Source: a virus. From it: 64,000 bases of DNA. Positions 1 through 64,000 of this stretch are shown in pieces (position 1 is the first letter of the stretch; every line of letters begins with the position of its first letter). Below the pieces are notes generated by a model that ran no database searches, was not told the DNA's origin, and saw nothing but the letters and a program-made list of their open reading frames with translations. Both the position numbers and the translations under genes were made by a program. The stretch spans positions 1-64,000 of the IMG/VR virus record IMGVR_UViG_3300030419_003532; one strand, written 5' to 3'.

Positions 1-123
1 CTTTGGCGTTATGATAGTAATTCTTTTCTTTTCTATTGCCCAAGATTTGAGTAGGGCTTGGCTCTTATTTAATTTATCTTGCTTGATAAATCGCCACATT
101 CTTATAAAAATTCTCTGTCTCAT
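1..123 (-). CDS. Partial small basic protein, runs off left edge
   Basis: A leftward frame starts at the ATG ending at 123 and stays open to the window edge (41 codons seen), so its C-terminus is missing. The start overlaps the stop of the gene upstream as ATGA, which suggests translational coupling. The visible part is rich in Arg, Lys and Ile and has no motif I recognise. The overlapping rightward frame at 79-294 is a hydrophobic shadow. Function unknown. Confidence 0.5.
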   Translation of the reverse strand, partial: MRQRIFIRMWRFIKQDKLNKSQALLKSWAIEKKRITIITPK

Positions 124-278
124 AATGTATTTTTAATTATTTCCAACCTGTCTTTAGTAGTCAAAGAGTACCATAAATCTTCATATTTTATCTTTTGTGT
201 TGTCCCGTCTGTAAAAGTTATTATGCAGATTTCCCCAAGTTTTACTCTGTCTATTTCTTTGTCTTTTATTATATCCAT
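120..278 (-). CDS. 52-aa hypothetical protein
   Basis: ATG at 276-278, stop TGA at 120-122, 52 residues. The sequence reads like a small beta domain (VKLGEICIITFTDGTTQKIKYEDLW) of a kind common among phage early proteins. The stop overlaps the start of the next leftward gene. It is the first gene after the gene-free region on its left side, and the only promoter-like box I found for it is the leftward one at 986-993, which would give a leader of about 700 nt. Function unknown. Confidence 0.5.
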   Translation of the reverse strand: MDIIKDKEIDRVKLGEICIITFTDGTTQKIKYEDLWYSLTTKDRLEIIKNTL

Positions 279-513
279 TTTAGTAATTTCTTAAAAGCTT
301 TTCTACCAAAAGGAATGCAAATAATACAGGTAAAAAAGGTATGATTATTAATGCTTTGTATACTGTTTTTAGAGTCTTCATATCTGTTTGTTTTGATACT
401 GCAAGTATAAGGAATAAATAACAAATGAAAAGATTTGTAAGTGCTTGATAATCAGTGAGTTAGGGGCTTATATGACACTATGACATGGCTATTATTGGTG
501 CAAATTGGTGATT

Positions 514-522
514 TGTGGATAA
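514..522 (-). promoter_or_regulatory. DnaA-box-like site 1
   Basis: The plus strand reads TGTGGATAA, the exact complement of the bacterial DnaA consensus TTATCCACA. It lies between the first and second TTGATAATCA repeats. It is a candidate target for host DnaA or for the phage DnaA domain IV protein. Confidence 0.5.
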
Positions 523-668
523 AAAATGTGCAAATTAACTACCTGATAATCAATAAGTTAGGGGGTTTTATGCTATAAAATGCTAGATATTACTATTGAT
601 TTTGTACTAAAAGCAAAGAAATTATAATAAATTTATAAGACAATTTGACAGGTTATTAACATTATTTG

Positions 669-677
669 TGTGGATAA
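669..677 (-). promoter_or_regulatory. DnaA-box-like site 2
   Basis: A second exact TGTGGATAA, in the same orientation as the first, a few bases before the third TTGATAATCA repeat. Near matches with one mismatch (TGTGGGTAA at 909-917, TTTGGATAA at 1020-1028) face the same way. One such 9-mer could arise by chance in AT-rich DNA, but a same-facing cluster in a gene-free region is less likely to. Confidence 0.5.
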
Positions 678-962
678 CTTAACTGCTTGATAATCAGCAC
701 TATAAGTAGTGAATGAGCTAAGTGTTTGATAATCAATGAGTTACAGGCTTATTGTAATGCGTTCTAATGCAATATCTGTAATTCTTAATGGTAATATACT
801 AGAGGAAGGGTTAAGTCCTTTATATGCGTTCTATTGGCTTCGTATGAGTTTTCATTATATAACAAATTAAATGAGATGTGCAAATGATTTGGGTAAAAGT
901 TATGAACATGTGGGTAATTTAGATTAGTTCTAATTAAGAGGGGGATAAATTCCCTGCTCTGA

Positions 963-993
963 TTAGCTCAATCGTATTGACTAAACAAATATA
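963..993 (-). promoter_or_regulatory. Leftward promoter-like box with hairpin at predicted 5' end
   Basis: CAAATATA at 986-993 is TATATTTG on the minus strand, a full match to the Bacteroidetes -7 box TAnnTTTG. No clear TTG box lies at the right distance upstream. Just downstream on the minus strand, 963-984 forms a hairpin (TTAG/CTAA and TCAAT/ATTGA with one bulge, loop of 3). A transcript from here would begin at this hairpin and run through the repeats toward 278. Confidence 0.4.
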
Positions 994-1282
994 AATCCGT
1001 GACGTGTGAGCTGTTAATGTTTGGATAAAATACATAGAGATAATTAAGGGGCTTTATATTATATATATTGTATATAAATGGATGATATATGCAGTAGATT
1101 ATTCCGTTTCGTTTTCCCCTTTTGTATTTTAGTTTGAAGTATTACGGAATTGGGAGAATTAGGGTACCCCCTAAATTGATTTCGTTTTAGTAATCGTAAC
1201 TAATATTGGGATATTGTATATTACCCCAAACCTACGTACATCTCACATCATTTTCATACCCACCCGTTGTATATATATTTAT

Positions 1283-1322
1283 ATATTTATTTATTTATTT
1301 ATGGGATTCCCGTGGGATATGC
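1283..1322 (-). promoter_or_regulatory. Hairpin plus ATAAATAAATA element, copy A (divergent)
   Basis: On the minus strand this reads a short GGGAATCCC hairpin followed by CATAAATAAATAAATAAATA. It matches the other two copies (43318 and 61830) through the hairpin and the ATAAATAAATA tail, with about four changes on the other side. Unlike those, no gene follows it: the next minus-strand frame is only a few codons. It lies just beyond the terminator of the 1370-2960 genes. Confidence 0.45.
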
Positions 1323-1330
1323 TGTGGTAT

Positions 1331-1352
1331 AAAAAAAGCCCCATATAGGGGC
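1331..1352 (-). terminator. Rho-independent terminator of the leftward 1370-2960 genes
   Basis: GCCCC (1338-1342) and GGGGC (1348-1352) form a 5-bp GC stem with an ATATA loop. On the minus strand it is followed by seven T. It lies 18 bases past the last leftward gene and ends that transcript. Confidence 0.85.
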
Positions 1353-1369
1353 CTAAAAGAGCGTAAATA

Positions 1370-1492
1370 CTAATCTTTGTATAGTGCGTATATTTTTGCT
1401 CCTTTAACTTCTCTGATGAGAACTTTTCTTACGTTTTCATCATTAGTTTTAGTTCGTGCTTTTTTAGCTCTTATGCGTGAATTTCTACTCAT
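1370..1492 (-). CDS. 40-aa basic protein
   Basis: ATG at 1490-1492 and TAG at 1370-1372 give 40 residues, N-terminally very rich in Arg and Lys (SRNSRIRAKKARTKT) and ending ALYKD. It is the last gene before the terminator at 1331-1352 and starts directly after the gene at 1494-1703. A nucleic-acid-binding role fits its charge but is only inferred. A rightward frame over the same bases is a shadow. Confidence 0.55.
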   Translation of the reverse strand: MSRNSRIRAKKARTKTNDENVRKVLIREVKGAKIYALYKD

Positions 1493-1493
1493 T

Positions 1494-1703
1494 TTATTTT
1501 CCGCAGCCGCAGCCAGCTTGTTTTGCTCTCTTAATAGAATCTCTTCTCAAGTCGCTATCAGGCATATTAGCTATCTCTGCACATAAATTTTTACACTTCT
1601 CTGCTTGAGTTGTTCCTGAATAACCTTCTCCTAGTTTAGTTCTAAAAGATGTTGTATCTGATGGGGCTACTGGCACCCCTTTTCCTGGTTCGTTAATTGC
1701 CAT
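1494..1703 (-). CDS. 69-aa hypothetical protein with CGCGK tail
   Basis: 69 residues with a polar N-terminus (EPGKGVPVAPSDTTSF), a helical middle carrying KCKNLCAEI, and a C-terminal GCGCGK. Four Cys in two pairs (C-x3-C and C-x-C) could bind a metal. It is part of the leftward chain of small genes from 2960 to 1370. I do not recognise the family. Confidence 0.55.
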   Translation of the reverse strand: MAINEPGKGVPVAPSDTTSFRTKLGEGYSGTTQAEKCKNLCAEIANMPDSDLRRDSIKRAKQAGCGCGK

Positions 1704-1705
1704 AA

Positions 1706-1915
1706 TTATTTAATATTAGATTTTAAGTAGTCTGCTATTTCTACATTTATTTTACCAGATTCTACTTGTTGATTAATTTGTTTTATTCTAGACTCTACAT
1801 ATTCTCCATGTACTTTATCTATATGATTTTGTATATCATTTAATCTTTGTTCAGTACCTGCTGTGCGACCTATATTTGAGTCTACGTTTCTTAATTTACC
1901 TTTTATATGTCCCAT
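1706..1915 (-). CDS. 69-aa helical protein
   Basis: A predicted all-helical, charged 69-residue protein (QRLNDIQNHIDKVHGEYVESRIKQINQQVESG), probably a short coiled coil. Its ATG overlaps the TAA of the 24-residue gene upstream (TAATG), suggesting coupling. No known domain seen. Confidence 0.6.
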   Translation of the reverse strand: MGHIKGKLRNVDSNIGRTAGTEQRLNDIQNHIDKVHGEYVESRIKQINQQVESGKINVEIADYLKSNIK

Positions 1916-1989
1916 TATTTTTTGCTTTTTTTATATAAATTAGTGTTAGAAGACATTTTTTTTGGTTTTCTTTTTTTTCTTTTAGACAT
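1915..1989 (-). CDS. 24-aa Lys/Arg-rich microprotein
   Basis: ATG at 1987-1989, TAA at 1915-1917. More than half of the 24 residues are Lys or Arg, concentrated in the first eleven. The stop overlaps the next start, so it sits cleanly in the chain of coupled small genes. The charge suggests nucleic-acid binding or DNA neutralisation. It is too short for homology to be decisive. Confidence 0.45.
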   Translation of the reverse strand: MSKRKKRKPKKMSSNTNLYKKSKK

Positions 1990-2004
1990 AGTTACTTTTT
2001 TTAT

Positions 2005-2259
2005 TTATGATTCAGTTGATTTTTTCTTTAAATAATCTTGTGCGGTTGCAAAATTTTCAAGAGGATTAACATAAGTGTACTCTTTTTTGCTATCCTTACC
2101 TATATTTAATTTCATTGCTGATACTCTATTAGATAAAGCCGTAGCTTCTTCTATAGCTAATTTTGTTCCACGAACATATTCATTATATTCGGCCATACTT
2201 CCGTTTGGATTAACTTGTTGCCATTGCTCCCATGTTATTAAACCGCTTCCAGTACTCAT
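2005..2259 (-). CDS. 84-aa protein with VNPxGSMAxYNEYVR motif, paralogue 1
   Basis: 84 residues. The N-terminal part carries W-x2-W-x2-VNPNGSMAEYNEYVR, which also occurs in the upstream neighbour, so the pair probably arose by duplication and then diverged over the C-terminal half. The start overlaps the stop of that neighbour by four bases (ATGA). No known family. The neighbourhood of tiny basic proteins hints at minor virion components, which is inference. Confidence 0.65.
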   Translation of the reverse strand: MSTGSGLITWEQWQQVNPNGSMAEYNEYVRGTKLAIEEATALSNRVSAMKLNIGKDSKKEYTYVNPLENFATAQDYLKKKSTES

Positions 2260-2540
2260 AATTCAGGGAAATTTAATGTTTTTTTACTAAATTTTTTACT
2301 TGCTATTGTTATAACGCCTCCCTCTGGAGGTAACCCATATTTAGAATGAGAAAGGGGTTTGGTTCTGGGGTCATCAGTACTTGTACCTTCTATTATCATT
2401 TTATTTACAATATTCCCAGTTGTAGGGAAATTTACAGCTTTTACATTTTTAATTTTTAACTTATGTCTACGAACATATTCGTTATATGCTGCCATGCTCC
2501 CTCCAGGGTTTACTTTTGACCATTCTTCATAATTTAACAT
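2256..2540 (-). CDS. 94-aa protein with VNPxGSMAxYNEYVR motif, paralogue 2
   Basis: 94 residues opening with EEWSKVNPGGSMAAYNEYVR, the motif shared with the next gene downstream. The remainder differs: a linker rich in Pro, Thr and Asp and a C-terminal beta-like stretch (GVITIASKKFSKKTLNF). It is coupled to its paralogue by an ATGA overlap. Function unknown. Confidence 0.65.
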   Translation of the reverse strand: MLNYEEWSKVNPGGSMAAYNEYVRRHKLKIKNVKAVNFPTTGNIVNKMIIEGTSTDDPRTKPLSHSKYGLPPEGGVITIASKKFSKKTLNFPEL

Positions 2541-2542
2541 AT

Positions 2543-2836
2543 CTATACTTTTCTTTTACCTGTTGAACGTGTTTTTCTATTAGATGGATAATTATGTGCT
2601 ACACCTTTACGTCTACCACCTTCTCCTTTACCACCTCTATTTTTACTCTTCTTTCTACATGTCAAGTTAGATGCAGTGTTGTTCCTAGGATTACCATCTT
2701 TATGGTGAACTTCATATCCAGGAGGACATTTCTTTTTCCTATTTGCTGCATTTCTTGCTGCTCTATCTTTCTTAGCTTTAGCAGAAGACTGGAATTTTTT
2801 ATATTCCGCTTTATAATCTCTTTTAGCGTGTGGCAT
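2543..2836 (-). CDS. HNH-like basic protein
   Basis: 97 residues, about a third Lys or Arg. The centre has CPPGYEVHHKDGNPRNNTASNLTC, the H-N-H type signature (HH-x-DGNPxNN-x3-NL) of a common small phage family found near head genes. The flanks are charged helices and a basic tail. It may bind or nick DNA; the short HNH core makes real nuclease activity uncertain. The ATG overlaps the TAA of the 21-residue gene upstream. Confidence 0.75.
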   Translation of the reverse strand: MPHAKRDYKAEYKKFQSSAKAKKDRAARNAANRKKKCPPGYEVHHKDGNPRNNTASNLTCRKKSKNRGGKGEGGRRKGVAHNYPSNRKTRSTGKRKV

Positions 2837-2901
2837 TATCTTTTACATTTACAAGGTTTCCTCTTACATGTAGTACATACTTTATTGCATCCGCACCCCA
2901 T
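2836..2901 (-). CDS. 21-aa six-cysteine microprotein
   Basis: ATG at 2899-2901, TAA at 2836-2838. Six of 21 residues are Cys (3, 5, 9, 12, 17, 19) in a C-x-C, C-x2-C, C-x-C pattern mixed with Lys and Arg, like a mini metallothionein or zinc knuckle. Its start and stop both overlap the neighbouring genes as TAATG, the arrangement seen along this whole chain, which argues for real translation. Confidence 0.5.
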   Translation of the reverse strand: MGCGCNKVCTTCKRKPCKCKR

Positions 2902-2960
2902 TATCTTCTACCTTTACTTTTAACTTTCCCACCTTTTCTTTGATATTTTCTTTTTGGCAT
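2901..2960 (-). CDS. 19-aa Lys/Arg/Gly-rich microprotein
   Basis: ATG at 2958-2960, TAA at 2901-2903; 19 residues, ten of them Lys or Arg. First gene of the leftward chain, about 30 bases after the promoter box at 2990-2997 and behind an AT-rich leader. It could be a DNA-condensing peptide or a leader peptide. Confidence 0.45.
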   Translation of the reverse strand: MPKRKYQRKGGKVKSKGRR

Positions 2961-2989
2961 AATTATATATTTTAATAATTAGTAATACG

Positions 2990-2997
2990 CAAATATA
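2990..2997 (-). promoter_or_regulatory. Leftward promoter, -7 box TATATTTG
   Basis: CAAATATA on the plus strand is TATATTTG on the minus strand, matching the Bacteroidetes -7 consensus. It lies just upstream of the first gene of the 2960-1370 chain and back to back with a rightward box at 3042-3049. The upstream TTG box is not obvious. Confidence 0.6.
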
Positions 2998-3041
2998 ATG
3001 ATTTTTTTATTAACATCATAGTTTTATATTGTTTTTATTAC

Positions 3042-3049
3042 TATATTTG
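3042..3049 (+). promoter_or_regulatory. Rightward promoter, -7 box TATATTTG
   Basis: TATATTTG ends 20 bases before the ATG at 3070 and is the only promoter-like box for the five genes 3070-4712. It is divergent with the box at 2990-2997. Confidence 0.65.
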
Positions 3050-3069
3050 TTCCAATTAAAGTTAATAAT

Positions 3070-3309
3070 ATGGCAGAAAATAAGAAATTAAACCTAGCAG
3101 AAAAAGGATGGAGTCTTACAAAATCCTTAATGAGATACGCAATGCAAGGATTCCCCAATGTATCAGAAAAAGTGTACGAAGACAGAATGATGATTTGCAA
3201 TAGTTGTGAGTTATTGAATAAAGAAAAAGGTGCATGTATGGCATGTGGCTGTGCGGTAGAATATAAGGGGAGAATGGAAACAGAAAGCTGCCCAAAAAAG
3301 AAATGGTAA
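3070..3309 (+). CDS. Small zinc-ribbon phage protein
   Basis: 79 residues. After a helical N-terminus comes a zinc ribbon: C-x2-C (MICNSCELL), CMACGC and a final CP motif near the C-terminus. This layout (R-x5-C-x2-C ... CGC ... CPxxxW) recurs in many phages of Bacteroidetes, with role unknown. First gene of the 3070-4712 transcript; its TAA overlaps the next start (TAATG). Confidence 0.75.
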   Translation: MAENKKLNLAEKGWSLTKSLMRYAMQGFPNVSEKVYEDRMMICNSCELLNKEKGACMACGCAVEYKGRMETESCPKKKW

Positions 3310-3578
3310 TGGAAATATCACAAGGATTAATTAGAAAAGTAATAGTAACAGCTGGAGATAGAGATATAACTTATGTTAAAGGACAAACAATTGCTAATGG
3401 AGCAATTAAAATTGTAGATATAAATTTTGATACTGCATATGCAGAACACTTTGGAGAGGGTAGATATAATATCTACGTCATACCTAATAAAGAAAACTAC
3501 GTTAGATTATGGAAATCTATTCCCTCTACTAAGTGTGTTCCAGAATATGACTTATCGTTAGAACCTCAATTAAAATGA
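3309..3578 (+). CDS. 89-aa hypothetical protein
   Basis: The ATG at 3309 overlaps the previous stop as TAATG and is preferred; an in-frame ATG at 3303 would add two residues. A predicted small beta-rich protein (GLIRKVIVTAGDRDITYVKGQTI ... YNIYVIPNKENYVRLWKSI). The end overlaps the GroES-like gene by four bases. I do not recognise the family. Confidence 0.65.
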   Translation: MEISQGLIRKVIVTAGDRDITYVKGQTIANGAIKIVDINFDTAYAEHFGEGRYNIYVIPNKENYVRLWKSIPSTKCVPEYDLSLEPQLK

Positions 3579-4147
3579 AAATAACACCTATAGGAGATTT
3601 CGTTTATGTAGAGCTAGAAAGGGAAGAAGAGAATGTTGTTAAACTTCCTAATGGTAAAGAGTTGTGGCTAGATACTAGTTATGATAGATATGTTAATGCT
3701 AGACAATACGGTATAGTTAAAATGACATCTATAAATATAAATAAAAGAGTAAAAGATAATTTAACTCTAAAAGAAGGAGATAAGGTTTATTTCCATCATC
3801 ATGTAATAGATGAAAGGATGGCTAGTGAATTTGGAGGAGAGAATATATATAAAGTTCATTATGACCAGATATATTGTTATGTTAGAGATAATAAAATAAC
3901 AATGACTCAAGACTATGTATTTGTAGAGCCAATTAAGTCAGAAGATAAAATAAAAAACCTATATGTTCAATCTAAAGAATCAACTAAAAGAGGGAAGGTT
4001 GCTTATGTAAATAAATTTTCTAAAGATGAAGGGTTTGGTATAGGAGATGAAATAATGTTTCTAAAGAATGCTAACTATGATATGATTATTGAAGGAGAAA
4101 GATTGTTTAGAATGAAAAATAATGAGATAATATGCAAGATAGCGTAG
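3575..4147 (+). CDS. Tandem GroES-like co-chaperonin
   Basis: 190 residues holding two Cpn10-like beta barrels in one chain. Residues 1 to about 107 have ITPIGDFVYVELE, a mobile-loop-like LPNGKELWLD segment, YGIVKM and LKEGDKVYFHHHVID. Residues about 108-190 repeat the plan with ITMTQDYVFVEPIK, KRGKVAYVNK and GFGIGDEIMFLKN. Phages such as T4 (gp31) use their own GroES-like protein with host GroEL to fold capsid protein. The fold is read from sequence pattern; partnership with GroEL is inferred. It lies upstream of the packaging and head genes. Confidence 0.75.
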   Translation: MKITPIGDFVYVELEREEENVVKLPNGKELWLDTSYDRYVNARQYGIVKMTSININKRVKDNLTLKEGDKVYFHHHVIDERMASEFGGENIYKVHYDQIYCYVRDNKITMTQDYVFVEPIKSEDKIKNLYVQSKESTKRGKVAYVNKFSKDEGFGIGDEIMFLKNANYDMIIEGERLFRMKNNEIICKIA

Positions 4148-4443
4148 AAAAAAGTGAAGTTCAAACATATGTAGAAGATACTCTTCAAGAGTTATTGAGT
4201 GCTGCAAAAGATGGTATTGCTACATTAATAGCGGATGTTCGTAGACCTATAGCAGATGATGTAGCAGACGAAAGACGCAAATCTGCATTAGAGTCTAAAA
4301 AGAAAGCCTTTATGGATGCTCAAGAAATGTTAGCAGCATTAGTATCTTTAGAAGGTAAGATAAGGGGACAGGAAGTTGATGAAGAGGTAAATGAAAATAA
4401 TTTTAAAGGAGGTTTCTCCGAAAAATACGCAAGAAAAAAATGA
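4132..4443 (+). CDS. 103-aa charged helical protein
   Basis: Start overlaps the GroES-like gene by 16 bases. Predicted helical, rich in Glu, Lys and Ala, with a long helix (DERRKSALESKKKAFMDAQE) and a basic tail (FSEKYARKK). Part of the 3070-4712 set. No known domain; a head-assembly accessory role would fit the position but is a guess. Confidence 0.65.
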   Translation: MQDSVEKSEVQTYVEDTLQELLSAAKDGIATLIADVRRPIADDVADERRKSALESKKKAFMDAQEMLAALVSLEGKIRGQEVDEEVNENNFKGGFSEKYARKK

Positions 4444-4712
4444 TTCCAGAAATAGAAGAAATGTATGAAGAAAGTAAAATAGTTTATAATTCCATGTATT
4501 GGTCTTATATGTTGCTTACAAAGAAAATAACCTTTGATGAGTTAATAGAAAGAGATGAAGAGTTTGGACTTATATATAACCCAGATGAATTAACTGAATT
4601 AACACCTGAGGTTAAAATTGATTTAATTAATGTTCTTATAGAGTATTTTGTTGAGGAGGAAGAATATGAAAAGTGCCAAGAATTGGTAAACGCTAAAAAG
4701 TTATATAAATAA
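4440..4712 (+). CDS. 90-aa acidic protein
   Basis: 90 residues, strongly acidic and Tyr-rich, predicted helical (EEMYEESKIVYNSMYWSYMLL ... VEEEEYEKCQELV). Overlaps the preceding stop by four bases. The pattern resembles a small tetratricopeptide-like helix pair. Last gene before the terminator at 4713-4741. Function unknown. Confidence 0.65.
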   Translation: MIPEIEEMYEESKIVYNSMYWSYMLLTKKITFDELIERDEEFGLIYNPDELTELTPEVKIDLINVLIEYFVEEEEYEKCQELVNAKKLYK

Positions 4713-4741
4713 AAAAAGGGGCTTACGCCCCTTTATTTTAT
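4713..4741. terminator. Bidirectional terminator between convergent operons
   Basis: AAAGGGGC and GCCCCTTT form an 8-bp stem around a TTAC loop, with A runs on the left and T runs on the right. It can therefore end both the rightward 3070-4712 genes and the leftward 7274-4754 genes. Confidence 0.85.
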
Positions 4742-4753
4742 ATAAATGTTATA

Positions 4754-4978
4754 TTATTTCTTTTCTAACATACCATATAAGATAACAAGTGCAATTAATC
4801 CTACAACACCACTACCTCCAAGCATATTAATAATTTGCATTACATTGTCAATAACTGACATTCCCATTACTGGGCTGCCAAATAAAATTTCTGCCATTAC
4901 CCCAAAAGACAAAAGTCCCATAAGCAATGATGTCATTTTTTTAAAAAATCCGTTTACCATGTTAAATATATTTTCCAT
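4754..4978 (-). CDS. Small two-helix membrane protein (holin-like)
   Basis: 74 residues with an amphipathic N-terminus and two hydrophobic stretches (about residues 15-33 and 52-70), the second glycine-rich (LGGSGVVGLIALVILYGML), ending in EKK. The size and plan fit a small holin or another phage membrane protein. It follows a gene for an exported barrel-like protein, so an envelope role is likely. A GTA-type holin elsewhere (51188-51580) makes its lysis role uncertain. Confidence 0.6.
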   Translation of the reverse strand: MENIFNMVNGFFKKMTSLLMGLLSFGVMAEILFGSPVMGMSVIDNVMQIINMLGGSGVVGLIALVILYGMLEKK

Positions 4979-5002
4979 TTTTTTTATGTTTTAAGTTAAT
5001 AA

Positions 5003-5416
5003 TTAGAATCGGTAAGATAATCCGATATTAAATTTTCCTTCTCTTTCTCCGTTTTCATCTTCTTTTAATCCCATACTGTAGTTAGGTTCTATATTTAAAC
5101 CTTTCCATACAGACATAGAATAACCTACACCAATAGTTAGATTATCCATCATCTCTTCTGTTGGTGCTTGTCCAGAGATATACATTTTATCATTCATAAG
5201 GTATCTACCAAATAAATCATAATCTTCTCCGTTTTTTACAAAACCAAGTACCATCTTATCGTTCATCTGATAACCGATACCCATGTTGTCTGTAAAGTTA
5301 CTCATCTCCCAACTAGCAGTATCTGCAGGTTGACTTACAGTAGTGACTACCATAAATTGTGCAGAGGCCAGTAAAGTTGAGCAAGCCGTAATAATTGTTA
5401 AAATTGTTTTCTTCAT
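5003..5416 (-). CDS. Exported small outer-membrane barrel-like protein
   Basis: 137 residues with a signal peptide (MKKTILTIITACSTLLASAQ, cleavage likely after AQ). The mature part has alternating beta strands (MVLGFVKNGEDYDLFGRYL ... LTIGVGYSMSVWKGLNIEPNYSMGL) and ends with KFNIGLSYRF; the C-terminal Phe is typical of Omp85/BAM substrates. Phage-made outer-membrane proteins may alter receptors or block superinfection. It shares a leftward transcript with structural-type proteins, so a virion role remains possible. Confidence 0.65.
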   Translation of the reverse strand: MKKTILTIITACSTLLASAQFMVVTTVSQPADTASWEMSNFTDNMGIGYQMNDKMVLGFVKNGEDYDLFGRYLMNDKMYISGQAPTEEMMDNLTIGVGYSMSVWKGLNIEPNYSMGLKEDENGEREGKFNIGLSYRF

Positions 5417-5508
5417 TTTTGTAATGTTTAATGTTAATAAATAGAAGAGCTACCCTTAAAGTTAATTAAAGATAGCTCTTGTTGATTGTTGTTTAATAAT
5501 TTGTTCTA

Positions 5509-5874
5509 TTATGATACTGACCAATACCCGTATTCAACTACACATGCCCCTCCATAAGCCTCAGCTGTTACAGCCTGACTACTATATAAAGGAAGCCAAG
5601 TAAATTCTCCTACTCTTAGCTTTAATTTTGCGTCTCCTCCAAGTTTTACTTGAAGAAAATCTGTTGTATTAGCTCCAGAAACTACTTTTATATATACATA
5701 TGAAAAAGCAGAGTTGCTAGGAATTAATGCTTGTGCTGACCCTGTAGCTATTGATGTTCTTGCTGAATTAACAGAAGGTTTAGTTACTGTTAAAGAATCA
5801 GTTACAGTGATACTTAAAGCATCAGAAGTTGAATCTGCATTAGTTATTATTAATGTTGGTTTTAATGTTGCCAT
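5509..5874 (-). CDS. Beta-rich structural protein, paralogue 1
   Basis: 121 residues starting MATLKPTL, Ser/Thr/Val/Ala-rich and predicted all beta, ending VVEYGYWSVS. It aligns along its length with the protein at 5898-6260 (same MATLKPTL start, DLSVT/ALSIT strand, VEYG-x-W end). Such proteins are typical phage head or tail decoration proteins. High predicted expression fits its strong A-rich leader. Function by class only. Confidence 0.65.
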   Translation of the reverse strand: MATLKPTLIITNADSTSDALSITVTDSLTVTKPSVNSARTSIATGSAQALIPSNSAFSYVYIKVVSGANTTDFLQVKLGGDAKLKLRVGEFTWLPLYSSQAVTAEAYGGACVVEYGYWSVS

Positions 5875-5897
5875 GTCTATTCTGTTTTTTTAATTAG

Positions 5898-6260
5898 TTA
5901 TAATACGTGCCAAAATCCGTACTCAACTTCTGTTGTTGCACTAAGAGCAATAACTTCTACTCCAGTACTTGCTTTACAAGGGAAGAACATAAATTCTCCT
6001 CCATCTAATTCTGAAAATACAGAGTCATCTACCATTCTTACGTTTATTGCATTAGATGCATCCATATTTTTAATGTATATATAACATCTTACAGCTACAG
6101 AGTTTGATATTAATTCAGTTGCAGCTCCTGTAGTTACATCTACTCTAGCCATACTGATATTAGGCTCTCCAGTAGTTAATGTATCTGTTAACGTAACACT
6201 TAAATCGTCAGAAGTAGCATCAGAACTTGTTAATGTTAATGTTGGTTTTAACGTTGCCAT
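5898..6260 (-). CDS. Beta-rich structural protein, paralogue 2
   Basis: 120 residues, a tandem paralogue of the protein at 5509-5874 sharing the N-terminal MATLKPTL, the middle segment TGAATEL/TGSAQAL and the C-terminal VEYGFW. Identity is clearly below half outside these blocks, so the duplication is not recent. Probably a decoration or minor virion protein encoded with 6285-7274. Confidence 0.65.
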   Translation of the reverse strand: MATLKPTLTLTSSDATSDDLSVTLTDTLTTGEPNISMARVDVTTGAATELISNSVAVRCYIYIKNMDASNAINVRMVDDSVFSELDGGEFMFFPCKASTGVEVIALSATTEVEYGFWHVL

Positions 6261-6284
6261 TTTTTCTAATTTTTTAAGTTAATA

Positions 6285-7274
6285 TTATTCTACTATATTT
6301 GTTGCGTCTGTTGAACCTACCACATTAGAAAGGGTATCGTTTATCACTAAAGTGTCCCAGCTGTTTTTACCCATTCCTTTTATTTTTAAATAAGTTTTAG
6401 ACCCAGACTCGTAAGCACTTGCTACACAAGTAAGTCTTACTATTCCAGAAGATGATACGTCTGGAAAACTAACAGTTCTACCGTTTACCGTTAAACTTTC
6501 AAAATTCTCAGGCCCTCCCAATGCACCAATGTGATTTATAAATTTAGCAAGAGTTCCTCCAGAATTTAAAGAAGTCTCTAACTCTAATACATCAACAAAA
6601 GGAGAATCTAAACCAGCCATGTTTGTGTTAGAAGCATCGTAAAAAGTTTTCCAGTCATCACTTCCGCCATCATATGATAACATAACTCTGTGAGTATTTA
6701 TTACCATGTTGTTATCAGTTCCAGAATAAGCTACTCCATTTTTTTCATTGCAGTCTACAATTAATAGGTTTTGAGATAATGCTTGAACTGTATCTCCTGC
6801 ATGATTTTGTCTGATAAGACCTCTATTTACGATAATATCAACAGGTCTTCCATTGTTAGTTGTATCAGCGTAAATAATTTGTCCTTCAATTTTAAAAACA
6901 TTTGGTGTGTCAGAAGTACCGTCAGCAGCAATATTCTGAACGCTTCCACCCAAAGTATCTGAAACAGTAATAGTATCAGCTGTTGGAACAGTTTTAACGA
7001 AATATACTCTGTTAGCAAGAACGTTTGTAGCCTCACATTCTGCATCAAAATATATAGCATCGTTCACTTGTAGTCCATGTCCAGTAATAGTAATAGTGTC
7101 ACCAGAATCTGTTTGAGCAGAAACCGCTTTTCCTAAATTAGTTTCTGTGTCAAAAGCATAGATGATTTTGTTTACATCTATACCCATAGTGTTGTACCCA
7201 GTAGTTCCGTCACCAGCATCGCTGAAATCTTCGTGACCGTACTTTTTTACAGGCACCGAAATAAAATTTGCCAT
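6285..7274 (-). CDS. Structural protein with HGLxxxDxxY domain
   Basis: 329 residues, all-beta in character. Near residues 45-105 is a phage fibre or decoration motif (ITITGHGLQVNDAIYFDAE ... NRVYFVKTVPTADTITVSDT), also recognisable in the protein at 42378-43037. First gene of the leftward unit driven from 7315-7322. Likely a virion surface protein, with the C-terminal half (AGLDSPFVDVLELETSL ...) of unknown fold. Confidence 0.7.
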   Translation of the reverse strand: MANFISVPVKKYGHEDFSDAGDGTTGYNTMGIDVNKIIYAFDTETNLGKAVSAQTDSGDTITITGHGLQVNDAIYFDAECEATNVLANRVYFVKTVPTADTITVSDTLGGSVQNIAADGTSDTPNVFKIEGQIIYADTTNNGRPVDIIVNRGLIRQNHAGDTVQALSQNLLIVDCNEKNGVAYSGTDNNMVINTHRVMLSYDGGSDDWKTFYDASNTNMAGLDSPFVDVLELETSLNSGGTLAKFINHIGALGGPENFESLTVNGRTVSFPDVSSSGIVRLTCVASAYESGSKTYLKIKGMGKNSWDTLVINDTLSNVVGSTDATNIVE

Positions 7275-7314
7275 TTTTTTATTTTTTTAATTATTAATAG
7301 ATTGATTATACTTG

Positions 7315-7322
7315 CAAATATA
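7315..7322 (-). promoter_or_regulatory. Leftward promoter, -7 box TATATTTG
   Basis: CAAATATA (TATATTTG on the minus strand) lies 40 bases upstream of the ATG at 7274. It is divergent from the TerL promoter 33 bases away. The upstream box is unclear. Confidence 0.65.
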
Positions 7323-7332
7323 CTAAAATCAT

Positions 7333-7362
7333 TTGATATATAAAAATTTATTTGTATATTTG
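7333..7362 (+). promoter_or_regulatory. Rightward promoter of the packaging genes
   Basis: TTG at 7333-7335, a 19-nt spacer, and TATATTTG at 7355-7362 give a complete Bacteroidetes -33/-7 promoter. Its -7 box ends only four bases before the TerL ATG at 7367, so the mRNA would begin at or almost at the start codon. Confidence 0.75.
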
Positions 7363-7366
7363 TATC

Positions 7367-9397
7367 ATGTCAAGTAAAGTAATTTATGGAATACCAATTA
7401 GCATTCCAAAAAAACCTTCTAAACGTTTTATATTAGGAAGTGATAAGCCTAAGAAAAAACAAAAATGGGAAAGAACTGAGCTACCAGAAAACTGGGAAAT
7501 ACTTCCACAATCTAAAAAAGCAAAGTTTATAGAACAAGAATTTAAAAGAAGAGTAGAAGGGGTTTGGTTTATGAATAATGGAGTAGCTACCTATATAACA
7601 GGAGTTCATTACTATTATTTAAATTGGTGTAAAATAGATATTGGGTATCCAGATTACTGGGATAGAGATAGAAGATTTTTTCTAATATGGGATGGTGTAA
7701 GAAGAAATCCTGATTGTTATGGATTAATTATGCCGAAACATAGAAGGCAAGGAGCTTCTTGGAAAGCTGCAGCTATTGTGATGCATGATATAACTCTATC
7801 ATATAATTCTAATGGAGGAATTATGAGTAAGACGGGTGCTGATGCTAAAAAGCTCTTTGACAAAGTTGTATTTATGTTTAGGAAATTACCTGAGTTTTTC
7901 CAGCCTATTATTGAAGGAACAGACTCTCCTAAAACCGTGCTTTCATTTAAGAAGCCTGGAGAGAAGATTACTAAAAATAATGTTAAGGTAAAAAAATCAG
8001 AAGCATTAGATAGTCAAATAGATTGGAGAAATACTAGGGATAACTCTTATGATGGCGAAAAATTAAAAACATTTGTATCTGATGAGGGAGGAAAATGGTT
8101 GGAGGCAGATGTTTCTAAAAATTGGCAAATTGTTAAACCTGCATTGTCTGAAGGAAGAAGAATAATAGGTAAGGCTTTTTTACCATCAACAGTAAATGAG
8201 ATGGAATCAGGAGGTAAGGGATTTAAGGACATATGGGATGATTCTGACCAAGAAGATATAGTTCCAGGAATTAATAGAACTAAATCTGGATTGTTTAGGT
8301 ATTTTACTCCAGCCTATGATGGGTTTGAAGGGTTTATAGATGAATATGGTAATAGTGTTATTGAAAACCCTACTAAAGTAATATATGATAAATATGGAGA
8401 AAAAATTACTGTAGGAAGCAAACAGTATCTTGAAAATATAAGAGATAGTTTTGCTAATGATACTAACAAGCTTGCAGAATATAAAAGACAGTTTCCTTTT
8501 ACTCCTGAAGAAGCTTTTAGGGTAAGTACAGATGATTGCTTATTTGATTCAGAAAGAATATATCAGCAATTAGATTATATAGAAGGAGCAGGAAATAAGA
8601 TAACTACAACAGGTAATTTTATATGGAAGAATGCAGAAAGAGATAGCGAAGTAATATGGATTCCAGATAGAAAAGGTAAATGGAATGTTGTTTGGTTGCC
8701 TAAGAAAGAAGAAAGTAATAATATGAATATAAAGCGTTCAGGAAAATATCCTGGTAATGAATTAAGTTTAGTTTCAGGATGTGACCCTTTTGACCATGAT
8801 GTAACAACAGATGGTAGAAGGTCTGATGCGGCTTCATATGTTTTTAAAAAATTAGATGTTCATGACCAGGATAATTCTAATATGTTTGTAGCTGAATATA
8901 TAAATAGACCTCCTAAAGCAGAAATGTTTTTTGAGGATATTTTAATGCAATGCATCTATTATGGAGCTCCAATATTAGTTGAAAATAATAAAATAGGTCT
9001 TATACAGTATTTTAAAAGAAGAGGATATGAAAAATATCTTATGGCTAGGCCAGAATCTACACATACAAAATTTAGTAAAAAACAAACAGAAGTAGGAATA
9101 CCTGCAACTGGGGTTGCTGTTGCAAATGCAATAGTAGATTCTATACAAGCATATGTATATGACTATGTTGGAGTAAATGAAGAAACAGGAGAAGTTGGGA
9201 GAGTCTTTTTTGAAAGATTATTAAAAGACTGGTTAGAGTTTGATATAAATAATAGAACAAAGTTTGATGCAACAATGGCATCTGGGTTTACATTGCTTGC
9301 TTCACAAAAAAATGTAAGACCTAAAATAAAAATAAAAGAAATACAAGCTTTTGTAAGAAAATATAGTAATAGCGGTAAAGTATCTAAATTAATATAA
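7367..9397 (+). CDS. terL: Terminase large subunit
   Basis: 676 residues from the ATG at 7367; a TTG start 15 bases earlier lies inside the promoter and is rejected. The packaging ATPase has an arginine-rich Walker-A-like loop (KHRRQGASWKA, near residue 124) and a Walker B (TFVSDEGGKW, near 239). The C-terminal RNase H-like nuclease shows SGCDPFDHDVTTDGRRSDAAS (near 472) and ILVENNKIGLIQYF. It pumps DNA into the prohead with the portal encoded next. No separate small subunit was recognised nearby. Confidence 0.9.
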   Translation: MSSKVIYGIPISIPKKPSKRFILGSDKPKKKQKWERTELPENWEILPQSKKAKFIEQEFKRRVEGVWFMNNGVATYITGVHYYYLNWCKIDIGYPDYWDRDRRFFLIWDGVRRNPDCYGLIMPKHRRQGASWKAAAIVMHDITLSYNSNGGIMSKTGADAKKLFDKVVFMFRKLPEFFQPIIEGTDSPKTVLSFKKPGEKITKNNVKVKKSEALDSQIDWRNTRDNSYDGEKLKTFVSDEGGKWLEADVSKNWQIVKPALSEGRRIIGKAFLPSTVNEMESGGKGFKDIWDDSDQEDIVPGINRTKSGLFRYFTPAYDGFEGFIDEYGNSVIENPTKVIYDKYGEKITVGSKQYLENIRDSFANDTNKLAEYKRQFPFTPEEAFRVSTDDCLFDSERIYQQLDYIEGAGNKITTTGNFIWKNAERDSEVIWIPDRKGKWNVVWLPKKEESNNMNIKRSGKYPGNELSLVSGCDPFDHDVTTDGRRSDAASYVFKKLDVHDQDNSNMFVAEYINRPPKAEMFFEDILMQCIYYGAPILVENNKIGLIQYFKRRGYEKYLMARPESTHTKFSKKQTEVGIPATGVAVANAIVDSIQAYVYDYVGVNEETGEVGRVFFERLLKDWLEFDINNRTKFDATMASGFTLLASQKNVRPKIKIKEIQAFVRKYSNSGKVSKLI

Positions 9398-9403
9398 TAA
9401 TAA

Positions 9404-11689
9404 ATGAAAAATAAAGATTTTTATGGATTTCCTAATCCATTAGCTTCACGAGAAGAGAAGTTAACAAAAGAGTACGGATTGCAATACTTTAAACAAATGT
9501 TTAGAGAATGGGAAGATGAAGGCTCTGGAGTTAATCTAATGTCAACACGTAATCAAAGATATAGAAGGTATAGAGAGTATGCAGAAGGCATGCAATCTAT
9601 AGACCAATATAAAGAACTAGTAGGTGCAAATGGAGATAGCTCTTATCTTAACTTAAATTGGGAAGTAGTCCCTATTATTCCTAAATTTGTAGATGTTTTA
9701 GTTGGTGGACTTACTAATCAAGATTATAATATAAGATGTACAGCTATAGACCCTGTTTCTGTAGATAAAAAACATCAAGACACATACAAGGCTCTTGCAA
9801 AAATAGAATTAAGAAGTTTCGCAACAGAGGTCGCTGGGATGACTGGATTACCTTTAGATAAGGAATTTCAAGACCTACCTGAAAATAAAGAAGAATTAGA
9901 GCTTTATATGGAATTAAATTATAAGCAGGCTGTTGAGATAGGTATGGAGCAAGGAATAGAATTAACGTTTTATTTAAATGATTGGGAAGAAATAAGAAAA
10001 AGAGTTGTTAGAGATTTAACCGTATTAGATATAGGTGTTACAAAAACAGGGGTTGAGAATGGAAAAATAATAATACGTTATGTAGACCCAGTTAATTTTG
10101 TTTCTTCACATTCTTCTAGTCCAGATTTTAAGAATATGGAGTATGCTGGAGAGGTTATGTATATTACTATACATGATTTAAAACGAATGGCTGGAGACCA
10201 ATTTACAGATGAGGAATATGAAGATATAGCAAAATCTGTTTTAGGCAGACATGGCAATCCTGCAAAAATGTCTTTAAGTACAGTAAATTATAATGGATAT
10301 GAAGTTACCGAATATGATACTTATAAAATATCTTTAATTGATGGGGTGTTTAAATGTACAGATAGCTTAAAATATGAAAAAAAGAATAATAAATATGGAG
10401 GGTATTCTTTTAATAAAAAAGACTCTAAATATAAGCCACCTAAAAATCCTAGATATAAAAGAACTCAGATAAACTCACATGTAGAGATGATTTATAAAGG
10501 AAAGTATATTATAGGTACAGATTATATATTTGATTATGGAGTTGCAGATAATATTGTAAGGCCTAAAAGTAATTTATCAAAAGCATTAATGCCTTTTTCT
10601 GTTTATGCTCCTAATATTTTAAATATGAATAATAAAGGAATGGTTGAAAGAATGATTCCTTTTGCTGACCAAATACAGCTTGCACATTTAAAGATACAAC
10701 ACTTAATATCAAAAGTAAAACCTCAAGGCTCTGCTATTGAATTAGGAGCTATAGAAAATGTAGGTAAGGGAGATGGAGGTACATTTACTCCTTTAGAAGT
10801 TCAGGATATATATCAGCAGACAGGTAATCTTTATTATAGATTGCAACAAGATGATGGTACTCCTGGCCCTGCTAATCCTATACAAGAATTAAGAGGAGGT
10901 ATAGGTGGTGCTCTTCAAGAACTTATTGCTATATATCAATATAATTTACAAATGATAAGAGATGTAACTGGTATTAATGAGGCTAGAGATGCTTCTCAAC
11001 CAGATAAAGAATCTTTAGTTGGTGTACAAAAAATGGCTCTTTTAGCATCTAATAATGCAACTAGATGGTTAAATCAAGCTTTTTTAAGTATTACAAGGAA
11101 TACAGCAAAAAGTATTGCGTTAAGAGTACAGGATTTAGTTAAATATTCAGGAACATATAAAGGATATGTTCAATCTATAGGAGAGTATAATATGAAAGCT
11201 ATAGAGGTTACAAAAGATGTTACTTTAGCAGATTTCGGTATTATGATAGAGCCTTTACCAGATGAAGAGCAAAAACAATTATTAGAACAAAATATTCAAG
11301 TATCCATACAACAAGGAGAACTTAGAATAGAAGATGCTATATTAATAAGAAGTATTCCTAATATTAAACTTGCTAATCAAATGTTAATTCTTAGACGTAA
11401 AAAGTATGCTGAAGAGCAGCAAGAAATGGCAATGGCAAATGCTAAAGCAAATGCTGAGCAGCAACAAGTTTCTATACAAGCTAAAGCTCAGGCAGATTCG
11501 CAACTTAAAATGCAAGATGTTCAGGCTGATATTGAGAAGCTTAAAGCAGAATATGAGCTTAGAGAAACTTTCGCACAAGCAGAACACGAAAGAAAATTAA
11601 GAGAATTAGAGGTTCAGGGGGAAATCAAGGGAGAGCATATAGGTTTAGCTCAAGATGATTCCGACCTAGTTAGAACAAAAGTAAAATAA
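9404..11689 (+). CDS. Portal protein
   Basis: 761 residues directly after TerL. The central part has portal-like segments (SYLNLNWEVVPIIPKFVDVLVGGL; MIPFADQIQLAHLKIQHLIS; YQYNLQMIRDVTGINEARDASQ). The last 130 residues form a long Gln/Ala/Glu-rich coiled coil. The length and order fit the large portals of crAss-like and related Bacteroidetes podoviruses. The dodecameric ring is the DNA gate and the tail docking site. Confidence 0.85.
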   Translation: MKNKDFYGFPNPLASREEKLTKEYGLQYFKQMFREWEDEGSGVNLMSTRNQRYRRYREYAEGMQSIDQYKELVGANGDSSYLNLNWEVVPIIPKFVDVLVGGLTNQDYNIRCTAIDPVSVDKKHQDTYKALAKIELRSFATEVAGMTGLPLDKEFQDLPENKEELELYMELNYKQAVEIGMEQGIELTFYLNDWEEIRKRVVRDLTVLDIGVTKTGVENGKIIIRYVDPVNFVSSHSSSPDFKNMEYAGEVMYITIHDLKRMAGDQFTDEEYEDIAKSVLGRHGNPAKMSLSTVNYNGYEVTEYDTYKISLIDGVFKCTDSLKYEKKNNKYGGYSFNKKDSKYKPPKNPRYKRTQINSHVEMIYKGKYIIGTDYIFDYGVADNIVRPKSNLSKALMPFSVYAPNILNMNNKGMVERMIPFADQIQLAHLKIQHLISKVKPQGSAIELGAIENVGKGDGGTFTPLEVQDIYQQTGNLYYRLQQDDGTPGPANPIQELRGGIGGALQELIAIYQYNLQMIRDVTGINEARDASQPDKESLVGVQKMALLASNNATRWLNQAFLSITRNTAKSIALRVQDLVKYSGTYKGYVQSIGEYNMKAIEVTKDVTLADFGIMIEPLPDEEQKQLLEQNIQVSIQQGELRIEDAILIRSIPNIKLANQMLILRRKKYAEEQQEMAMANAKANAEQQQVSIQAKAQADSQLKMQDVQADIEKLKAEYELRETFAQAEHERKLRELEVQGEIKGEHIGLAQDDSDLVRTKVK

Positions 11690-11720
11690 TTGCAATATTC
11701 AAAAACTTTTTGTATATTTG
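11690..11720 (+). promoter_or_regulatory. Promoter of the scaffold and capsid genes
   Basis: TTG at 11690-11692, a 20-nt spacer, and TATATTTG at 11713-11720. It lies 26 bases before the ATG of 11747-12889 and overlaps the end of the portal gene. It would give separate, probably strong, expression of scaffold and capsid protein up to the terminator at 14372. Confidence 0.75.
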
Positions 11721-11746
11721 CATAAGTTTAATTTAAATTTAAGAAA

Positions 11747-12889
11747 ATGGTAGAAAACAGATTTGAGGAGTTAGTAGCTAAAAGTATGGGTGCTGAAATA
11801 GCTAAAGAAGATACTCCTAAGACCGAAGAGGTTAAAAAAGAAGTACCAAAAGAAGAAGCTCCACAACAAGAAGTAAAAGAAGAAGTAAAAGAAAATGTGG
11901 AGACTAAAGAAGAAGTTGTTTCTGAAAAAGTTACAGAAGAAACTACTACTGAAAGTTCTTTGAAAGAAGGAGAGGAATCTCCTAAAGAAAAAGAAGATAA
12001 TACTCCTAGCGAGGAAAAAGTTGTTTCTCAACAACCTAGTTTTGATGATATGTTAAGCGAAAAGACTGACGGTAAGTTCAAAACTTATGATGAGTTAATT
12101 ACAGCTTTATCTGAGCAAAACACTGTGGAAGAAAATAATTTTGCTAACGACCAGATAGCTAAATTAAATGAATATGTTTCCAAAGGTGGTAAAATGGAGG
12201 ATTTCTTTCGCACTCAAGTACAGAATTATGAAGATATGGATTCTGAAGGTCTCGTAAAAAATTATATGAAACTTAATAATCCAGACCTTAATAATGAAGA
12301 TATTGATTTACTTTATGAAGATACATATCGTTTAGATGAGGGCGAATACACAGATAATGAAATAAGGTTATCTAAAATTAAGTTGAAACAAAAATCTGCA
12401 GAAGCAAAGAGAGAACTTCTTAAATTTCAAAAAGAAAATTCTTTACCTGACCCAGCAAAAAGAGCTGAGCAGGATAAAATAAAGTTAGAAGCTCAACAAA
12501 AAAATTGGGCTAAACAAGTTACAGAATCTCTTGAAAACTTTAAAGAAGTGACTTTCCCTCTTAATGATAAGGGAGAAAATTTTACTTTTGCAGTTAATGA
12601 TGATACTATGAAGTATGTAAAAGATACTTCTTTGAATCTTCCAAATTTTTGGAATAGATATGTTAATGCGGATGGAACAGAAAATGTTGCAAAACTTAAT
12701 AAGGAAATAGCTATTTTAGAAAATATAGATTCAATTGTTAGAAATGCATATGCTCAAGGAAAGTCTAGTGGAAAAGAAGATGTTGTAAAAGATATTAAAA
12801 ATCCATCATATAATCCAGAAAGTAAGCAAGATACCAATAAGCCATTGTCTGTACAAGACCAAATTAATAAGCAATTAAGAGGTTATTAA
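11747..12889 (+). CDS. Putative scaffold protein
   Basis: 380 residues between portal and major capsid, the usual place for a scaffold. The first 110 residues are a low-complexity Glu/Lys/Thr/Val stretch (KKEVPKEEAPQQEVKEEVKE) and the rest is predicted helical with a basic C-terminus (VQDQINKQLRGY). High charge, disorder and helix content are what scaffolds show. No protease motif seen. The assignment rests on position and composition. Confidence 0.7.
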   Translation: MVENRFEELVAKSMGAEIAKEDTPKTEEVKKEVPKEEAPQQEVKEEVKENVETKEEVVSEKVTEETTTESSLKEGEESPKEKEDNTPSEEKVVSQQPSFDDMLSEKTDGKFKTYDELITALSEQNTVEENNFANDQIAKLNEYVSKGGKMEDFFRTQVQNYEDMDSEGLVKNYMKLNNPDLNNEDIDLLYEDTYRLDEGEYTDNEIRLSKIKLKQKSAEAKRELLKFQKENSLPDPAKRAEQDKIKLEAQQKNWAKQVTESLENFKEVTFPLNDKGENFTFAVNDDTMKYVKDTSLNLPNFWNRYVNADGTENVAKLNKEIAILENIDSIVRNAYAQGKSSGKEDVVKDIKNPSYNPESKQDTNKPLSVQDQINKQLRGY

Positions 12890-12933
12890 TAGGTTAAAAA
12901 TAAATTAATAATAACATTTAAAAGAATAAAAAA

Positions 12934-14352
12934 ATGGCATATTCAACAACTAGCAATACTGCGTCTACGGTTCTCCAAGGAGTTACTCCAGTTTACGCAA
13001 ATGGTATACCGTCAGCACACGCTATTGCTACAACAGAAAATTACGTTTCTACGTTAAACGTACACGCTCCTGATGTTGCCGAAGATTTTGTGTCTCGTTA
13101 TGGAGACCAATCTTTAACAGGTTTTCTAGATTCAATGGGAGCTATGGCTCCAGTTTCTTCTAGAAAATTTGAGCATTGGGAAGATGATTGGGTTCATCAA
13201 AGTTTTGTAAACACAGGAACACCTACTGTTACTCAAGCAGGTGCTACTGTAGGTATTAACACTTCATATTCATCAACAGGAGCTGCTGGCGGAAATTACT
13301 TTCCAAGAGTAGGAGATATTGTAATGAATAGTAATGGAGACCTTGCATGGTGTAGTGCAATTAACTATGGTTCTGACCAAGTTACATTAGTAGCTTATAA
13401 TGCTGCGTGGTCAGCTTTATCAGCTGGTGAAACTTTAGTTGTTATTGGTAATGAATGGGCTGAGAACACTCAACAACCAGAAGGTGTTACTCCTCAGGCT
13501 AATCACTACTATAACTATACAATGATTATGAAAGAAACATTTGAAGTTTCAGGTTCTGAAGCTACAAATAAAACATGGTTTAAAGTTAATGACCCTAATA
13601 CAGGTCAGTCTGGATACCTTTGGTACTTAAAAGGTGAGGCTGATACTTATAAGCGTTTCATGAACTATTGTGAGACTATGATGCTTCAAGGTAAGATTGC
13701 AACTAACTCAAATGCTGCATTAACTGGTACTATTGGTCAAGGTGGTATTACAGGTTCTGAAGGACTTATTGAGTTCATGAGAACAGGTAACACTCAAACT
13801 TATAACCAATTAGCTGGATTTAACTTATCTGATTTTGATTCAATGATTCGTACACTAGATACAAATAGAGGTGCAAAAGAAAACACTATTTGGGCTGGTA
13901 TAGATTTATCATTAGCAATTGATGATGCGGTTGCAGCTATGTTTGCTGGTGGCGGTATTTCTTATGGTGCATTTAATGGTGCTGAAGAAATCGCTGTAGC
14001 ATTTGGATTTAAATCTTTCACTAGAGGTGGTTATACATTCCATAAGAAAACTTATGATGTGTTTAACTACTTACCAATGTTTGGTGCTTCTGGTTACAAT
14101 TATCCAGGAATGGGTATGGTAATACCAGGAGATATGAGAAAAGATGCTAGAACTGGAGATTCAATGCCTTCTTTACGAGTTAGATATAAAGAAGGAGGAG
14201 GATACTCAAGAAAAATGGAACACTGGTTAACAGGTTCTGCAGGTCTTGCAAATCCAACTAATGAGGTTGATGGAATGAAAGTTCATTATAGAACTGAAAG
14301 AGGTTTTGAAGGTTTTGCTTCAAACAGATTCATCTTGTTAGAAAGAGCTTAA
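12934..14352 (+). CDS. Major capsid protein
   Basis: 472 residues following the putative scaffold, with an A-rich leader and its own terminator right after, as expected for the most abundant protein. Composition is balanced with few Cys, and codon use is richer in C-ending codons than in its neighbours. Segments such as TGFLDSMGAMAPVSSRKFEHWEDDWVHQ and the C-terminal RTERGFEGFASNRFILLERA suggest an HK97-type capsid protein of the crAss-like kind. The fold was not proven here. Confidence 0.8.
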   Translation: MAYSTTSNTASTVLQGVTPVYANGIPSAHAIATTENYVSTLNVHAPDVAEDFVSRYGDQSLTGFLDSMGAMAPVSSRKFEHWEDDWVHQSFVNTGTPTVTQAGATVGINTSYSSTGAAGGNYFPRVGDIVMNSNGDLAWCSAINYGSDQVTLVAYNAAWSALSAGETLVVIGNEWAENTQQPEGVTPQANHYYNYTMIMKETFEVSGSEATNKTWFKVNDPNTGQSGYLWYLKGEADTYKRFMNYCETMMLQGKIATNSNAALTGTIGQGGITGSEGLIEFMRTGNTQTYNQLAGFNLSDFDSMIRTLDTNRGAKENTIWAGIDLSLAIDDAVAAMFAGGGISYGAFNGAEEIAVAFGFKSFTRGGYTFHKKTYDVFNYLPMFGASGYNYPGMGMVIPGDMRKDARTGDSMPSLRVRYKEGGGYSRKMEHWLTGSAGLANPTNEVDGMKVHYRTERGFEGFASNRFILLERA

Positions 14353-14371
14353 TAAGCTTAGTTATTTAAGA

Positions 14372-14405
14372 AAGGGAGGGAAAGCCTCCCTCCTTTTCTT
14401 TTTTT
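14372..14405 (+). terminator. Terminator after the major capsid gene
   Basis: GGGAGG and CCTCCC pair around GAAAG, followed by TCCTTTTCTTTTTTT. It ends the 11747-14352 transcript 20 bases past the capsid stop and probably lets some read-through to 14431. Confidence 0.8.
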
Positions 14406-14430
14406 ATTAATTATATTAAATTTTAGAAAA

Positions 14431-15261
14431 ATGGCAAATAAAAGAAAATCAACGATATATCAATTATCGTACAGAAATGAAGTCCCTTCAACAAGAGGTA
14501 AACATTTCCCATCAAGTTCACGAATACCTTCTATAGACGAAATCTATTGTGAAGAGACAAATACTAATAGAATGATTCGTTATGTTATGGGGGAACAATC
14601 AATTTATCAAGACGAACAAACATCTGCAAATCCTATTATAGGAGATATTGTTTTTACTAATGGGGTATTACCTGTTCAGTATAACCAAGTAACCTTAAAG
14701 AAGTATTTAGATGCTTGTAATTATAATTCAAATAATCCTCATAGGATTAAAGATAAGAAAGCATTATTTGGAGTTGTAGATAATGAGTTTAATGCTGAAA
14801 AATCATTAGACGCAATGGAAATTCAGTATTTAGCTGTAGATACATTAATGAAAATGGATGCTCAAAAAATGGTAGGTTATGCTAGAGCTATGGATATTAA
14901 TGTAGATAGAAGTGTTTATGAAATTAAACATGATATGATGGTTATGGCTAAAAATAATCCAGAAAAATTTATGGAAGAAATTTCAAATCCTATGATTGAA
15001 AGAAAACAAGTTATGATGGATGCATTAGAAGAAAGGTTAATTATTGAAAATAAAGGTAAAAGACAATTCTTCTGGGGAGATACTAAAGATTTGATTTTTA
15101 CTGTTCCAGTAGGAATCAATCCAGTAGATGCCTTAACAGAATATACTTTTGATGATGAAGGAACTGCAGTATTTAGTAGAGTTAAAAGACTACTATCTGG
15201 AGAACCTGAAAAGGTTAAAACTAAGAAACCATTAAAAAAGGCAGTTAGTAAAGAAGATTAA
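14431..15261 (+). CDS. Head-associated hypothetical protein
   Basis: 276 residues between the capsid gene and a terminator. The N-terminus is basic and Ser/Arg-rich (MANKRKSTIYQLSYRNEVPSTRGK), the middle helical (DALEERLIIENKGKRQFFWG), and the tail Lys-rich (KVKTKKPLKKAVSKED). Position suggests a head completion or capsid-associated protein. I do not recognise the family. Confidence 0.7.
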   Translation: MANKRKSTIYQLSYRNEVPSTRGKHFPSSSRIPSIDEIYCEETNTNRMIRYVMGEQSIYQDEQTSANPIIGDIVFTNGVLPVQYNQVTLKKYLDACNYNSNNPHRIKDKKALFGVVDNEFNAEKSLDAMEIQYLAVDTLMKMDAQKMVGYARAMDINVDRSVYEIKHDMMVMAKNNPEKFMEEISNPMIERKQVMMDALEERLIIENKGKRQFFWGDTKDLIFTVPVGINPVDALTEYTFDDEGTAVFSRVKRLLSGEPEKVKTKKPLKKAVSKED

Positions 15262-15282
15262 CTAATTTACTAATATATTATT

Positions 15283-15317
15283 AAAGAGAGATATTTTAAG
15301 GTATCTCTCTTTTTTTT
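15283..15317 (+). terminator. Terminator after 14431-15261
   Basis: AAAGAGAGATA and TATCTCTCTTT form an 11-bp stem with an 8-nt loop, followed by a run of T up to 15317. It separates the head genes from the appendage gene that starts at 15364. Confidence 0.85.
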
Positions 15318-15332
15318 GTTAAAAGTTTTTCG

Positions 15333-15340
15333 TATATTTG
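15333..15340 (+). promoter_or_regulatory. Promoter of the adhesin-like appendage gene
   Basis: TATATTTG at 15333-15340, right after the terminator and 23 bases before the ATG at 15364. This sets the start of the next gene, because earlier in-frame starts lie upstream of the box. Confidence 0.7.
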
Positions 15341-15363
15341 TAGAATCACTTATTACATTTTTT

Positions 15364-18300
15364 ATGAATCATAAAATAATAGATGCAAGGGGTTATACTT
15401 TTGCTATAGGTAGTTTTCCAAGAGGAGGAGTCTCTGTTGGAGGAAAAGATTTTAACGGAGCTTATGTTGATATTGTTGTTTGGCATGCTGACGATACAGA
15501 AATCCAAGAGATAGATTTAGTTACTGGATTTCAAGACATAACAGGAGATGTTGATTTAAATAATAATACAGTTACGCATTACGATGTATTAGTTGGGACT
15601 GATGGCCCTGATGGTTTTTACAAGAATTGTAGTTTTGCAAGAGGGTATAGGCTTAGATATATGGACTATGATACTTCTAATGGAGTTCAGGCTTGTCCTG
15701 GTAATATGCCTCATATATCTACTGAAAGAAGAATAAAGATAACCTTTAATGAAAGTGCTCCAGGAGCTGGAGATGCCTCTGAAGCTTATATTGATATATT
15801 TGTTCCAGGAACAAACATGAATTGGACAAATATTTATGATTCTCCTATTGTTGTTGATGCACAAACTATAAGTGCATTACCTTCGGGAATAACTCCTGCA
15901 ATAATGGCTCAACCTAATTTTGATGTTGGGGGAGTTTGTCATCCAGGAGTATCAGGTTGGTATCAAAGTCCTCCATTTTGTGATGGCTCTGGTCTTGGTA
16001 AAGACCCTTTTCTTGGATGGAATGATGGATGTATATGGTATGAACCTAAACAGTGGGAACGAGTATCAGACCCTGGGTCGTTGCAAGGACAGATACATCC
16101 TTTTCCTCATGCAGGACATGTTTTTACAAAGTCTGCATCTGGCCAAGGAACATTATCTCATAGTTCTATTAATGAATTTACAAAGACTTGGCAATCAGAT
16201 TGTACAAGTTGCTATGGTAATGACCCTGCACTTACTGGTATAGGAGCTCCAGTTCTTAGTAATGAATATCTTCCAAGCGGGCAATTTTTGGGTTTTTATG
16301 ACCACTTTGGGCCTAATGATGGTGTAGTTAAATTAAGAGATGCGTATAATGTTACTCCACTAGGATTAAATTCTTTGAATTTACCTAATTGTGCTTCTAC
16401 AAGAGTTCAGCAGCCTCAACCAGGAGGTGTTTACCAAGATGGCTATCAAAGGTCTCAAATACATTGGATTTTTGGTGAGGAATATTGGGGGACTTTATAT
16501 GGTAATTATACTGAATTATTAACTGCTGCACAAAACCCTGATTATAATAAGGTAGATAATAGATGGATGTATGGAGGAGCTTTATATAATTTAGAATGTG
16601 TTCCTACAGCTGACCCTTGTTTAACTAATCCTGTAATAATTAATCCTACTGCTTTTGGAGGTACTCTTCAGGAATCTAATATAGGAGCATGTGATGCAAA
16701 CATTACTGTTAATCCTGCTCTTATATCAGGAGGAACACCTGGCTATACTTATCAATGGGAAGTAAGTTATGATAATGGGACTACATGGACTAATTTTTCA
16801 ACGAGTTTAAATATTAGTAATTTATGTCCTGCTGACTATAGATTAACTGTAACAGATTCATTAGGATGTGTTACTATGGCATCTCCTATAGAATGTCTTC
16901 CAGGAACTACCTTACCATGCGTTTTAAATTTTAATCCTACATTTGCACATAATTGTACAGGAACAGATTTAGATGTTGGGCTTATGGCTCCAACAAATAC
17001 AAATACAAATATATCTATAACTTGGACACATCCTTCTGGGAATATAATTACCGCTTGTCAAGATAATCCTTTATGTTCAGTTGATAGTGGTAATAATCCA
17101 GGAATATACTCTTTTGAAATAGAAGATACTAGTATTAATGGTTGTGTACAAACATTTTCTTTTCCTCATGTTTCTGTCACCCCTCTTACAGGGACTATAA
17201 CAGGAACAGATGTTACTACTCCAGGAGGTAATGATGGTACAGCTATTGTAATGGTTAGTGGTGGTACTCCACCATATACTTATTCTTGGACAACTGGAGA
17301 TACAACTGCAGCTGTTACTGGGCTTTCAGCACAATGCTATGTTGTAGCTGTTACTGATGCAAATGGATGTCAAGCATCATTTAGTATATGTATTGGAGAG
17401 CCAGTTGTTATTCCTACGAATGTTCAGCCTTTAGATGTATGTGTTCGTCTAGCTTCTGTATATACTAATGGGGCTCCAGATATACTTCCGTATTTTGAAT
17501 TTATAGATAATCAGTTATATCATCCTTCTGGGCCTAATCTACCTTATAGTATTGCTATAAGTATACTTCATTCTAATGGGACTCCAGTTTATCAAGGTAG
17601 TTTAAATAATCCAGATATACTTATAGACAATAATTCACCTACTTCTAGAACATATGATTTTACTACAAAATATGGAATGAATAATTCAATATTATTTCCA
17701 GTAGATAATTTATATTTTCGCCCTATTGATGATATTTATACAATTAATATGAGTTGGAATTTTACTGGGAGTACTGTTGCTGATTTTTCTACATCTATTC
17801 AGATAGATGCTAGAGATATAAGAATATTTAGTGATTTTGAATTAAATAATATTGTAGCGTATGATTGTAGTGCTTCTTATGTTTATGGTTGGGATTATAC
17901 TAATTATGAAATACCTCCAACTACATTTACTTTGACTAGAACTCATGAATTATTTGCTCCAACATCTAGCGGGCTACCTGCTCCTGCAGTATCTAGTGGA
18001 AGTCAGAATATTTCTTATCCATTATATGAGGGAGAATGGACTGGTTCAGTTATTTCTGATTTAATTTGGAATAAACCAGCATCACCTTCTTTAGTACCAA
18101 ATCAATATTTTCATCCTTTCTGTATTAAAAGAATAGTTTCTAATAATGCTATTGAAAATGTTGTTTGTAGTGTAGACCCTTGTCTTATTCAGCATTTTTC
18201 TAAAAAAATTAAAAATAGGTATGATAAGGCAGTTTGTGATTGTGATATATTAAAGATAAAAAAATATAGAAAAAAATATCAAAGATTAATTGAGTTATTA

Positions 18301-18984
18301 AATATGTATATAATAGGGGAAAATGCTAGTTGTGCAGATGATTATAATGAATTAATGGATATACTAGAAATAACTAATTTAGATAAAATTACAGACCCTA
18401 ATTGTTGTGGTAATTATGATGTTAATCCTAATTTAATAACTGATGGTAATAATAATTATGTTAACCCTAATCCAGACCCTGAACCATGTCCATGTCTTGA
18501 TTCTAATCCATGGAGTAAGACAAATCAGATAGCTTCAGAATATAATATTGGAGATTATGTTACTGTAGAATATTTTAAAAATGCAACTACATCTTATAAT
18601 GTTTGTTATCAGCTTTCAGCTATTCCTAGTGCAGGATGGTCTGCTACTCCTGAATTTCATGAAGAAGTACCAGGTGAAGATTCTGGTAATTATTGGACTT
18701 ATATACCATGTGATTCTGACGGAGGGCCTATATGGGGATGTACAAATAATACAGCTGTAAACTTTAATCATTTAGCTGATTTTGATGATGGAAGTTGTGT
18801 TGGTCAATGGCAAGGAACTATTTATGGATGTACTGATGTTGCAGCGGTTAATTATGATTCAACAGCAAATACAGATGATGGTTCATGTGTATATCAAGGG
18901 CAAGAAGTTTATGGCTGTACAGATTCAAATGCAAATAACTATAACCCTTTAGCTACTATAGATGATGGTAGTTGTAATTATTAA
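15364..18984 (+). CDS. Adhesin-like virion protein with SprB-type and GCTD repeats
   Basis: 1206 residues with no signal peptide. The N-terminus (residues 1 to about 420, DARGYTFAIGSFPRGGVSVGGKDFNGAYV) is unrecognised. Two SprB-type adhesin modules follow (SGGTPGYTYQWEVSYDNG ... ; SGGTPPYTYSWTTGDTTAAVTG with VTDANGCQASFS), then a beta domain beginning TLTRTHELFAP, a Cys-bounded helical domain, and three C-terminal GCT[DN] ... DDGSC repeats. SprB is the gliding adhesin of flavobacteria. Located among head and tail genes, this is likely a virion fibre or adhesin built from host surface modules. The start is set by the promoter at 15333. Confidence 0.75.
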   Translation: MNHKIIDARGYTFAIGSFPRGGVSVGGKDFNGAYVDIVVWHADDTEIQEIDLVTGFQDITGDVDLNNNTVTHYDVLVGTDGPDGFYKNCSFARGYRLRYMDYDTSNGVQACPGNMPHISTERRIKITFNESAPGAGDASEAYIDIFVPGTNMNWTNIYDSPIVVDAQTISALPSGITPAIMAQPNFDVGGVCHPGVSGWYQSPPFCDGSGLGKDPFLGWNDGCIWYEPKQWERVSDPGSLQGQIHPFPHAGHVFTKSASGQGTLSHSSINEFTKTWQSDCTSCYGNDPALTGIGAPVLSNEYLPSGQFLGFYDHFGPNDGVVKLRDAYNVTPLGLNSLNLPNCASTRVQQPQPGGVYQDGYQRSQIHWIFGEEYWGTLYGNYTELLTAAQNPDYNKVDNRWMYGGALYNLECVPTADPCLTNPVIINPTAFGGTLQESNIGACDANITVNPALISGGTPGYTYQWEVSYDNGTTWTNFSTSLNISNLCPADYRLTVTDSLGCVTMASPIECLPGTTLPCVLNFNPTFAHNCTGTDLDVGLMAPTNTNTNISITWTHPSGNIITACQDNPLCSVDSGNNPGIYSFEIEDTSINGCVQTFSFPHVSVTPLTGTITGTDVTTPGGNDGTAIVMVSGGTPPYTYSWTTGDTTAAVTGLSAQCYVVAVTDANGCQASFSICIGEPVVIPTNVQPLDVCVRLASVYTNGAPDILPYFEFIDNQLYHPSGPNLPYSIAISILHSNGTPVYQGSLNNPDILIDNNSPTSRTYDFTTKYGMNNSILFPVDNLYFRPIDDIYTINMSWNFTGSTVADFSTSIQIDARDIRIFSDFELNNIVAYDCSASYVYGWDYTNYEIPPTTFTLTRTHELFAPTSSGLPAPAVSSGSQNISYPLYEGEWTGSVISDLIWNKPASPSLVPNQYFHPFCIKRIVSNNAIENVVCSVDPCLIQHFSKKIKNRYDKAVCDCDILKIKKYRKKYQRLIELLNMYIIGENASCADDYNELMDILEITNLDKITDPNCCGNYDVNPNLITDGNNNYVNPNPDPEPCPCLDSNPWSKTNQIASEYNIGDYVTVEYFKNATTSYNVCYQLSAIPSAGWSATPEFHEEVPGEDSGNYWTYIPCDSDGGPIWGCTNNTAVNFNHLADFDDGSCVGQWQGTIYGCTDVAAVNYDSTANTDDGSCVYQGQEVYGCTDSNANNYNPLATIDDGSCNY

Positions 18985-18995
18985 ATAAATAATAT

Positions 18996-19745
18996 ATGTC
19001 AAGAGTAAATTATAAAATAAATACATCAGAAAATGAATCTTCTAATAAGTTTTCTAGTCGTATTGGAGTTGGTAGAGTAAGAGAAAAAGTAGGTGTTAAA
19101 GGAGATTATGCTATAGTTAATTTTGATTCTTCATTTATATCTAACAATAGAGAAGGAGATGGTAGTTCTGCAAATCCTTATACATATATGTTAGATATAG
19201 AAGATAAGTTAGTTAATTCTATTACAGCTAATAAAAGTAAGGTTACTACTTTATTATCTGACAGTAAGTCATTAAAAGAAAAACTTTCTGTTATCGGGAA
19301 AAAGCAATTAGTAAATTATGCTTCTTCAAATAGTTTAATGTTTACTTGTGAATTACCACAAGAAAATATTAGTAATAATTTTAATCAAAAAAATCTTAAA
19401 GTAACTAGTCAAAAAGGATTAACAATAAAAAATGTATTTAATACATCATCAGTAGGATTAAAAGTTAAACCTATAAATATTAATAATTTAATGTTTAATA
19501 ATGGATTTATGGTTGAAGTAGTAGATGGAATTAATTTTTTAGATTCTAAAATTATAGTTGATTTACAATATGACATGGGAGATACATATACTTCAGCAGT
19601 CCCTTTAGATAAATATGATGTTAAAATAAAAAATATAACAAGAAAATCTTTTGTATTTTATATTACAGAAGATAAAATACCTTTAACACATCATAAATTA
19701 TTAAGTAAGTATCATAGAATGAGTGTAACTTGCGTGATAGAATGA
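18996..19745 (+). CDS. 249-aa putative appendage-associated protein
   Basis: Follows the adhesin-like gene by 11 bases and probably shares its promoter. Ser/Asn/Lys-rich, with a beta-rich C-terminal half (MVEVVDGINFLDSKIIVDLQYDMGDTYTSAVPLDKYDVKIKNI). The segment DGSSANPYTYMLDIEDKLVNSITANKSKVTTLLSD resembles GTGTSADPVVYSLDLGSSISGD ... in 19808-21403, so the two may share a fibre module. Function unknown. Confidence 0.65.
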   Translation: MSRVNYKINTSENESSNKFSSRIGVGRVREKVGVKGDYAIVNFDSSFISNNREGDGSSANPYTYMLDIEDKLVNSITANKSKVTTLLSDSKSLKEKLSVIGKKQLVNYASSNSLMFTCELPQENISNNFNQKNLKVTSQKGLTIKNVFNTSSVGLKVKPININNLMFNNGFMVEVVDGINFLDSKIIVDLQYDMGDTYTSAVPLDKYDVKIKNITRKSFVFYITEDKIPLTHHKLLSKYHRMSVTCVIE

Positions 19746-19777
19746 AAAAAATAATAGGAATATTCATAAAATTTGAG

Positions 19778-19785
19778 TATATTTG
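19778..19785 (+). promoter_or_regulatory. Promoter, -7 box TATATTTG
   Basis: TATATTTG lies 22 bases before the ATG at 19808, in the 62-bp gap after 18996-19745. No TTG box stands at the usual distance. Confidence 0.6.
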
Positions 19786-19807
19786 TAATAATAAATAACA
19801 GTATAAG

Positions 19808-21403
19808 ATGGCGATTTCATTAAAAGTAATATTTGATTTAGATAATAGTAAATTAAAAATAGAGGATAAAACAGATTATTCAAGTGGGTATACTACTGCA
19901 GTTCATGGAGTAATTGTAGCTGTTGGGCCTGGAGGTACTGTTCATGCTGGAGGTACAAATACTTCTCCAGATTTAACTGTACCATCAGCTGATTTTACAC
20001 TTGCAACTCCTACTCAAACTTCAAGAAAATGGGATATAGCATTACCTTCTTCTTTAGGAGGAAATTGGACTATAACATATTATATATATGATAATTCAGG
20101 AGCTAGTTCTACAGCTACAGATAGTAAGGTACATGAATTTACTTATATACCTCCTGGTTCTGTAAATTTAAGTATTGCTGCTGTTCCTAGTTCTTCTCAA
20201 GTAACTAGTACAGATGGTACTGATTATACTTTTGGTAGCTTTACAACAGTAAGTAATACAAGAACACATCAATTATTTCCTCCTCCTGGAGCATTGGATT
20301 TTCAGGGAGACCCTATTCCTTGGCCTGCAGATTCAGGAAGTAGTGCTATACTTACTTATACTGGTATTACTACAGGAAATTGGACTTCTACTGTTTCTTC
20401 TATTCTTGAGCTTCTTTATGGTACTGGAGCAGGAGCTTATTATATATTAACAACAATAACTGGAGGTGCTAGTATAAATATAGATAGCGATTTAGGATTA
20501 TGTGATGTTTATTGTTGTTTGCAAGCATTAAATTCACGATATGAAGAAGCAAAATGTAAAAATAAAGAATTAGCAGAAGATTATAAAGTAAAGATAGAAG
20601 ATGTAACAAGACTGGTTACTTTGTTTGTTCAAGCTGTTAATTGTGGATTAACTTCAGATGCAGAAACATATTTAGCAGAAATAAAAAATATATCAGAATG
20701 CGGAACTGATTGTAGTTGTTATGGAGATAATTCAATTCCAGCAAATATACCTATAGTTTCTTCTACTTCATCAAAAAGTTATCAAGTAGTATCTAACTCT
20801 TCTAGGCTTTCTGTTAGTTCTTCTGGTACTGGTACTTCTGCAGACCCTGTAGTTTATTCTTTAGATTTAGGTAGTTCTATAAGTGGAGATATAGATTATA
20901 CTGCAGCAAATTTACAAACAGCTATTTCAACTACAAGTGCTGTGTCTTCTCAGTTAGATAATTTATCTTCAACCTTAGATAATCAAGGTTCTTCTCCTCA
21001 AAGACATACTTTTTTATTATCTCAAGTAATAGTAGGGGGAGGTTCTCCATCTTTTAGTGCTTCAGCTTCTACTGAGTTTATAACAGGGACAAGATTTATT
21101 CCTGCAAGTAATATAACAATTACTTCAGATAATTACGGGGAATCAAATTGGTTATTTATGAATAATGCAACTAGAGTTACAAATATTCATAATTTATTAC
21201 CAGCTAGTACTGATTTTACTGTTACTGGATATTTTACAGAAGAACAAGATAAGACAATAGTAATAACAAATACTTCTAATGATAATAATGGTTCTTTTGT
21301 TTTTAAAGTACAAAGTACAGAAAATTTCTCTGGAGTACAAGACGTTAGTAACAATAAATTAGTAGGAACAAGCAAAATAAGATTTAATATAATTTCATCA
21401 TAA
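19808..21403 (+). CDS. Fibre-type protein sharing modules with the adhesin-like protein
   Basis: 531 residues. Residues about 1-110 are a beta domain. Then come NTRTHQLFPPPG ... GNWTSTVSS and a Cys-bounded helical domain (LCDVYCCLQALNSRYEEAKCKNKELAEDY ... ISECGTDCSC), both matching the order seen near the C-terminus of the 15364-18984 protein. A C-terminal beta domain (ASTEFITGTRFIPASNITITSDNYG) follows. Probably a tail or capsid appendage subunit. Its own promoter is at 19778. Confidence 0.65.
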   Translation: MAISLKVIFDLDNSKLKIEDKTDYSSGYTTAVHGVIVAVGPGGTVHAGGTNTSPDLTVPSADFTLATPTQTSRKWDIALPSSLGGNWTITYYIYDNSGASSTATDSKVHEFTYIPPGSVNLSIAAVPSSSQVTSTDGTDYTFGSFTTVSNTRTHQLFPPPGALDFQGDPIPWPADSGSSAILTYTGITTGNWTSTVSSILELLYGTGAGAYYILTTITGGASINIDSDLGLCDVYCCLQALNSRYEEAKCKNKELAEDYKVKIEDVTRLVTLFVQAVNCGLTSDAETYLAEIKNISECGTDCSCYGDNSIPANIPIVSSTSSKSYQVVSNSSRLSVSSSGTGTSADPVVYSLDLGSSISGDIDYTAANLQTAISTTSAVSSQLDNLSSTLDNQGSSPQRHTFLLSQVIVGGGSPSFSASASTEFITGTRFIPASNITITSDNYGESNWLFMNNATRVTNIHNLLPASTDFTVTGYFTEEQDKTIVITNTSNDNNGSFVFKVQSTENFSGVQDVSNNKLVGTSKIRFNIISS

Positions 21404-21417
21404 TAAAAATTTAAAAA

Positions 21418-22956
21418 ATGGCAATAAGTAATTTAGGAAACGGTACAGGTAAGATATACATTACAGATAGTAGTGGGAATATAATATCTAATCTTACTAA
21501 TAATGCTGATGGTAAAAAAACTATACTAGCAGACGCTTTAACTAATTCAGCTCTTGCAAGCGAAACATCATCATTTTATACAAGTACTAATCAAAGAAAA
21601 TATTATTTGTACGCTAACAGTGCAGCAGCAGAAGGCTCTACATCTGGAGCTACAGAAATAACTAATTATATTGTAAATATAGGATTTAACAATAGACTTC
21701 CTTATTCTTCTGTTAGTGTTTCTTCAGGAATAGTAACGTATACAAGAAGTAGTAGCATACAAAGGATAATTGTAGATACTCAGTCAGATGCTACAACAGA
21801 TGATGTATTATTTATTAGAGAAACTAATAGTTTAATTTCTGATGGAGATATAATTATTATTGTTGGAGAAGCAATTACAAAAGTATCAAAATTTTGTGAT
21901 AGAGAAAGCGACTACGCTGAAGAAGCATATGGGGGTACAGCATTGTCAGGAGTTGGACAAATGGAGTTAGACAATAATGCTCCGTTTAATACTTATGATA
22001 ATAATCATACATTAATGTTAATGTATTCTACTACTACAACAAGATGGCATGAAATTAATAGAACCCCTTCTGCTGTTACTACAATTAAAAATTTGAGAGA
22101 CAGTGATATTAATATTGCTGAGAAAGGAGCTAGGATTATAGAAACAGCATCTGGAGGAGATATTATAGATACTATTGCAGGGTCAACGGAAGGAGTTACT
22201 CTTATTACTGGCACTCATAGTTTAGGTAGTGGTAATTATACTGTAGAAAAACCAAGCGGAGGAACTCCTAAAGAAGGAGATAGATTTACGATTTTATGGA
22301 ATGCTGCTTTAACTACTTCTGGAGCTGTAAATGTTTTTGGGAAAACTCTTACTGCAAGTCAAGCTTCATCAGGAGCTACTAATGCTATGGAGATTACAAG
22401 TACATACGCAAATGGAGCTTGGCAAGATGGTCTTATTTCTAGAAATGATGCTGCTGCTGAGGATGCATTAGGTAATCCTACCTCTGATGGTATGATTTTA
22501 TCTTCTACTGCTGCAGGAGTTAGAAGCTGGACATCTTTAGGAGATAGTGTAGTTGTTAAGAAGTTTTCGTATGATTTTTCTGTTTCAGCAGGGGATGTAG
22601 GAACTATTACTCCAGTTGCTGCAGATGTGGGAGGTATACCTAAAGGAGCTATTATAGATGCATCAAAATGTTATATTCAATGTGAAACAGCATTAGCTTC
22701 TAGTGGCTCTGCAACACTTAAAATTGGAATTACTTGTAGTGCTACTTCAGCAGGTTATCAAGCAACTGATGATGATTTCTTTTTAGCACAAACTAATTAT
22801 AACGCATCTCCTTTAGCTGCGGAAGGTACTGTTGCGGCAGGAGCATCTAATGTTGGTATGCTTAAAGATACTGCTACTCCAACATGGACAATAGGAACAG
22901 CAGCATTAACAGCAGGAAAAATACACTTACATGTAGCATATTATCCTGCACAATAA
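21418..22956 (+). CDS. Putative fibre or tail structural protein
   Basis: 512 residues, Ala/Ser/Thr-rich and predicted mostly beta. It begins SNLGNGTGKIYITDSSGNIISNL and carries a C-terminal domain (KIGITCSATSAGYQATDDDFFLAQTNYNASPLAAEGTVAAG) typical of repetitive marine phage fibre proteins. It lies 14 bases after the preceding fibre gene and ahead of the tail ring genes. Receptor binding is possible but not shown. Confidence 0.65.
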   Translation: MAISNLGNGTGKIYITDSSGNIISNLTNNADGKKTILADALTNSALASETSSFYTSTNQRKYYLYANSAAAEGSTSGATEITNYIVNIGFNNRLPYSSVSVSSGIVTYTRSSSIQRIIVDTQSDATTDDVLFIRETNSLISDGDIIIIVGEAITKVSKFCDRESDYAEEAYGGTALSGVGQMELDNNAPFNTYDNNHTLMLMYSTTTTRWHEINRTPSAVTTIKNLRDSDINIAEKGARIIETASGGDIIDTIAGSTEGVTLITGTHSLGSGNYTVEKPSGGTPKEGDRFTILWNAALTTSGAVNVFGKTLTASQASSGATNAMEITSTYANGAWQDGLISRNDAAAEDALGNPTSDGMILSSTAAGVRSWTSLGDSVVVKKFSYDFSVSAGDVGTITPVAADVGGIPKGAIIDASKCYIQCETALASSGSATLKIGITCSATSAGYQATDDDFFLAQTNYNASPLAAEGTVAAGASNVGMLKDTATPTWTIGTAALTAGKIHLHVAYYPAQ

Positions 22957-22968
22957 CATCTATAGAAT

Positions 22969-23718
22969 ATGATAAATGTTAATGATTTATATAGATTTGT
23001 ACAGTTTATTGCTAATAAAGAGCAATCAGGATTTATAACTCCAGAAGAATTTAATTTGGTTGCTGATAGAGCACAAATGCAATTTTTTATGGAAAGATAT
23101 AATAATCCTGCTGAATATCAGCCTGGAAGACCTGTTCCTAGAGTAGCTTATCAACAAACACAAAAAGTATCAGATGATTTAAGAGAGTTTATAACAAGAA
23201 TAACTCTTAATGTTCCTGCTACAGGATTAACTCCTTATCCTGGTAATTATGTTCATTTTAGCTCCGCTACTAATCCTTATGCAGAAACAACTGTTACAGA
23301 TGATGCTAATTGTGAAGGATGTAAAACAGAAGGAACAACTACATCTAATGTAGTTGCTAAAATGGCTGCTGTTAGACCTATTGATGATAATGAATTACAA
23401 AAAATATTTTCTAGTAATATAGTTTATCCAGATGCTGCTCATCCAATTTTAGTATTTTATGATAATGGAATGCAATTTTATCCTATAGATATAGGACTTA
23501 TACAGTTAACATATTTGAGAAGACCTGTAGCTCCAATTTGGGGGTTTACTCTTGTTAATGGCAGGCCTGTTTATGCTCCTGCTAATTCAGTAGATTTAGA
23601 ATGGCCTGAACAAGTTTTTAATGAGATAGCAATTAGGATGTTAGCATTTATAGGTATTAATTTACGAGAAGCAGATTTAGCACAATATAGTGAAACAAAA
23701 AGACAAACAGGAGTATAA
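22969..23718 (+). CDS. Tail or neck ring protein
   Basis: 249 residues beginning MINVNDLYRFVQFIANKEQSGFITPEEFNLVADRAQMQFFMERYNN, a start common to podovirus neck or tail tubular proteins in Bacteroidetes phages. It is the first of three consecutive genes (22969, 23721, 24349) with ring-protein-like sizes before the large stabilisation protein. Four Cys, two of them in CEGCK. Likely a component of the portal-to-tail connector. Confidence 0.65.
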   Translation: MINVNDLYRFVQFIANKEQSGFITPEEFNLVADRAQMQFFMERYNNPAEYQPGRPVPRVAYQQTQKVSDDLREFITRITLNVPATGLTPYPGNYVHFSSATNPYAETTVTDDANCEGCKTEGTTTSNVVAKMAAVRPIDDNELQKIFSSNIVYPDAAHPILVFYDNGMQFYPIDIGLIQLTYLRRPVAPIWGFTLVNGRPVYAPANSVDLEWPEQVFNEIAIRMLAFIGINLREADLAQYSETKRQTGV

Positions 23719-23720
23719 AC

Positions 23721-24347
23721 ATGGCAACAACTAAAGCACAGTTAGCAGAACAAATAGTCAGAATACTAAATTCTGGAGATATAACTACTGATAATTCTAT
23801 TGATTCAAGAGAAATAATATTAGCAATAGAGCAGGAAAGAGATAGGTTAGTTAGAGTTAGATTATTTGAATCAATGAATATGGGGGAAACCTCAATTCCT
23901 GGAGATATAGTTTCTTCTTTTAGTGAAATTTCTATTAAAAAAGATTTAGTTAAAAATTTATTATATTCAGAATTACCAGGAAGACCTATTTCTTTAAATC
24001 ACGATATGGGTATCGTTCATGTTAGTTATACTAAAGACCAATATAATGGATTTATTAGAGTTCCAAACAGCTCTTTAAGTTTATATAATGGGCTTCTTTC
24101 TTCAAATTTAGGAGGTAGAGAGGGGTACTGGGTAGAAGGTAATAGATTATATTATACTGAAAGTGTTGATGATTGTTGTGGTAATACTATTATACTTAAA
24201 ATGATTATGCATTCTGGAGATATAGATTCAACAAAACCATTTCCTATTCCTGCAGATTTAGAGTCAGAGATTATAAGAAATATTGTTCAATTATATTCTA
24301 GTATGAAATCAGCTCCTAATGATGACCAAAATGATAATATAGAATAA
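23721..24347 (+). CDS. Tail or neck structural protein
   Basis: 208 residues, three bases after the previous gene and one base before the next. The N-terminus is helical (TKAQLAEQIVRILNSGDITTDNSIDSREIILAIEQERDRLV) and the rest beta with CC in the middle, ending in a helix (SEIIRNIVQLYSSM) and an acidic tail. This layout fits small adaptor proteins of podovirus connectors. Confidence 0.6.
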   Translation: MATTKAQLAEQIVRILNSGDITTDNSIDSREIILAIEQERDRLVRVRLFESMNMGETSIPGDIVSSFSEISIKKDLVKNLLYSELPGRPISLNHDMGIVHVSYTKDQYNGFIRVPNSSLSLYNGLLSSNLGGREGYWVEGNRLYYTESVDDCCGNTIILKMIMHSGDIDSTKPFPIPADLESEIIRNIVQLYSSMKSAPNDDQNDNIE

Positions 24348-24348
24348 T

Positions 24349-25086
24349 ATGGCAAAAGATGTAACATTAAATGAAGTTGTTAAATCTATTTTAATACAAC
24401 AAGGAGAAACTAGTGAGCATAAATATATGCAATATCTTGATATTGCTATACGAGGACTTAAAGAGCTTACGTTTGATATATTACATCAGGTTAAAACAAC
24501 AATATTAACAGTAAATACTAATTTAACAGTTGATTTACCTTGTGATTATGTTAATTACACAAGAATAGGGCAATGTAAGGATAATGGCAGAATTAAGACT
24601 TTAGGATATGACGAATATTTATGTATACAAAATAAGATAGATACTTGTGGAGACCCTGCAGCAAAAGATTCTTCAGGCCTTAAAAGTGTCAGTGGTGGTC
24701 ATTCAAGAAATGGAGAGCTTACTGGAGGATGGTACGGTATGGGAGCTGGTTATCGTGACGGTTATTATAGAATAGATAGAGAAAGAGGTCAAATAGCTTT
24801 ATCTTCAGAACTTTCTGGAGAATCTATAGTTTTAGAATATATTAGTGATGGTTCTAATGCTAACGGAGACATGAAAGTTAATGTGTTAGCAGAAGAAGCT
24901 TTAAGAGCATATATATGGTGGAAGGTTAATCAAAGAAGAAGAAATGTTCCTATGCAAGAAAAAGAAGCTGCTAGAAGAGATTATTTTAACGAAAAAAGAC
25001 TTGCTAGAGCAAGAATAATTAATTTTACTCCAGACCAAGCATGGAGAATATCCAGAAAGCAAGTTAAGCAATCACCTAAATTTTAA
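24349..25086 (+). CDS. Ring protein similar to crAss-like gp43 type
   Basis: 245 residues beginning with a helical segment (TLNEVVKSILIQQGETSEHKYMQYLDIAIRGLKELTFDIL) followed by TVNTNLTVDLPCDYVNYTRIG and an insertion, then a helix containing ALRAYIWWKVNQRRRNVPMQEKEAARRDYFNEK. The pattern is that of crAss-like and Cellulophaga podovirus ring proteins next to the stabilisation protein. Likely one of the rings between portal and tail. Confidence 0.7.
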   Translation: MAKDVTLNEVVKSILIQQGETSEHKYMQYLDIAIRGLKELTFDILHQVKTTILTVNTNLTVDLPCDYVNYTRIGQCKDNGRIKTLGYDEYLCIQNKIDTCGDPAAKDSSGLKSVSGGHSRNGELTGGWYGMGAGYRDGYYRIDRERGQIALSSELSGESIVLEYISDGSNANGDMKVNVLAEEALRAYIWWKVNQRRRNVPMQEKEAARRDYFNEKRLARARIINFTPDQAWRISRKQVKQSPKF

Positions 25087-25089
25087 TCC

Positions 25090-28000
25090 ATGGCTATTGA
25101 AAAGAAGATATTTTCAGGCGGTGGAATGGACTTTGATACTGACCAGAGATTTATTGCTCAAACAGATTATAGAAAAGCAATTAATTGTAGAATAGCTTTG
25201 TCTGACGAGGGAAATCAAGGGATAGTAGAAAATATACGTTCTAATTTTAGAATTGATAATACCCTTATTAATTCTGACGATATATGTATTGGGGCTTATG
25301 AAGATAAAGATGGAGATAAAATTTACTTCTTTATTTGGGCTGCACCAGGAGGAACACATGGTATATATTCTTATGACCCTCTAACACAAACAACAGAAGT
25401 GATACTTCAAAACAGTTTATTAAATTTTGATAGATGGCATTTAATTACAGGTGTTAATGTAATTGGTACTGATGAAGATATATTTCCAGAAGGACTACTA
25501 TATTGGACTGATGATTTTAATCCTCCTAGAAAAATAAATATATTTAAAGCAAGAACTGGAGGGTATTCTGCAGTTGATTTTCAAGTTTTAGATGCTATAA
25601 AGTATCCTCCTTTAAAACATCCTAGCATTTCTGATTTTAAAACTGATATATCTGTTGAAAACAATCAATTAAAAGAAAAATCTTGGCAATTTAAATATAG
25701 ATGGATATATGATGATTTAGAAAAATCTGCTTGGTCTCCTATGAGTATTAATGTTTGTGATGAAAGTTTTAATCCTGAATTTAATCCTGCAGGAACAGTA
25801 TCTTATGAAAATAACTGTATTGGTGTATATTTTAATACAGGTCATCCTATTGTTCAAAGAATACAGATAGCTGTAAGAAATACAAACGGAACAGATGATT
25901 TTGTTTTAGTTGCAGATATAGATAAAGATAATGTTAATGAAATGGTTACATCTTCACTACCTGCAACTTTTAATGGGCCTTCATCATTAACACTAGATAC
26001 TTCTTTAGCAGATAATCAAAATAGATGGTTTATATTTTATAACGATAGTGTAAGCTCTATGGTTAATGTCGTAGAGTCTAATAAGCTTTATGATAATGTT
26101 CCTCATTTAGCTAAAGCACAAGAAGTGGTAGATGGCAATAGGTTGGTCTATGGTAATGTAGAGTCAGGACAAACTGTAGATAAACAGATAGATACAAGGC
26201 TTTCTCCAACACATCCTGTTGAGGCTTCGGTAGGAGGAGTGATTACTGACCATATTTTACCAAATGGCGAATATCAGATTTTCTCTCAACATTACGCTGG
26301 TAATAGTCAAGGAAATAGAAAATGGAGAGGTAAGGCTTATATAAGATGGAAATTCCCAGATGTTTCAGAAGGATGTAGAGCAAGATATAAAATAAGAATG
26401 GAAAATTTTTGGTTTGCAGGAGCTTATGCTCATGGAACCAATAGCCAAGCTTCGTATTGTGGATTTGGTTCCCCTTACCATCATGGGTTTGTTATTTCTG
26501 CTGATATAGATTATACATCTCAACAATTTTCTGTTTATGATACAGTCCCTGAAATGATTGATATTATGGTTAATGAATTAAATAATAGTGGTTCTCCTAT
26601 AGTTGAGGTTGTTGAAAGGCATAAAAGTGCGGGTGGAACCGCTGATAGGCTACAAACAGTGGGTTATATGGATGAGCTTAATTTGCATCATTATGAATTT
26701 ACTAATGAGGTTATTGGAGGAGAAAACTATCTTCAGTTAAAAATTCAAACAAACGGTACTATGAGGTACAACTGGTCAACCTACATGAACCAAGAAATTT
26801 ATAGTCTAGACAGACAAAGATGGAATGCTGGTGGTGGTATATGTGGTAATAATTGTGGTATAGATGGATGGAGGTCACAAAATAATGGAAATTATGGAAA
26901 TGGATATATTACTTTAGGTACAGATTACACTTGGATTGAGCAACTTTATGATTTTCACTGGAATCCCCATGGTCTTGTACATATGATTGGAGGTCAAGAT
27001 ATTCCTGAGCACCACACGTGGAATAGTTGGTGCACTTGGGGAGCCATGGGAAATATTGAGCACTGTGGTACAGATGATTATACGGGTACATCTTCTTGGG
27101 CAATAATTCACGGTAAAATTCTAAGAAACTATAAATATCCTGGTACAAATGCTAAGAGAACTAAAATATGGGGCAAGGGTATCGGTTACACAGAACCTAA
27201 TTGGTTTTGGTGGAGGGCAAGACATAATGAATTTTTAAGTGGTAATCATGTATCTGAAAATCTATTTCTATTTGAGGAAACTTGTGCAGATACAGATTTT
27301 AGAAAGGTAGTCCCTTCTTTTAAAAGTGGAGCTAAACATAGGTTTGGATTAGTTTATTATGATAGAGCAAATAGAAGTTCTTCTGTTCAGTTAGGTAAAC
27401 GTTCTGATGTATATATTCCTAAAGTTGCTGAGTCTACTTCCGCTGACCCTCTTGGCTGGACAGGAGAATGGCATGTTGACTGGGAAATACATCATTCTCC
27501 ACCAGATTGGGCTACACATTACCAGTGGGTTTATGGAGGTAATATGCTAACAGATAATTTTATTCATTTTGTTTGTGAAGGAATATATGATGGGATTCAT
27601 GCTGTTAAGGATAGCGGCAGAACACATGCAACTACTAGTGGAGAGACTTACGCAGTACCAGAAGGAACTTATAGAGACAACTTATTAGTTGATATTACTA
27701 ATATAAGAAGATTTGCAAGAAAATATAGTGGAGAGGTTGTTCATTATGATTTTGTTCCAGGAGATATTTTGAGATTTGTATTAGATGAGACTGACCAGCC
27801 TTGTGTTAATAGCCCTTATGAATTTAAAATTGTAGGCGTTGTAGGGGAAGGAGAGTTTAAACATATTTTAGCTTCTACTGAAGGAGAAAATAATACTGCT
27901 GGAGCATCAGGCACATGGGAGCAAGATGATGGAATAGGTGGCCAACCTGGACAACCAAAAGATTTTTTACTTTTATCTAGAGAGGTAGTACTAACCGAGG

Positions 28001-29508
28001 CTGCTGCGGGAGGCCCTTTTCAGGTTGATAGCACTATTGATTCTGGCCATAATAATCCTATATATAGAGGGTATAATATGGAGATATATTCTCCTAAAAA
28101 AGTTCCTATGGAAGAGCATGCTATGTATTATGAGTTTGGTCATGTAGGACAAATAGGGTTAGATTATGATGGCAATAAAGTTCATAAAAGAATGTCAGGT
28201 TCTTATAAGAGTCAAAGTTTTTCTACACATCCTTTATCAGTATGGGGAGCAAGTACAGGCCCTGCGACAGGAAGATTTACAGCAGGTGATGTTTATTATA
28301 AATATAGAACGACAACATCACAAAAACTTAATACTTTTGTTGAGTCTTTCCATTATTCAGATAGGTTTAAATCTGATTATTATGATAAAGGAAGACCTAA
28401 TGCTGTTTTACAAGACTTTAAAAGAGTACGTAAACATTCTACATGTTTATATTCAGACCCTTATATTCCTAATACAAATATAAATGGATTAAGTTCTTTT
28501 TATCCAGATGTTGCATTTGCTGAATTTGAAAGAAGTAATAACTCAATACAAAAATTACATACTAGAGATAATAAATTAATTATCTTTCAGGAAGATAAAG
28601 TTTCTGCATCTTTAGTTAAAAGAGATATTATTTATAACGTAGATGCAACTGGGAATGTCGCTACTTCAGATAATGTTTTATCTCCTGCTATACCATATGC
28701 TGGTAATTATGGTATAAATAAAAATCCAGAATCTTTTGCTTCTTTTGGTAATAGAATGTATTTTGCTGATATAAGAAGAGGTTGTGTAATTAGATTATCT
28801 CAGGATGGATTTACAAAAATTTCTGAATATAAGATGAAGGAATATTTTACAGATAAATGTACTCATATATATAACTCTATATCACATGACCATCATCCAT
28901 ATTTTGTTTATGGTGCATATGATTCTAGATTTAGTGAATATATAATTTCTTTTTCTGAACATATACACGGAAATCCATATTCAGGATACGCTCCTATATA
29001 TGCGGAGACCTTAGGATTTTGTGAAGATATTAATAAATGGAGTTCTTTTTATAGTTATCAACCTGAATATATGTGCTCTATAGCTACAAATTTATGTACT
29101 TTCAAAGATGGGCATATTTATAGTCATAATCATGAAGGAGCTGGTTCAGGATATAACAATTTTTATGGAGTAGACTATCCAAGTGATTTATGGATAGTTA
29201 GTAATCAAGAGCCTTCTAATAATAAGGTTTATCAAGCATTTAGTCAAGAATCTGATGATATTTGGAGTGTAGATTTTGTTTCTCCAAATGGTCAGGAGTC
29301 AAACTTAATAGTTCAAGATTTTCAGACAAGAGAAAATATGCATTATAGTAATATATATAATGACACTAATAGTCCTGGAGGATTAATAGAAGGAGATAGA
29401 ATGAGAGATGCTAGCATGTTAGCTAAATTATCAATACAGTCAAATGTATTAACTAGATTATTTGCAGTTAACTTTAATATTGTACCTAGTTATAGAAGTA
29501 ATAAATAA
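25090..29508 (+). CDS. Large tail stabilisation protein
   Basis: 1472 residues. The start (FSGGGMDFDTDQRFIAQTDYRKAINCRIALSDEGNQGIVENI) is the hallmark of the tail stabilisation or tail tube protein of crAss-like and related phages. The long beta-rich body is rich in Trp, Tyr and His (PPDWATHYQWVYGGN) and its C-terminal part has propeller-like stretches (FGNRMYFADIRRGCVIRLSQDGFTKISEYKM). It should form part of the short tail hub below the ring proteins encoded just upstream. Confidence 0.8.
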   Translation: MAIEKKIFSGGGMDFDTDQRFIAQTDYRKAINCRIALSDEGNQGIVENIRSNFRIDNTLINSDDICIGAYEDKDGDKIYFFIWAAPGGTHGIYSYDPLTQTTEVILQNSLLNFDRWHLITGVNVIGTDEDIFPEGLLYWTDDFNPPRKINIFKARTGGYSAVDFQVLDAIKYPPLKHPSISDFKTDISVENNQLKEKSWQFKYRWIYDDLEKSAWSPMSINVCDESFNPEFNPAGTVSYENNCIGVYFNTGHPIVQRIQIAVRNTNGTDDFVLVADIDKDNVNEMVTSSLPATFNGPSSLTLDTSLADNQNRWFIFYNDSVSSMVNVVESNKLYDNVPHLAKAQEVVDGNRLVYGNVESGQTVDKQIDTRLSPTHPVEASVGGVITDHILPNGEYQIFSQHYAGNSQGNRKWRGKAYIRWKFPDVSEGCRARYKIRMENFWFAGAYAHGTNSQASYCGFGSPYHHGFVISADIDYTSQQFSVYDTVPEMIDIMVNELNNSGSPIVEVVERHKSAGGTADRLQTVGYMDELNLHHYEFTNEVIGGENYLQLKIQTNGTMRYNWSTYMNQEIYSLDRQRWNAGGGICGNNCGIDGWRSQNNGNYGNGYITLGTDYTWIEQLYDFHWNPHGLVHMIGGQDIPEHHTWNSWCTWGAMGNIEHCGTDDYTGTSSWAIIHGKILRNYKYPGTNAKRTKIWGKGIGYTEPNWFWWRARHNEFLSGNHVSENLFLFEETCADTDFRKVVPSFKSGAKHRFGLVYYDRANRSSSVQLGKRSDVYIPKVAESTSADPLGWTGEWHVDWEIHHSPPDWATHYQWVYGGNMLTDNFIHFVCEGIYDGIHAVKDSGRTHATTSGETYAVPEGTYRDNLLVDITNIRRFARKYSGEVVHYDFVPGDILRFVLDETDQPCVNSPYEFKIVGVVGEGEFKHILASTEGENNTAGASGTWEQDDGIGGQPGQPKDFLLLSREVVLTEAAAGGPFQVDSTIDSGHNNPIYRGYNMEIYSPKKVPMEEHAMYYEFGHVGQIGLDYDGNKVHKRMSGSYKSQSFSTHPLSVWGASTGPATGRFTAGDVYYKYRTTTSQKLNTFVESFHYSDRFKSDYYDKGRPNAVLQDFKRVRKHSTCLYSDPYIPNTNINGLSSFYPDVAFAEFERSNNSIQKLHTRDNKLIIFQEDKVSASLVKRDIIYNVDATGNVATSDNVLSPAIPYAGNYGINKNPESFASFGNRMYFADIRRGCVIRLSQDGFTKISEYKMKEYFTDKCTHIYNSISHDHHPYFVYGAYDSRFSEYIISFSEHIHGNPYSGYAPIYAETLGFCEDINKWSSFYSYQPEYMCSIATNLCTFKDGHIYSHNHEGAGSGYNNFYGVDYPSDLWIVSNQEPSNNKVYQAFSQESDDIWSVDFVSPNGQESNLIVQDFQTRENMHYSNIYNDTNSPGGLIEGDRMRDASMLAKLSIQSNVLTRLFAVNFNIVPSYRSNK

Positions 29509-29509
29509 T

Positions 29510-29540
29510 TTGGAGGTTTAATAAAAAATAATTATATTTG
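29510..29540 (+). promoter_or_regulatory. Promoter of the cupin and ejection-protein genes
   Basis: TTG at 29510-29512, a 20-nt spacer and TATATTTG at 29533-29540, 17 bases before the ATG at 29558. A complete two-box match that probably drives 29558-42278. Confidence 0.75.
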
Positions 29541-29557
29541 TAATAATTAAAGTAAAT

Positions 29558-30076
29558 ATGAAATTAGAGAAAAAATCAGACTTATTAACTAAGTCAATTA
29601 GGAAAAAAATATTTGATATTGAAGACTCTATAAAATCAAATGTTAATCCTAAATATAAAACGTTTTTTAATGACACAAAAAATTGTCCTTTAAAACATTA
29701 TTTCTCTGATGGTATATATGTTAGGGAGATATTTATTCCTAAAGGGATGATTATTGTTGGTAAGATACATAAACATAGACATCCTAATTTTCTTTTAAAA
29801 GGAAAAGTTATGGTTATAACAGAACAAAAAGGAGAAGAAATAATTGAAGGCCCTTGCTTTATGATGTCTGAAGGTGGGACAAAAAGAGCTCTTTATGCAG
29901 TTACAGATTTGGTATGGACAACTATTCATCATAATCCTACAAATACTCAAGATTTGGATAAAATAGAAGATATAGTAATAGCAAAAAATTATAATGAATA
30001 TGAAAAATTTATATCTTCTGAGAAGAGCGTAGTTAAAAAAATAAAAAATAAAATAATTAAAATGTTAAGTTTATGA
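29558..30076 (+). CDS. Cupin-fold protein
   Basis: 172 residues. Residues about 50-125 read as a single cupin barrel: YVREIFIPKGMIIVGKIHKHRH, LLKGKVMVITEQKGEEIIEGP and VWTTIHHNPT. The three His of HKHRH and the later HH could bind a metal. Similar small cupins occur next to tail genes of many podoviruses and may be virion or assembly proteins. The C-terminus is a basic helix. It overlaps the next gene by four bases. Confidence 0.7.
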   Translation: MKLEKKSDLLTKSIRKKIFDIEDSIKSNVNPKYKTFFNDTKNCPLKHYFSDGIYVREIFIPKGMIIVGKIHKHRHPNFLLKGKVMVITEQKGEEIIEGPCFMMSEGGTKRALYAVTDLVWTTIHHNPTNTQDLDKIEDIVIAKNYNEYEKFISSEKSVVKKIKNKIIKMLSL

Positions 30077-30909
30077 GTTGGGTAGCAGCAGGTGTATCCG
30101 TAATAGGCGGTATTGTACAATATTCTCAAGGTAAATCACAGCAAGCAGCAGGGGAAAGAATGGAGGCTAATCTTAATAAGCCTGTATTTCAAATACCAAG
30201 AGAAATAGAACAAAATATGTCTTATGCGGAAAAGATGGCGTTCCAAGGATTGCCTGAAGAGCAGAAGCAGCAATATATACAGAATCAGCAAAGACGAATG
30301 CAGACTGCTATGATGAATGTTACAGACAGAAGAGGAGGTCTAGGAATGGTATCTCAACTTGCAGCTGAAGAAAGTCGTTCTAATATAGGATTAATGCAGG
30401 CAGATGTTGCTGCTAGGCAAGCTAATATGGAAAGACTTATGCAGAGTCGTCAAGTAATGGCTGATTATAGAATGAAAGGTTTTGAACATCAATATAATCA
30501 ATATTCTGCAGATTTAGATTACGCTAGAGCAATGCAGGGTGCTGGACAACAAAACGTTATGGGAGGATTTTCAACTGCATTAGGTGGTCTAGCAACTGGA
30601 GTGGCTGGATATGTAGGTAATATACAGGCAGGTAAACAGCATGCAAGAGATATGGAGTTAATAAAAGAAATTAATAAGGGGACTATTAGTGATAGAAAAT
30701 TAAAACAAAATATAGTGTTTATTAAAAAGTCACCAAGTGGGCTAAATATATATAACTTTGAATATAAAGATAGTGAGTTTGGTACTGGTGTTTACCAAGG
30801 TGTTATGTCTGATGAGATACCACAAAGTGCGGTTATTAGAAATAATAATGGTTATGATATGGTTGATTATAGTAAAATAGATGTTGATTTCATTAAAATA
30901 AAGAATTAG
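30073..30909 (+). CDS. Ejection-type protein fused to an S74 chaperone domain
   Basis: 278 residues. The N-terminal 200 are Gln/Ala/Met-rich helix with two Gly-rich apolar stretches (AAGVSVIGGIVQ; GGFSTALGGLATGVAGYVG), like DNA-ejection or internal virion proteins. The last 75 residues are an S74 intramolecular chaperone starting ISDRKLKQNI (near residue 205), the Ser-Asp ... Lys self-cleavage signature, then GLNIYNFEYKD and GVMSDEIPQSAV. S74 domains usually end tail fibres, so this combination is unusual. Confidence 0.75.
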   Translation: MSWVAAGVSVIGGIVQYSQGKSQQAAGERMEANLNKPVFQIPREIEQNMSYAEKMAFQGLPEEQKQQYIQNQQRRMQTAMMNVTDRRGGLGMVSQLAAEESRSNIGLMQADVAARQANMERLMQSRQVMADYRMKGFEHQYNQYSADLDYARAMQGAGQQNVMGGFSTALGGLATGVAGYVGNIQAGKQHARDMELIKEINKGTISDRKLKQNIVFIKKSPSGLNIYNFEYKDSEFGTGVYQGVMSDEIPQSAVIRNNNGYDMVDYSKIDVDFIKIKN

Positions 30910-30911
30910 AT

Positions 30912-32705
30912 ATGGCGATAAAATACCCAGGGAGTACTGGAATAGGAATAGGATACGGGAAGGCTCAAGTATATGATTTTTCTAAAATTAGTGAGGGAGC
31001 TCAAAAAGTGGCCGCTTCATTTAGAACAAAGAAAAAATCAACAAAAGATTCTAGCGATAAGCTATTAAAAGCTCTTTCAGATGTTGATATTTCAAAAGTA
31101 AGAAATGCTGATGTTCCTTGGTTTACCGAAGAATTTAATTCAATATTAGAAGACCAACAAAAATATATGATGACAGGAGCTAGTGTTGATGGTCTTCATA
31201 ATGTACCTCTTTTAAAAAGAATAGCTCAATATAAACATAAGGTTGCTCAGTCTGTTATGGCTAAGGATAATTATGATAAGATGATAAATCAGTATAGAAC
31301 TAATCAAGATGATTATGGAAATGAGGATAACGAATTAGGTCTTGCTGGTCAGCACGAAACACCTATGTTTTTAGGGCAAGACTATAATCCTGCATGGATT
31401 GGAACTGAAGAAAGTAGTGAAGATGTAGTTGTAGAAGGAGGGTATAGGCGTGGAGATATTGTGGAAGGAACTCAGATTGACCCTGAAAATGTAAGAGAAA
31501 ATAGAGAAATGCGTGCTGGTAAAAAGGATTATTTTAAAATATATAATAATCTTGTAAAAGCACAAGAGAGAGGAAGAAAATTAAATGAAGAAGAACTTGC
31601 GGAATTAGAGGAGGCTGCAAATGCAATACAAAATGATGACCAATTATGGGATTCAGAAGCTGGAGCATTTAGACATAATGTAGACCAAACAGAAACAGTA
31701 ACTACAGAGGCTATACCTGGGGCTGGTAATTTTAGATTAAATCCTAATTTAAAGATTGAGGAGCACTTTAAAAAGATTGCTGATAATCTTAATGCTACTG
31801 AAATAACACGAACTGTAGGAGGTAAATATTCATTAGGGTCAGGAACTAATGTTCAGTATTTTGATGAATTAAGTCAAGTAGGAGAAGCCCAATTAGAGGC
31901 AGCCGTTGACCAAGTTTTACAAACACATAATTATCCTGATGAATTAAAAGCAGAATTACAAAAAATTGCTGGAGAAGGGGGAGATGTTAGAGAGTTTGTA
32001 AAAGAGAAACTTAGAGGAATGACTTCTGAATCTAAAGGTATACAAGCTATACAAAGACCTCCATCATATATTCAAGTAGGAGAGAAAAGAGAAGCTGCTT
32101 CTGGACAGTCTTTAGCTCCTGAAACTTATCAGTATCACGGTCAGAGAAGAGATGAAAATGGAAATATGGTTGTTGTAGAAGGTATTAAATATAGTACACA
32201 AGTAATAGGCACGGAAGGGGAAGACGACTTTAGGCAGGGACATAGATTTGATTTTGGAGGAAAATCTATGGATATAAGACCTGGCGAGGCAGGATTTATG
32301 GTTCTAGAAAAAGGAACAGGAGAGGGAGCTTCAAATCCAGGATATTATACAGAGAGTAGAAATATTAAATTCATTCCTAATGCTATTGCTTTCTATCATA
32401 CAGCAAAAGAAGATGTTTCTGTTGTTATAAATGGAATACAACAAACTTATAAAAAAGGTGAAATGCTAGATGATGATGCTGTAGCAAATATGGAAGCAGA
32501 AGATTATGTTATTCTTCCATGGCTAGAAGGAAAGAATGATGATGGAATGACTATATCTATAGGATTTAATCAATCTGTACATGATGCATTTGCTTCTTGG
32601 GCTAGTGCAACTCCAAAAGATAAAGAAGTGTATAGAAATATAATTAGTAGTACTGGTATAGACCCTGCAAGGGTTGCACAATCTAGAATTAAAAAAGACG
32701 AATAA
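30912..32705 (+). CDS. Putative internal virion protein
   Basis: 597 residues between the ejection-type gene and the giant gene, with two- and three-base gaps. Mainly helical and charged (KAQERGRKLNEEELAELEEAANAIQND), with a C-terminal beta part (DVSVVINGIQQTYKKGEM). No catalytic motif recognised. Position and composition suggest an internal core protein delivered with the DNA. Confidence 0.6.
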   Translation: MAIKYPGSTGIGIGYGKAQVYDFSKISEGAQKVAASFRTKKKSTKDSSDKLLKALSDVDISKVRNADVPWFTEEFNSILEDQQKYMMTGASVDGLHNVPLLKRIAQYKHKVAQSVMAKDNYDKMINQYRTNQDDYGNEDNELGLAGQHETPMFLGQDYNPAWIGTEESSEDVVVEGGYRRGDIVEGTQIDPENVRENREMRAGKKDYFKIYNNLVKAQERGRKLNEEELAELEEAANAIQNDDQLWDSEAGAFRHNVDQTETVTTEAIPGAGNFRLNPNLKIEEHFKKIADNLNATEITRTVGGKYSLGSGTNVQYFDELSQVGEAQLEAAVDQVLQTHNYPDELKAELQKIAGEGGDVREFVKEKLRGMTSESKGIQAIQRPPSYIQVGEKREAASGQSLAPETYQYHGQRRDENGNMVVVEGIKYSTQVIGTEGEDDFRQGHRFDFGGKSMDIRPGEAGFMVLEKGTGEGASNPGYYTESRNIKFIPNAIAFYHTAKEDVSVVINGIQQTYKKGEMLDDDAVANMEAEDYVILPWLEGKNDDGMTISIGFNQSVHDAFASWASATPKDKEVYRNIISSTGIDPARVAQSRIKKDE

Positions 32706-32708
32706 TAT

Positions 32709-35700
32709 ATGCTTGTAGAAGAACAAAAATATGCTAATGTATCCGAAGGGATAAAAAGTATTTTTCAGCTTAACAAAAAAGAAGAAGATGAAGGAGATGT
32801 TAAAAATGAAAAGTATAATAAAGATGTAGATATTACTTCTTTAAGTGATTCGGATTTGACTCCTTTACAATTTGCAGCTAAAGAGCTTGCTTTAACTATG
32901 TCTGATAAACCTGATATAACTGATGAAGAAATTTTTGAGTTGTTTCCAGAGTTTAATAATAATCCTGATATTTTAAAATCAGCTAAAAGCATGGCCTTTA
33001 CTTTTGGAGGAGATGCCTTAAAAAAAAAAGATACAACTGTCGTTTCCGAAGATTCTTCAGAAGATGTAGAAAACTTAGAATCAGAAACCCCTTCTACTTC
33101 AAAAGATAGACAAACATTAGATAATATAACATCCAAATGGCCTGCCTTAAAAAATCTAGGTGATATTGTTTTAAACCCAGATGAATCTTATGATATGTCT
33201 GAATATGGTGCGGGATTTATAGAATATCAATCACCTGAACAAGGAGCAGTAACTTATGCGGAAGGAGTAACTTTAGAACATCCGTCACCTGGAAATCACG
33301 CTATTACTTATAATCCTAATAAAACTAACGAACAATCTATTAAGTTAGATATGCTTCATGCTATGCATTCTATCCCTGAATATAAAGGGCTTTATGATGA
33401 ATTTGCAACATCATTCAAATCGTCTAAATTTGAAGGAGAGATAAAAAGAAGTTATAAAGCATCAAAAGCTGAAGGTTATAAAGATAGTTATGAAGTTTTT
33501 GAAACAAATTTTATTGATGGAATTATAAGAAACTTATTGTTTGAAGGTACACCAGAAGATTTTAAAAAACATAAATACTGGGATAAAGCTAGTGAAGTAT
33601 ATTTATCTGATGAAAATATTAAATCATCTTTTAATGAATTAAAAACATATTTAGAAACAGGAGGTGAAGAAACAGAAAAAGTAGAATTTTCAGAAAAAGA
33701 TTTAAAAAGAGCTCAATCTTATATAGACAAAGATTTTGCTGCAGATGAAACTGTTAATAAAGAAGCTTATGACTATTTACTTAGTCAGCAAAAACCTCAA
33801 AAAGAAATCATACCAGAAATCCCTTCAGATTTTGATTCTGATGTATTTAAACAAGGAATTATAAGAAGCGAGGCTACAGGGTATTTAACAGGAACTCCAG
33901 ACAATTTAGATGATAAAGATTATTCTATAAGTAGTAAACATTCTTCTGCTGTTGGCCCTTATCAAATAAGATATAATGAATTTAAGGATATATTAAAAGA
34001 TAAATGGGGAATAAAATCTAAAAAAGAATTTATAGGTAATAAAAAAGTTCAGGAAGAATTTATGAGTTATATGCTTGAAAATAAACCAGGCAGATATACT
34101 TATATGGCTAATAGGATTCAAAAAGATTATAGCGAATATATTCCTAAAGACATGAGTTATCAGGATTTAGTATCCTTACAGCATTTTATCGGACATGGAA
34201 ATTCAAGAAAATTATTTGCTAAAGTTAGAGATAATAAAGATTTTAACTCTGAGGATGTATATGATTTTATTCCTAAAGGAAAAAATATGAGTGTTGGAGA
34301 TTATCTTAAAAAGATGAGCGTTCCTAAAAAATCAAAAGAGAAAGAAGAACCTACTGGCATGCTTGATAAATATGGGAATTATATAAATCCCTTAGACGAC
34401 CCTAATTTAACTGCTGGTGGTGACGATGCAGTTCAGGCATATGTTAATTCTCAGATTGACGATGATGAAGAAGAAGAAAAAAAGAAGAAGAAAAAAAGCG
34501 GAATTAGATATGTAGAAGTACTAGATGCTGACGGAACTCCTATAAAAATACCTGAAGGTAGACCAGGACAATCTTCAGAAGAGTATCGTAAAGAGTTAAA
34601 TGAGGCTTTTGAGAGTCTTGCTAATTCAGAAACTATAGAGGAAAATAATAGAATTAAAAAAAGCCTTGGATATAATATTATTGACAGAGCTAAAGAGCAT
34701 GGCACTACAATAACTGCTGAAGAGTTTCAAATTGTATTAGGAGATGCTTATCAAAAATTTGAAGAAAGCAGATTAGAGACTTATCAAAAAGTTATAGAAT
34801 CTATTGATAATAATAAAGATATGAATCCTTTGAATAAAGGCTTTATAGCTAATGTAACAGAGTTAGTTAAAACTGAACATCTTTATACTCTTCATAAAGC
34901 TCTTATGGAAAGAAATATTGATTTACATCCTTCTCAAATTGATTCAGAAAGATTAAAGATTCTTCCTCATGTATTGCATCATTATTATAGTAAATTAGGA
35001 GAAGGGGATGCTTATCAAGAATTTGTAAAATATATTGAGGAAAAAGGTGGTCTTGAAGAGATACATAAGTTAAATGTTGAAGCTTGGCGTTCCGCAATTG
35101 GAGGTGAACAGATGGTTATTTCAAATGAATTAATGGGAGGAGGAGTAATAGAAGATGCTTTTGGAGATATTAAAGATATGACTCCAGCTGAAAGAAGCAA
35201 GTATATTATAAACGCTGCTCATCATATATTAGAGAGAGAGAAATATGATGATATACCAGAGTCATGGATTTCGGAAGTAGCTAATGTAATAGCAAATAAA
35301 TATCATAAGGAATCTCCAGAATATAAGGATATTGAAGAAGAAGCAAGAGTAGCAGCCTTAGCCGTATATAATGAAGAAAATAATACTGATTATGATACTC
35401 CTGGAGTTGAGATACAAGGGTTTCAACAAACAATAATGGAATTAAATGAATCTGATTTAACAGTTCAAGAAAAAGTTAATATAATAAAAGATAAACATAA
35501 TATTATTGTAAAAGCTAATGGAGCATGGAAATGGACAGATGATTATAAAAATGTTTTAAATGATGTAATACAGAAATCTGACGATAAAGTTTGGAAAAAA
35601 TATGTGAAAGATAATGGAATGGAAAAATTTCATCTTGCAGAAGTATTTGAAAATTCTTTAGCAGGACAACTATTTACTTTGTTTATAGACAGGCCAATAA

Positions 35701-38700
35701 ATCCAGAATGGGGAGTTGAATATAGCGAATTAGAAAACTTTATAATTGGGGTTGGTTCTGTAGCTTTTGATTTAGCAATACCCGTTATAGGTAGTGGTGT
35801 AGGTAAGGTTAAAAGCGTTAAAATTGCTCAACAAAGAGCTTGGCTTAACGAGCAAAAACTTATAAAAATTCAACAATTTAGAAACCAGGGAATGAAAGGT
35901 AAGCAGTTACAAAATGCAATTATAAGAGCTGATTTAGCTATGGAGGCTCAGCTTGCAAAATATGCAACTAAAACTGGATATTATTCCTCTGCTGCTACTT
36001 TAGGTACTTGGTTTGCGGCTATGGATATGACTGCTCAATATAAAGAAACTCATGATGTTACAGAGATACATTATTCAGATGTTTTATTAGAAGGAGCGAA
36101 GGGAGGTGTTTTAGGGCCAGTAACTTTTGGAATAGCTAGAGGAACACAAAGAATTAATAAGTATGTTAAAGATAGAGGGCTCCCTCTTATTATAGAGAAA
36201 CCTCTTCTTGGATATACTTGGTTTCAAGGTGTTGCAGTTGAAGCAGGGGCTTTTATGACAGCTGAATCAATAGCACATGGTACAGCTCCTAGCTTTGAAC
36301 TTTATAAAGATAATTTAGCTTTTATATTAGGTCTTAGGTTTGCTAAAATGCCTTTTACTCTTGCACAGCATGAGGCTTGGGATTTTAAAAAATCTAATAA
36401 AGGCCCTTATAGTTTTAAACTTACGGAAGCAGAAAGAGAATATATGGGTATAGACTCTAAACTTAATGATGCACAAGTTTATAATGCTTTAGTTAGAGAA
36501 ATGAATAAATCTGAAAAAAGTGCTGAGGCTATGATGAATATTATGCCTATGAGTGTATTAAGTAAATATATTTGGGCTAATGTAGGAGGGAAAATTAATT
36601 TAAGTAATCCATTAGATGCTGTAGGAGTAGAATACAGGTCTGTTGAAGGAAAGCCTAATGTTGTGGAAGCTGTTAATTCTCAAGGAGAAGTTCTTTTTGT
36701 AGAAAGATTTAAATCTGAAAAAGAAGTTATTGAGTATATAAATAAAAAGAATACTGAAGCTCCAGGGGTTATAGCAAGAGAAATCCTAGAAAAGGATGTG
36801 TTAACGATAGAAAGTAAGGCTAAGCTTAAAGCTGCATTAGATAAATTAGGGGTAACAAGAGAAAGGGCTGAAGAGATACTTAATCAAGAAAAGAAAAACC
36901 CTGAAGAGCAAGTTGTATCAGATGCTGTCTCTGAAGCTGTAAAAAATGTTTATGCTGAACAAAAAACTAAACAAGACAAACAACAAAAAGAATTTGATGA
37001 TGCTATTAGAGAAGAAGCTGTTAAAGTATTAGAAAAAAATAATATTACAAAAGAAAACCCAAACTGGGATGAATTATTAGCTAAAGAAATATTAACTCAA
37101 ACAGAAAAAGCATTAAAGCAAGCAGAAGTAATTCAAACAGAAAAATTAAATAAGGCTGCAGAAATACTGTTAGAACAAGAACAAAAAGAAGCAGCTGGAA
37201 TTAAGGAGACTGATAACTGGATGATAAGGGTTAATTTAGCTTTGGGTAAAAAACCTGAAGCTCCTATTGAAGTAACTGCAGACAATATAAAGATTCTTAG
37301 AGAAAGTGCTATTACAGATAATCAAAAGGCTGCTGTTGAGGATATTATTAAAGCTACCGAATCTCTAAAAAACTTAAAAGGAAAAGTTATTGTTCATACA
37401 GATAATGCAAGTTATCAACAAGTATTAGACGCTGTTGAAAAAGGAAATATAGCTAATGTTACTGGTGGTCATAGGAATTTAAAAACTGGAGATATACATT
37501 ATAATTTAAATGCGGTTAATAAATGGACTGCCACTCATGAAGCGGGACATGCATGGACTGAAACTATTAGAGAAAAGAATCCTGAAAAATATCAAAAGAT
37601 TGAAGATAAGGTTTATGAGCTTATTAAAGATACTCCTGAATATGCTGGTATATTAGATTTTATATCTACAAAAACAGAAGGAGGAGAATTTGTTTATAAG
37701 ACAGAGCAACAACAAAAAAATGAAGCTTTAGTAGAATTTTCTGCTAGAGTAGCTAAAGGGGATTATAAAATAAAAGAAAATAATAAGTTTGTAAATAAAG
37801 CTAAGATACAATTAAATAAATTAATGGAAAGTATTGGGGTGGAATATAGATTTGCTACTAATGATGAAGTTATAAGTTTTGTAAATAAAATATCTAAGCA
37901 AGTAGGAAAGGGCAAGGTTCTTGAAGAGCAGGTACTTATAGAAGGGTTTAAAGATGAAGCTAATTTAACCAGAAGAGAAGAGGTTAGTAAAGATATGCCA
38001 AAGAATCAGCTTAGAGTAAACCAATCTAAAAAACAATTTGAAAAAGAGATTAAAGATATAATAGAAAAGAAAAAAGGTTCCTTCGCTAATATTACCGCTC
38101 AAAATCCAGGAGCAAAAGAATTATCTCCTGCAGAAAATGCAGAACGAAATAAAAAATTATATTCTAGGTTAGTAGAAATGGGATATAAACCTATTCTTAT
38201 TCAAGGGAAGCATGGGGTGGCAGAAGATTCTTTTTATGTTAAAGGAATAACTATAAAAGATGCTGTAAAATTAGGAAAAGAATTTGGTCAAGAATCTGTT
38301 GCTCATAGTGAAGGTTTATTATATACTAGCGGTAAGAATGAAGGTAAAATGCAGAAATCTACGGGTAAGGTTGAGTTTAATCAAGATGTAAAAGATTATT
38401 ATAGTATTATAGAAACTAAAGAAGGAGGATATAAATATCAAATTGGGTATGAAGAAAGTTTTGAAAATATTCCTTATGAACAAGTAAGAGGAGAGTATAC
38501 TTATTCTTCAATGGTTCGTGGAGAGAAAGCAGGTAGGAAAGAAAGTGATTTTAATGCTGGTATTGAATCTATTAAAGAAGGTTATTCTGATAATATTATG
38601 AGTATTGAAAAGAAATATGGTACTTCAATACCAGGAGATAAACAAAAAAATAAAGAAATTAAAAGGGTTAAAAAAGATTTAATAAAATATATAAAAGGCT

Positions 38701-41700
38701 CAGATTATTTGAGTAAAGGAGTTAAAAAATCTGTATTAGAAGAAGCTGTTAAAATAAAAACTTCTCAACAATTAGATAGATTTATATCTAATGTTGAAGA
38801 GATGTCTGAAGCTCAATCTTTATCATCTAATATATCTCATGTAAATAATTTAGGTAAAAAAGTAAAAAAGAAACAATCTAAAGGTCTTTATGGGGACAAA
38901 AGTAAACTTGTTGAAGAGTTTTTAAATAAAGATTTTTCACAGATAACAGACCCTGCTCTTGTAGCTGAAGTTAATAATATTTTAGTTGATTTAAATAGAC
39001 GTAAACAGCCTCTTGTAAACCCTAAAGAAATTGAGGTTCTTACAGAAAAATTAGATAATGTTATTGGTACTATAGAGGCTTCTCAACCTAAAATTCAAGG
39101 AGTTGAAAAGCTGAATACACGGATGGAAAAGATAGAATCAACATTAAAAGATGCAAAATTTGACGTAACATCTACAGAAGGGGCTAATGAAGTTATATCT
39201 TTAGGTAGAAGTATAGAAGCGTTAAAAAAATCTCTTTATTTATCAGAAACTGAAGGTAAGATAAGCCTTGCTGAATCTCAGAAAATACAAGAAAAAATTA
39301 TTAAATTATCATCTAAGATACAAGGAAAGGTTACTGAGTTTAATACAGAGCGATTTAACCTATCAAAAAATATATTAAAAAATTCTGATTTAAGCTCTTA
39401 TAATAAATATCAAAGAGAAATAATAGAGAAGCTTAAAGAAGTTGATTTTGTTGATAATATTGGGTATAATGACAATATGTATATTGCTTCTATAAATATA
39501 TCAAATGGATTCCCTCCTATTAATAATATAAGCAAACTATTAGTTGAAGCTAATAATGGAAGACACGGAAATAATCTATCAGATTTATTATCTGAAAGAA
39601 TAGATAAATGGGCTGGTAAGAAAAAGTATGGTGTTGGGAAAACAGGTTTATGGAGTATGATTCCAACAAATTCTAAATTATTACAAGAAAGGATGGGGTA
39701 TAGGCCTTTATCTTTAATTTCTGAATTTTTTAGAGCTGAAGCTGATGTTGAGCATGCTGGGTTAATAGATAAAGCTATTATTGCTCCTCTTACTAGAAGT
39801 TTTTCTAGACATGCAAAAGGGGTTAGAATGGATATAAATGAATGGCAAAATATTTATTCCTCTAAATTAGATAAGGTTTCAAATTGGATGATGGATGAAA
39901 CATCAGGAAGAATACTAGCGATTCCTTTTACTCAAAAATTAAATCCTCTTTATCATAAAAAGCAAAGTTCTGATAATAAGATAGGGGTTATATTAGCTCA
40001 GATAGAAAGAAACTCTCATGATGGTCAGAATGTTTTAAAAACTATAATAGAAAATAAAAGTTTATTTAATCATTATAGTAAATCAGAGCAATTATATTTA
40101 AAAACTATATATAAAAATCTTCCTAAAAAAACAGTTGATGGTAAGGAAGTGATAGATATTGATGCTGCTATTAAAGGATTGACTAAAAGAGAGAAAAAAA
40201 TTCTTGATAAATTTAGAGAGTTTACAGATAATGTTTTAAGTCCTAAACAGCAGCTTGCAAATGAATTACGTGGTATTCCTTTTGAAGTAGTAGAAAATTA
40301 CTTTCCTCATATATTAAAACCAGGACAGAAAGCTCCTGTTGTTGCTACAGAATTTGAACAATGGGCTGAAAATATTTTTATTAATAACAGTAAGATACAG
40401 TCTGATGCTGGTAAACAAAGAACTTCTACTGATATTTTAGCTTATGAATTTAATGTTAATAAAGTTATGATGGATAGAATTATGCAGGTGAATCGTGATT
40501 ATTATTTAACACAAACTATAAATGAAGTTCGTGAGTTAATAAATAATGGAAAATTAAATAGCGGAAAAGATTATCATATGTATTTTGATGCTTTATCTAA
40601 CAGAATGAGAGAAGCTGTAGAATTAGATTTACATAGAAGCTCTAGCTTAATAAATCAAGAGCTTTTATCTCCTTTTATGACTGCTACTTATAGTACAAAA
40701 TTATTAAGACCAGGGAGGTTGGCTGGTGAGGCTGTTAGTGAAACTATAAGGGTTGGAATAGGAGCTTCAGAAAGACCTTTTCAAGATTTGCCTAATTCTT
40801 TTAAATCTGTAGCTGATAGAGCTGAAACAAATATTTATAATTCTACAAAAATTGCTGAAGATTTATATCTAAAAACATTTTCACAAAATAGTGGTAAAAA
40901 TATTGGTAAAGAAAATATGAATACCGTATTAAACGAAATTTTAAAAATGACAGATAGTCCATTTATACATAGGTATTCAAGATGGGATGTTGAATTTGGA
41001 AAAGAAGTTGGGAGAGAGAAGGGTTATTTAAATAAATTTAGTAATTGGGGATTAAGTCTTGTAGATAGAAATACATTATTTATGGCTTATATGCCTGCCT
41101 TTAATAAAGAGTTTAAAAGCATAACTGGAAAAGAATTTGATTATTCTGCATTTAGAGACCCTAAATATAAAGAAACTCATAAACAAGCAATATTAGATGC
41201 TGCAGCTATTGGGGATAGAGCTGCTGCACAATGGAAGAATATTGCTGTAAAGGGAGCTGCTCCTTCAAAAATACGTACTCCTTTATCTTTATTTGATTTA
41301 GCTGGAGTAAAGAGAACTAGCGAATGGGCTCCTGTTTTAACCTATATGAGTTCTTTTGGTGCTCTAGAGACAGCTATGTATCAAAAATCAATTAGAGATG
41401 TTATGAGTGGAGAAAGTGCAAATACTAAAGCCTTAGGAGGTAAGAGGGCTGTTGCTATTCTTGGTGCTGGGATAACGTATGGTACTATTATTGGCCTTGA
41501 AATAGCATGGGGTAAACATCTTATGGATAGGCATATAATAGAGACAAGCGATGAGTATGACGCTATGAATAAGTATGACAAAGAACAAGCTTTAAAAGCA
41601 GTTGATGACGAGTGGAATGAATATGTAGACGGGGTTTTTAAGGTTAGTGGATTAAAAAAGCAGATAGTTTCTAATACTGCCTTTTTAGTTAACTCTAAAT

Positions 41701-42278
41701 ATTCTCAAGCTATGCGTATGTCTTTAGTGGGATTTGGAGGAGCATATCAGCAGTGGTTAAAATCTGATGAATCTACTAGAGAATTTGATAAATCTGCTTT
41801 AGTAGAAGAGAGTGAGGCTACAAAACAATGGCTTTCAGAAATTATGGGAGAAGATGGTAATAATGTAGACGCACTTCTTAGAGGGGGTATATACGCAAAG
41901 CCTGCTGCAGATGTAGGAGGTGTAGCAGAACAAATGCTTCCTCATATAGATATGGCTATGGAAGTTATGATTAAAGACTTTCCTAAAGATTTCTGGGAAT
42001 GGTATCAAGAAGGTCATCATGACCAGCTTGAAGGAGCTGCTTTAACACATGCTAAATACAGAGATGAATTACAGTTTGCTAACTTGGTTCAGCAAGGAAT
42101 AAGAATGTATTTTATGTTTAGAGGAACAGCAGTGCCTGGAGACAGATATGTATCAACATATTATAAAGAAATGATGAAAAGATACAACTATCCTACAGTA
42201 CCATATTTTAAAATGAAAGGAGAGGGACATGGAGAACCTGCAGGTTTTGGTAAACCAAAGGGTCATGGTAAAAGATAA
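32709..42278 (+). CDS. Giant internal virion protein with muralytic and metalloprotease motifs
   Basis: 3189 residues, the longest gene here. Residues about 380-540 resemble a lysozyme or transglycosylase domain: IIRSEATGYLTG with a candidate catalytic Glu, then SSAVGPYQIRYNEFK. Around residue 1608 is ATHEAGHAWTE, a zinc-protease HExxH-type helix with a downstream EALVEFSARVAKG. Hydrophobic stretches appear near 1035-1060 and 2930-2945. The rest is long charged helix. Such proteins travel in the head and help DNA cross the envelope. I see no RNA polymerase DxDxD motif. Confidence 0.75.
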   Translation: MLVEEQKYANVSEGIKSIFQLNKKEEDEGDVKNEKYNKDVDITSLSDSDLTPLQFAAKELALTMSDKPDITDEEIFELFPEFNNNPDILKSAKSMAFTFGGDALKKKDTTVVSEDSSEDVENLESETPSTSKDRQTLDNITSKWPALKNLGDIVLNPDESYDMSEYGAGFIEYQSPEQGAVTYAEGVTLEHPSPGNHAITYNPNKTNEQSIKLDMLHAMHSIPEYKGLYDEFATSFKSSKFEGEIKRSYKASKAEGYKDSYEVFETNFIDGIIRNLLFEGTPEDFKKHKYWDKASEVYLSDENIKSSFNELKTYLETGGEETEKVEFSEKDLKRAQSYIDKDFAADETVNKEAYDYLLSQQKPQKEIIPEIPSDFDSDVFKQGIIRSEATGYLTGTPDNLDDKDYSISSKHSSAVGPYQIRYNEFKDILKDKWGIKSKKEFIGNKKVQEEFMSYMLENKPGRYTYMANRIQKDYSEYIPKDMSYQDLVSLQHFIGHGNSRKLFAKVRDNKDFNSEDVYDFIPKGKNMSVGDYLKKMSVPKKSKEKEEPTGMLDKYGNYINPLDDPNLTAGGDDAVQAYVNSQIDDDEEEEKKKKKKSGIRYVEVLDADGTPIKIPEGRPGQSSEEYRKELNEAFESLANSETIEENNRIKKSLGYNIIDRAKEHGTTITAEEFQIVLGDAYQKFEESRLETYQKVIESIDNNKDMNPLNKGFIANVTELVKTEHLYTLHKALMERNIDLHPSQIDSERLKILPHVLHHYYSKLGEGDAYQEFVKYIEEKGGLEEIHKLNVEAWRSAIGGEQMVISNELMGGGVIEDAFGDIKDMTPAERSKYIINAAHHILEREKYDDIPESWISEVANVIANKYHKESPEYKDIEEEARVAALAVYNEENNTDYDTPGVEIQGFQQTIMELNESDLTVQEKVNIIKDKHNIIVKANGAWKWTDDYKNVLNDVIQKSDDKVWKKYVKDNGMEKFHLAEVFENSLAGQLFTLFIDRPINPEWGVEYSELENFIIGVGSVAFDLAIPVIGSGVGKVKSVKIAQQRAWLNEQKLIKIQQFRNQGMKGKQLQNAIIRADLAMEAQLAKYATKTGYYSSAATLGTWFAAMDMTAQYKETHDVTEIHYSDVLLEGAKGGVLGPVTFGIARGTQRINKYVKDRGLPLIIEKPLLGYTWFQGVAVEAGAFMTAESIAHGTAPSFELYKDNLAFILGLRFAKMPFTLAQHEAWDFKKSNKGPYSFKLTEAEREYMGIDSKLNDAQVYNALVREMNKSEKSAEAMMNIMPMSVLSKYIWANVGGKINLSNPLDAVGVEYRSVEGKPNVVEAVNSQGEVLFVERFKSEKEVIEYINKKNTEAPGVIAREILEKDVLTIESKAKLKAALDKLGVTRERAEEILNQEKKNPEEQVVSDAVSEAVKNVYAEQKTKQDKQQKEFDDAIREEAVKVLEKNNITKENPNWDELLAKEILTQTEKALKQAEVIQTEKLNKAAEILLEQEQKEAAGIKETDNWMIRVNLALGKKPEAPIEVTADNIKILRESAITDNQKAAVEDIIKATESLKNLKGKVIVHTDNASYQQVLDAVEKGNIANVTGGHRNLKTGDIHYNLNAVNKWTATHEAGHAWTETIREKNPEKYQKIEDKVYELIKDTPEYAGILDFISTKTEGGEFVYKTEQQQKNEALVEFSARVAKGDYKIKENNKFVNKAKIQLNKLMESIGVEYRFATNDEVISFVNKISKQVGKGKVLEEQVLIEGFKDEANLTRREEVSKDMPKNQLRVNQSKKQFEKEIKDIIEKKKGSFANITAQNPGAKELSPAENAERNKKLYSRLVEMGYKPILIQGKHGVAEDSFYVKGITIKDAVKLGKEFGQESVAHSEGLLYTSGKNEGKMQKSTGKVEFNQDVKDYYSIIETKEGGYKYQIGYEESFENIPYEQVRGEYTYSSMVRGEKAGRKESDFNAGIESIKEGYSDNIMSIEKKYGTSIPGDKQKNKEIKRVKKDLIKYIKGSDYLSKGVKKSVLEEAVKIKTSQQLDRFISNVEEMSEAQSLSSNISHVNNLGKKVKKKQSKGLYGDKSKLVEEFLNKDFSQITDPALVAEVNNILVDLNRRKQPLVNPKEIEVLTEKLDNVIGTIEASQPKIQGVEKLNTRMEKIESTLKDAKFDVTSTEGANEVISLGRSIEALKKSLYLSETEGKISLAESQKIQEKIIKLSSKIQGKVTEFNTERFNLSKNILKNSDLSSYNKYQREIIEKLKEVDFVDNIGYNDNMYIASINISNGFPPINNISKLLVEANNGRHGNNLSDLLSERIDKWAGKKKYGVGKTGLWSMIPTNSKLLQERMGYRPLSLISEFFRAEADVEHAGLIDKAIIAPLTRSFSRHAKGVRMDINEWQNIYSSKLDKVSNWMMDETSGRILAIPFTQKLNPLYHKKQSSDNKIGVILAQIERNSHDGQNVLKTIIENKSLFNHYSKSEQLYLKTIYKNLPKKTVDGKEVIDIDAAIKGLTKREKKILDKFREFTDNVLSPKQQLANELRGIPFEVVENYFPHILKPGQKAPVVATEFEQWAENIFINNSKIQSDAGKQRTSTDILAYEFNVNKVMMDRIMQVNRDYYLTQTINEVRELINNGKLNSGKDYHMYFDALSNRMREAVELDLHRSSSLINQELLSPFMTATYSTKLLRPGRLAGEAVSETIRVGIGASERPFQDLPNSFKSVADRAETNIYNSTKIAEDLYLKTFSQNSGKNIGKENMNTVLNEILKMTDSPFIHRYSRWDVEFGKEVGREKGYLNKFSNWGLSLVDRNTLFMAYMPAFNKEFKSITGKEFDYSAFRDPKYKETHKQAILDAAAIGDRAAAQWKNIAVKGAAPSKIRTPLSLFDLAGVKRTSEWAPVLTYMSSFGALETAMYQKSIRDVMSGESANTKALGGKRAVAILGAGITYGTIIGLEIAWGKHLMDRHIIETSDEYDAMNKYDKEQALKAVDDEWNEYVDGVFKVSGLKKQIVSNTAFLVNSKYSQAMRMSLVGFGGAYQQWLKSDESTREFDKSALVEESEATKQWLSEIMGEDGNNVDALLRGGIYAKPAADVGGVAEQMLPHIDMAMEVMIKDFPKDFWEWYQEGHHDQLEGAALTHAKYRDELQFANLVQQGIRMYFMFRGTAVPGDRYVSTYYKEMMKRYNYPTVPYFKMKGEGHGEPAGFGKPKGHGKR

Positions 42279-42324
42279 TTAAATCATGATGATAGTGATT
42301 TGAATAAAATAATTAACATAGAAC

Positions 42325-42355
42325 TTGTTAATAAGAATAAAAAACATTATATTTG
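42325..42355 (+). promoter_or_regulatory. Promoter of the 42378 onward genes
   Basis: TTG at 42325-42327, a 20-nt spacer, TATATTTG at 42348-42355, and an A-rich leader to the ATG at 42378. A complete two-box promoter in the 99-bp gap after the giant gene. Confidence 0.75.
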
Positions 42356-42377
42356 TAACTAATAAAAATTTAAAAAA

Positions 42378-43037
42378 ATGAATCAAACGGATTATTTAGC
42401 ATTAGGGATGGGAGGGCCTACCTTGCTAATGCACGATGGAGACGCATGTGCTCAAATAAGAGGGTTTGCAGTTCAAGCTTTAGAAGACTGTGTATTTTCT
42501 GAATTTAGTTTAAACACATTTCCATTTGTGACTTATGATGGTCAACCAGACTACATAGAATCTTCAACACACGGAAGTGATTTAGTAACTTTAACTGCAC
42601 ATCAATTTAAAACAGGAGACAAAGTTGTTGTTTCTACAAATGGTAAAGCTTCTTTGCCTAACGGATTATCTGATGACCAGATATATTATATAATAAAAGC
42701 TTCTGATGACACAGTTAAGTTTGCTTTATCTTATGCTAATGCAATTGCAGGAACCGTTGTAGCTACGTCAAGTGATGGAAGTAGTATTACAAATGCTACT
42801 ATACAAAAAGTAACTGACGAAAATTTAGCTACTCATCGTAGTAATACAAAACAAGCTACATTTACTATATCAGGAGGTAGTGCTTTAGAGATAACTAAAC
42901 ATGTAGATGGTAATACAGATATGTTTGACACAGATGGAGCTGAAGATGTAAAACTTCCTAAAGGCATGACTGTATATTTACCTGTATGGGCTATTACCCT
43001 TACTACTGGTGCTTGTATAGTTTATACTAGAAAATAA
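42378..43037 (+). CDS. Structural protein with HGLKTGDxV-type domain
   Basis: 219 residues. Around residues 65-135 is the phage fibre or decoration motif TAHQFKTGDKVVVSTNGKASLPNGLSDDQIYYIIKASDDTVKFALSYANAIAGTVV, a diverged relative of the one in 6285-7274. An acidic, beta-rich remainder follows. First gene after a full promoter, followed within one base by 43039. Likely a virion surface or capsid decoration protein. Confidence 0.7.
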   Translation: MNQTDYLALGMGGPTLLMHDGDACAQIRGFAVQALEDCVFSEFSLNTFPFVTYDGQPDYIESSTHGSDLVTLTAHQFKTGDKVVVSTNGKASLPNGLSDDQIYYIIKASDDTVKFALSYANAIAGTVVATSSDGSSITNATIQKVTDENLATHRSNTKQATFTISGGSALEITKHVDGNTDMFDTDGAEDVKLPKGMTVYLPVWAITLTTGACIVYTRK

Positions 43038-43038
43038 A

Positions 43039-43317
43039 ATGGGAGGAAGTCTAGGGTTAGGATTAGGTTTTGAAGAGCATAATGTTGCTTCTGATGCGGC
43101 AGCAGCAATTATAGACGGTTCTTGCTTCTGGATTAAAACAGGTACGGGAGCTAGTGCAGAATTAAAACCTTATGAGAAAGGAACTGTAACTGACTATAAT
43201 TTGATATGGGATTTAGATGTTAGTCCAGGACTTAATAATTATATGCCTGAGTCATCTCCTGCCACAGATTGTAACTGGGAAAAAGACGGCTCAAATATAA
43301 TGCCTATAAGCACTTAA
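43039..43317 (+). CDS. 92-aa hypothetical structural protein
   Basis: 92 residues, Gly-rich at the N-terminus (GGSLGLGLGFEE), acidic and with few basic residues. It follows the preceding gene by one base and stops right before the hairpin element at 43318. Probably a minor virion protein by context. Confidence 0.6.
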   Translation: MGGSLGLGLGFEEHNVASDAAAAIIDGSCFWIKTGTGASAELKPYEKGTVTDYNLIWDLDVSPGLNNYMPESSPATDCNWEKDGSNIMPIST

Positions 43318-43346
43318 TATGCCGTGGGATTCCCATAAATAAATAA
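43318..43346 (+). promoter_or_regulatory. 5'-leader hairpin element, copy B
   Basis: Reads TATGCCGTGGGATTCCCAT followed by AAATAAATAAC. TGGG and CCCA (43325-43328, 43332-43335) pair around ATT. A 35-nt A/T-rich stretch leads to the ATG at 43371. Copy C upstream of 61781 has the same text with TGGC/GCCA, so paired bases change together. Confidence 0.55.
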
Positions 43347-43370
43347 CTAAATAAATTAAATTTAAGAAAA

Positions 43371-43586
43371 ATGGCAAAAGAAAATAATGTTGAAATAGAC
43401 AAAAACGCAAAAATAGAAAAGAAACCTATTAGTCTTGAAGAGAAAAGACTTATAGAACTAAGAAATAAAATGTCTGAAAAGATAGAGGATGTACAAGATT
43501 TAGACGAATATGTAAAAATATATATGACATTAGTATTAAGTTATGCATCTACATTAAATATAAATTTTGATAATTTAAAAGAATAA
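43371..43586 (+). CDS. 71-aa charged helical protein
   Basis: 71 residues, very rich in Lys and Glu, predicted one or two helices (SLEEKRLIELRNKMSEKIEDVQDLDEYVKIYM). It is preceded by the hairpin element at 43318-43346, so its translation may be regulated. No family recognised; it could be a chaperone for the fibre genes that follow. Confidence 0.6.
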   Translation: MAKENNVEIDKNAKIEKKPISLEEKRLIELRNKMSEKIEDVQDLDEYVKIYMTLVLSYASTLNINFDNLKE

Positions 43587-43590
43587 AATT

Positions 43591-44514
43591 ATGGCAACAC
43601 CAAATATAGTACCTAGAAACGATGGAGAAGGGGGTTTAGGAACCGCAGCAAAAGGTTGGGGCGGTGCCTTTATAACAAATAAAACAGCAAGTAGTGCTAC
43701 TGAAGGTGGTAAATTAGTATTAGCAGCTGATGACGGTGCGACAATAGCACAAAACCATAGGTTAGGAGTTATAGAATTTAAAGGAGCTGAAGATTCTAGT
43801 AGCAACCTAACTGTAGGAGCAAGAATTGAGGCTATTGTTCATGATGATTGGTCTCCCTCATCAAATAATTGTAATTTAGATTTTTATACCACATCTGGAA
43901 ATGCATCAGAAGCTAAAGTGTTAAGATTAGATAAAGATAAATTAGCTACATTTGAAGGGGCTGTAAAGGCTAGTAATGATTCTGTAACTGGAAGAAATTA
44001 CAGGACAATATATGTGGATGCAGGAGCAATGGTTCCTACAGAAACAAACGGAGCTCAAGCTGGTACAGAAGAGCTAGCAACTAATGATGTTATGGTTGAT
44101 TACTTTGCTTTTGATGCAAGTACAGATGAGAAAGTGCAATTTAAAATGGTTATGCCTGAGCAATGGGACAATGGAACTATTAAGGCTAAATTTTATTGGA
44201 AATCGTCAAATACAGATACAGGAACCGTTGCTTGGTTTATACAAGCTGTAGCACATGCAGATAGTGCAGTTTTAGATACAGCTTTTGGTACTGCCGTAAC
44301 AGCAACAGCTGATGCAGGTAGTGGTACAGATAATGATTTACATATAACAGCTGCTTCTGCCGCTATGACTGTAGCTGGTAGTCCAGCGGAAGGCGAGATG
44401 GTAATGTTTCAGATATATAGAGATGTTAGTGCTGATAATTATAATGCAGACGCTCACTTGTTAGGTGTAAACCTACAATATAGAGAATCAGCAACAGCAA
44501 GTGCTGCTTGGTAA
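43591..44514 (+). CDS. Tail fibre or decoration protein, marine phage type
   Basis: 307 residues. The N-terminus PNIVPRNDGEGGLGTAAKGWGGAFI is the usual start of marine phage fibre proteins. Residues about 135-300 form a widespread C-terminal module: IYVDAGAMVPTETNGAQAG, MVMPEQWDNGTIKAKFYWKSS, and AHLLGVNLQYRES at the end. Likely a virion surface protein, possibly receptor-facing. Confidence 0.75.
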   Translation: MATPNIVPRNDGEGGLGTAAKGWGGAFITNKTASSATEGGKLVLAADDGATIAQNHRLGVIEFKGAEDSSSNLTVGARIEAIVHDDWSPSSNNCNLDFYTTSGNASEAKVLRLDKDKLATFEGAVKASNDSVTGRNYRTIYVDAGAMVPTETNGAQAGTEELATNDVMVDYFAFDASTDEKVQFKMVMPEQWDNGTIKAKFYWKSSNTDTGTVAWFIQAVAHADSAVLDTAFGTAVTATADAGSGTDNDLHITAASAAMTVAGSPAEGEMVMFQIYRDVSADNYNADAHLLGVNLQYRESATASAAW

Positions 44515-44526
44515 TAAATAAATAAC

Positions 44527-45342
44527 ATGCATACAGGAAGACATAGATATAGAACTCATGCTGGTATACCTCATGGAAGTACTGTAAATGCTGGTACAGA
44601 TTTAGAAATATGTTATTTGTGGAAACAAGCAGTGACATATGCAGGGGCAGAACATACTACTGAAGAAGATGAAAGTGCTACAGTAAATTTGGTTTCTTTA
44701 TGGCGAGACAGTGGTGCTAACGGTAATAATGCGTCACAAGAAACTGATGAGGTAAAACCTGTGTATCAAAGCGATGGAGGTATAGATTTTCAGAATAAAG
44801 GGGATAACGCTAGTTATGCAGATGAAATGGAATTTACTAAATTTAATACCGCTGCCAATACAGACTTTATTTCTTTTATAGTATGTAGTTTAGGTAATGT
44901 AGCTACATCTTGTTATTTATCAGATGGTGGGGCAGAGGTATTACAATATACCAGTGCAACTCAACATCAGTTTAAAACAAGTTCTACAAGTAATATGACT
45001 CATGGCGGAGGAACAGTTAGTGGAGGAAGTTTATTTCAACATACAGCCGATGAAAAACATCTTATGGTTGTACATAGAACAAATGGAAGTACTGGGACTA
45101 TGAAGATATATAAAAACGGAATAGTTTGTAATGGACATAATAATAACGGAACTACAAATGCAAATGCTTTTGATTTGAAATGGTTAGGGGCAAAAAATAG
45201 TGCTTCAAACTGGTTTGACGGAGTAATGTATGATGTAATTTTTATAAACGGAAATTCAGCAACCGATAGGAATAGAGAGTTAATAACAAATTATTTATTA
45301 ACAAAACATGGTATAGAGTTTCAAAGTAATTCTGACGCTTAA
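44527..45342 (+). CDS. LamG / concanavalin A-like lectin protein
   Basis: 271 residues. Residues about 50-265 read as a LamG-type jelly roll: VNLVSLWRDSGANGNNASQ, YQSDGGIDFQNKGD, GTMKIYKNGIVCNGHNNN and the closing WFDGVMYDVIFINGNSATDRNRELITNYLLTKHG. Such modules bind glycans and are common in phage receptor-binding proteins. Placed between the fibre gene and an outer-membrane-like gene. Confidence 0.75.
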   Translation: MHTGRHRYRTHAGIPHGSTVNAGTDLEICYLWKQAVTYAGAEHTTEEDESATVNLVSLWRDSGANGNNASQETDEVKPVYQSDGGIDFQNKGDNASYADEMEFTKFNTAANTDFISFIVCSLGNVATSCYLSDGGAEVLQYTSATQHQFKTSSTSNMTHGGGTVSGGSLFQHTADEKHLMVVHRTNGSTGTMKIYKNGIVCNGHNNNGTTNANAFDLKWLGAKNSASNWFDGVMYDVIFINGNSATDRNRELITNYLLTKHGIEFQSNSDA

Positions 45343-45353
45343 AAAACAAGGTT

Positions 45354-46412
45354 ATGATTAGGGGATTAATCTTAATAATTTTCATTTTTATATCCTTTTC
45401 TGGAAAGGCACAATTTGATTTAAAAGAATTTTACAAAAAAACATTTAAGTTTTCTACTTTTTATGGAGCTGTAAGTGGAGGTACTTCAATTTCAGATGAA
45501 GAAGTTTTTAACGTTTCTACGGGGTTACTAGAGCAGAGTAGTATACAGACACCTTTTGACTATAATATTGCTTTAGGAGTGCGGAAAATAGCTAGATTCG
45601 GCTACGAGAACAAAGCAAACACCTTTTATGATGGTACAGAGTCAACATATAGTGATGCTGCTACTATTGGTAAAGTTAAAGGGTTTGAATTTTTATTTGA
45701 ATACAACTATAAAAGACAGGAGGGGGTTAACTACTTAGACCAGAATCATTTTCTTAGATATGTAGGTAAAAATTACATACTAAAAGGAGAGTATGTAGAG
45801 GATGGTTTTGCAGATATAAAATACTTTGAAACTTCTCAAAGATATAGATATAATAAAAATAATAAACTTTCATTTAATATAGGGGCTGTTCAAAGAATGT
45901 CAGAACCTTATGGTTACGACCCTTTAGAGGAATGGCTACTTTCAAACGGTAGCTTGCATTACACTTATTTAGCAATACAAGAAGGTTATACTATAGATGT
46001 CGCTAAAAGCGAATATAAAAACCCACAAGGAGAGATTGTGGCTACTAGCGTAGAAGTTTGGGAAGCTGTGGTGATACCAGAAGTATTGGCAGATTATGTA
46101 GAGAAGAAAAGAGATGAATTAGATAGGAAGATGCTCCAGTCTTTTGTTGTGGGTTTTGATTTCTATCATTATAAAAAAGATTTTTGGTTACACTCTTGGG
46201 GTAGTCTTATGCCTTGGCATTATGATGATGGAGGCAGTTATTCTTATCATAATTACAACAACGGAGAGCAGTGGTATGACTATTCTGGAGGTTTAATATT
46301 TGGATATAAAGTAACTAAAAATTTAGGTACATTTATAGAGGGAAAATATAATAAATATTGGAATCGTGAATGGTACGATTTTAAATTTGGTGTTAACTAT
46401 ATTATACTATGA
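45354..46412 (+). CDS. Exported outer-membrane-like protein
   Basis: 352 residues with a signal peptide (MIRGLILIIFIFISFSGKAQ). The mature part alternates aromatic beta strands (FEFLFEYNYKRQ, SQRYRYNKNNKLSFNIGAVQ, WYDYSGGLIFGYKVTKNLGTFIEGKYNKYW) and ends WYDFKFGVNYIIL, as in outer-membrane barrels. A charged helix (VLADYVEKKRDELDRKML) interrupts it. Its presence in a phage suggests host surface remodelling, such as receptor masking. It overlaps the next gene (ATGA). Confidence 0.65.
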   Translation: MIRGLILIIFIFISFSGKAQFDLKEFYKKTFKFSTFYGAVSGGTSISDEEVFNVSTGLLEQSSIQTPFDYNIALGVRKIARFGYENKANTFYDGTESTYSDAATIGKVKGFEFLFEYNYKRQEGVNYLDQNHFLRYVGKNYILKGEYVEDGFADIKYFETSQRYRYNKNNKLSFNIGAVQRMSEPYGYDPLEEWLLSNGSLHYTYLAIQEGYTIDVAKSEYKNPQGEIVATSVEVWEAVVIPEVLADYVEKKRDELDRKMLQSFVVGFDFYHYKKDFWLHSWGSLMPWHYDDGGSYSYHNYNNGEQWYDYSGGLIFGYKVTKNLGTFIEGKYNKYWNREWYDFKFGVNYIIL

Positions 46413-46618
46413 ACATAACTAACGAGCAACTACATCAAGAAATGCTTATTATGAAGCAGGATTTAAGAGAGATTAAAAAGAAACTTTTAGACCCAGATGA
46501 TGGTGCAGTTGCTAGAGTAAATAGAAACACATCATTTAGAAAAGGAGCTCAAAAGACCTTGTGGTCTATATGGCTTGCAATTATAGGAATATTAGGTAAA
46601 TTATTATTTTTTGATTAA
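46409..46618 (+). CDS. 69-aa coiled coil with C-terminal membrane helix
   Basis: An N-terminal heptad-like helix (NEQLHQEMLIMKQDLREIKKKLLDP), a basic linker and a single hydrophobic C-terminal stretch (TLWSIWLAIIGILGKLLFF). The plan suits a tail-anchored membrane protein such as a lysis accessory or holin partner. It is in a chain of tightly packed small genes up to 47971. Confidence 0.6.
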   Translation: MNITNEQLHQEMLIMKQDLREIKKKLLDPDDGAVARVNRNTSFRKGAQKTLWSIWLAIIGILGKLLFFD

Positions 46619-46619
46619 G

Positions 46620-46895
46620 ATGGCGAAAGAATTAAACGAAGATACAAGTTTTAAATTAAGTATAAAAACACTTATTGCAATTGGATTTGCTATGGCAACT
46701 CTTATTAGTATGTATTTTATGTTGCAATCTGATATAGAAGAAGCTAAAGAGCTTCCAAAACCAGATGTAACTAGAATGGAGTTTAATATGAAAGATGTTA
46801 ATATACGTCAATCTATTGAGCATACAGAGAAAGCTGTTGATGAGATTAAAGAAGATTTGAAAAGAATGGAGGATAAAATAGACGATTTGAGATGA
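46620..46895 (+). CDS. Membrane-anchored coiled coil (candidate inner-membrane spanin)
   Basis: 91 residues from the ATG at 46620; a TTG nine bases earlier in the same frame is less likely. One membrane helix (LSIKTLIAIGFAMATLISMYFML, about 14-36) followed by a periplasm-facing charged coiled coil (EHTEKAVDEIKEDLKRMEDKIDDLR). This is the shape of an i-spanin. A tiny lipoprotein gene 350 bp downstream could be its partner. Inference only. Confidence 0.55.
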   Translation: MAKELNEDTSFKLSIKTLIAIGFAMATLISMYFMLQSDIEEAKELPKPDVTRMEFNMKDVNIRQSIEHTEKAVDEIKEDLKRMEDKIDDLR

Positions 46896-47242
46896 AAGAA
46901 ACTTGGAGAGTATTTAGTGTGTATATGTTGATTTTAATATTAATGTTATTTTGTGGAATAACTTTTGGACAGGTTAAGGTAGTACAATACAATGCGGATT
47001 GGAATAATGCAAACAAAGTTGAATGGTTAAATAAATTAACAGACTGCAGTATAAAATATATAGATATAACAGAAAAACCTGAAGCACAAAAAAAATATGA
47101 AATAGTAGTTGTACCGACAATTATTGTTTTTAAAGACGGAGAGGAAGTTAAAAGATTCCAAGCAGACATATCTTTTAGTATAAAAGCTAAATTAGAAGAT
47201 GTACAAGAAATTATTGACGAACAATTAATGAGTGATTTTTAA
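46892..47242 (+). CDS. Exported thioredoxin-fold protein without the CxxC site
   Basis: 116 residues with an N-terminal signal or anchor (SVYMLILILMLFCGITFGQ). The mature part follows the thioredoxin plan: VKVVQYNADWNNANKVEWL where the active site WCxxC should be, IKYIDITEKPEAQKKYEIVVVPTIIVFKDGEEVKRFQA with the cis-Pro loop, and a C-terminal helix. The redox Cys pair is replaced by Asn/Ala, so it is likely a binding or structural variant. It overlaps the gene before it and abuts the lipoprotein gene. Confidence 0.65.
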   Translation: MKETWRVFSVYMLILILMLFCGITFGQVKVVQYNADWNNANKVEWLNKLTDCSIKYIDITEKPEAQKKYEIVVVPTIIVFKDGEEVKRFQADISFSIKAKLEDVQEIIDEQLMSDF

Positions 47243-47353
47243 ATGAAAAAAATATTATTTATATTAATATTAGTTTTAACAAGTTGCTCATTACAAAAAC
47301 AGACCTGCAACAAAGAAACAAAAAAATGTTGTGAAAAAAAAGAATTAAAATGA
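47243..47353 (+). CDS. 36-aa lipoprotein (candidate outer-membrane spanin)
   Basis: MKKILFILILVLTSC is a clear lipoprotein signal with the lipid-bearing Cys at 15. The mature part is only 22 residues, rich in Lys and Cys (three further Cys). Starts on the base after the previous stop and ends in a four-base overlap with the next start. Size and position allow an o-spanin role with the coiled coil at 46620, but a small surface or toxin-like lipopeptide is also possible. Confidence 0.5.
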   Translation: MKKILFILILVLTSCSLQKQTCNKETKKCCEKKELK

Positions 47354-47427
47354 AAGGAAAAATTTGTAAATTAGTGTATAAGATTAGCTGTGGTAAAATT
47401 TGCTTCGGCTGGTGTGGAACAAAATAA
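47350..47427 (+). CDS. 25-aa four-cysteine microprotein
   Basis: ATG at 47350 overlaps the lipoprotein stop (ATGA), and its TAA touches the ATG of the nuclease gene at 47428. Cys at 6, 14, 18 and 22 with Gly and Lys between (CGKICFGWCGTK at the end). The exact fit between two coupled genes argues that it is translated. Function unknown; a metal-binding or disulfide-linked peptide is possible. Confidence 0.45.
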   Translation: MKGKICKLVYKISCGKICFGWCGTK

Positions 47428-47796
47428 ATGTATTCTTATAAAATAAAATTAGATAGAGTAGTTGATGGGGATACTATTGATGCTTATATAGACTTAGGCT
47501 TTGATGTTTCAATAAAAAAAAGAATTAGATTTATGGGGATTAATACTCCTGAATCAAGAACTAGAGATTTAGAAGAAAAAGCAAGAGGTTTAGCTGCTAA
47601 AGATAGAGTTAAACAATTATTAGAGGGAGCTAATTTAATAAAATTAGATTCTCACGGAGTCGGAAAATATGGAAGATGTCTAGGAGAATTACATATAGAT
47701 GTAGTAGATGGGCAAGAAAAAATGACGTTAGAAAGTATAAATGAATTATTAATTAAAGAGGGTCATGCTGTAGAGTATCATGGCGGTAAAAGATGA
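47428..47796 (+). CDS. Staphylococcal-nuclease-like protein
   Basis: 122 residues of the SNase fold: VDGDTIDAYIDLGFDV, RIRFMGINTPESRTRDLEEKARGLAAKD, and KYGRCLGELHID. The catalytic Arg of RIRF and of KYGRCLGE and the Glu of TPES are present; the Asp usually found in GIDTPE is Asn (GINTPE), seen in some phage members. No signal peptide, so it acts in the cytoplasm unless released at lysis. Likely cuts host or competitor DNA. Confidence 0.75.
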   Translation: MYSYKIKLDRVVDGDTIDAYIDLGFDVSIKKRIRFMGINTPESRTRDLEEKARGLAAKDRVKQLLEGANLIKLDSHGVGKYGRCLGELHIDVVDGQEKMTLESINELLIKEGHAVEYHGGKR

Positions 47797-47971
47797 TGTT
47801 ATGATAAACTGGATAAATAGTTGGAAGTCAGGTAATAAAAGAGAAAAATATAATATTGAGTTAAGATTAGGTAGGTTTACTTTACTTGAAATAAAATTTT
47901 GTGTTTGTACAATTCCTTGTGATTGTGCTCGTTTTAGAATGATAGTATTAAATTTTGGATTTGAGTTATGA
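47780..47971 (+). CDS. 63-aa hypothetical protein
   Basis: Overlaps the end of the nuclease gene by 17 bases; an in-frame ATG at 47801 would remove most of the overlap and give 56 residues. It overlaps the next gene by four bases. Basic N-terminus and an apolar Cys-rich C-terminus (FTLLEIKFCVCTIPCDCARFRMIVLNFG). Not recognised. Confidence 0.5.
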   Translation: MAVKDDVMINWINSWKSGNKREKYNIELRLGRFTLLEIKFCVCTIPCDCARFRMIVLNFGFEL

Positions 47972-50751
47972 AAAAAATATTATTTTTATTATTATTAATT
48001 CCTTTGTTTGTATTTACGCAAACAAAAGAAACTATTATTCATATAAACACAGATAACTACCCACAGGAAACTAGATGGGTATTACACGCTGATAGTTTGT
48101 ATGGAGCTATATTAGGACAAGTAAACTATGGATATTATACAATTCCAGACTCAGCTTATGCAGATACTCTATATATACCAGATAGTCTAACAAATATTAC
48201 GTTTGTAATATATGATAGTTACGGAGACGGGATGTCTCCTCCAGGAAGTTATTACGTTTCTATATGTAATGATACTATAGTTAGCTATCCAAACCCTTCC
48301 TTTACAACAGGGTTGTATTCTAACAGGATGGTACCTCAATGTATGCCTAACCCTCCTCCATCTGGGAATTGTGTTCCTTCAGTTCTAAATATAAACTTAG
48401 ACCAATTCCAAAGCGAAACAACTTGGGAGATACATGATTCAACAGGAACTTTACTGTACGCAGGAGGCCCTTATTCACAAGCCCCTGATTATCAACCTCA
48501 ATACGAGAATTTATGCTTACCTGTAGGAGAACTCACCCTAACCATGTATGATTCTTATGGTGACGGGTTAGCTGGTAGCTTGTGGGGAGGGAATGATGGC
48601 TCATATTATCTCATGCAATGTGGGGACACCTTAGTTTATGGAGATGTTCCAAACTTTGGCACCGATACCCTACATGTATTTCAATCTGACACATGTTTGC
48701 CTCCACCACCAGTACCAGGATGTATGGATGAAAATTACGTGGAATATAATCCGCTAGCTACAGTTGATGATGGTAGCTGTTCAATCCTTAAAATATACGG
48801 ATGTACAGATAGTACAATGTTTAACTATGACCCATTAGCTAACACAATGGATTATGTTGATAGTTGTATGTATACTTTAATATTGTATGATTTAGCTGGA
48901 AACGGATGGATAGGAAGCAGATTAGATATTATGCAAGATGATACCACATCTTATTATTTAACTAGTGGTTTTTTACAAACATACACATTAAATTTAAAAT
49001 CCCCAGAAGAAGTCAGAGCAAAATTCTTTATTAACGCTCAAGCTTCAATGACATCCATAGAATGTGGGTTTAGTTTAATTAGTTCTACTGGAGATACCGC
49101 CATACATGTTCCTGGAGGTTTTTCAAATCCTATATTACCTTTTTATGAATATTCAGGAACTACATATTGCGGAAATGAATGTATTCCTATTGTAACAGGA
49201 TGTATGGATACTATAGCTTATAATTATAATAATTTAGCTAATACTAATGACATTTGTTATTATAATCCTGGATGCACTTCTCCTGCTTACTTAGAATACT
49301 ATACACAAGGATTTACAGCAGATGTAGATGATGGTAGTTGTAGTATTTTAGCTGTATTTGGATGTACAGACAGTACTTCTTTTAATTATAACTCATTAGC
49401 TAACGTGGATAACGGTGGATGTATTCCTGTAATAACAGGGTGTATGAATCCATTAGCTTTTAATTATAATGCTTTAGCTAATACTCCAGATACATGTATA
49501 TCTATAATTTACGGATGTACAAACCCTTTAGCTTTTAATTTTGATTCTTTAGCTAATACTGACGATGGAAGCTGTATAGCTATTATTTATGGCTGTACCG
49601 ATAGCACAATGTTTAATTTTATGCCTAGTGCAAATATAGACGACAGTTCTTGCGTGCCTTATATATATGGGTGTATGGATGCTACTATGTGGAATTATAA
49701 TTCTCAAGCAAATACTGATAATGGTAATTGTATCCCATTTATGTATGGTTGTACTGATTCAACCATGTTTAATTATGACCCGTTAGCAAATACAGATAAC
49801 GGCACCTGTGAACCTTTTGTATATGGATGCACAAATCCAATTGCTTTAAATTATAATCCACAGGCAAATACAGATGATTTCTCCTGTATATTACCAATCT
49901 ATGGATGTATGGATTCTACAGCATTTAATTATGACCCTTTAGCTAATGTAGATAACGGAAGTTGTATCCCTATAATATTAGGATGTACTAATCCGATAGC
50001 ACTTAATTATTGTGATACCTGTAATACTGATGATTTTAGTTGTATACTTCCGATATATGGTTGTACTGATAGTACTATGTTTAATTATAATCCTTTAGCC
50101 AATGTTGATAACAATTCTTGCGTTCCTTTTATCTATGGTTGTACTGACCCTTCTATGCTCAACTACAATCCACAAGCTAATACAGAAGATTTTAGTTGTA
50201 TTGCTTATATTTATGGTTGTACCGATAGCACTGCTCTTAACTATGACCCGTTGGCTAATACTGACAATGGTTCGTGTGTGGCTGTGGTTGAAGGATGTAT
50301 GGATGCAAATGCCTACAACTACGACATTACGGCTAATGTTAATGACTCTGCTTCTTGCTTATATAATGCTAATTGTATCACTGGTGCGGGTAATCCTTAT
50401 TGGCTCAATGACCCTTGTTATGCCTGGGTAATATCAGTAGATGATTATTGTTGTGAGAATGAATGGGATAATATATGTCAGCTAACTTATAATTATTGTG
50501 ACAATAATTGGACTGGAGCACAACCTCCAGCTAGAACAAACGCAGATAATATATTTGTTTACCCAAATCCAACAAATAATATTTTATATATTAATAAAAC
50601 TGTTGATTTAGAAGTTTATAACAGTATTGGAGAATTAATTATAAAAAGTAATGGAAATATGGTTGATTTATCTGATTATAGTAATGGAATTTATAATATT
50701 ATGATTATATTTGAAGGTAATAATAATACCTACAAAATTATAAAAAGATAA
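47968..50751 (+). CDS. Secreted repeat protein with T9SS C-terminal sorting domain
   Basis: 927 residues. A signal peptide (MKKILFLLLLIPLFVFTQ) is followed by two YDSYGDGM/YDSYGDGL domains (about 20-240). About 17 Cys-bounded repeats of 22-27 residues follow (about 248-795; GCTD ... FNYDPLAN ... DNGSC). Next is a Cys-rich segment (NPYWLNDPCYAWVISVDDYCC) and a classic type A T9SS sorting domain from VYPNPTNNILYIN to GIYNIMIIFEGN and KR at the C-terminus. In Bacteroidetes such tails send proteins through the outer membrane to the cell surface. Finding one in a phage implies use of the host T9SS. Confidence 0.85.
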   Translation: MKKILFLLLLIPLFVFTQTKETIIHINTDNYPQETRWVLHADSLYGAILGQVNYGYYTIPDSAYADTLYIPDSLTNITFVIYDSYGDGMSPPGSYYVSICNDTIVSYPNPSFTTGLYSNRMVPQCMPNPPPSGNCVPSVLNINLDQFQSETTWEIHDSTGTLLYAGGPYSQAPDYQPQYENLCLPVGELTLTMYDSYGDGLAGSLWGGNDGSYYLMQCGDTLVYGDVPNFGTDTLHVFQSDTCLPPPPVPGCMDENYVEYNPLATVDDGSCSILKIYGCTDSTMFNYDPLANTMDYVDSCMYTLILYDLAGNGWIGSRLDIMQDDTTSYYLTSGFLQTYTLNLKSPEEVRAKFFINAQASMTSIECGFSLISSTGDTAIHVPGGFSNPILPFYEYSGTTYCGNECIPIVTGCMDTIAYNYNNLANTNDICYYNPGCTSPAYLEYYTQGFTADVDDGSCSILAVFGCTDSTSFNYNSLANVDNGGCIPVITGCMNPLAFNYNALANTPDTCISIIYGCTNPLAFNFDSLANTDDGSCIAIIYGCTDSTMFNFMPSANIDDSSCVPYIYGCMDATMWNYNSQANTDNGNCIPFMYGCTDSTMFNYDPLANTDNGTCEPFVYGCTNPIALNYNPQANTDDFSCILPIYGCMDSTAFNYDPLANVDNGSCIPIILGCTNPIALNYCDTCNTDDFSCILPIYGCTDSTMFNYNPLANVDNNSCVPFIYGCTDPSMLNYNPQANTEDFSCIAYIYGCTDSTALNYDPLANTDNGSCVAVVEGCMDANAYNYDITANVNDSASCLYNANCITGAGNPYWLNDPCYAWVISVDDYCCENEWDNICQLTYNYCDNNWTGAQPPARTNADNIFVYPNPTNNILYINKTVDLEVYNSIGELIIKSNGNMVDLSDYSNGIYNIMIIFEGNNNTYKIIKR
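48715..50364 (+). repeat. Seventeen in-frame GCTD/DNGSC repeats
   Basis: About 17 units of 66-81 bases coding GC[TM][DN] ... NYxPLAN ... D[DN]GSC. Early units are irregular and later units are regular and alternate between STMFNY-type and NPIALNY-type, which suggests duplication of two-unit blocks. Nucleotide identity between units is moderate, so the array is not newly expanded. Confidence 0.8.
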
Positions 50752-50755
50752 TGTT

Positions 50756-50815
50756 ATGGCTTATTATATAGGTAAAGAAGCTTTAGACACAAAGGTTGAT
50801 GGAATTGAATTATAA
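50756..50815 (+). CDS. Possible 19-aa microprotein
   Basis: ATG at 50756 to TAA at 50815, 19 residues (AYYIGKEALDTKVDGIEL), filling the gap between the T9SS-type gene and 50822 with six bases to spare. It lacks strong composition bias, so the evidence is mainly the tight fit. Confidence 0.3.
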   Translation: MAYYIGKEALDTKVDGIEL

Positions 50816-50821
50816 AATAGT

Positions 50822-51172
50822 ATGGCAAAAAAATATGCAAAAATAACAGGAAATTCAGCACAGATATTAGTTGCTAGGCAAAAAGTTGCAAACACAACAA
50901 CAAAAGGATTCACCAGAACATTTAGTGGGAAAACTATAGTTGGAATGTCTTTATGTAATATACATGCTACAGATTCTGTGGATGTAGACTTATTCATATA
51001 TGACGCTGCAAATACTACAGAAATAGCTAGGATTTTACACAATAAAACAATAGAAGCTGGAACAACTTTGTTTTTAGAAGGGCATGAAGTTTCTTTTAAT
51101 AACGGAAAGGATTATGATTTAAGAATACAATTAAGTGCTGCAGATAGTGCTGTTGATGTTATAATAAGATAA
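50822..51172 (+). CDS. Putative decoration protein
   Basis: 116 residues, predicted beta sandwich (KTIVGMSLCNIHATDSVDVDLFIYDAANTTEIARILHNKTIEAGTTLFLEGHEVSFNNGKDYDLRIQL). This strand pattern occurs in many small marine phage structural proteins. It precedes the lysis genes. Function by class only. Confidence 0.6.
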   Translation: MAKKYAKITGNSAQILVARQKVANTTTKGFTRTFSGKTIVGMSLCNIHATDSVDVDLFIYDAANTTEIARILHNKTIEAGTTLFLEGHEVSFNNGKDYDLRIQLSAADSAVDVIIR

Positions 51173-51187
51173 ATTAAAAAATAAATT

Positions 51188-51580
51188 ATGAGTATACTAA
51201 CAAAAATATTTTCGGCTGGAGCTAGCGATTTAGTAAAAAATGTAGGTGGAGTTATAGATAATCTACATACTTCTAAAGAAGAAAAGCTTGAAGCTGAAAG
51301 AAAAATTAAAGACATGATAATGGGTTACGAAGCTGAGATGCAAAAGCAAGTAACCGAAAGATGGAAAGTAGATATGCAATCTGATTCATGGCTTTCAAAA
51401 AATATAAGACCTATGGTTTTAATATTCTTAGTAGTATCTACAGTATTATTAATTTTTATTGATGCTGGGATAATACAATTTGAAGTTAAGGCTTCTTGGG
51501 TGGATTTATTACAGCTCGTTTTAATTACTGTAATTGGAGCATACTTTGGAGGTAGGTCGCTTGAAAAGGTTAAAAAATGA
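51188..51580 (+). CDS. Holin of the GTA 3TM type
   Basis: 130 residues. An N-terminal amphipathic part and coiled coil (SKEEKLEAERKIKDMIMGYEAEMQKQ) precede the family signature SDSWLSKNIRPMV and two clear membrane helices (VLIFLVVSTVLLIFIDAGII; LLQLVLITVIGAYFGG), ending in SLEKVKK. It resembles the GTA_holin_3TM family (PF11351). It would open the inner membrane for the wall enzyme encoded next, with which it overlaps by four bases. Confidence 0.75.
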   Translation: MSILTKIFSAGASDLVKNVGGVIDNLHTSKEEKLEAERKIKDMIMGYEAEMQKQVTERWKVDMQSDSWLSKNIRPMVLIFLVVSTVLLIFIDAGIIQFEVKASWVDLLQLVLITVIGAYFGGRSLEKVKK

Positions 51581-52047
51581 AATTAAAAGTATTAAGATTT
51601 AGTAGTCAGGAAGACTCAACTTCAGGAGCATTATTTAAAGAGCGTGATGATAGTAATTTAGAGTTCCTATGTTACACATTAGAAGACGAGCATAGAGATA
51701 GTAAAATACGTGGCGAGACAAGAGTGCCTGCTGGTATTTATAATATAAAATTAAGAACTGAAGGCGGTTTTCATGAAAGATATAAAAAAAGGTTTTCTAG
51801 TATACATAAAGGAATGTTACACGTCACTGAAGTACCAGGTTTTGAGTACATCCTTATACATACTGGTAATACTGATGAACATACTGCTGGATGCCTTCTT
51901 GTGGGTGATTCACAGGAAAACAATATTATCGTCAAAGATGGTTTTATTGGAAAATCCACTAATGCGTACAAAAGAATATATCCAGATATTGCTAGAGCAA
52001 TTGAAAAAGGAGAAGAGGTTATTATAGAATATATAGATTTAGCTTAA
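51577..52047 (+). CDS. DUF5675 protein, candidate wall-active enzyme
   Basis: 156 residues matching the DUF5675 pattern: LEFLCYTLEDEHRD, TRVPAGIYNIKLRTEGG, and YILIHTGNTDEHTAGCLLVG. The His ... GC motif (IHTGNTDEHTAGC) looks like the catalytic motif of L,D-transpeptidase folds. The family is common beside phage holins, and here it is coupled to one, so an endolysin or wall-binding role is plausible. The family has no proven activity that I know of. Confidence 0.7.
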   Translation: MKLKVLRFSSQEDSTSGALFKERDDSNLEFLCYTLEDEHRDSKIRGETRVPAGIYNIKLRTEGGFHERYKKRFSSIHKGMLHVTEVPGFEYILIHTGNTDEHTAGCLLVGDSQENNIIVKDGFIGKSTNAYKRIYPDIARAIEKGEEVIIEYIDLA

Positions 52048-52048
52048 A

Positions 52049-52417
52049 ATGGCTCTTCAAAAATTAGTAATACATTCTACTAAAACTCCTTATGGAATTT
52101 ATGTCCCCTTAGATGAAATACAAGAAGAACATATAACGGATAGAGGATTTTCTGAAATAGGATTCTCCGATATTATTACTTTTGAAGGCGTTATAGAGTC
52201 TACCTTACAAATAAGAAACGGAGAGAAAACTCATGACTGGGGAATGACAGACTCAAGACATGTAGCTTATATGGGTGGTATATCTGAAGATGGTTTTAAT
52301 ATAGAAGATACTAGAACTCCAGAACAAAGAGAATCTTTACGAATATATATAGAATTTCTAAAAAGAAGATACCCTAGAATAGAAATTGTAGACTATACAA
52401 AAACAAGAATTATTTAG
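52049..52417 (+). CDS. Amidase-like protein truncated at the C-terminus
   Basis: 122 residues similar to Bacteroidetes T7-lysozyme-like amidases: LVIHSTKTPYG with a zinc His, DRGFSEIGFSDIITFEG, DSRHVAYMGGISEDG with a second zinc His, and DTRTPEQRESLRIYIEFLKRRYP. The usual continuation (xGHRDL ... ACPCFD, carrying the third zinc ligand) is absent; the chain stops after IEIVDYTKTRII. It may be inactive, a regulator, or need another subunit. The end overlaps the convergent gene 52410-52637. Confidence 0.7.
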   Translation: MALQKLVIHSTKTPYGIYVPLDEIQEEHITDRGFSEIGFSDIITFEGVIESTLQIRNGEKTHDWGMTDSRHVAYMGGISEDGFNIEDTRTPEQRESLRIYIEFLKRRYPRIEIVDYTKTRII

Positions 52418-52637
52418 ATTTTACTGGAGTACTTCCGTATTCTATATAATCTTCAATCTTTTTAGCCTCATCAATTATTTTATTGAAATCTTTTTCTTTT
52501 TCAGACATAACTGCAACTGCAAATTTCATTGCTTCCAGTCTTATCATTCTTCTTTCTTGTTTTTGCTGTTTATCATTCATTAATTGAACTCCAGCGTGGT
52601 CACTCATTGAAGGTGGTGGGTTATATTTTTTTGCCAT
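52410..52637 (-). CDS. 75-aa hypothetical protein
   Basis: Leftward, with its end overlapping the stop of the convergent amidase-like gene by eight bases and no terminator between. Polar start (AKKYNPPPSMSDHAGVQLMND) then a charged helix (QQKQERRMIRLEAMKFAVAVMSEKEKDF). The AATAAATAAATAAAAAA leader is A-rich as usual here. Similar short proteins occur next to phosphoesterases in related phages, role unknown. Confidence 0.6.
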   Translation of the reverse strand: MAKKYNPPPSMSDHAGVQLMNDKQQKQERRMIRLEAMKFAVAVMSEKEKDFNKIIDEAKKIEDYIEYGSTPVKSK

Positions 52638-52645
52638 TTTTTTAT

Positions 52646-53416
52646 TTATTTATTCCATTTATATTTAGCTCCTAAATTCATTGGGATGAATATTGCAGTT
52701 CTCCCTTCGTCTAAAACGATTCCGCATCCTAACGTGGGTTTCTTAGGAAAATGTTTCCCGTAAGAAAAAGCCATATGATGCACATCTATACCACATCCAA
52801 CATTCATTCCAAATATAATATCATTTCTTGATGCCATGTAATTAACCCCTCCAAAAGAGTGGCTATGACCTATAACTGTAGACTGTCTATTAGCTATAGC
52901 TCTATTACGTGCTCCAGATACTCCAGAAGAACCTGTTCCGTGAGTATATAAAACATTATCTATCTCCCATTCCATTTGCCACTTCCATCCATCAGGTGCG
53001 TTCCATATTTCTTCGTAAGTCTTCATGTATCTTTTCGGTATACCAGCTGAGGTTGCCTGGCGAAAAGGCAAGGCTGAATGATTGCCTACGCAAACCTTAA
53101 CATCAGGGAAGGTTTCATACCATCTCTCCATAGCTTTCTGAGCCTGCTCAGCTTCTCTAACAGCATTAGGCATTTCTAATTCAGACTCATGGTATGAAAG
53201 AGCTGCGTTATCGCACTCGTCTCCAATATGTATTATTTCTGTACACCCAAAACGATTAAAAACATCATAAACAAAATCTCTATAATCTGGATGACAAAAA
53301 GGCTCATGAGTGTCTCCTATAATACCTACATTAGACGTTCTTCTATGGTTAAGAATCAAGTCCTCCTCTTGAGGAGTTAACCTGATTCTTCTACCATATA
53401 TTTTTTTACTTGACAT
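52646..53416 (-). CDS. Calcineurin-like metallophosphoesterase
   Basis: 256 residues with the metal-binding blocks of the family in order: GIIGDTHEPF (near 32), HIGDECDNA (near 68), VGNHSALP (near 112), YTHGTG and GHSHSFGG (near 180). An N-terminal basic helix precedes the domain. It may act on nucleotides, RNA ends or proteins during takeover; the substrate cannot be read from sequence. Own promoter box at 53431-53438. Confidence 0.8.
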   Translation of the reverse strand: MSSKKIYGRRIRLTPQEEDLILNHRRTSNVGIIGDTHEPFCHPDYRDFVYDVFNRFGCTEIIHIGDECDNAALSYHESELEMPNAVREAEQAQKAMERWYETFPDVKVCVGNHSALPFRQATSAGIPKRYMKTYEEIWNAPDGWKWQMEWEIDNVLYTHGTGSSGVSGARNRAIANRQSTVIGHSHSFGGVNYMASRNDIIFGMNVGCGIDVHHMAFSYGKHFPKKPTLGCGIVLDEGRTAIFIPMNLGAKYKWNK

Positions 53417-53430
53417 ATCTTAAATTTATA

Positions 53431-53438
53431 CAAATATA
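53431..53438 (-). promoter_or_regulatory. Leftward promoter, -7 box TATATTTG
   Basis: CAAATATA on the plus strand lies 15 bases upstream of the phosphoesterase ATG. It gives a short transcript 53416-52410. No good TTG box. Confidence 0.6.
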
Positions 53439-53473
53439 TTAAATATTTATAACGCCTAATAAAATGTTAATAA

Positions 53474-53758
53474 CTACATTCTTTTTGAATGTTTAAACCT
53501 AGTATAAATTTTAGGTTTTTTTCTAAAAGAATTGTTATATATCCCATCATCTGCTATCTTTTTAAAAGACTGGTATCTGTTACTTGATAATCTTTGCTGG
53601 TTGTTTTTATCAAATGCCAAGCCTCTACATTTAGAACATATTCCAACATCTGATTTGCCTCCCCCAAGTAAAATCATAGGCTCCTTACAGCATAAACTAT
53701 TTTTTTCACTCAGGTTATTTTTTATATTTTCCCAATTATATTTCTTTCTAATCTCCAT
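53474..53758 (-). CDS. Zinc-finger small protein
   Basis: 94 residues with two Cys pairs (SLCCKEPMILLGGGKSDVGICSKCRG) forming a probable zinc ribbon, followed by a basic tail (KKPKIYTRFKHSKRM). Three bases from the next gene. Similar short zinc proteins abound in phage early regions. Likely binds nucleic acid. Confidence 0.65.
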   Translation of the reverse strand: MEIRKKYNWENIKNNLSEKNSLCCKEPMILLGGGKSDVGICSKCRGLAFDKNNQQRLSSNRYQSFKKIADDGIYNNSFRKKPKIYTRFKHSKRM

Positions 53759-53761
53759 AAT

Positions 53762-54307
53762 TTATTTTTTGTTTTTTATATTCTCTAACCTTTGTAACTC
53801 AAAATCCAAGTGATTAATTGCTTTCTCAATACATTCTTGAGGAGATTTGTGTTTATTTTCTGCTCTCAATAAATATGTGACTGCATTTCCAATATTAAAA
53901 TTCAAATTATAATCTTCAATGATTTTTCTTGCCTCATAGCCATAAATTTTACCAATATAGTAATCAGGTATTCCTGAATTTCTAAAGCTTGATTGATTAA
54001 TCTGAATGTATTTTTCTAAATCTACAACATATCTCTCAAGGTCTTTAATATACTTGTCTTTATTTATTTCTTTTGATGATATTGATTCTTCATCTTTACC
54101 CATGTTTTCAACTACAGACTCCATTTCTTCTACAATATCTTTAATTTCGTCTTTATCTTCATCCTTGAAAGGATTTTTTATATGGGATTTTTCCTCAGGT
54201 AATTCGTCTAAGGTTGTTGTTCTTACGTAATCTTTAGGAGGAAGGTTACGTTCTTTATCCCAATAATACTCGCTGTATTTACTGTTCTCTTCTTTTTGCT
54301 CTGTCAT
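53762..54307 (-). CDS. DUF3310-like protein with acidic N-terminus
   Basis: 181 residues. The first 110 are acidic and coiled-coil-like (EDKDEIKDIVEEMESVVENMGKDEES). Residues about 125-175 match the DUF3310 pattern (ARKIIEDYNLNFNIGNAVTYLLRAENKHKSPQECIEKAINHLDFEL), a small helical domain common in phage early genes and sometimes linked to nucleotide metabolism. Activity unproven. Confidence 0.7.
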   Translation of the reverse strand: MTEQKEENSKYSEYYWDKERNLPPKDYVRTTTLDELPEEKSHIKNPFKDEDKDEIKDIVEEMESVVENMGKDEESISSKEINKDKYIKDLERYVVDLEKYIQINQSSFRNSGIPDYYIGKIYGYEARKIIEDYNLNFNIGNAVTYLLRAENKHKSPQECIEKAINHLDFELQRLENIKNKK

Positions 54308-54509
54308 TTTCTAAAATTTTAATTAAACCATTTTGAGTGTGTAAGCTTCTACATTTTGCTCCGTATCTTTCTTGATTTCGTTTACGATATTCTTCTGGGT
54401 TATGTATTAGTTTTACCTCTCTAACTAACCCAGTTTCTTCGTTGTATTTTACAATCCATCTACAGCTGTAGTGCATTTTATTTTTTTTAAGATGTGTTAA
54501 GTAGCTCAT
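54279..54509 (-). CDS. 76-aa basic hypothetical protein
   Basis: The start is placed at the ATG ending at 54509 (MSYLTHLKKNKMHYSC), because an upstream in-frame ATG at 54542 would overlap the 54514-54648 gene. It overlaps the DUF3310-like gene by 29 bases. Arg/Lys-rich (NPEEYRKRNQERYGAKCRSLHTQNG). Not recognised. Confidence 0.6.
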   Translation of the reverse strand: MSYLTHLKKNKMHYSCRWIVKYNEETGLVREVKLIHNPEEYRKRNQERYGAKCRSLHTQNGLIKILENDRAKRREQ

Positions 54510-54513
54510 AATT

Positions 54514-54648
54514 TTATTTTTCTTTTTTATCAAATTTTTCAATATTTTTCATTATATTATTTTGGTCTACTCCTAACTTTAGTGCATATCTTGCTAGTTT
54601 AAGTATAGCTAATAGAACCAAAATAAATATTATTAATTCAAATGTCAT
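54514..54648 (-). CDS. 44-aa single-pass membrane protein
   Basis: ATG at 54646-54648, TAA at 54514-54516. An N-terminal hydrophobic helix (FELIIFILVLLAILKLARYAL) followed by a charged tail. Fits exactly between neighbours. Function unknown. Confidence 0.5.
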   Translation of the reverse strand: MTFELIIFILVLLAILKLARYALKLGVDQNNIMKNIEKFDKKEK

Positions 54649-54653
54649 AGTTA

Positions 54654-54851
54654 TTAATTTAAAGTTGTTTTTCTAAATCCTAATTCGTTTCTTATAATAG
54701 TAGGCATTCCAGAATGCTCTTCTGTCATAACCTGATTCATATATTTTCCGCATTCACATTTAACGTCTTGTATCCATTTACCATCAATAAATTTAGTTGT
54801 GGTTTTGTAAACTTCTTTAGTTTTATTACATTCATTACATTTAAAAATCAT
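54654..54851 (-). CDS. 65-aa zinc-finger protein
   Basis: C-x2-C (FKCNECNK) and C-x-C (VKCECGK) separated by a beta hairpin make a small zinc ribbon; the C-terminal half is basic. Its ATG overlaps the TGA of the 47-residue gene upstream. Similar small zinc proteins are common in phage early operons. Confidence 0.65.
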   Translation of the reverse strand: MIFKCNECNKTKEVYKTTTKFIDGKWIQDVKCECGKYMNQVMTEEHSGMPTIIRNELGFRKTTLN

Positions 54852-54991
54852 AACTTAAATTTTTTATGAATTTTACCTGTTACCATGCAGACGTACTTAT
54901 TTTTTGTGGTAAATACTCTTCTTCTACATTTTTTATTATGAATCCCTATATAATGAGGTAGTCTCATTAACCATAATTTAATACATTTCAT
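54848..54991 (-). CDS. 47-aa basic protein
   Basis: ATG at 54989-54991, TGA at 54848-54850, with overlaps on both sides (14 bases with 54978-55172, 4 with 54654-54851). Strongly basic (Lys, Arg, His) with three Cys (IHNKKCRRRVFTTKNKYVC). Probably nucleic-acid binding; not recognised. Confidence 0.5.
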   Translation of the reverse strand: MKCIKLWLMRLPHYIGIHNKKCRRRVFTTKNKYVCMVTGKIHKKFKL

Positions 54992-55172
54992 GTCCATCAT
55001 CTTGATATTTATTTAAATACATATTTAAGTGTTCTGTTTTAGAGTCTAACTCTTTTAATAGTTCTTTCCTTTCTTTTATACCTACTAATATAGTAATTAT
55101 ACAGCCTATAATAATCCCAAGAAGAAAGGATAGCATTATCATTATAAGTATTTCAAAGTCTGTTATATACAT
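54978..55172 (-). CDS. 64-aa membrane-anchored coiled coil
   Basis: An N-terminal membrane helix (ILIMIMLSFLLGIIIGCIITILVGI) followed by a charged helix (KERKELLKELDSKTEHLNMYLNKY). Overlaps the start of 54848-54991 and the end of the RusA-like gene by one base. Role unknown; it could modify the inner membrane early in infection. Confidence 0.6.
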   Translation of the reverse strand: MYITDFEILIMIMLSFLLGIIIGCIITILVGIKERKELLKELDSKTEHLNMYLNKYQDDGHEMY

Positions 55173-55546
55173 TATGATAGTATTTTAATTATTACTCCTG
55201 GTTTTTTCTTATTATACTCATACTTTTCAAATATAGGTATAATCTCATCACAATTATCATCTTTTATCCAATTATATTTAACCATTAAATCCTGTACTGT
55301 CTGAGCAGGATTAATATAATCAAATTTATGTTTAGTGCCTCTAATGAATTGTAAAGACAATTTATAAGGCTTTGTTTTCCCTTTTAGCATTTTCTGGAAG
55401 CCCACCCTGTATTTCATATAAAACTCCATAGATTTTTTTATATAATTCCTAGTGGCTTTTGAGTTAATTAACATTTTACCAGTCCATTGCTTAGAGTTTT
55501 TACTGCTAGGCACATTTCCTGGTATAAATATACTACTTTTGTTCAT
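55172..55546 (-). CDS. RusA-like Holliday junction resolvase
   Basis: 124 residues. IPGNVPSSKNSKQW is the usual RusA start; KFDYINPAQTVQDLMVKYNWIKDDNCDEIIPIF carries the acidic residues and the D(D/N)xxI block of the family, and the end is a beta strand (KKPGVIIKIL). It would cut four-way junctions made by recombination or fork arrest. It overlaps the nuclease-like gene upstream by 14 bases. Confidence 0.75.
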   Translation of the reverse strand: MNKSSIFIPGNVPSSKNSKQWTGKMLINSKATRNYIKKSMEFYMKYRVGFQKMLKGKTKPYKLSLQFIRGTKHKFDYINPAQTVQDLMVKYNWIKDDNCDEIIPIFEKYEYNKKKPGVIIKILS

Positions 55547-56033
55547 CCCAATAAGTTTTCTTTATAGTGTCAACACCAAAGTATTGAGCATATTTCTTTC
55601 TAGGTATTAATACTAATTCAGACCAATTATTATCACCACCTTTAACCACTTTTAAATCCTGTATATTTTCTTTTATAAATCTTTTTAATTTATCGCACTC
55701 CATCATCCATAGATTGTTAACAGATATATCTGGCATGTAATATATCCACCAATCTGATTTAGTAGTGCTAATTCCTGACGGATTGCCTTTATACCTTATT
55801 TCAATAGCTATATTTCCTGTATCATTAATATCATCAACATAATTATCTGTTTTTATTTCCATGTAAAGATTCTTGTCTTGTTTTGGAGAATACATAATTA
55901 TATCATAATCTTTGGAGTCTGAACTTTCATCGTTAACTATACTCATTCCATTTATAGCAAGATAAAAAGCTACTATCTTTTCCCCTTGATTCCCATATTT
56001 TAAATCTTTTTTAAATTTTTTGTTTAAATCCAT
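55533..56033 (-). CDS. PD-(D/E)XK nuclease-like protein
   Basis: 166 residues. GNQGEKIVAFYLAINGMSIVND, then SKDYDIIMYSPKQDKNLYMEIKTDNY gives the D ... ExK core, and ISTTKSDWWIYYMPD follows, the order of small phage restriction-fold nucleases. Located between the resolvase and the primase-helicase. Probably a DNA-processing endonuclease; substrate unknown. Confidence 0.7.
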   Translation of the reverse strand: MDLNKKFKKDLKYGNQGEKIVAFYLAINGMSIVNDESSDSKDYDIIMYSPKQDKNLYMEIKTDNYVDDINDTGNIAIEIRYKGNPSGISTTKSDWWIYYMPDISVNNLWMMECDKLKRFIKENIQDLKVVKGGDNNWSELVLIPRKKYAQYFGVDTIKKTYWDEQK

Positions 56034-56035
56034 AT

Positions 56036-57790
56036 TTAGTAGGGTAATAAATTTTCACTAATGTTAACTAAATCTTCTAGCGGATAATCTCCTGTAAATG
56101 TTTTAAATCTATTTGAAAGCCTGTCATATCTTAATTTGATAGGGTTCCCAGTTGGTACTCCTACTAATTTTTGAAATTTTATTTTCTGAACGTGTATATC
56201 TACAGTTGTGTCAGAAAAATCTTTTGGGTTAGGCCTATGAACAGTTATTATATTATCCGCTTTATTAAACCAGTTACTTCCACCTGCTATTCTGTATGCT
56301 GTAGGAACCTCATTGTCTCCAGAGCCTTTATCACTTCTCATAGTTATAGGGTGTGCTACAACCATAAATTTAAGATGATAGTTTTTCGTAAATTTTCTAA
56401 TTTTATTTAATGTATCCGCTACATATATAGCTTCTGTCATTCCTCTAAAATCATGGTCTATCTGATTAAACGGGTCAATCAAAACCCCTTTTATACCTTT
56501 TCTTAAAACTAAATGTTTAAATTTATCAAGTATATTACTCAGGGTAAAACTATCTTCTGGATATACAATAAAGAAATGTTTATTGACAAATTTCATCCCT
56601 CTAGAATACTCTGTCATACTCATTCTTCGTTTAGACTCAATATCAGAAGTTTTTCCTATATACATTTCAACCAATGTCTCGTACAGCTCTCCTATAGGAT
56701 AATTCTCTGGAGAAAAAACACCCCATTTCCACCCATATAATATAGAGCCATTCATCATAAGTTGAAAACAAAATGAGGTTTTCCCATGACCAGGTATTCC
56801 TGTAAAGACATCAAATTCTCCCATCCTGAAAGTGTAGTGTGGATTTAAATCATCGTAACCAGTGGTGTCCCCTTTTTTCTTACCATTATGATAAGAATCT
56901 ATCATCATATCTTCAACGTCAGAAACAGAAAATACTCCATCTACTGGATAATCCCTAGCGTTATTATAGCACTCTAGCAGTTTATCTTTACCATAATTTA
57001 CTAGAACATCATTTGCATCTTTACAATTTTCTGGAAAATCAATAATCATTATCCTTTCCTTCCCTAGTCTTCTAGCTAATTCTTCAAGCAACCTTCTTCC
57101 GTTTACATCATTATCTACTGCTATAAATATATTATCCATACTCTCAAAATATCTATGACAATTATCAAGATAAGAGAATTTAGTTTCTACATTTTTAGCA
57201 TTAGGATTAGGAGCTCCATCTGGAACGCTCACCGTTTCTGTTTTACCTATAACGTCAAAAGATAATTTATCAATTTCTCCCTCAACAATTATACAGGTGT
57301 TAGTATCTTTAATATCATCCAGACCATAAAATATTTTTTCTGCCCCAGCAACTTGTTTAAAATTCTTATCTCCATCTCTGTATTTTATATTTATTAACTC
57401 TCCATCTCTATAATAGTTAAAACAAATACAATTTCTGTTTTTCTCAACTTGAGGCATATATATACTGCACTCTGTAACCTTATTTCTTTCAAGAATACTT
57501 TTAGAAATACCTCTTTTATCAAAATACTCTACAATCTTACTAGGAAGAACTCTCTTCTTTATAAGCTTTGGTTTTGTGTACTGTTTATTATCCATTAATT
57601 TATCTTTAATAACCCCAGACCAAGCACAGTGATGACATGTGAACAAGCCTGTATCAGTATTTATAGCTAAACAAGGTTCTTTCTTCTTTTTTCTTTGGTG
57701 AGAACATCTAGGACATACAGCCTTAACTTCAGAAGACCATCTTCCTTTATAGGTTATTCCAAAGTCTGAAAGAAGGCTTCTGTCTATCAT
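56036..57790 (-). CDS. Bifunctional primase-helicase
   Basis: 584 residues, T7 gp4-like. Zinc finger CPRC ... CHHC (about 22-57); TOPRIM primase with IIVEGEIDKLSFDVIG (near 164) and IAVDNDVNGRRLLEELARRLG (near 222); RecA-type helicase with Walker A GIPGHGKTSF (near 328) and Walker B GVLIDPFNQID (near 440), then VVAHPITMR and GGSNWFNKADNIITVHR. It unwinds and primes the phage fork. Start overlaps the DUF4373 gene by four bases. Confidence 0.88.
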   Translation of the reverse strand: MIDRSLLSDFGITYKGRWSSEVKAVCPRCSHQRKKKKEPCLAINTDTGLFTCHHCAWSGVIKDKLMDNKQYTKPKLIKKRVLPSKIVEYFDKRGISKSILERNKVTECSIYMPQVEKNRNCICFNYYRDGELINIKYRDGDKNFKQVAGAEKIFYGLDDIKDTNTCIIVEGEIDKLSFDVIGKTETVSVPDGAPNPNAKNVETKFSYLDNCHRYFESMDNIFIAVDNDVNGRRLLEELARRLGKERIMIIDFPENCKDANDVLVNYGKDKLLECYNNARDYPVDGVFSVSDVEDMMIDSYHNGKKKGDTTGYDDLNPHYTFRMGEFDVFTGIPGHGKTSFCFQLMMNGSILYGWKWGVFSPENYPIGELYETLVEMYIGKTSDIESKRRMSMTEYSRGMKFVNKHFFIVYPEDSFTLSNILDKFKHLVLRKGIKGVLIDPFNQIDHDFRGMTEAIYVADTLNKIRKFTKNYHLKFMVVAHPITMRSDKGSGDNEVPTAYRIAGGSNWFNKADNIITVHRPNPKDFSDTTVDIHVQKIKFQKLVGVPTGNPIKLRYDRLSNRFKTFTGDYPLEDLVNISENLLPY

Positions 57791-58455
57791 CCTTTAAAGG
57801 CTTTATCAAAATCCTCCTTAGTCATATTATCGTAAGACTTTTCAGATACGACTGAATTATTATTTATTAGCTCATCATTCCAAGACTCATTTCTTAGATA
57901 AGTCTCTGGGTTTTTTCTGTATTTCTTATCAGGCTGTGCTTTTTTATATTTATCTATGTAATTTATCGCTTCTTCTTTTTTATCTTTTGAAAGTTTCTTC
58001 CATAAAGACTCGCATTTAGTTCTAGCGGTCTTCTTATCATATTCATCCCAAAATTCATCAAACCTATCTAGATTTCCCCATCTTTTCATAGATTTATCTT
58101 TCTGCATTTGATTTTTTTTGTCTCTGATGCTCAGTCTTTTAATCAAACTAGAAGACCAAAAGAAAGAGTCATCAGATTCAAAAAGAGAGAAAGAGTCCAC
58201 ACAATCTTTTATAAATTCAGATAATTTATCTGGATTAGTTTGCATTCTCTTTGATAATACAGAAAGATAACCTTTATTATTAATCGGTAGTCTGTATTCT
58301 TCCTCCATTGATAGTGTTTCTATGATAATCCAATAGAACCCATACCCTTCAGCACCCCATACAGACATCATGAGTTCTATTTTTATATCACTCCACGCAT
58401 CAGTGTCGTGTGAGAAATAAAACGATTTAGTTTTAGCCATCTCTTCAGCAGTCAT
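57787..58455 (-). CDS. DUF4373-type replisome organiser
   Basis: 222 residues. The N-terminal YFSHDTDAWSDIKIELMMSVWGAEGYGFYWIIIETLS is the DUF4373 (Lin1244-like) domain, a winged-helix-type module of phage replication proteins. The C-terminal part FDEFWDEYDKK ... KKAQPDKKYRKNPETYLRNESWNDE is common in helicase-loading proteins. Located directly upstream of the primase-helicase, it may load it at the origin. Confidence 0.75.
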   Translation of the reverse strand: MTAEEMAKTKSFYFSHDTDAWSDIKIELMMSVWGAEGYGFYWIIIETLSMEEEYRLPINNKGYLSVLSKRMQTNPDKLSEFIKDCVDSFSLFESDDSFFWSSSLIKRLSIRDKKNQMQKDKSMKRWGNLDRFDEFWDEYDKKTARTKCESLWKKLSKDKKEEAINYIDKYKKAQPDKKYRKNPETYLRNESWNDELINNNSVVSEKSYDNMTKEDFDKAFKG

Positions 58456-58734
58456 TTAGAATGGTAAATCATCATCATCTTTTGACGATTCAGTACTTGA
58501 GTTATCATTTTCAAAAACAAACTCCTTACCATTTCCAAGGTAATTTTTGTCAGTCTTATTTTCTCTTTCTTCTTTAGACTGAGACTGAAACACGTAATGT
58601 GTGTTCCCATATTGGTCTTCACCATCTCGGTTAGCTCCAACAGTTATGTTGAGGTATTTACCTTTTTTACCATCAACAATTTTACTTTTATCAATTTTAC
58701 TTAAATTGATACTTGCATTAATTATACTACTCAT
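58456..58734 (-). CDS. Single-stranded-DNA-binding-like protein
   Basis: 92 residues with a beta-rich core (INLSKIDKSKIVDGKKGKYLNITVGANRDGEDQYGNTHYVFQSQSKEE) and a Ser/Asp tail ending DDDDLPF, the acidic tip of SSB proteins. It lies within the replication genes and next to the DUF4373 protein. The tip normally recruits partner proteins. Confidence 0.75.
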   Translation of the reverse strand: MSSIINASINLSKIDKSKIVDGKKGKYLNITVGANRDGEDQYGNTHYVFQSQSKEERENKTDKNYLGNGKEFVFENDNSSTESSKDDDDLPF

Positions 58735-58791
58735 AGTTAATAATTTTAATTCACCTACTCTAATTAAGGTTTTCGGCTTCCCCTTTTATTT

Positions 58792-59106
58792 TTACATAAA
58801 CCCGTGTCTTTCTAATTTATTATATAGTTTTTTTACTTCTATTTTCCCTCTACCTGTTATTCCGTATAAGGCTTTAGTTTTATTCTTTCCGCCTCCTCCT
58901 TTTACCATATGTATTAATCCTAATTTTCTCAACCTTCTAATCCCTCTACTTATAGTTTCGCACCCATAAGGAACCTCTTTAACAACTTGATTATTGCTAA
59001 AAACTTCAGAATGATAAGCATATACTAAAATAAATACATAGCTAAACTTTAAGTCTAAGTCTTCTGATACTTTCTTCATTTCTAATCTGAGATATTTTAA
59101 ATTCAT
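58792..59106 (-). CDS. Winged-helix DNA-binding protein
   Basis: 104 residues; YGCETISRGIRRLRKLGLIHMVKGGGGKNKTKALYGITGRGKIEVKKLY gives a recognition helix followed by a wing, as in MarR/ArsR-like folds. Ends one base into the preceding DnaA-like gene. Could regulate the early operon or assist initiation. Confidence 0.65.
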   Translation of the reverse strand: MNLKYLRLEMKKVSEDLDLKFSYVFILVYAYHSEVFSNNQVVKEVPYGCETISRGIRRLRKLGLIHMVKGGGGKNKTKALYGITGRGKIEVKKLYNKLERHGFM

Positions 59107-59696
59107 TATACTAAGACCTCTTTACCAGTACAAAAAATTCTATGCCCATCTCCAGCACACATAAACCCTTCCTCTTCATACATCATATCGTCTCTAAATT
59201 CCCATCCTGAACCTTTTCTAACCCTGCCTTTAATATAAGTTCTTCCCCCTCTAGTCTCTATAGATTCATGCTCCCATATTATAGTGTTTTCTCCTTCTAT
59301 TCCATATTTTAAATGTAGTTTATCCCCTTTATTAACTCTCATAAACCAATTTATATCTACATAATCCCTTCTATTCAAACATAGGTTGTCACATATTGTG
59401 TTTAAATCTTCTTTAACCGCCTTGTTATATCTTAGCTCTGTTTCAACTATAGATACCCCATGCATTACTGTAGCATGATTATTAACGCTACCACGAAAAG
59501 CAAAAAAGTCTCTTATACCAACAAATGTATTGATATTTCCGTGATGTCTCATAATATACATAGCCATCTGTCTTGCTTTTGCTTGTAGTCTTTTTCTATT
59601 TCTAGCAAAAAACTGCTCTTCTGTTATTGAATAGTAGCTACAAACCTCAACCACTATATTATATAAATTGATTTTTCTTTTTTTCATTCTTTCCAT
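59106..59696 (-). CDS. Stand-alone DnaA domain IV protein
   Basis: 196 residues with no AAA+ motif. Residues about 12-100 follow DnaA domain IV: ICSYYSITEEQFFARNRKRLQAKARQMAMYIMRHHGN, IRDFFAFRGSVNNHATVMHGVSIVETELRYNKAVKEDL. The basic loop (RNRKR) and the recognition-helix block (here NNHATVMHG, cf. DHSTVxHA in DnaA) are clear. The C-terminal half is a beta domain of unknown role. It may bind DnaA boxes at 514 and 669 or compete with host DnaA. Confidence 0.8.
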   Translation of the reverse strand: MERMKKRKINLYNIVVEVCSYYSITEEQFFARNRKRLQAKARQMAMYIMRHHGNINTFVGIRDFFAFRGSVNNHATVMHGVSIVETELRYNKAVKEDLNTICDNLCLNRRDYVDINWFMRVNKGDKLHLKYGIEGENTIIWEHESIETRGGRTYIKGRVRKGSGWEFRDDMMYEEEGFMCAGDGHRIFCTGKEVLV

Positions 59697-60466
59697 TATA
59701 ATTCTTCTTTAAAATAAAATTCTTTTATTGATTTTTCTTTATCTATAAAATACTCTCTATACTTTTCCATTAATTTTGATATTTCAATTCTTCCATTGTT
59801 TAAAAACTCATCAGAAGCTTTATATAATCCTGTTCTGTATGGGGCTTCTTTTTCAACTACAGCAAACCAAAATTCATCAGCCCCCATTCCATCTGTATAA
59901 AAAGCCGCTTGCCTATGATAACCATATTTATAAGCAGACCTCCTAAATGCATCAGGGCTAGCGTCTTGTGTAGTTTTAACATCAATGAGTATCTTTTTAT
60001 CATTAGAGTCATAAACACAATCAACCTTTCCTTTACAATTAATATTCAAAGTATTCCAAACATTTACAACCTCATGAGTAGAGTTTTCTATAAACTCATA
60101 AGACTCATCAGGAGTGACTAGATGTTTTCTCATATCAAGTATTTTTTTATATTCAGCCTCGGTTATGATAGTGATTCCTTCATTTTTTTCTTTAAATTCC
60201 TCCCATACCTTACCACGTCTAGTCTTGCCTTCAAATACAGCTATATCTGTTTCAAATTTTTCTGGCTCCAAGACTATTGTGTGAAATGCTTTCCCAAAAT
60301 TAAGTGCCGAAGACTCTTCCTTGTGTCCTTCTAACATTCTTTGCAGATGTTGAGGGGATTTATTAAGTAAAGATAACATGCTATTAGTTACAAAATTCGT
60401 ATCTGAATAATATACTTTATCATCACTTAAAATTAATTCGTGTTTTAATTTATCCTGTATATCCAT
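59696..60466 (-). CDS. PD-(D/E)XK exonuclease (RecE/lambda-exo-like)
   Basis: 256 residues. The N-terminus SNMLSLLNKSPQHLQRMLEGHKEESSALNFGKAFHTIVLEPEKF and the core CKGKVDCVYDSNDKKILIDVKTTQDASPDAFRRSAYKYGYHRQAAFYTDGM match DUF3799-type nucleases (D ... DxK and Q of motif IV). Adjacent to the Rad52/Sak-like gene with a one-base overlap; together they make a two-component recombination pair. Confidence 0.85.
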   Translation of the reverse strand: MDIQDKLKHELILSDDKVYYSDTNFVTNSMLSLLNKSPQHLQRMLEGHKEESSALNFGKAFHTIVLEPEKFETDIAVFEGKTRRGKVWEEFKEKNEGITIITEAEYKKILDMRKHLVTPDESYEFIENSTHEVVNVWNTLNINCKGKVDCVYDSNDKKILIDVKTTQDASPDAFRRSAYKYGYHRQAAFYTDGMGADEFWFAVVEKEAPYRTGLYKASDEFLNNGRIEISKLMEKYREYFIDKEKSIKEFYFKEEL

Positions 60467-61077
60467 TATGCTAGTGCTTTATCTAATTTTTCTTTTTGTG
60501 TTTTTGTCATGATATAATCGTGCATCCTTTCTTTTACCTTATCTCCTTTACCTTGTTTAATAGCCTCCATCATAAGACTAAAAATTTCTGCTGTCATTTT
60601 AGTGCCTGGAGCATGTTTATCTTTGTCTGCTTTAGCGTTAACCTTAGAAAACTCTTTCTTCATCTGAGCAACATATCTATTATCATCCCATTGGCCTAAG
60701 AATACATCAGCATTGAAGCCTAGTTTAGATAATCCTTTAGTAAGAGCATCCGTAGATACTTTCTTAAAGCACTCATCGTCTAACTTACCTGACTTACTGT
60801 GCGTAGCAATAGAAGAATTTATCTCAAATATATGTTTCCCTTCAGAGTCTTTCCACCATAGCTCAGCTGTATAGCCAATAAGTCCATCAATAATTGGATT
60901 AAAAAATTCTCTTGTTATTCCCCATCCTTTACCAAAAGCTCCAAATTGTTCAGTAGCACACATGATTTGATACTGTGCCTGAACACTTGTAAACTTACGA
61001 CCAAAACCCACTTGTTTAGTGTATTTTGGATTTGTTTTTTCAACTGCTTTCCACAGCTTCATGTTGTTTTTGTCCAT
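60466..61077 (-). CDS. Rad52/Sak-like single-strand annealing protein
   Basis: 203 residues. KVSTDALTKGLSKLGFNADVFLGQWDDNRYV is the signature of the Sak/Rad52-like phage recombinases, preceded by FTSVQAQYQIMCATEQFGAFGKGWGITREFF. The C-terminal tail is Lys-rich. It anneals single strands made by the neighbouring exonuclease. Its 5' side carries the structured RNA at 61104-61209. Confidence 0.85.
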   Translation of the reverse strand: MDKNNMKLWKAVEKTNPKYTKQVGFGRKFTSVQAQYQIMCATEQFGAFGKGWGITREFFNPIIDGLIGYTAELWWKDSEGKHIFEINSSIATHSKSGKLDDECFKKVSTDALTKGLSKLGFNADVFLGQWDDNRYVAQMKKEFSKVNAKADKDKHAPGTKMTAEIFSLMMEAIKQGKGDKVKERMHDYIMTKTQKEKLDKALA

Positions 61078-61103
61078 AATTTAATTTAATTTAATTTAAA
61101 AAT

Positions 61104-61209
61104 AAGAGAATTTGTAAAGAGGAAACTGGGCACAAGTATTACGACTAATAACAGAGTGGATATGAAGCCCCGCAGTCCTCACGGATACTGCCCTCTTTAC
61201 TTATCTCTT
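61104..61209 (-). ncRNA. Structured RNA element before the recombination genes
   Basis: A perfect 9-bp stem (61114-61122 with 61192-61200) is extended outward by AAGAGA/TCTCTT (61104-61109, 61204-61209). It encloses an 8-to-10-bp hairpin at 61172-61191 with a GUGA tetraloop when read on the minus strand, and a branch GGGC/GCCC (61128-61131, 61167-61170) containing the TATTA/TAATA hairpin (137-141, 146-150). This is a three-branched RNA. The GNRA loop and its place in the minus-strand operon favour that sense. Family not recognised. Confidence 0.6.
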
Positions 61210-61346
61210 TTACTTAATTTTTTTTCTAATTCTTTCACTCTAGTTTTTAGTTTTGATACTTTATTTCTTTCTTCACTATACATTAACACCCAAAAGCTTA
61301 CCTCCTTACTGTTAATTTTAGTAAAATTTCTAGTATAGTTAGTCAT
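61197..61346 (-). CDS. 49-aa coiled-coil leader-type protein
   Basis: ATG at 61344-61346, TAA at 61197-61199. C-terminal heptad-like helix (SKLKTRVKELEKKLSKRDK). Its stop codon sits inside the outer stem of the RNA at 61104-61209, so a terminating ribosome would disturb that stem. First gene after the promoter at 61371. Confidence 0.6.
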   Translation of the reverse strand: MTNYTRNFTKINSKEVSFWVLMYSEERNKVSKLKTRVKELEKKLSKRDK

Positions 61347-61370
61347 GGTTTTAATGTTTTAATTTCTCTG

Positions 61371-61402
61371 CAAATATATAACAACTTTATTAAATAGAGT
61401 CA
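61371..61402 (-). promoter_or_regulatory. Leftward promoter of the replication-recombination operon
   Basis: On the minus strand, TTG, a 22-nt spacer, and TATATTTG at 61378-61371. It lies 25 bases before the 49-residue gene and probably drives genes down to 53474. Confidence 0.7.
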
Positions 61403-61406
61403 ATTG

Positions 61407-61781
61407 TTAATAACTTTTTATGTCATTCATGTAGTCTAGGAGGTCGTCAACCACTTCTTTAGGTACATTTCCTTCTGAAACTTCATTTTTCATAGCTTCT
61501 ATTGTTGTTAATTGTTGTATTTTATGCATAACTTGAGGATATTTTATAGCATACATCACACTTATTAAGACTTGTTTTGTCTTAATGCAGTGCATTATAA
61601 AAGCTTCTTGACCTTCTAGCTCTAAAACCTCCATATCCTCGTATTTATCTACCATATGCTCATCATACACCTTATCTGATAGCTCTAGTTTCCTTATAGA
61701 TTCATTTAAAACTAGAGCAATCTCATCTATAAGCATCTTTATTAAAGATACTTTTTCTTCAAATTCCATTTTTCCAAACAT
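61407..61781 (-). CDS. 124-aa helical hypothetical protein
   Basis: The start is placed at ATG 61781 (MFGKMEFEEKV), after an A-rich leader; an in-frame upstream start would overlap the hairpin element and the gene before it. All helical and acidic (SLIKMLIDEIALVLNESIRKLELSDKVYDEHM), with one Cys. The 5' leader holds element copy C. Not recognised. Confidence 0.65.
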   Translation of the reverse strand: MFGKMEFEEKVSLIKMLIDEIALVLNESIRKLELSDKVYDEHMVDKYEDMEVLELEGQEAFIMHCIKTKQVLISVMYAIKYPQVMHKIQQLTTIEAMKNEVSEGNVPKEVVDDLLDYMNDIKSY

Positions 61782-61802
61782 TATATTTTTTTTATTTATT
61801 AA

Positions 61803-61831
61803 TTTATTTATGGCAATGCCACGGCATATCA
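61803..61831 (-). promoter_or_regulatory. 5'-leader hairpin element, copy C
   Basis: On the minus strand it reads ATATGCCGTGGCATTGCCAT followed by AAATAAATTAA, with TGGC and GCCA pairing around ATT. It lies 29 bases upstream of the ATG at 61781 and overlaps the end of 61829-62071. It differs from copy B by the compensated pair G-C to C-G. Confidence 0.55.
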
Positions 61832-62071
61832 TATCTCTAGTATAGTTACTGTTTCATCTGCATCACCTTGAGCATCTGCGTTGAAAATTATATAATTAGA
61901 TTCTTCCCTATATTTATCTAATAGGAGTTCTATAACATCTAAATCATACATATCATAATCCCAATCTTTAATGGGAGAGCCAAACACTTTTTCAAACTCT
62001 TTTTCTAATCCAAATCCTGTCAAAAATTCTGACAAAGAAACATTATATCTTTCTTTTATTTCTATTACCAT
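61829..62071 (-). CDS. 80-aa acidic hypothetical protein
   Basis: 80 residues, acidic and Tyr/Asp-rich (DYDMYDLDVIELLLDKYREESNYIIFNADAQGD). Looks like a small alpha-beta protein. In the leftward early region among small genes. Not recognised. Confidence 0.6.
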   Translation of the reverse strand: MVIEIKERYNVSLSEFLTGFGLEKEFEKVFGSPIKDWDYDMYDLDVIELLLDKYREESNYIIFNADAQGDADETVTILEI

Positions 62072-62089
62072 AGTTAATTATTTATTAAT

Positions 62090-62194
62090 TTATAAAATTC
62101 TACCAATAGTCATTCCTATCACAAACATTGTAGCACCAAAACATGCTATAAATAATAGTAATTCGTTATCTCTTTTCTGGTTATTATTCTTCAT
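62090..62194 (-). CDS. 34-aa single-pass membrane peptide
   Basis: ATG at 62192-62194, TAA at 62090-62092. A polar start (KNNNQKRDNE) then one membrane helix (LLLFIACFGATMFVIGMTIGRIL). Overlaps the end of the preceding gene by 11 bases. Confidence 0.45.
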   Translation of the reverse strand: MKNNNQKRDNELLLFIACFGATMFVIGMTIGRIL

Positions 62195-62441
62195 TATTTT
62201 TCTTTTTAAGTTTAAGTTCTTGTGCAAGAGAGTCTATCCTTTTTCGTATAGTCATAATGTTTTCTGTGATAGCTCTATCTAATATATGAAAAGAAGTATC
62301 TTTATCGCACTCATATATATCCTGAACATCAGAATACTTCCATAGTCTTTCCACATAATATCCTAATTTTCTTAGGTTTTCTTTACCAACATTTTCTAAT
62401 TCATATTGTTCTTCTAATTTATTTAGTTCAGATTTTTCCAT
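62184..62441 (-). CDS. 85-aa charged coiled-coil protein
   Basis: Charged helical protein (LNKLEEQYELENVGKENLRKLGYYVERLWKYSDVQDIYECD ... RIDSLAQELKLKKKNNEE). No known domain. Preceded by an A/T-rich leader. One of the small early genes. Confidence 0.6.
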   Translation of the reverse strand: MEKSELNKLEEQYELENVGKENLRKLGYYVERLWKYSDVQDIYECDKDTSFHILDRAITENIMTIRKRIDSLAQELKLKKKNNEE

Positions 62442-62470
62442 TTTATTTATTTTTAATTGTTATTTTTATT

Positions 62471-62686
62471 TTATTCATCTCTCATATCCTCTAAATAGTT
62501 TTCTCTTTGTATATCTTCATATTCGTAATCCTCAATTATCTCACAATAATCTCCACAAGCTATACATACTATTCTTTCCTCACAATTTTCATCCTCAATA
62601 TCCTCATATTCATCTCCACAACATCTGCTTACCATACCACATCCCTCATCATCAGGGGACATTAGCTTCCAATTATCATAATTCAT
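62471..62686 (-). CDS. 71-aa acidic zinc-ribbon protein
   Basis: Two CC/CxxC pairs (SRCCGDEYEDI and RIVCIACGDYCEII) form a zinc ribbon in a very acidic protein (DEGCGMV ... EDYEYEDIQRENYLEDMRDE). Acidic zinc ribbons of this kind are common phage early proteins and may bind host factors. Overlaps the next gene by four bases. Confidence 0.65.
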   Translation of the reverse strand: MNYDNWKLMSPDDEGCGMVSRCCGDEYEDIEDENCEERIVCIACGDYCEIIEDYEYEDIQRENYLEDMRDE

Positions 62687-62877
62687 AACGATACTTTTTC
62701 AAGTTTCTCTAATCTCCTTTCCCTTTCTTCCAATGATAGTGATTCCCAATTATTAGGTTTAATAATTCCTGGAGTTGCAAATACAATCCTTTCTTTGAAC
62801 GCTATCTTTTCTTCTCTAGTTTGTTCTGTCATTGAGCCTAGAGTTAGAAATAATTTCATAAAATTTAAGTTTTCCAT
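62683..62877 (-). CDS. 64-aa helical hypothetical protein
   Basis: 64 residues, amphipathic N-terminus (LNFMKLFLTLGSMTEQTREEKIAFKERIVFATPG) and a charged C-terminal helix (SLEERERRLEKLEKVSL). An internal Met at 18 could be the true start. Preceded by the fold at 62893-62955. Confidence 0.5.
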   Translation of the reverse strand: MENLNFMKLFLTLGSMTEQTREEKIAFKERIVFATPGIIKPNNWESLSLEERERRLEKLEKVSL

Positions 62878-62892
62878 AGTTATTTAGTTTTT

Positions 62893-62955
62893 TAAGGGCA
62901 AGAGTTGTTAACAAGTCTGATTTAACTTACCTCGTGAATTTTGTAAGTACCCTTA
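62893..62955 (-). ncRNA. Possible structured leader
   Basis: TAAGGG (62893-62898) pairs with CCCTTA (62950-62955), enclosing a second perfect stem ACTTAC/GTAAGT (62925-62930, 62943-62948) and a 10-bp palindrome TTGTTAACAA (62905-62914). It lies in the about 100-bp gap before the ATG at 62877. The palindrome could also be an operator. Confidence 0.4.
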
Positions 62956-62981
62956 TTTAGTTTTAGTTAATAGTTCCGTAG

Positions 62982-63290
62982 CTATTTATTTTTATTGTTA
63001 ATGTTTAAATCATTATATTTCGTCATTTCCAAGCTAGTATCCAATAATTCATTCATAACGGAGTGTATTGTAGTGCTTGCATTTGTTACTTTTATATTGT
63101 GTGATGTACCTTTTCTCTCTAATTGAGATTTATAGTAATCTCTATTTTCCTCAACTAATCTTAATATAATTTTTGCTCTTTCAATTTTATCAAACTCTTC
63201 ATCTGTTAATCTTGCTAGTATTCTATCTGAAGAGTCTCTCTCGTTTCTATCCCATACAATTTTTGTTGGTATTTTTATATATTTTCCCAT
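62982..63290 (-). CDS. 102-aa hypothetical protein
   Basis: 102 residues, basic N-terminus (GKYIKIPTKIVWDRNERDSSDRILARLTDEEFDKIERAKIILRLVEENRDYYKSQL) and a Thr/Ser/Asn-rich middle. Predicted mainly helical. No known family. In the small-gene early region. Confidence 0.6.
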   Translation of the reverse strand: MGKYIKIPTKIVWDRNERDSSDRILARLTDEEFDKIERAKIILRLVEENRDYYKSQLERKGTSHNIKVTNASTTIHSVMNELLDTSLEMTKYNDLNINNKNK

Positions 63291-63304
63291 AGTTTTATTT
63301 GTTT

Positions 63305-63526
63305 TTAGTTATTTTTATCATTATATTCTACATTTAGCTGTTTATACATTTGATAATCTAAACCTGTTCTTTCAAGAATGTATTGCATAGTCGCTCCATC
63401 TATATCTCTTTCTTTAATCATCTCTATTATATCTTCAGTAATCGTTTCTAATTCATCGTTTATTGTTTCATCTTCATAATAAACATGTTCTTCATTATCT
63501 ATGTTAACCATTTTTCTTCTTTTCAT
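63305..63526 (-). CDS. 73-aa acidic hypothetical protein
   Basis: 73 residues; a short basic start (KRRKMVNID) then a strongly acidic helix (EHVYYEDETINDELETITEDIIEMIKERDIDGATMQYIL). An internal Met at 5 is an alternative start. Separated by two bases from 63529-63768. Not recognised. Confidence 0.6.
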   Translation of the reverse strand: MKRRKMVNIDNEEHVYYEDETINDELETITEDIIEMIKERDIDGATMQYILERTGLDYQMYKQLNVEYNDKNN

Positions 63527-63528
63527 AA

Positions 63529-63768
63529 TTATTTAGTTTTAGTTAATATTCTTTCTTTAATTATATCAGTATAATATGTTTTCCACTCATCATATTTTCC
63601 ATCATACATCTCCTGTGCCTCTTCTGAGAATACTCTCGTAATTATATTATATTTTGGTATAAAATGTTGTTCAACCTCTTCTGCCCAAGTATCATCTCCA
63701 TAATATAATTCAGTTAGTTGAGTAGCAATTTCTTCTATAAATGTTATCTCGTTTTCATTTAATTCCAT
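63529..63768 (-). CDS. 79-aa acidic hypothetical protein
   Basis: 79 residues, acidic with many aromatic residues (ELNENEITFIEEIATQLTELYYGDDTWAEEVEQHFIPKYNIITRVF). Probably a small helical protein. Preceded by an A/T-rich leader and by the inverted repeat at 63792-63858. Confidence 0.6.
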   Translation of the reverse strand: MELNENEITFIEEIATQLTELYYGDDTWAEEVEQHFIPKYNIITRVFSEEAQEMYDGKYDEWKTYYTDIIKERILTKTK

Positions 63769-63791
63769 AATTTTATTTATTTAATTTTTAA

Positions 63792-63858
63792 AAATTAGTG
63801 TGTAGTTTCTCGGACACTCTTCACATACATAGTTTACTTTCAGGTGTCGCACTAATTT
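63792..63858. repeat. Inverted repeat in an intergenic gap
   Basis: AAATTAGTG (63792-63800) is repeated as CACTAATTT (63850-63858), with partly complementary GACAC/GTGTC blocks inside. It may fold as a long imperfect hairpin in the 5' leader of 63529-63768. No T run follows, so it is not a simple terminator. Confidence 0.35.
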
Positions 63859-63863
63859 AATTA

Positions 63864-64000
63864 TTATAAGTGTCCTCCAAATCCATCAGGGCATTCATAT
63901 CTCCATTCAGATTCATCAAGCTCATCAGTCCAATCTCCGTAATTCATTCCATTTCCAAACTCTATTTCTGCATTGTCTAATGCTATTTGCATATCATCAT
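63864..64000 (-). CDS. Partial acidic protein, runs off right edge
   Basis: Open from the window edge to TAA at 63864-63866; 45 residues of the C-terminus are visible, acidic and aromatic (YGDWTDELDESEWRYECPDGFGGHL). Its start lies beyond the window. A short overlapping frame starting at 64000 stops at once and is rejected. Confidence 0.5.
   Translation of the reverse strand, partial: DDMQIALDNAEIEFGNGMNYGDWTDELDESEWRYECPDGFGGHL

Follow-up and report, generated by a model that had tools for sequence, protein, structure and literature searches.

A palindrome array beside a promoter-like element as a candidate origin and early control region of a Bacteroidota phage

INTRODUCTION

In a phage genome from the IMG/VR collection a 1.1-kb gap between genes carries two perfect DnaA boxes, and the same phage encodes a protein with domain IV of DnaA. 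Is this gap an origin of replication and, if it is, are the boxes what makes it one? A first-pass annotation answered both parts with a tentative yes, envisaging a phage box-binding protein or recruited host DnaA. Comparison with relatives leads to a different emphasis. The constrained element is a set of interleaved palindromes with a promoter-like neighbour, and not the DnaA boxes. We infer both origin function and promoter activity for the region, that is an iteron-type phage origin combined with a leftward early promoter, at a probability of roughly one half.

THE PHAGE AND ITS INTERGENIC REGION

The stretch of DNA analysed, hereafter the window, comprises bases 1-64000 of IMG/VR record IMGVR_UViG_3300030419_003532, which is linear, without end repeats, and 64,587 bases long. 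Relatives of its terminase and helicase include phages of Flavobacterium, Cellulophaga, Maribacter and Tenacibaculum, so that the host is most likely a member of the marine Bacteroidota, a phylum whose phage origins are, to our knowledge, largely unmapped. The DNA of 279-1369 has no similarity to named phages, and an Rfam search of 1-3000 gave no match. A viral-contig search with the DnaA domain IV protein (P0001) as query returned no relatives, and these were gathered with the helicase as query instead. Six homologous regions were identified (G001, G004, G007, L161, L149 and L153). A GroES-like co-chaperonin gene (window positions 3575-4147) is kept upstream of the terminase in relatives.

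Counted across the record ends, some 7 kb separate the region (Table 1) from the replication genes. The region had been described as gene-free, and it does hold the longest ORF-free stretch in the scan (295-1205), but a 33-aa leftward ORF begins at about 381, and relatives likewise start a leftward gene at its place. The hairpins attributed to it fared unequally: that at 921-980 folds better than its shuffles, with a GGGG..TCCC-type inverted repeat that recurs in homologous regions (the hairpin of L161 is weak, z -0.7), whereas the one at 1336-1354 is instead an intrinsic terminator. AT-rich DNA is also present as described, but the 15 least stable stretches of this genome do not include the tract, whose equivalent ranks as least stable of all in G001, G007 and L153.

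Table 1. Features of the intergenic region and of the replication genes discussed, by position in the window
Feature	Position	Strand	Remarks
Intergenic region, candidate origin and early promoter	279..1369		flanked by the leftward early operon and by minus-strand genes 1377-2836
33-aa leftward ORF	280..381	-	transmembrane-like sequence; first gene past the promoter-like element; read directly from sequence
Conserved promoter-like element ATACTTGCA	400..409	-	TGCAAGTAT on the plus strand; reads leftward
Palindrome copy 1, TAAGTGCTTGATAATCAGTGAGTTA	438..462		1 mismatch to TAACTNNYTGATNATCARNNAGTTA
Exact DnaA box TGTGGATAA	514..522	+	
Palindrome copy 2, TAACTACCTGATAATCAATAAGTTA	536..560		0 mismatches to TAACTNNYTGATNATCARNNAGTTA
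Weak DnaA-box-like TTATTAACA	653..661	+	in a well conserved stretch; kept in L161, L149 and L153
Exact DnaA box TGTGGATAA	669..677	+	
Palindrome copy 3, TAACTGCTTGATAATCAGCACTATA	680..704		3 mismatches to TAACTNNYTGATNATCARNNAGTTA
Palindrome copy 4, TAAGTGTTTGATAATCAATGAGTTA	719..743		1 mismatch to TAACTNNYTGATNATCARNNAGTTA
One-mismatch box TGTGGGTAA	909..917	+	not conserved
Hairpin in partly conserved block	921..980	+	folds better than shuffles, z -2.8
One-mismatch box TTTGGATAA	1020..1028	+	not conserved
AT-rich tract, candidate unwinding element	1273..1304		
Intrinsic terminator	1336..1354	-	of the minus-strand genes to its right
Primase/helicase	56036..57790	-	Toprim + DnaB-like
Lin1244_N replication initiation-like protein	57787..58455	-	
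MarR-like winged-helix protein	58792..59106	-	start overlaps DnaA domain IV stop; only in this phage subgroup
DnaA domain IV protein (P0001)	59106..59696	-	with C-terminal beta-barrel domain

A PALINDROME ARRAY WITH A FIXED NEIGHBOUR

Four TTGATAATCA repeats had been reported to be interleaved with the boxes. All four are so interleaved; three are exact (445, 687 and 726), and the fourth, at 543, reads CTGATAATCA. The copies can be extended to 34 nt each, and the repeats are the cores of a 25-bp palindrome, TAACTNNYTGATNATCARNNAGTTA, whose spacing here is irregular (98, 144 and 39 nt). Palindromes with few mismatches are clustered at the homologous place in relatives too: G004 and L161 have four each, G007 has five to seven, L149 three, and L153 one clear copy. 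In the six homologous regions TGATNATCA was counted 22 times where 0.17 was expected; since both strands were counted, this corresponds to 11 places. G001, the nearest relative as judged from the replication proteins, is without the array and has two different dyads, TGACANNNTGTCA, instead (G001:26744-26790).

To the left of the array is the second conserved component, TGCAAGTAT on the plus strand, of which five of the six pooled regions hold a single copy (0.07 expected). Its distance to the first palindrome is exactly 38 nt in this phage (G000), L161, L149 and L153, the last keeping this spacing though the rest of its region barely aligns, and 29 nt in G007. The link fails in G004, where the sole copy of the element is to the right of the array. 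In this phage and its relatives the start of the leftward gene comes after the element, and read in that direction ATACTTGCA together with the first palindrome resembles a promoter that has a regulatory site upstream. The Bacteroidota-type promoter TTTG-N-TANNTTTG was also looked for and has no match within the region.

How widespread is such an arrangement? Pattern scans of viral contigs revealed palindrome clusters in 35 loci, which represent about 20 unrelated groups once close copies are removed. The sites are overwhelmingly outside coding ORFs (105 of 114), the commonest spacing across phages is 25-26 nt, i.e. copies are often tiled, and arrays reach 12 copies. One phage, G284, carries six clusters at separate places in its genome. 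In L459 (240-7432) pairs of palindromes about 50 nt apart occur between small variable ORFs every 0.6-2 kb, in a cassette-array-like manner. Beside the arrays of other phages the flank motif TACTTGCA was found twice (0.3 expected), too few for use, and in the literature searched for the palindrome sequence nothing relevant appeared. Since the array keeps its position in relatives and its motif is common to many unrelated phages, replication and early transcription probably start in this region.

SKEW, AND THE CASE FOR OPERATORS ONLY

Plus-strand GC3 skew ranges from -0.23 to -0.37 in the early operon, left of the region, and +0.31 in the late genes to its right. In the minus-strand genes 5003-7274 it is +0.06, the usual coding skew being lost, and so the skew partly tracks position rather than gene strand. 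This sign change around the region, together with a repeat array at the same place in relatives, makes the origin that had been proposed here plausible, but on another footing than its DnaA boxes. The skew check suggested for it gave a divided answer: the sign changes around the region, but when strand and position are fitted as separate terms the switch is at 3.5 kb in this phage and at 23.5 kb in G004, which is 2.9 and 2.5 kb to the right of the respective arrays. The raw cumulative minimum of this genome is 6.8 kb from the array. In 8 of the 11 array phages tested, no more than 4% of genome length separates the array from the cumulative GC-skew minimum (0.4 kb in G261 and 0.5 kb in G270, for instance), with several of the 11 interrelated and with gene-strand switches accounting for part of the skew minima; a strand-corrected fit falls near the array in G000, G004 and G255 alone, and in the others it is distant or uninformative. 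Unlike other late genes, the plus-strand genes 47428-52417 have a GC3 skew of -0.06, and this negative value suggests a replication terminus near 48 kb.

Might the palindromes serve the leftward early promoter, and other promoters in other phages, as operators or activator sites and nothing more, with the origin elsewhere, for example 2-3 kb rightward? We regard this, the chief rival reading, as somewhat unlikely. The fixed 38-nt distance to the promoter-like element with a gene start following, the corrected switch at about 3.5 kb and the six separate clusters of G284 are all what it would lead one to expect, and a 25-bp dyad fits a dimeric regulator, with a MarR-like winged-helix protein (structure match Z 13.2, rmsd 2.9, 100 aligned) encoded in the same operon. 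However, a single promoter has no need of arrays with as many as 12 copies, tiled every 25-26 bp and close to a skew minimum, and the recognition helix of the MarR-like protein does not follow array presence, being nearly alike in G000 and the array-less G001 and different in the array-bearing G007. This is an indirect sign against that protein, which was set aside as the palindrome binder. What this phage shares with known MarR operator and regulator pairs is a dimer-type palindrome and a MarR-like protein in one phage; it differs in that the helix does not follow the array, and the pairing here is a candidate only. A search near the arrays for a protein family common to the array-bearing phage groups found none.

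DnaA BOXES AND A STAND-ALONE DnaA DOMAIN IV

The model first put forward, an origin of DnaA boxes used by the phage domain IV protein or by host DnaA, now seems to us improbable, and much of what it was built on is nevertheless sound. The two exact and two one-mismatch TGTGGATAA sites, all on the plus strand, are there as reported (514, 669, 909 and 1020). The exact sequence occurs in 64 kb only at 514-522 and 669-677, and the Markov expectation of 0.86 for the whole record, or 0.014 for 1091 nt, makes such a pair in the region unlikely by chance. Counting sites, as had been advised, thus sustains enrichment for the exact class but not for the one-mismatch class, of which 21 were seen in the whole window against 22.5 expected. 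It is in the relatives that the boxes falter. In alignment the box at 514-522 reads TTTGGATAA in L161 and TTAGGATAA in L149, and that at 669-677 is kept in neither, the boxes at 909 and 1020 being lost likewise. The consensus box TTATCCACA is absent from all six homologous regions, those of phages keeping the domain IV protein included, and over 43 related records bearing that protein consensus boxes number 11, with 12 for a reversed control, which is chance level. MW202828, a more distant deposited phage, has domain IV proteins annotated as dnaA or replication initiation protein and yet a single TTATCCACA. With the exact boxes missing from every homologous region, DnaA boxes were rejected as a conserved origin element; the exact ones are a lineage-specific extra that host DnaA perhaps uses.

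Looser patterns are kinder to a DnaA-type model. The degenerate TTATNNACA has its highest density in this genome at 279-1369 and is present 13 times in the six regions (2.79 expected; 4 of 909 shuffled patterns do equally well), and TTATNAACA, a post hoc choice, was seen 9 times there with 1.24 expected (equalled by 3 of 831 shuffled patterns). The mild concentration of TTATNNACA and the conserved TTATTAACA, both noticed post hoc, leave room for a diverged target of the domain IV protein among these sequences.

What of the protein itself? That the phage encodes DnaA domain IV without the ATPase was borne out: the 196-aa P0001 matches Pfam Bac_DnaA_C (PF08299) with 45.5 bits (cut-off 31.5) and has no ATPase match, so that the AAA+ domain of a full DnaA initiator is missing. 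Residues 9-107 of its predicted structure share the fold of E. coli DnaA domain IV (PDB 1j1v; Z 16.4, rmsd 1.3, 94 of 94 aligned), and R34, R42 and H74, which correspond in that alignment to R399, R407 and H434, are invariant together with the start methionine across 25 homologs, a point in favour of box binding. In DnaA the TTA portion of the box is read by R399 in the minor groove, and the rest by the helix 434-451 with T435 (PMC5742627). With N in place of D433 and A in place of T435, the box specificity of P0001 is likely to be altered, to judge from these residues. P0001 differs from DnaA domain IV also in standing alone, fused to a C-terminal barrel, and in having some four more residues ahead of its recognition helix. 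The C-terminal domain (59106-59373, minus strand) is a predicted small beta barrel with a weak WYL/Sm-like match to CapW, BrxR and PafBC (Z about 5.5-5.7); a WYL identity was considered and set aside, there being no Pfam match and Z values under 6 for PafBC, CapW and BrxR being too weak to name it. The gene adjoins primase/helicase in 34 of 42 related records.

Nor does the domain IV protein follow the palindromes. It is encoded in 5 of 41 array-bearing records and in 13 of 39 control records with a single site, or about 6 of 42 and 12 of 38 once corrected for a control, L341, that itself holds a cluster; the fragmentary state of many of these records weakens the result without reversing it. 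Being rarer in array records, the protein has no positive association that would make it the palindrome binder. Stand-alone DnaA domain IV proteins are, as the same control records illustrate, common in IMG/VR phage contigs with one copy of the motif. The suggestion that boxes and protein support each other has therefore not survived: boxes are absent where the protein is kept, consensus boxes are at chance level, and the protein is unlinked to the arrays. Like bacterial oriC, the region has an AT-rich tract and two sites that match the consensus TTATCCACA, but it differs from oriC in boxes that are not kept between relatives and in a phage protein that is domain IV only, without AAA+ ATPase.

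THE PALINDROME IN BACTERIAL GENOMES

An exact scan of bacterial genomes gave, among the matches listed, mostly Bacteroidota contigs, and these were dominated by one Microscillaceae MAG. That genome (Prado074, G044, loci L539-L616) has 1395 copies with at most 1 mismatch across 6.8 Mb, dispersed, mostly between genes and without gene-orientation bias; other tested genomes hold one or two. In phylum-even samples any copy at all was found in 2 of 99 Bacteroidota and 1 of 100 Pseudomonadota genomes, two of these three positives being hand-picked centre genomes. This near absence means that the palindrome is phage-borne as a rule, and the idea of an ordinary host regulon site was rejected on the same ground. 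The dispersed copies of the Microscillaceae MAG and the pairs between small ORFs in L459 might suggest that the palindromes are REP-like repeats, mobile or structural, with no role of their own in the phage. This is very improbable given the conserved array position and fixed promoter-element distance in several phages and the scarcity of the motif in other sampled Bacteroidota genomes.

A CONTROL REGION AND ITS POSSIBLE WORKINGS

The reading preferred here, an iteron-type origin joined to an early promoter, may be envisaged as follows. The 1.1-kb region would act as control region for a podovirus-like phage of Bacteroidota, with the element at about 400-409 serving as leftward early promoter and the palindromes of 438-743 as the iterons of a replication origin whose conserved spacer blocks and AT-rich tract are to the right. 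A putative dimeric DNA-binding protein, which we infer to be probably phage-encoded, would bind the palindromes, open nearby DNA and load the phage primase/helicase, and the palindrome copy 38 nt from the promoter element could also tune early transcription. The domain IV protein would then be a separate conserved gene with a target other than this box cluster.

The lambda origin offers a precedent, with several imperfectly palindromic iterons inside the initiator gene, AT-rich DNA and a promoter nearby, and primase/helicase-loading genes in the early operon. An array of imperfect palindromic repeats, AT-rich DNA and a promoter close by, and primase/helicase-loading genes in an early operon are thus shared with lambdoid origins and their O-protein iterons. 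The present array differs in being intergenic rather than within an initiator gene, in its 25-bp sites, irregularly spaced here, and in a phage with no O homolog. More tentative than the reading of this one locus is its extension to an origin family new to description and common to many unrelated Bacteroidota phages, in which tandem TAACTNNYTGATNATCARNNAGTTA, often tiled at 25-26 bp, would be found near a GC-skew minimum and be served by a putative initiator.

A DnaA-domain protein and DnaA boxes in one genome are, alone, no evidence for a DnaA-type phage origin. A recognisable palindromic array, on the other hand, would serve to mark origins and early control regions in many phages known from metagenomes; it would also lead towards a missing initiator or regulator and supply origin parts for Bacteroidota.
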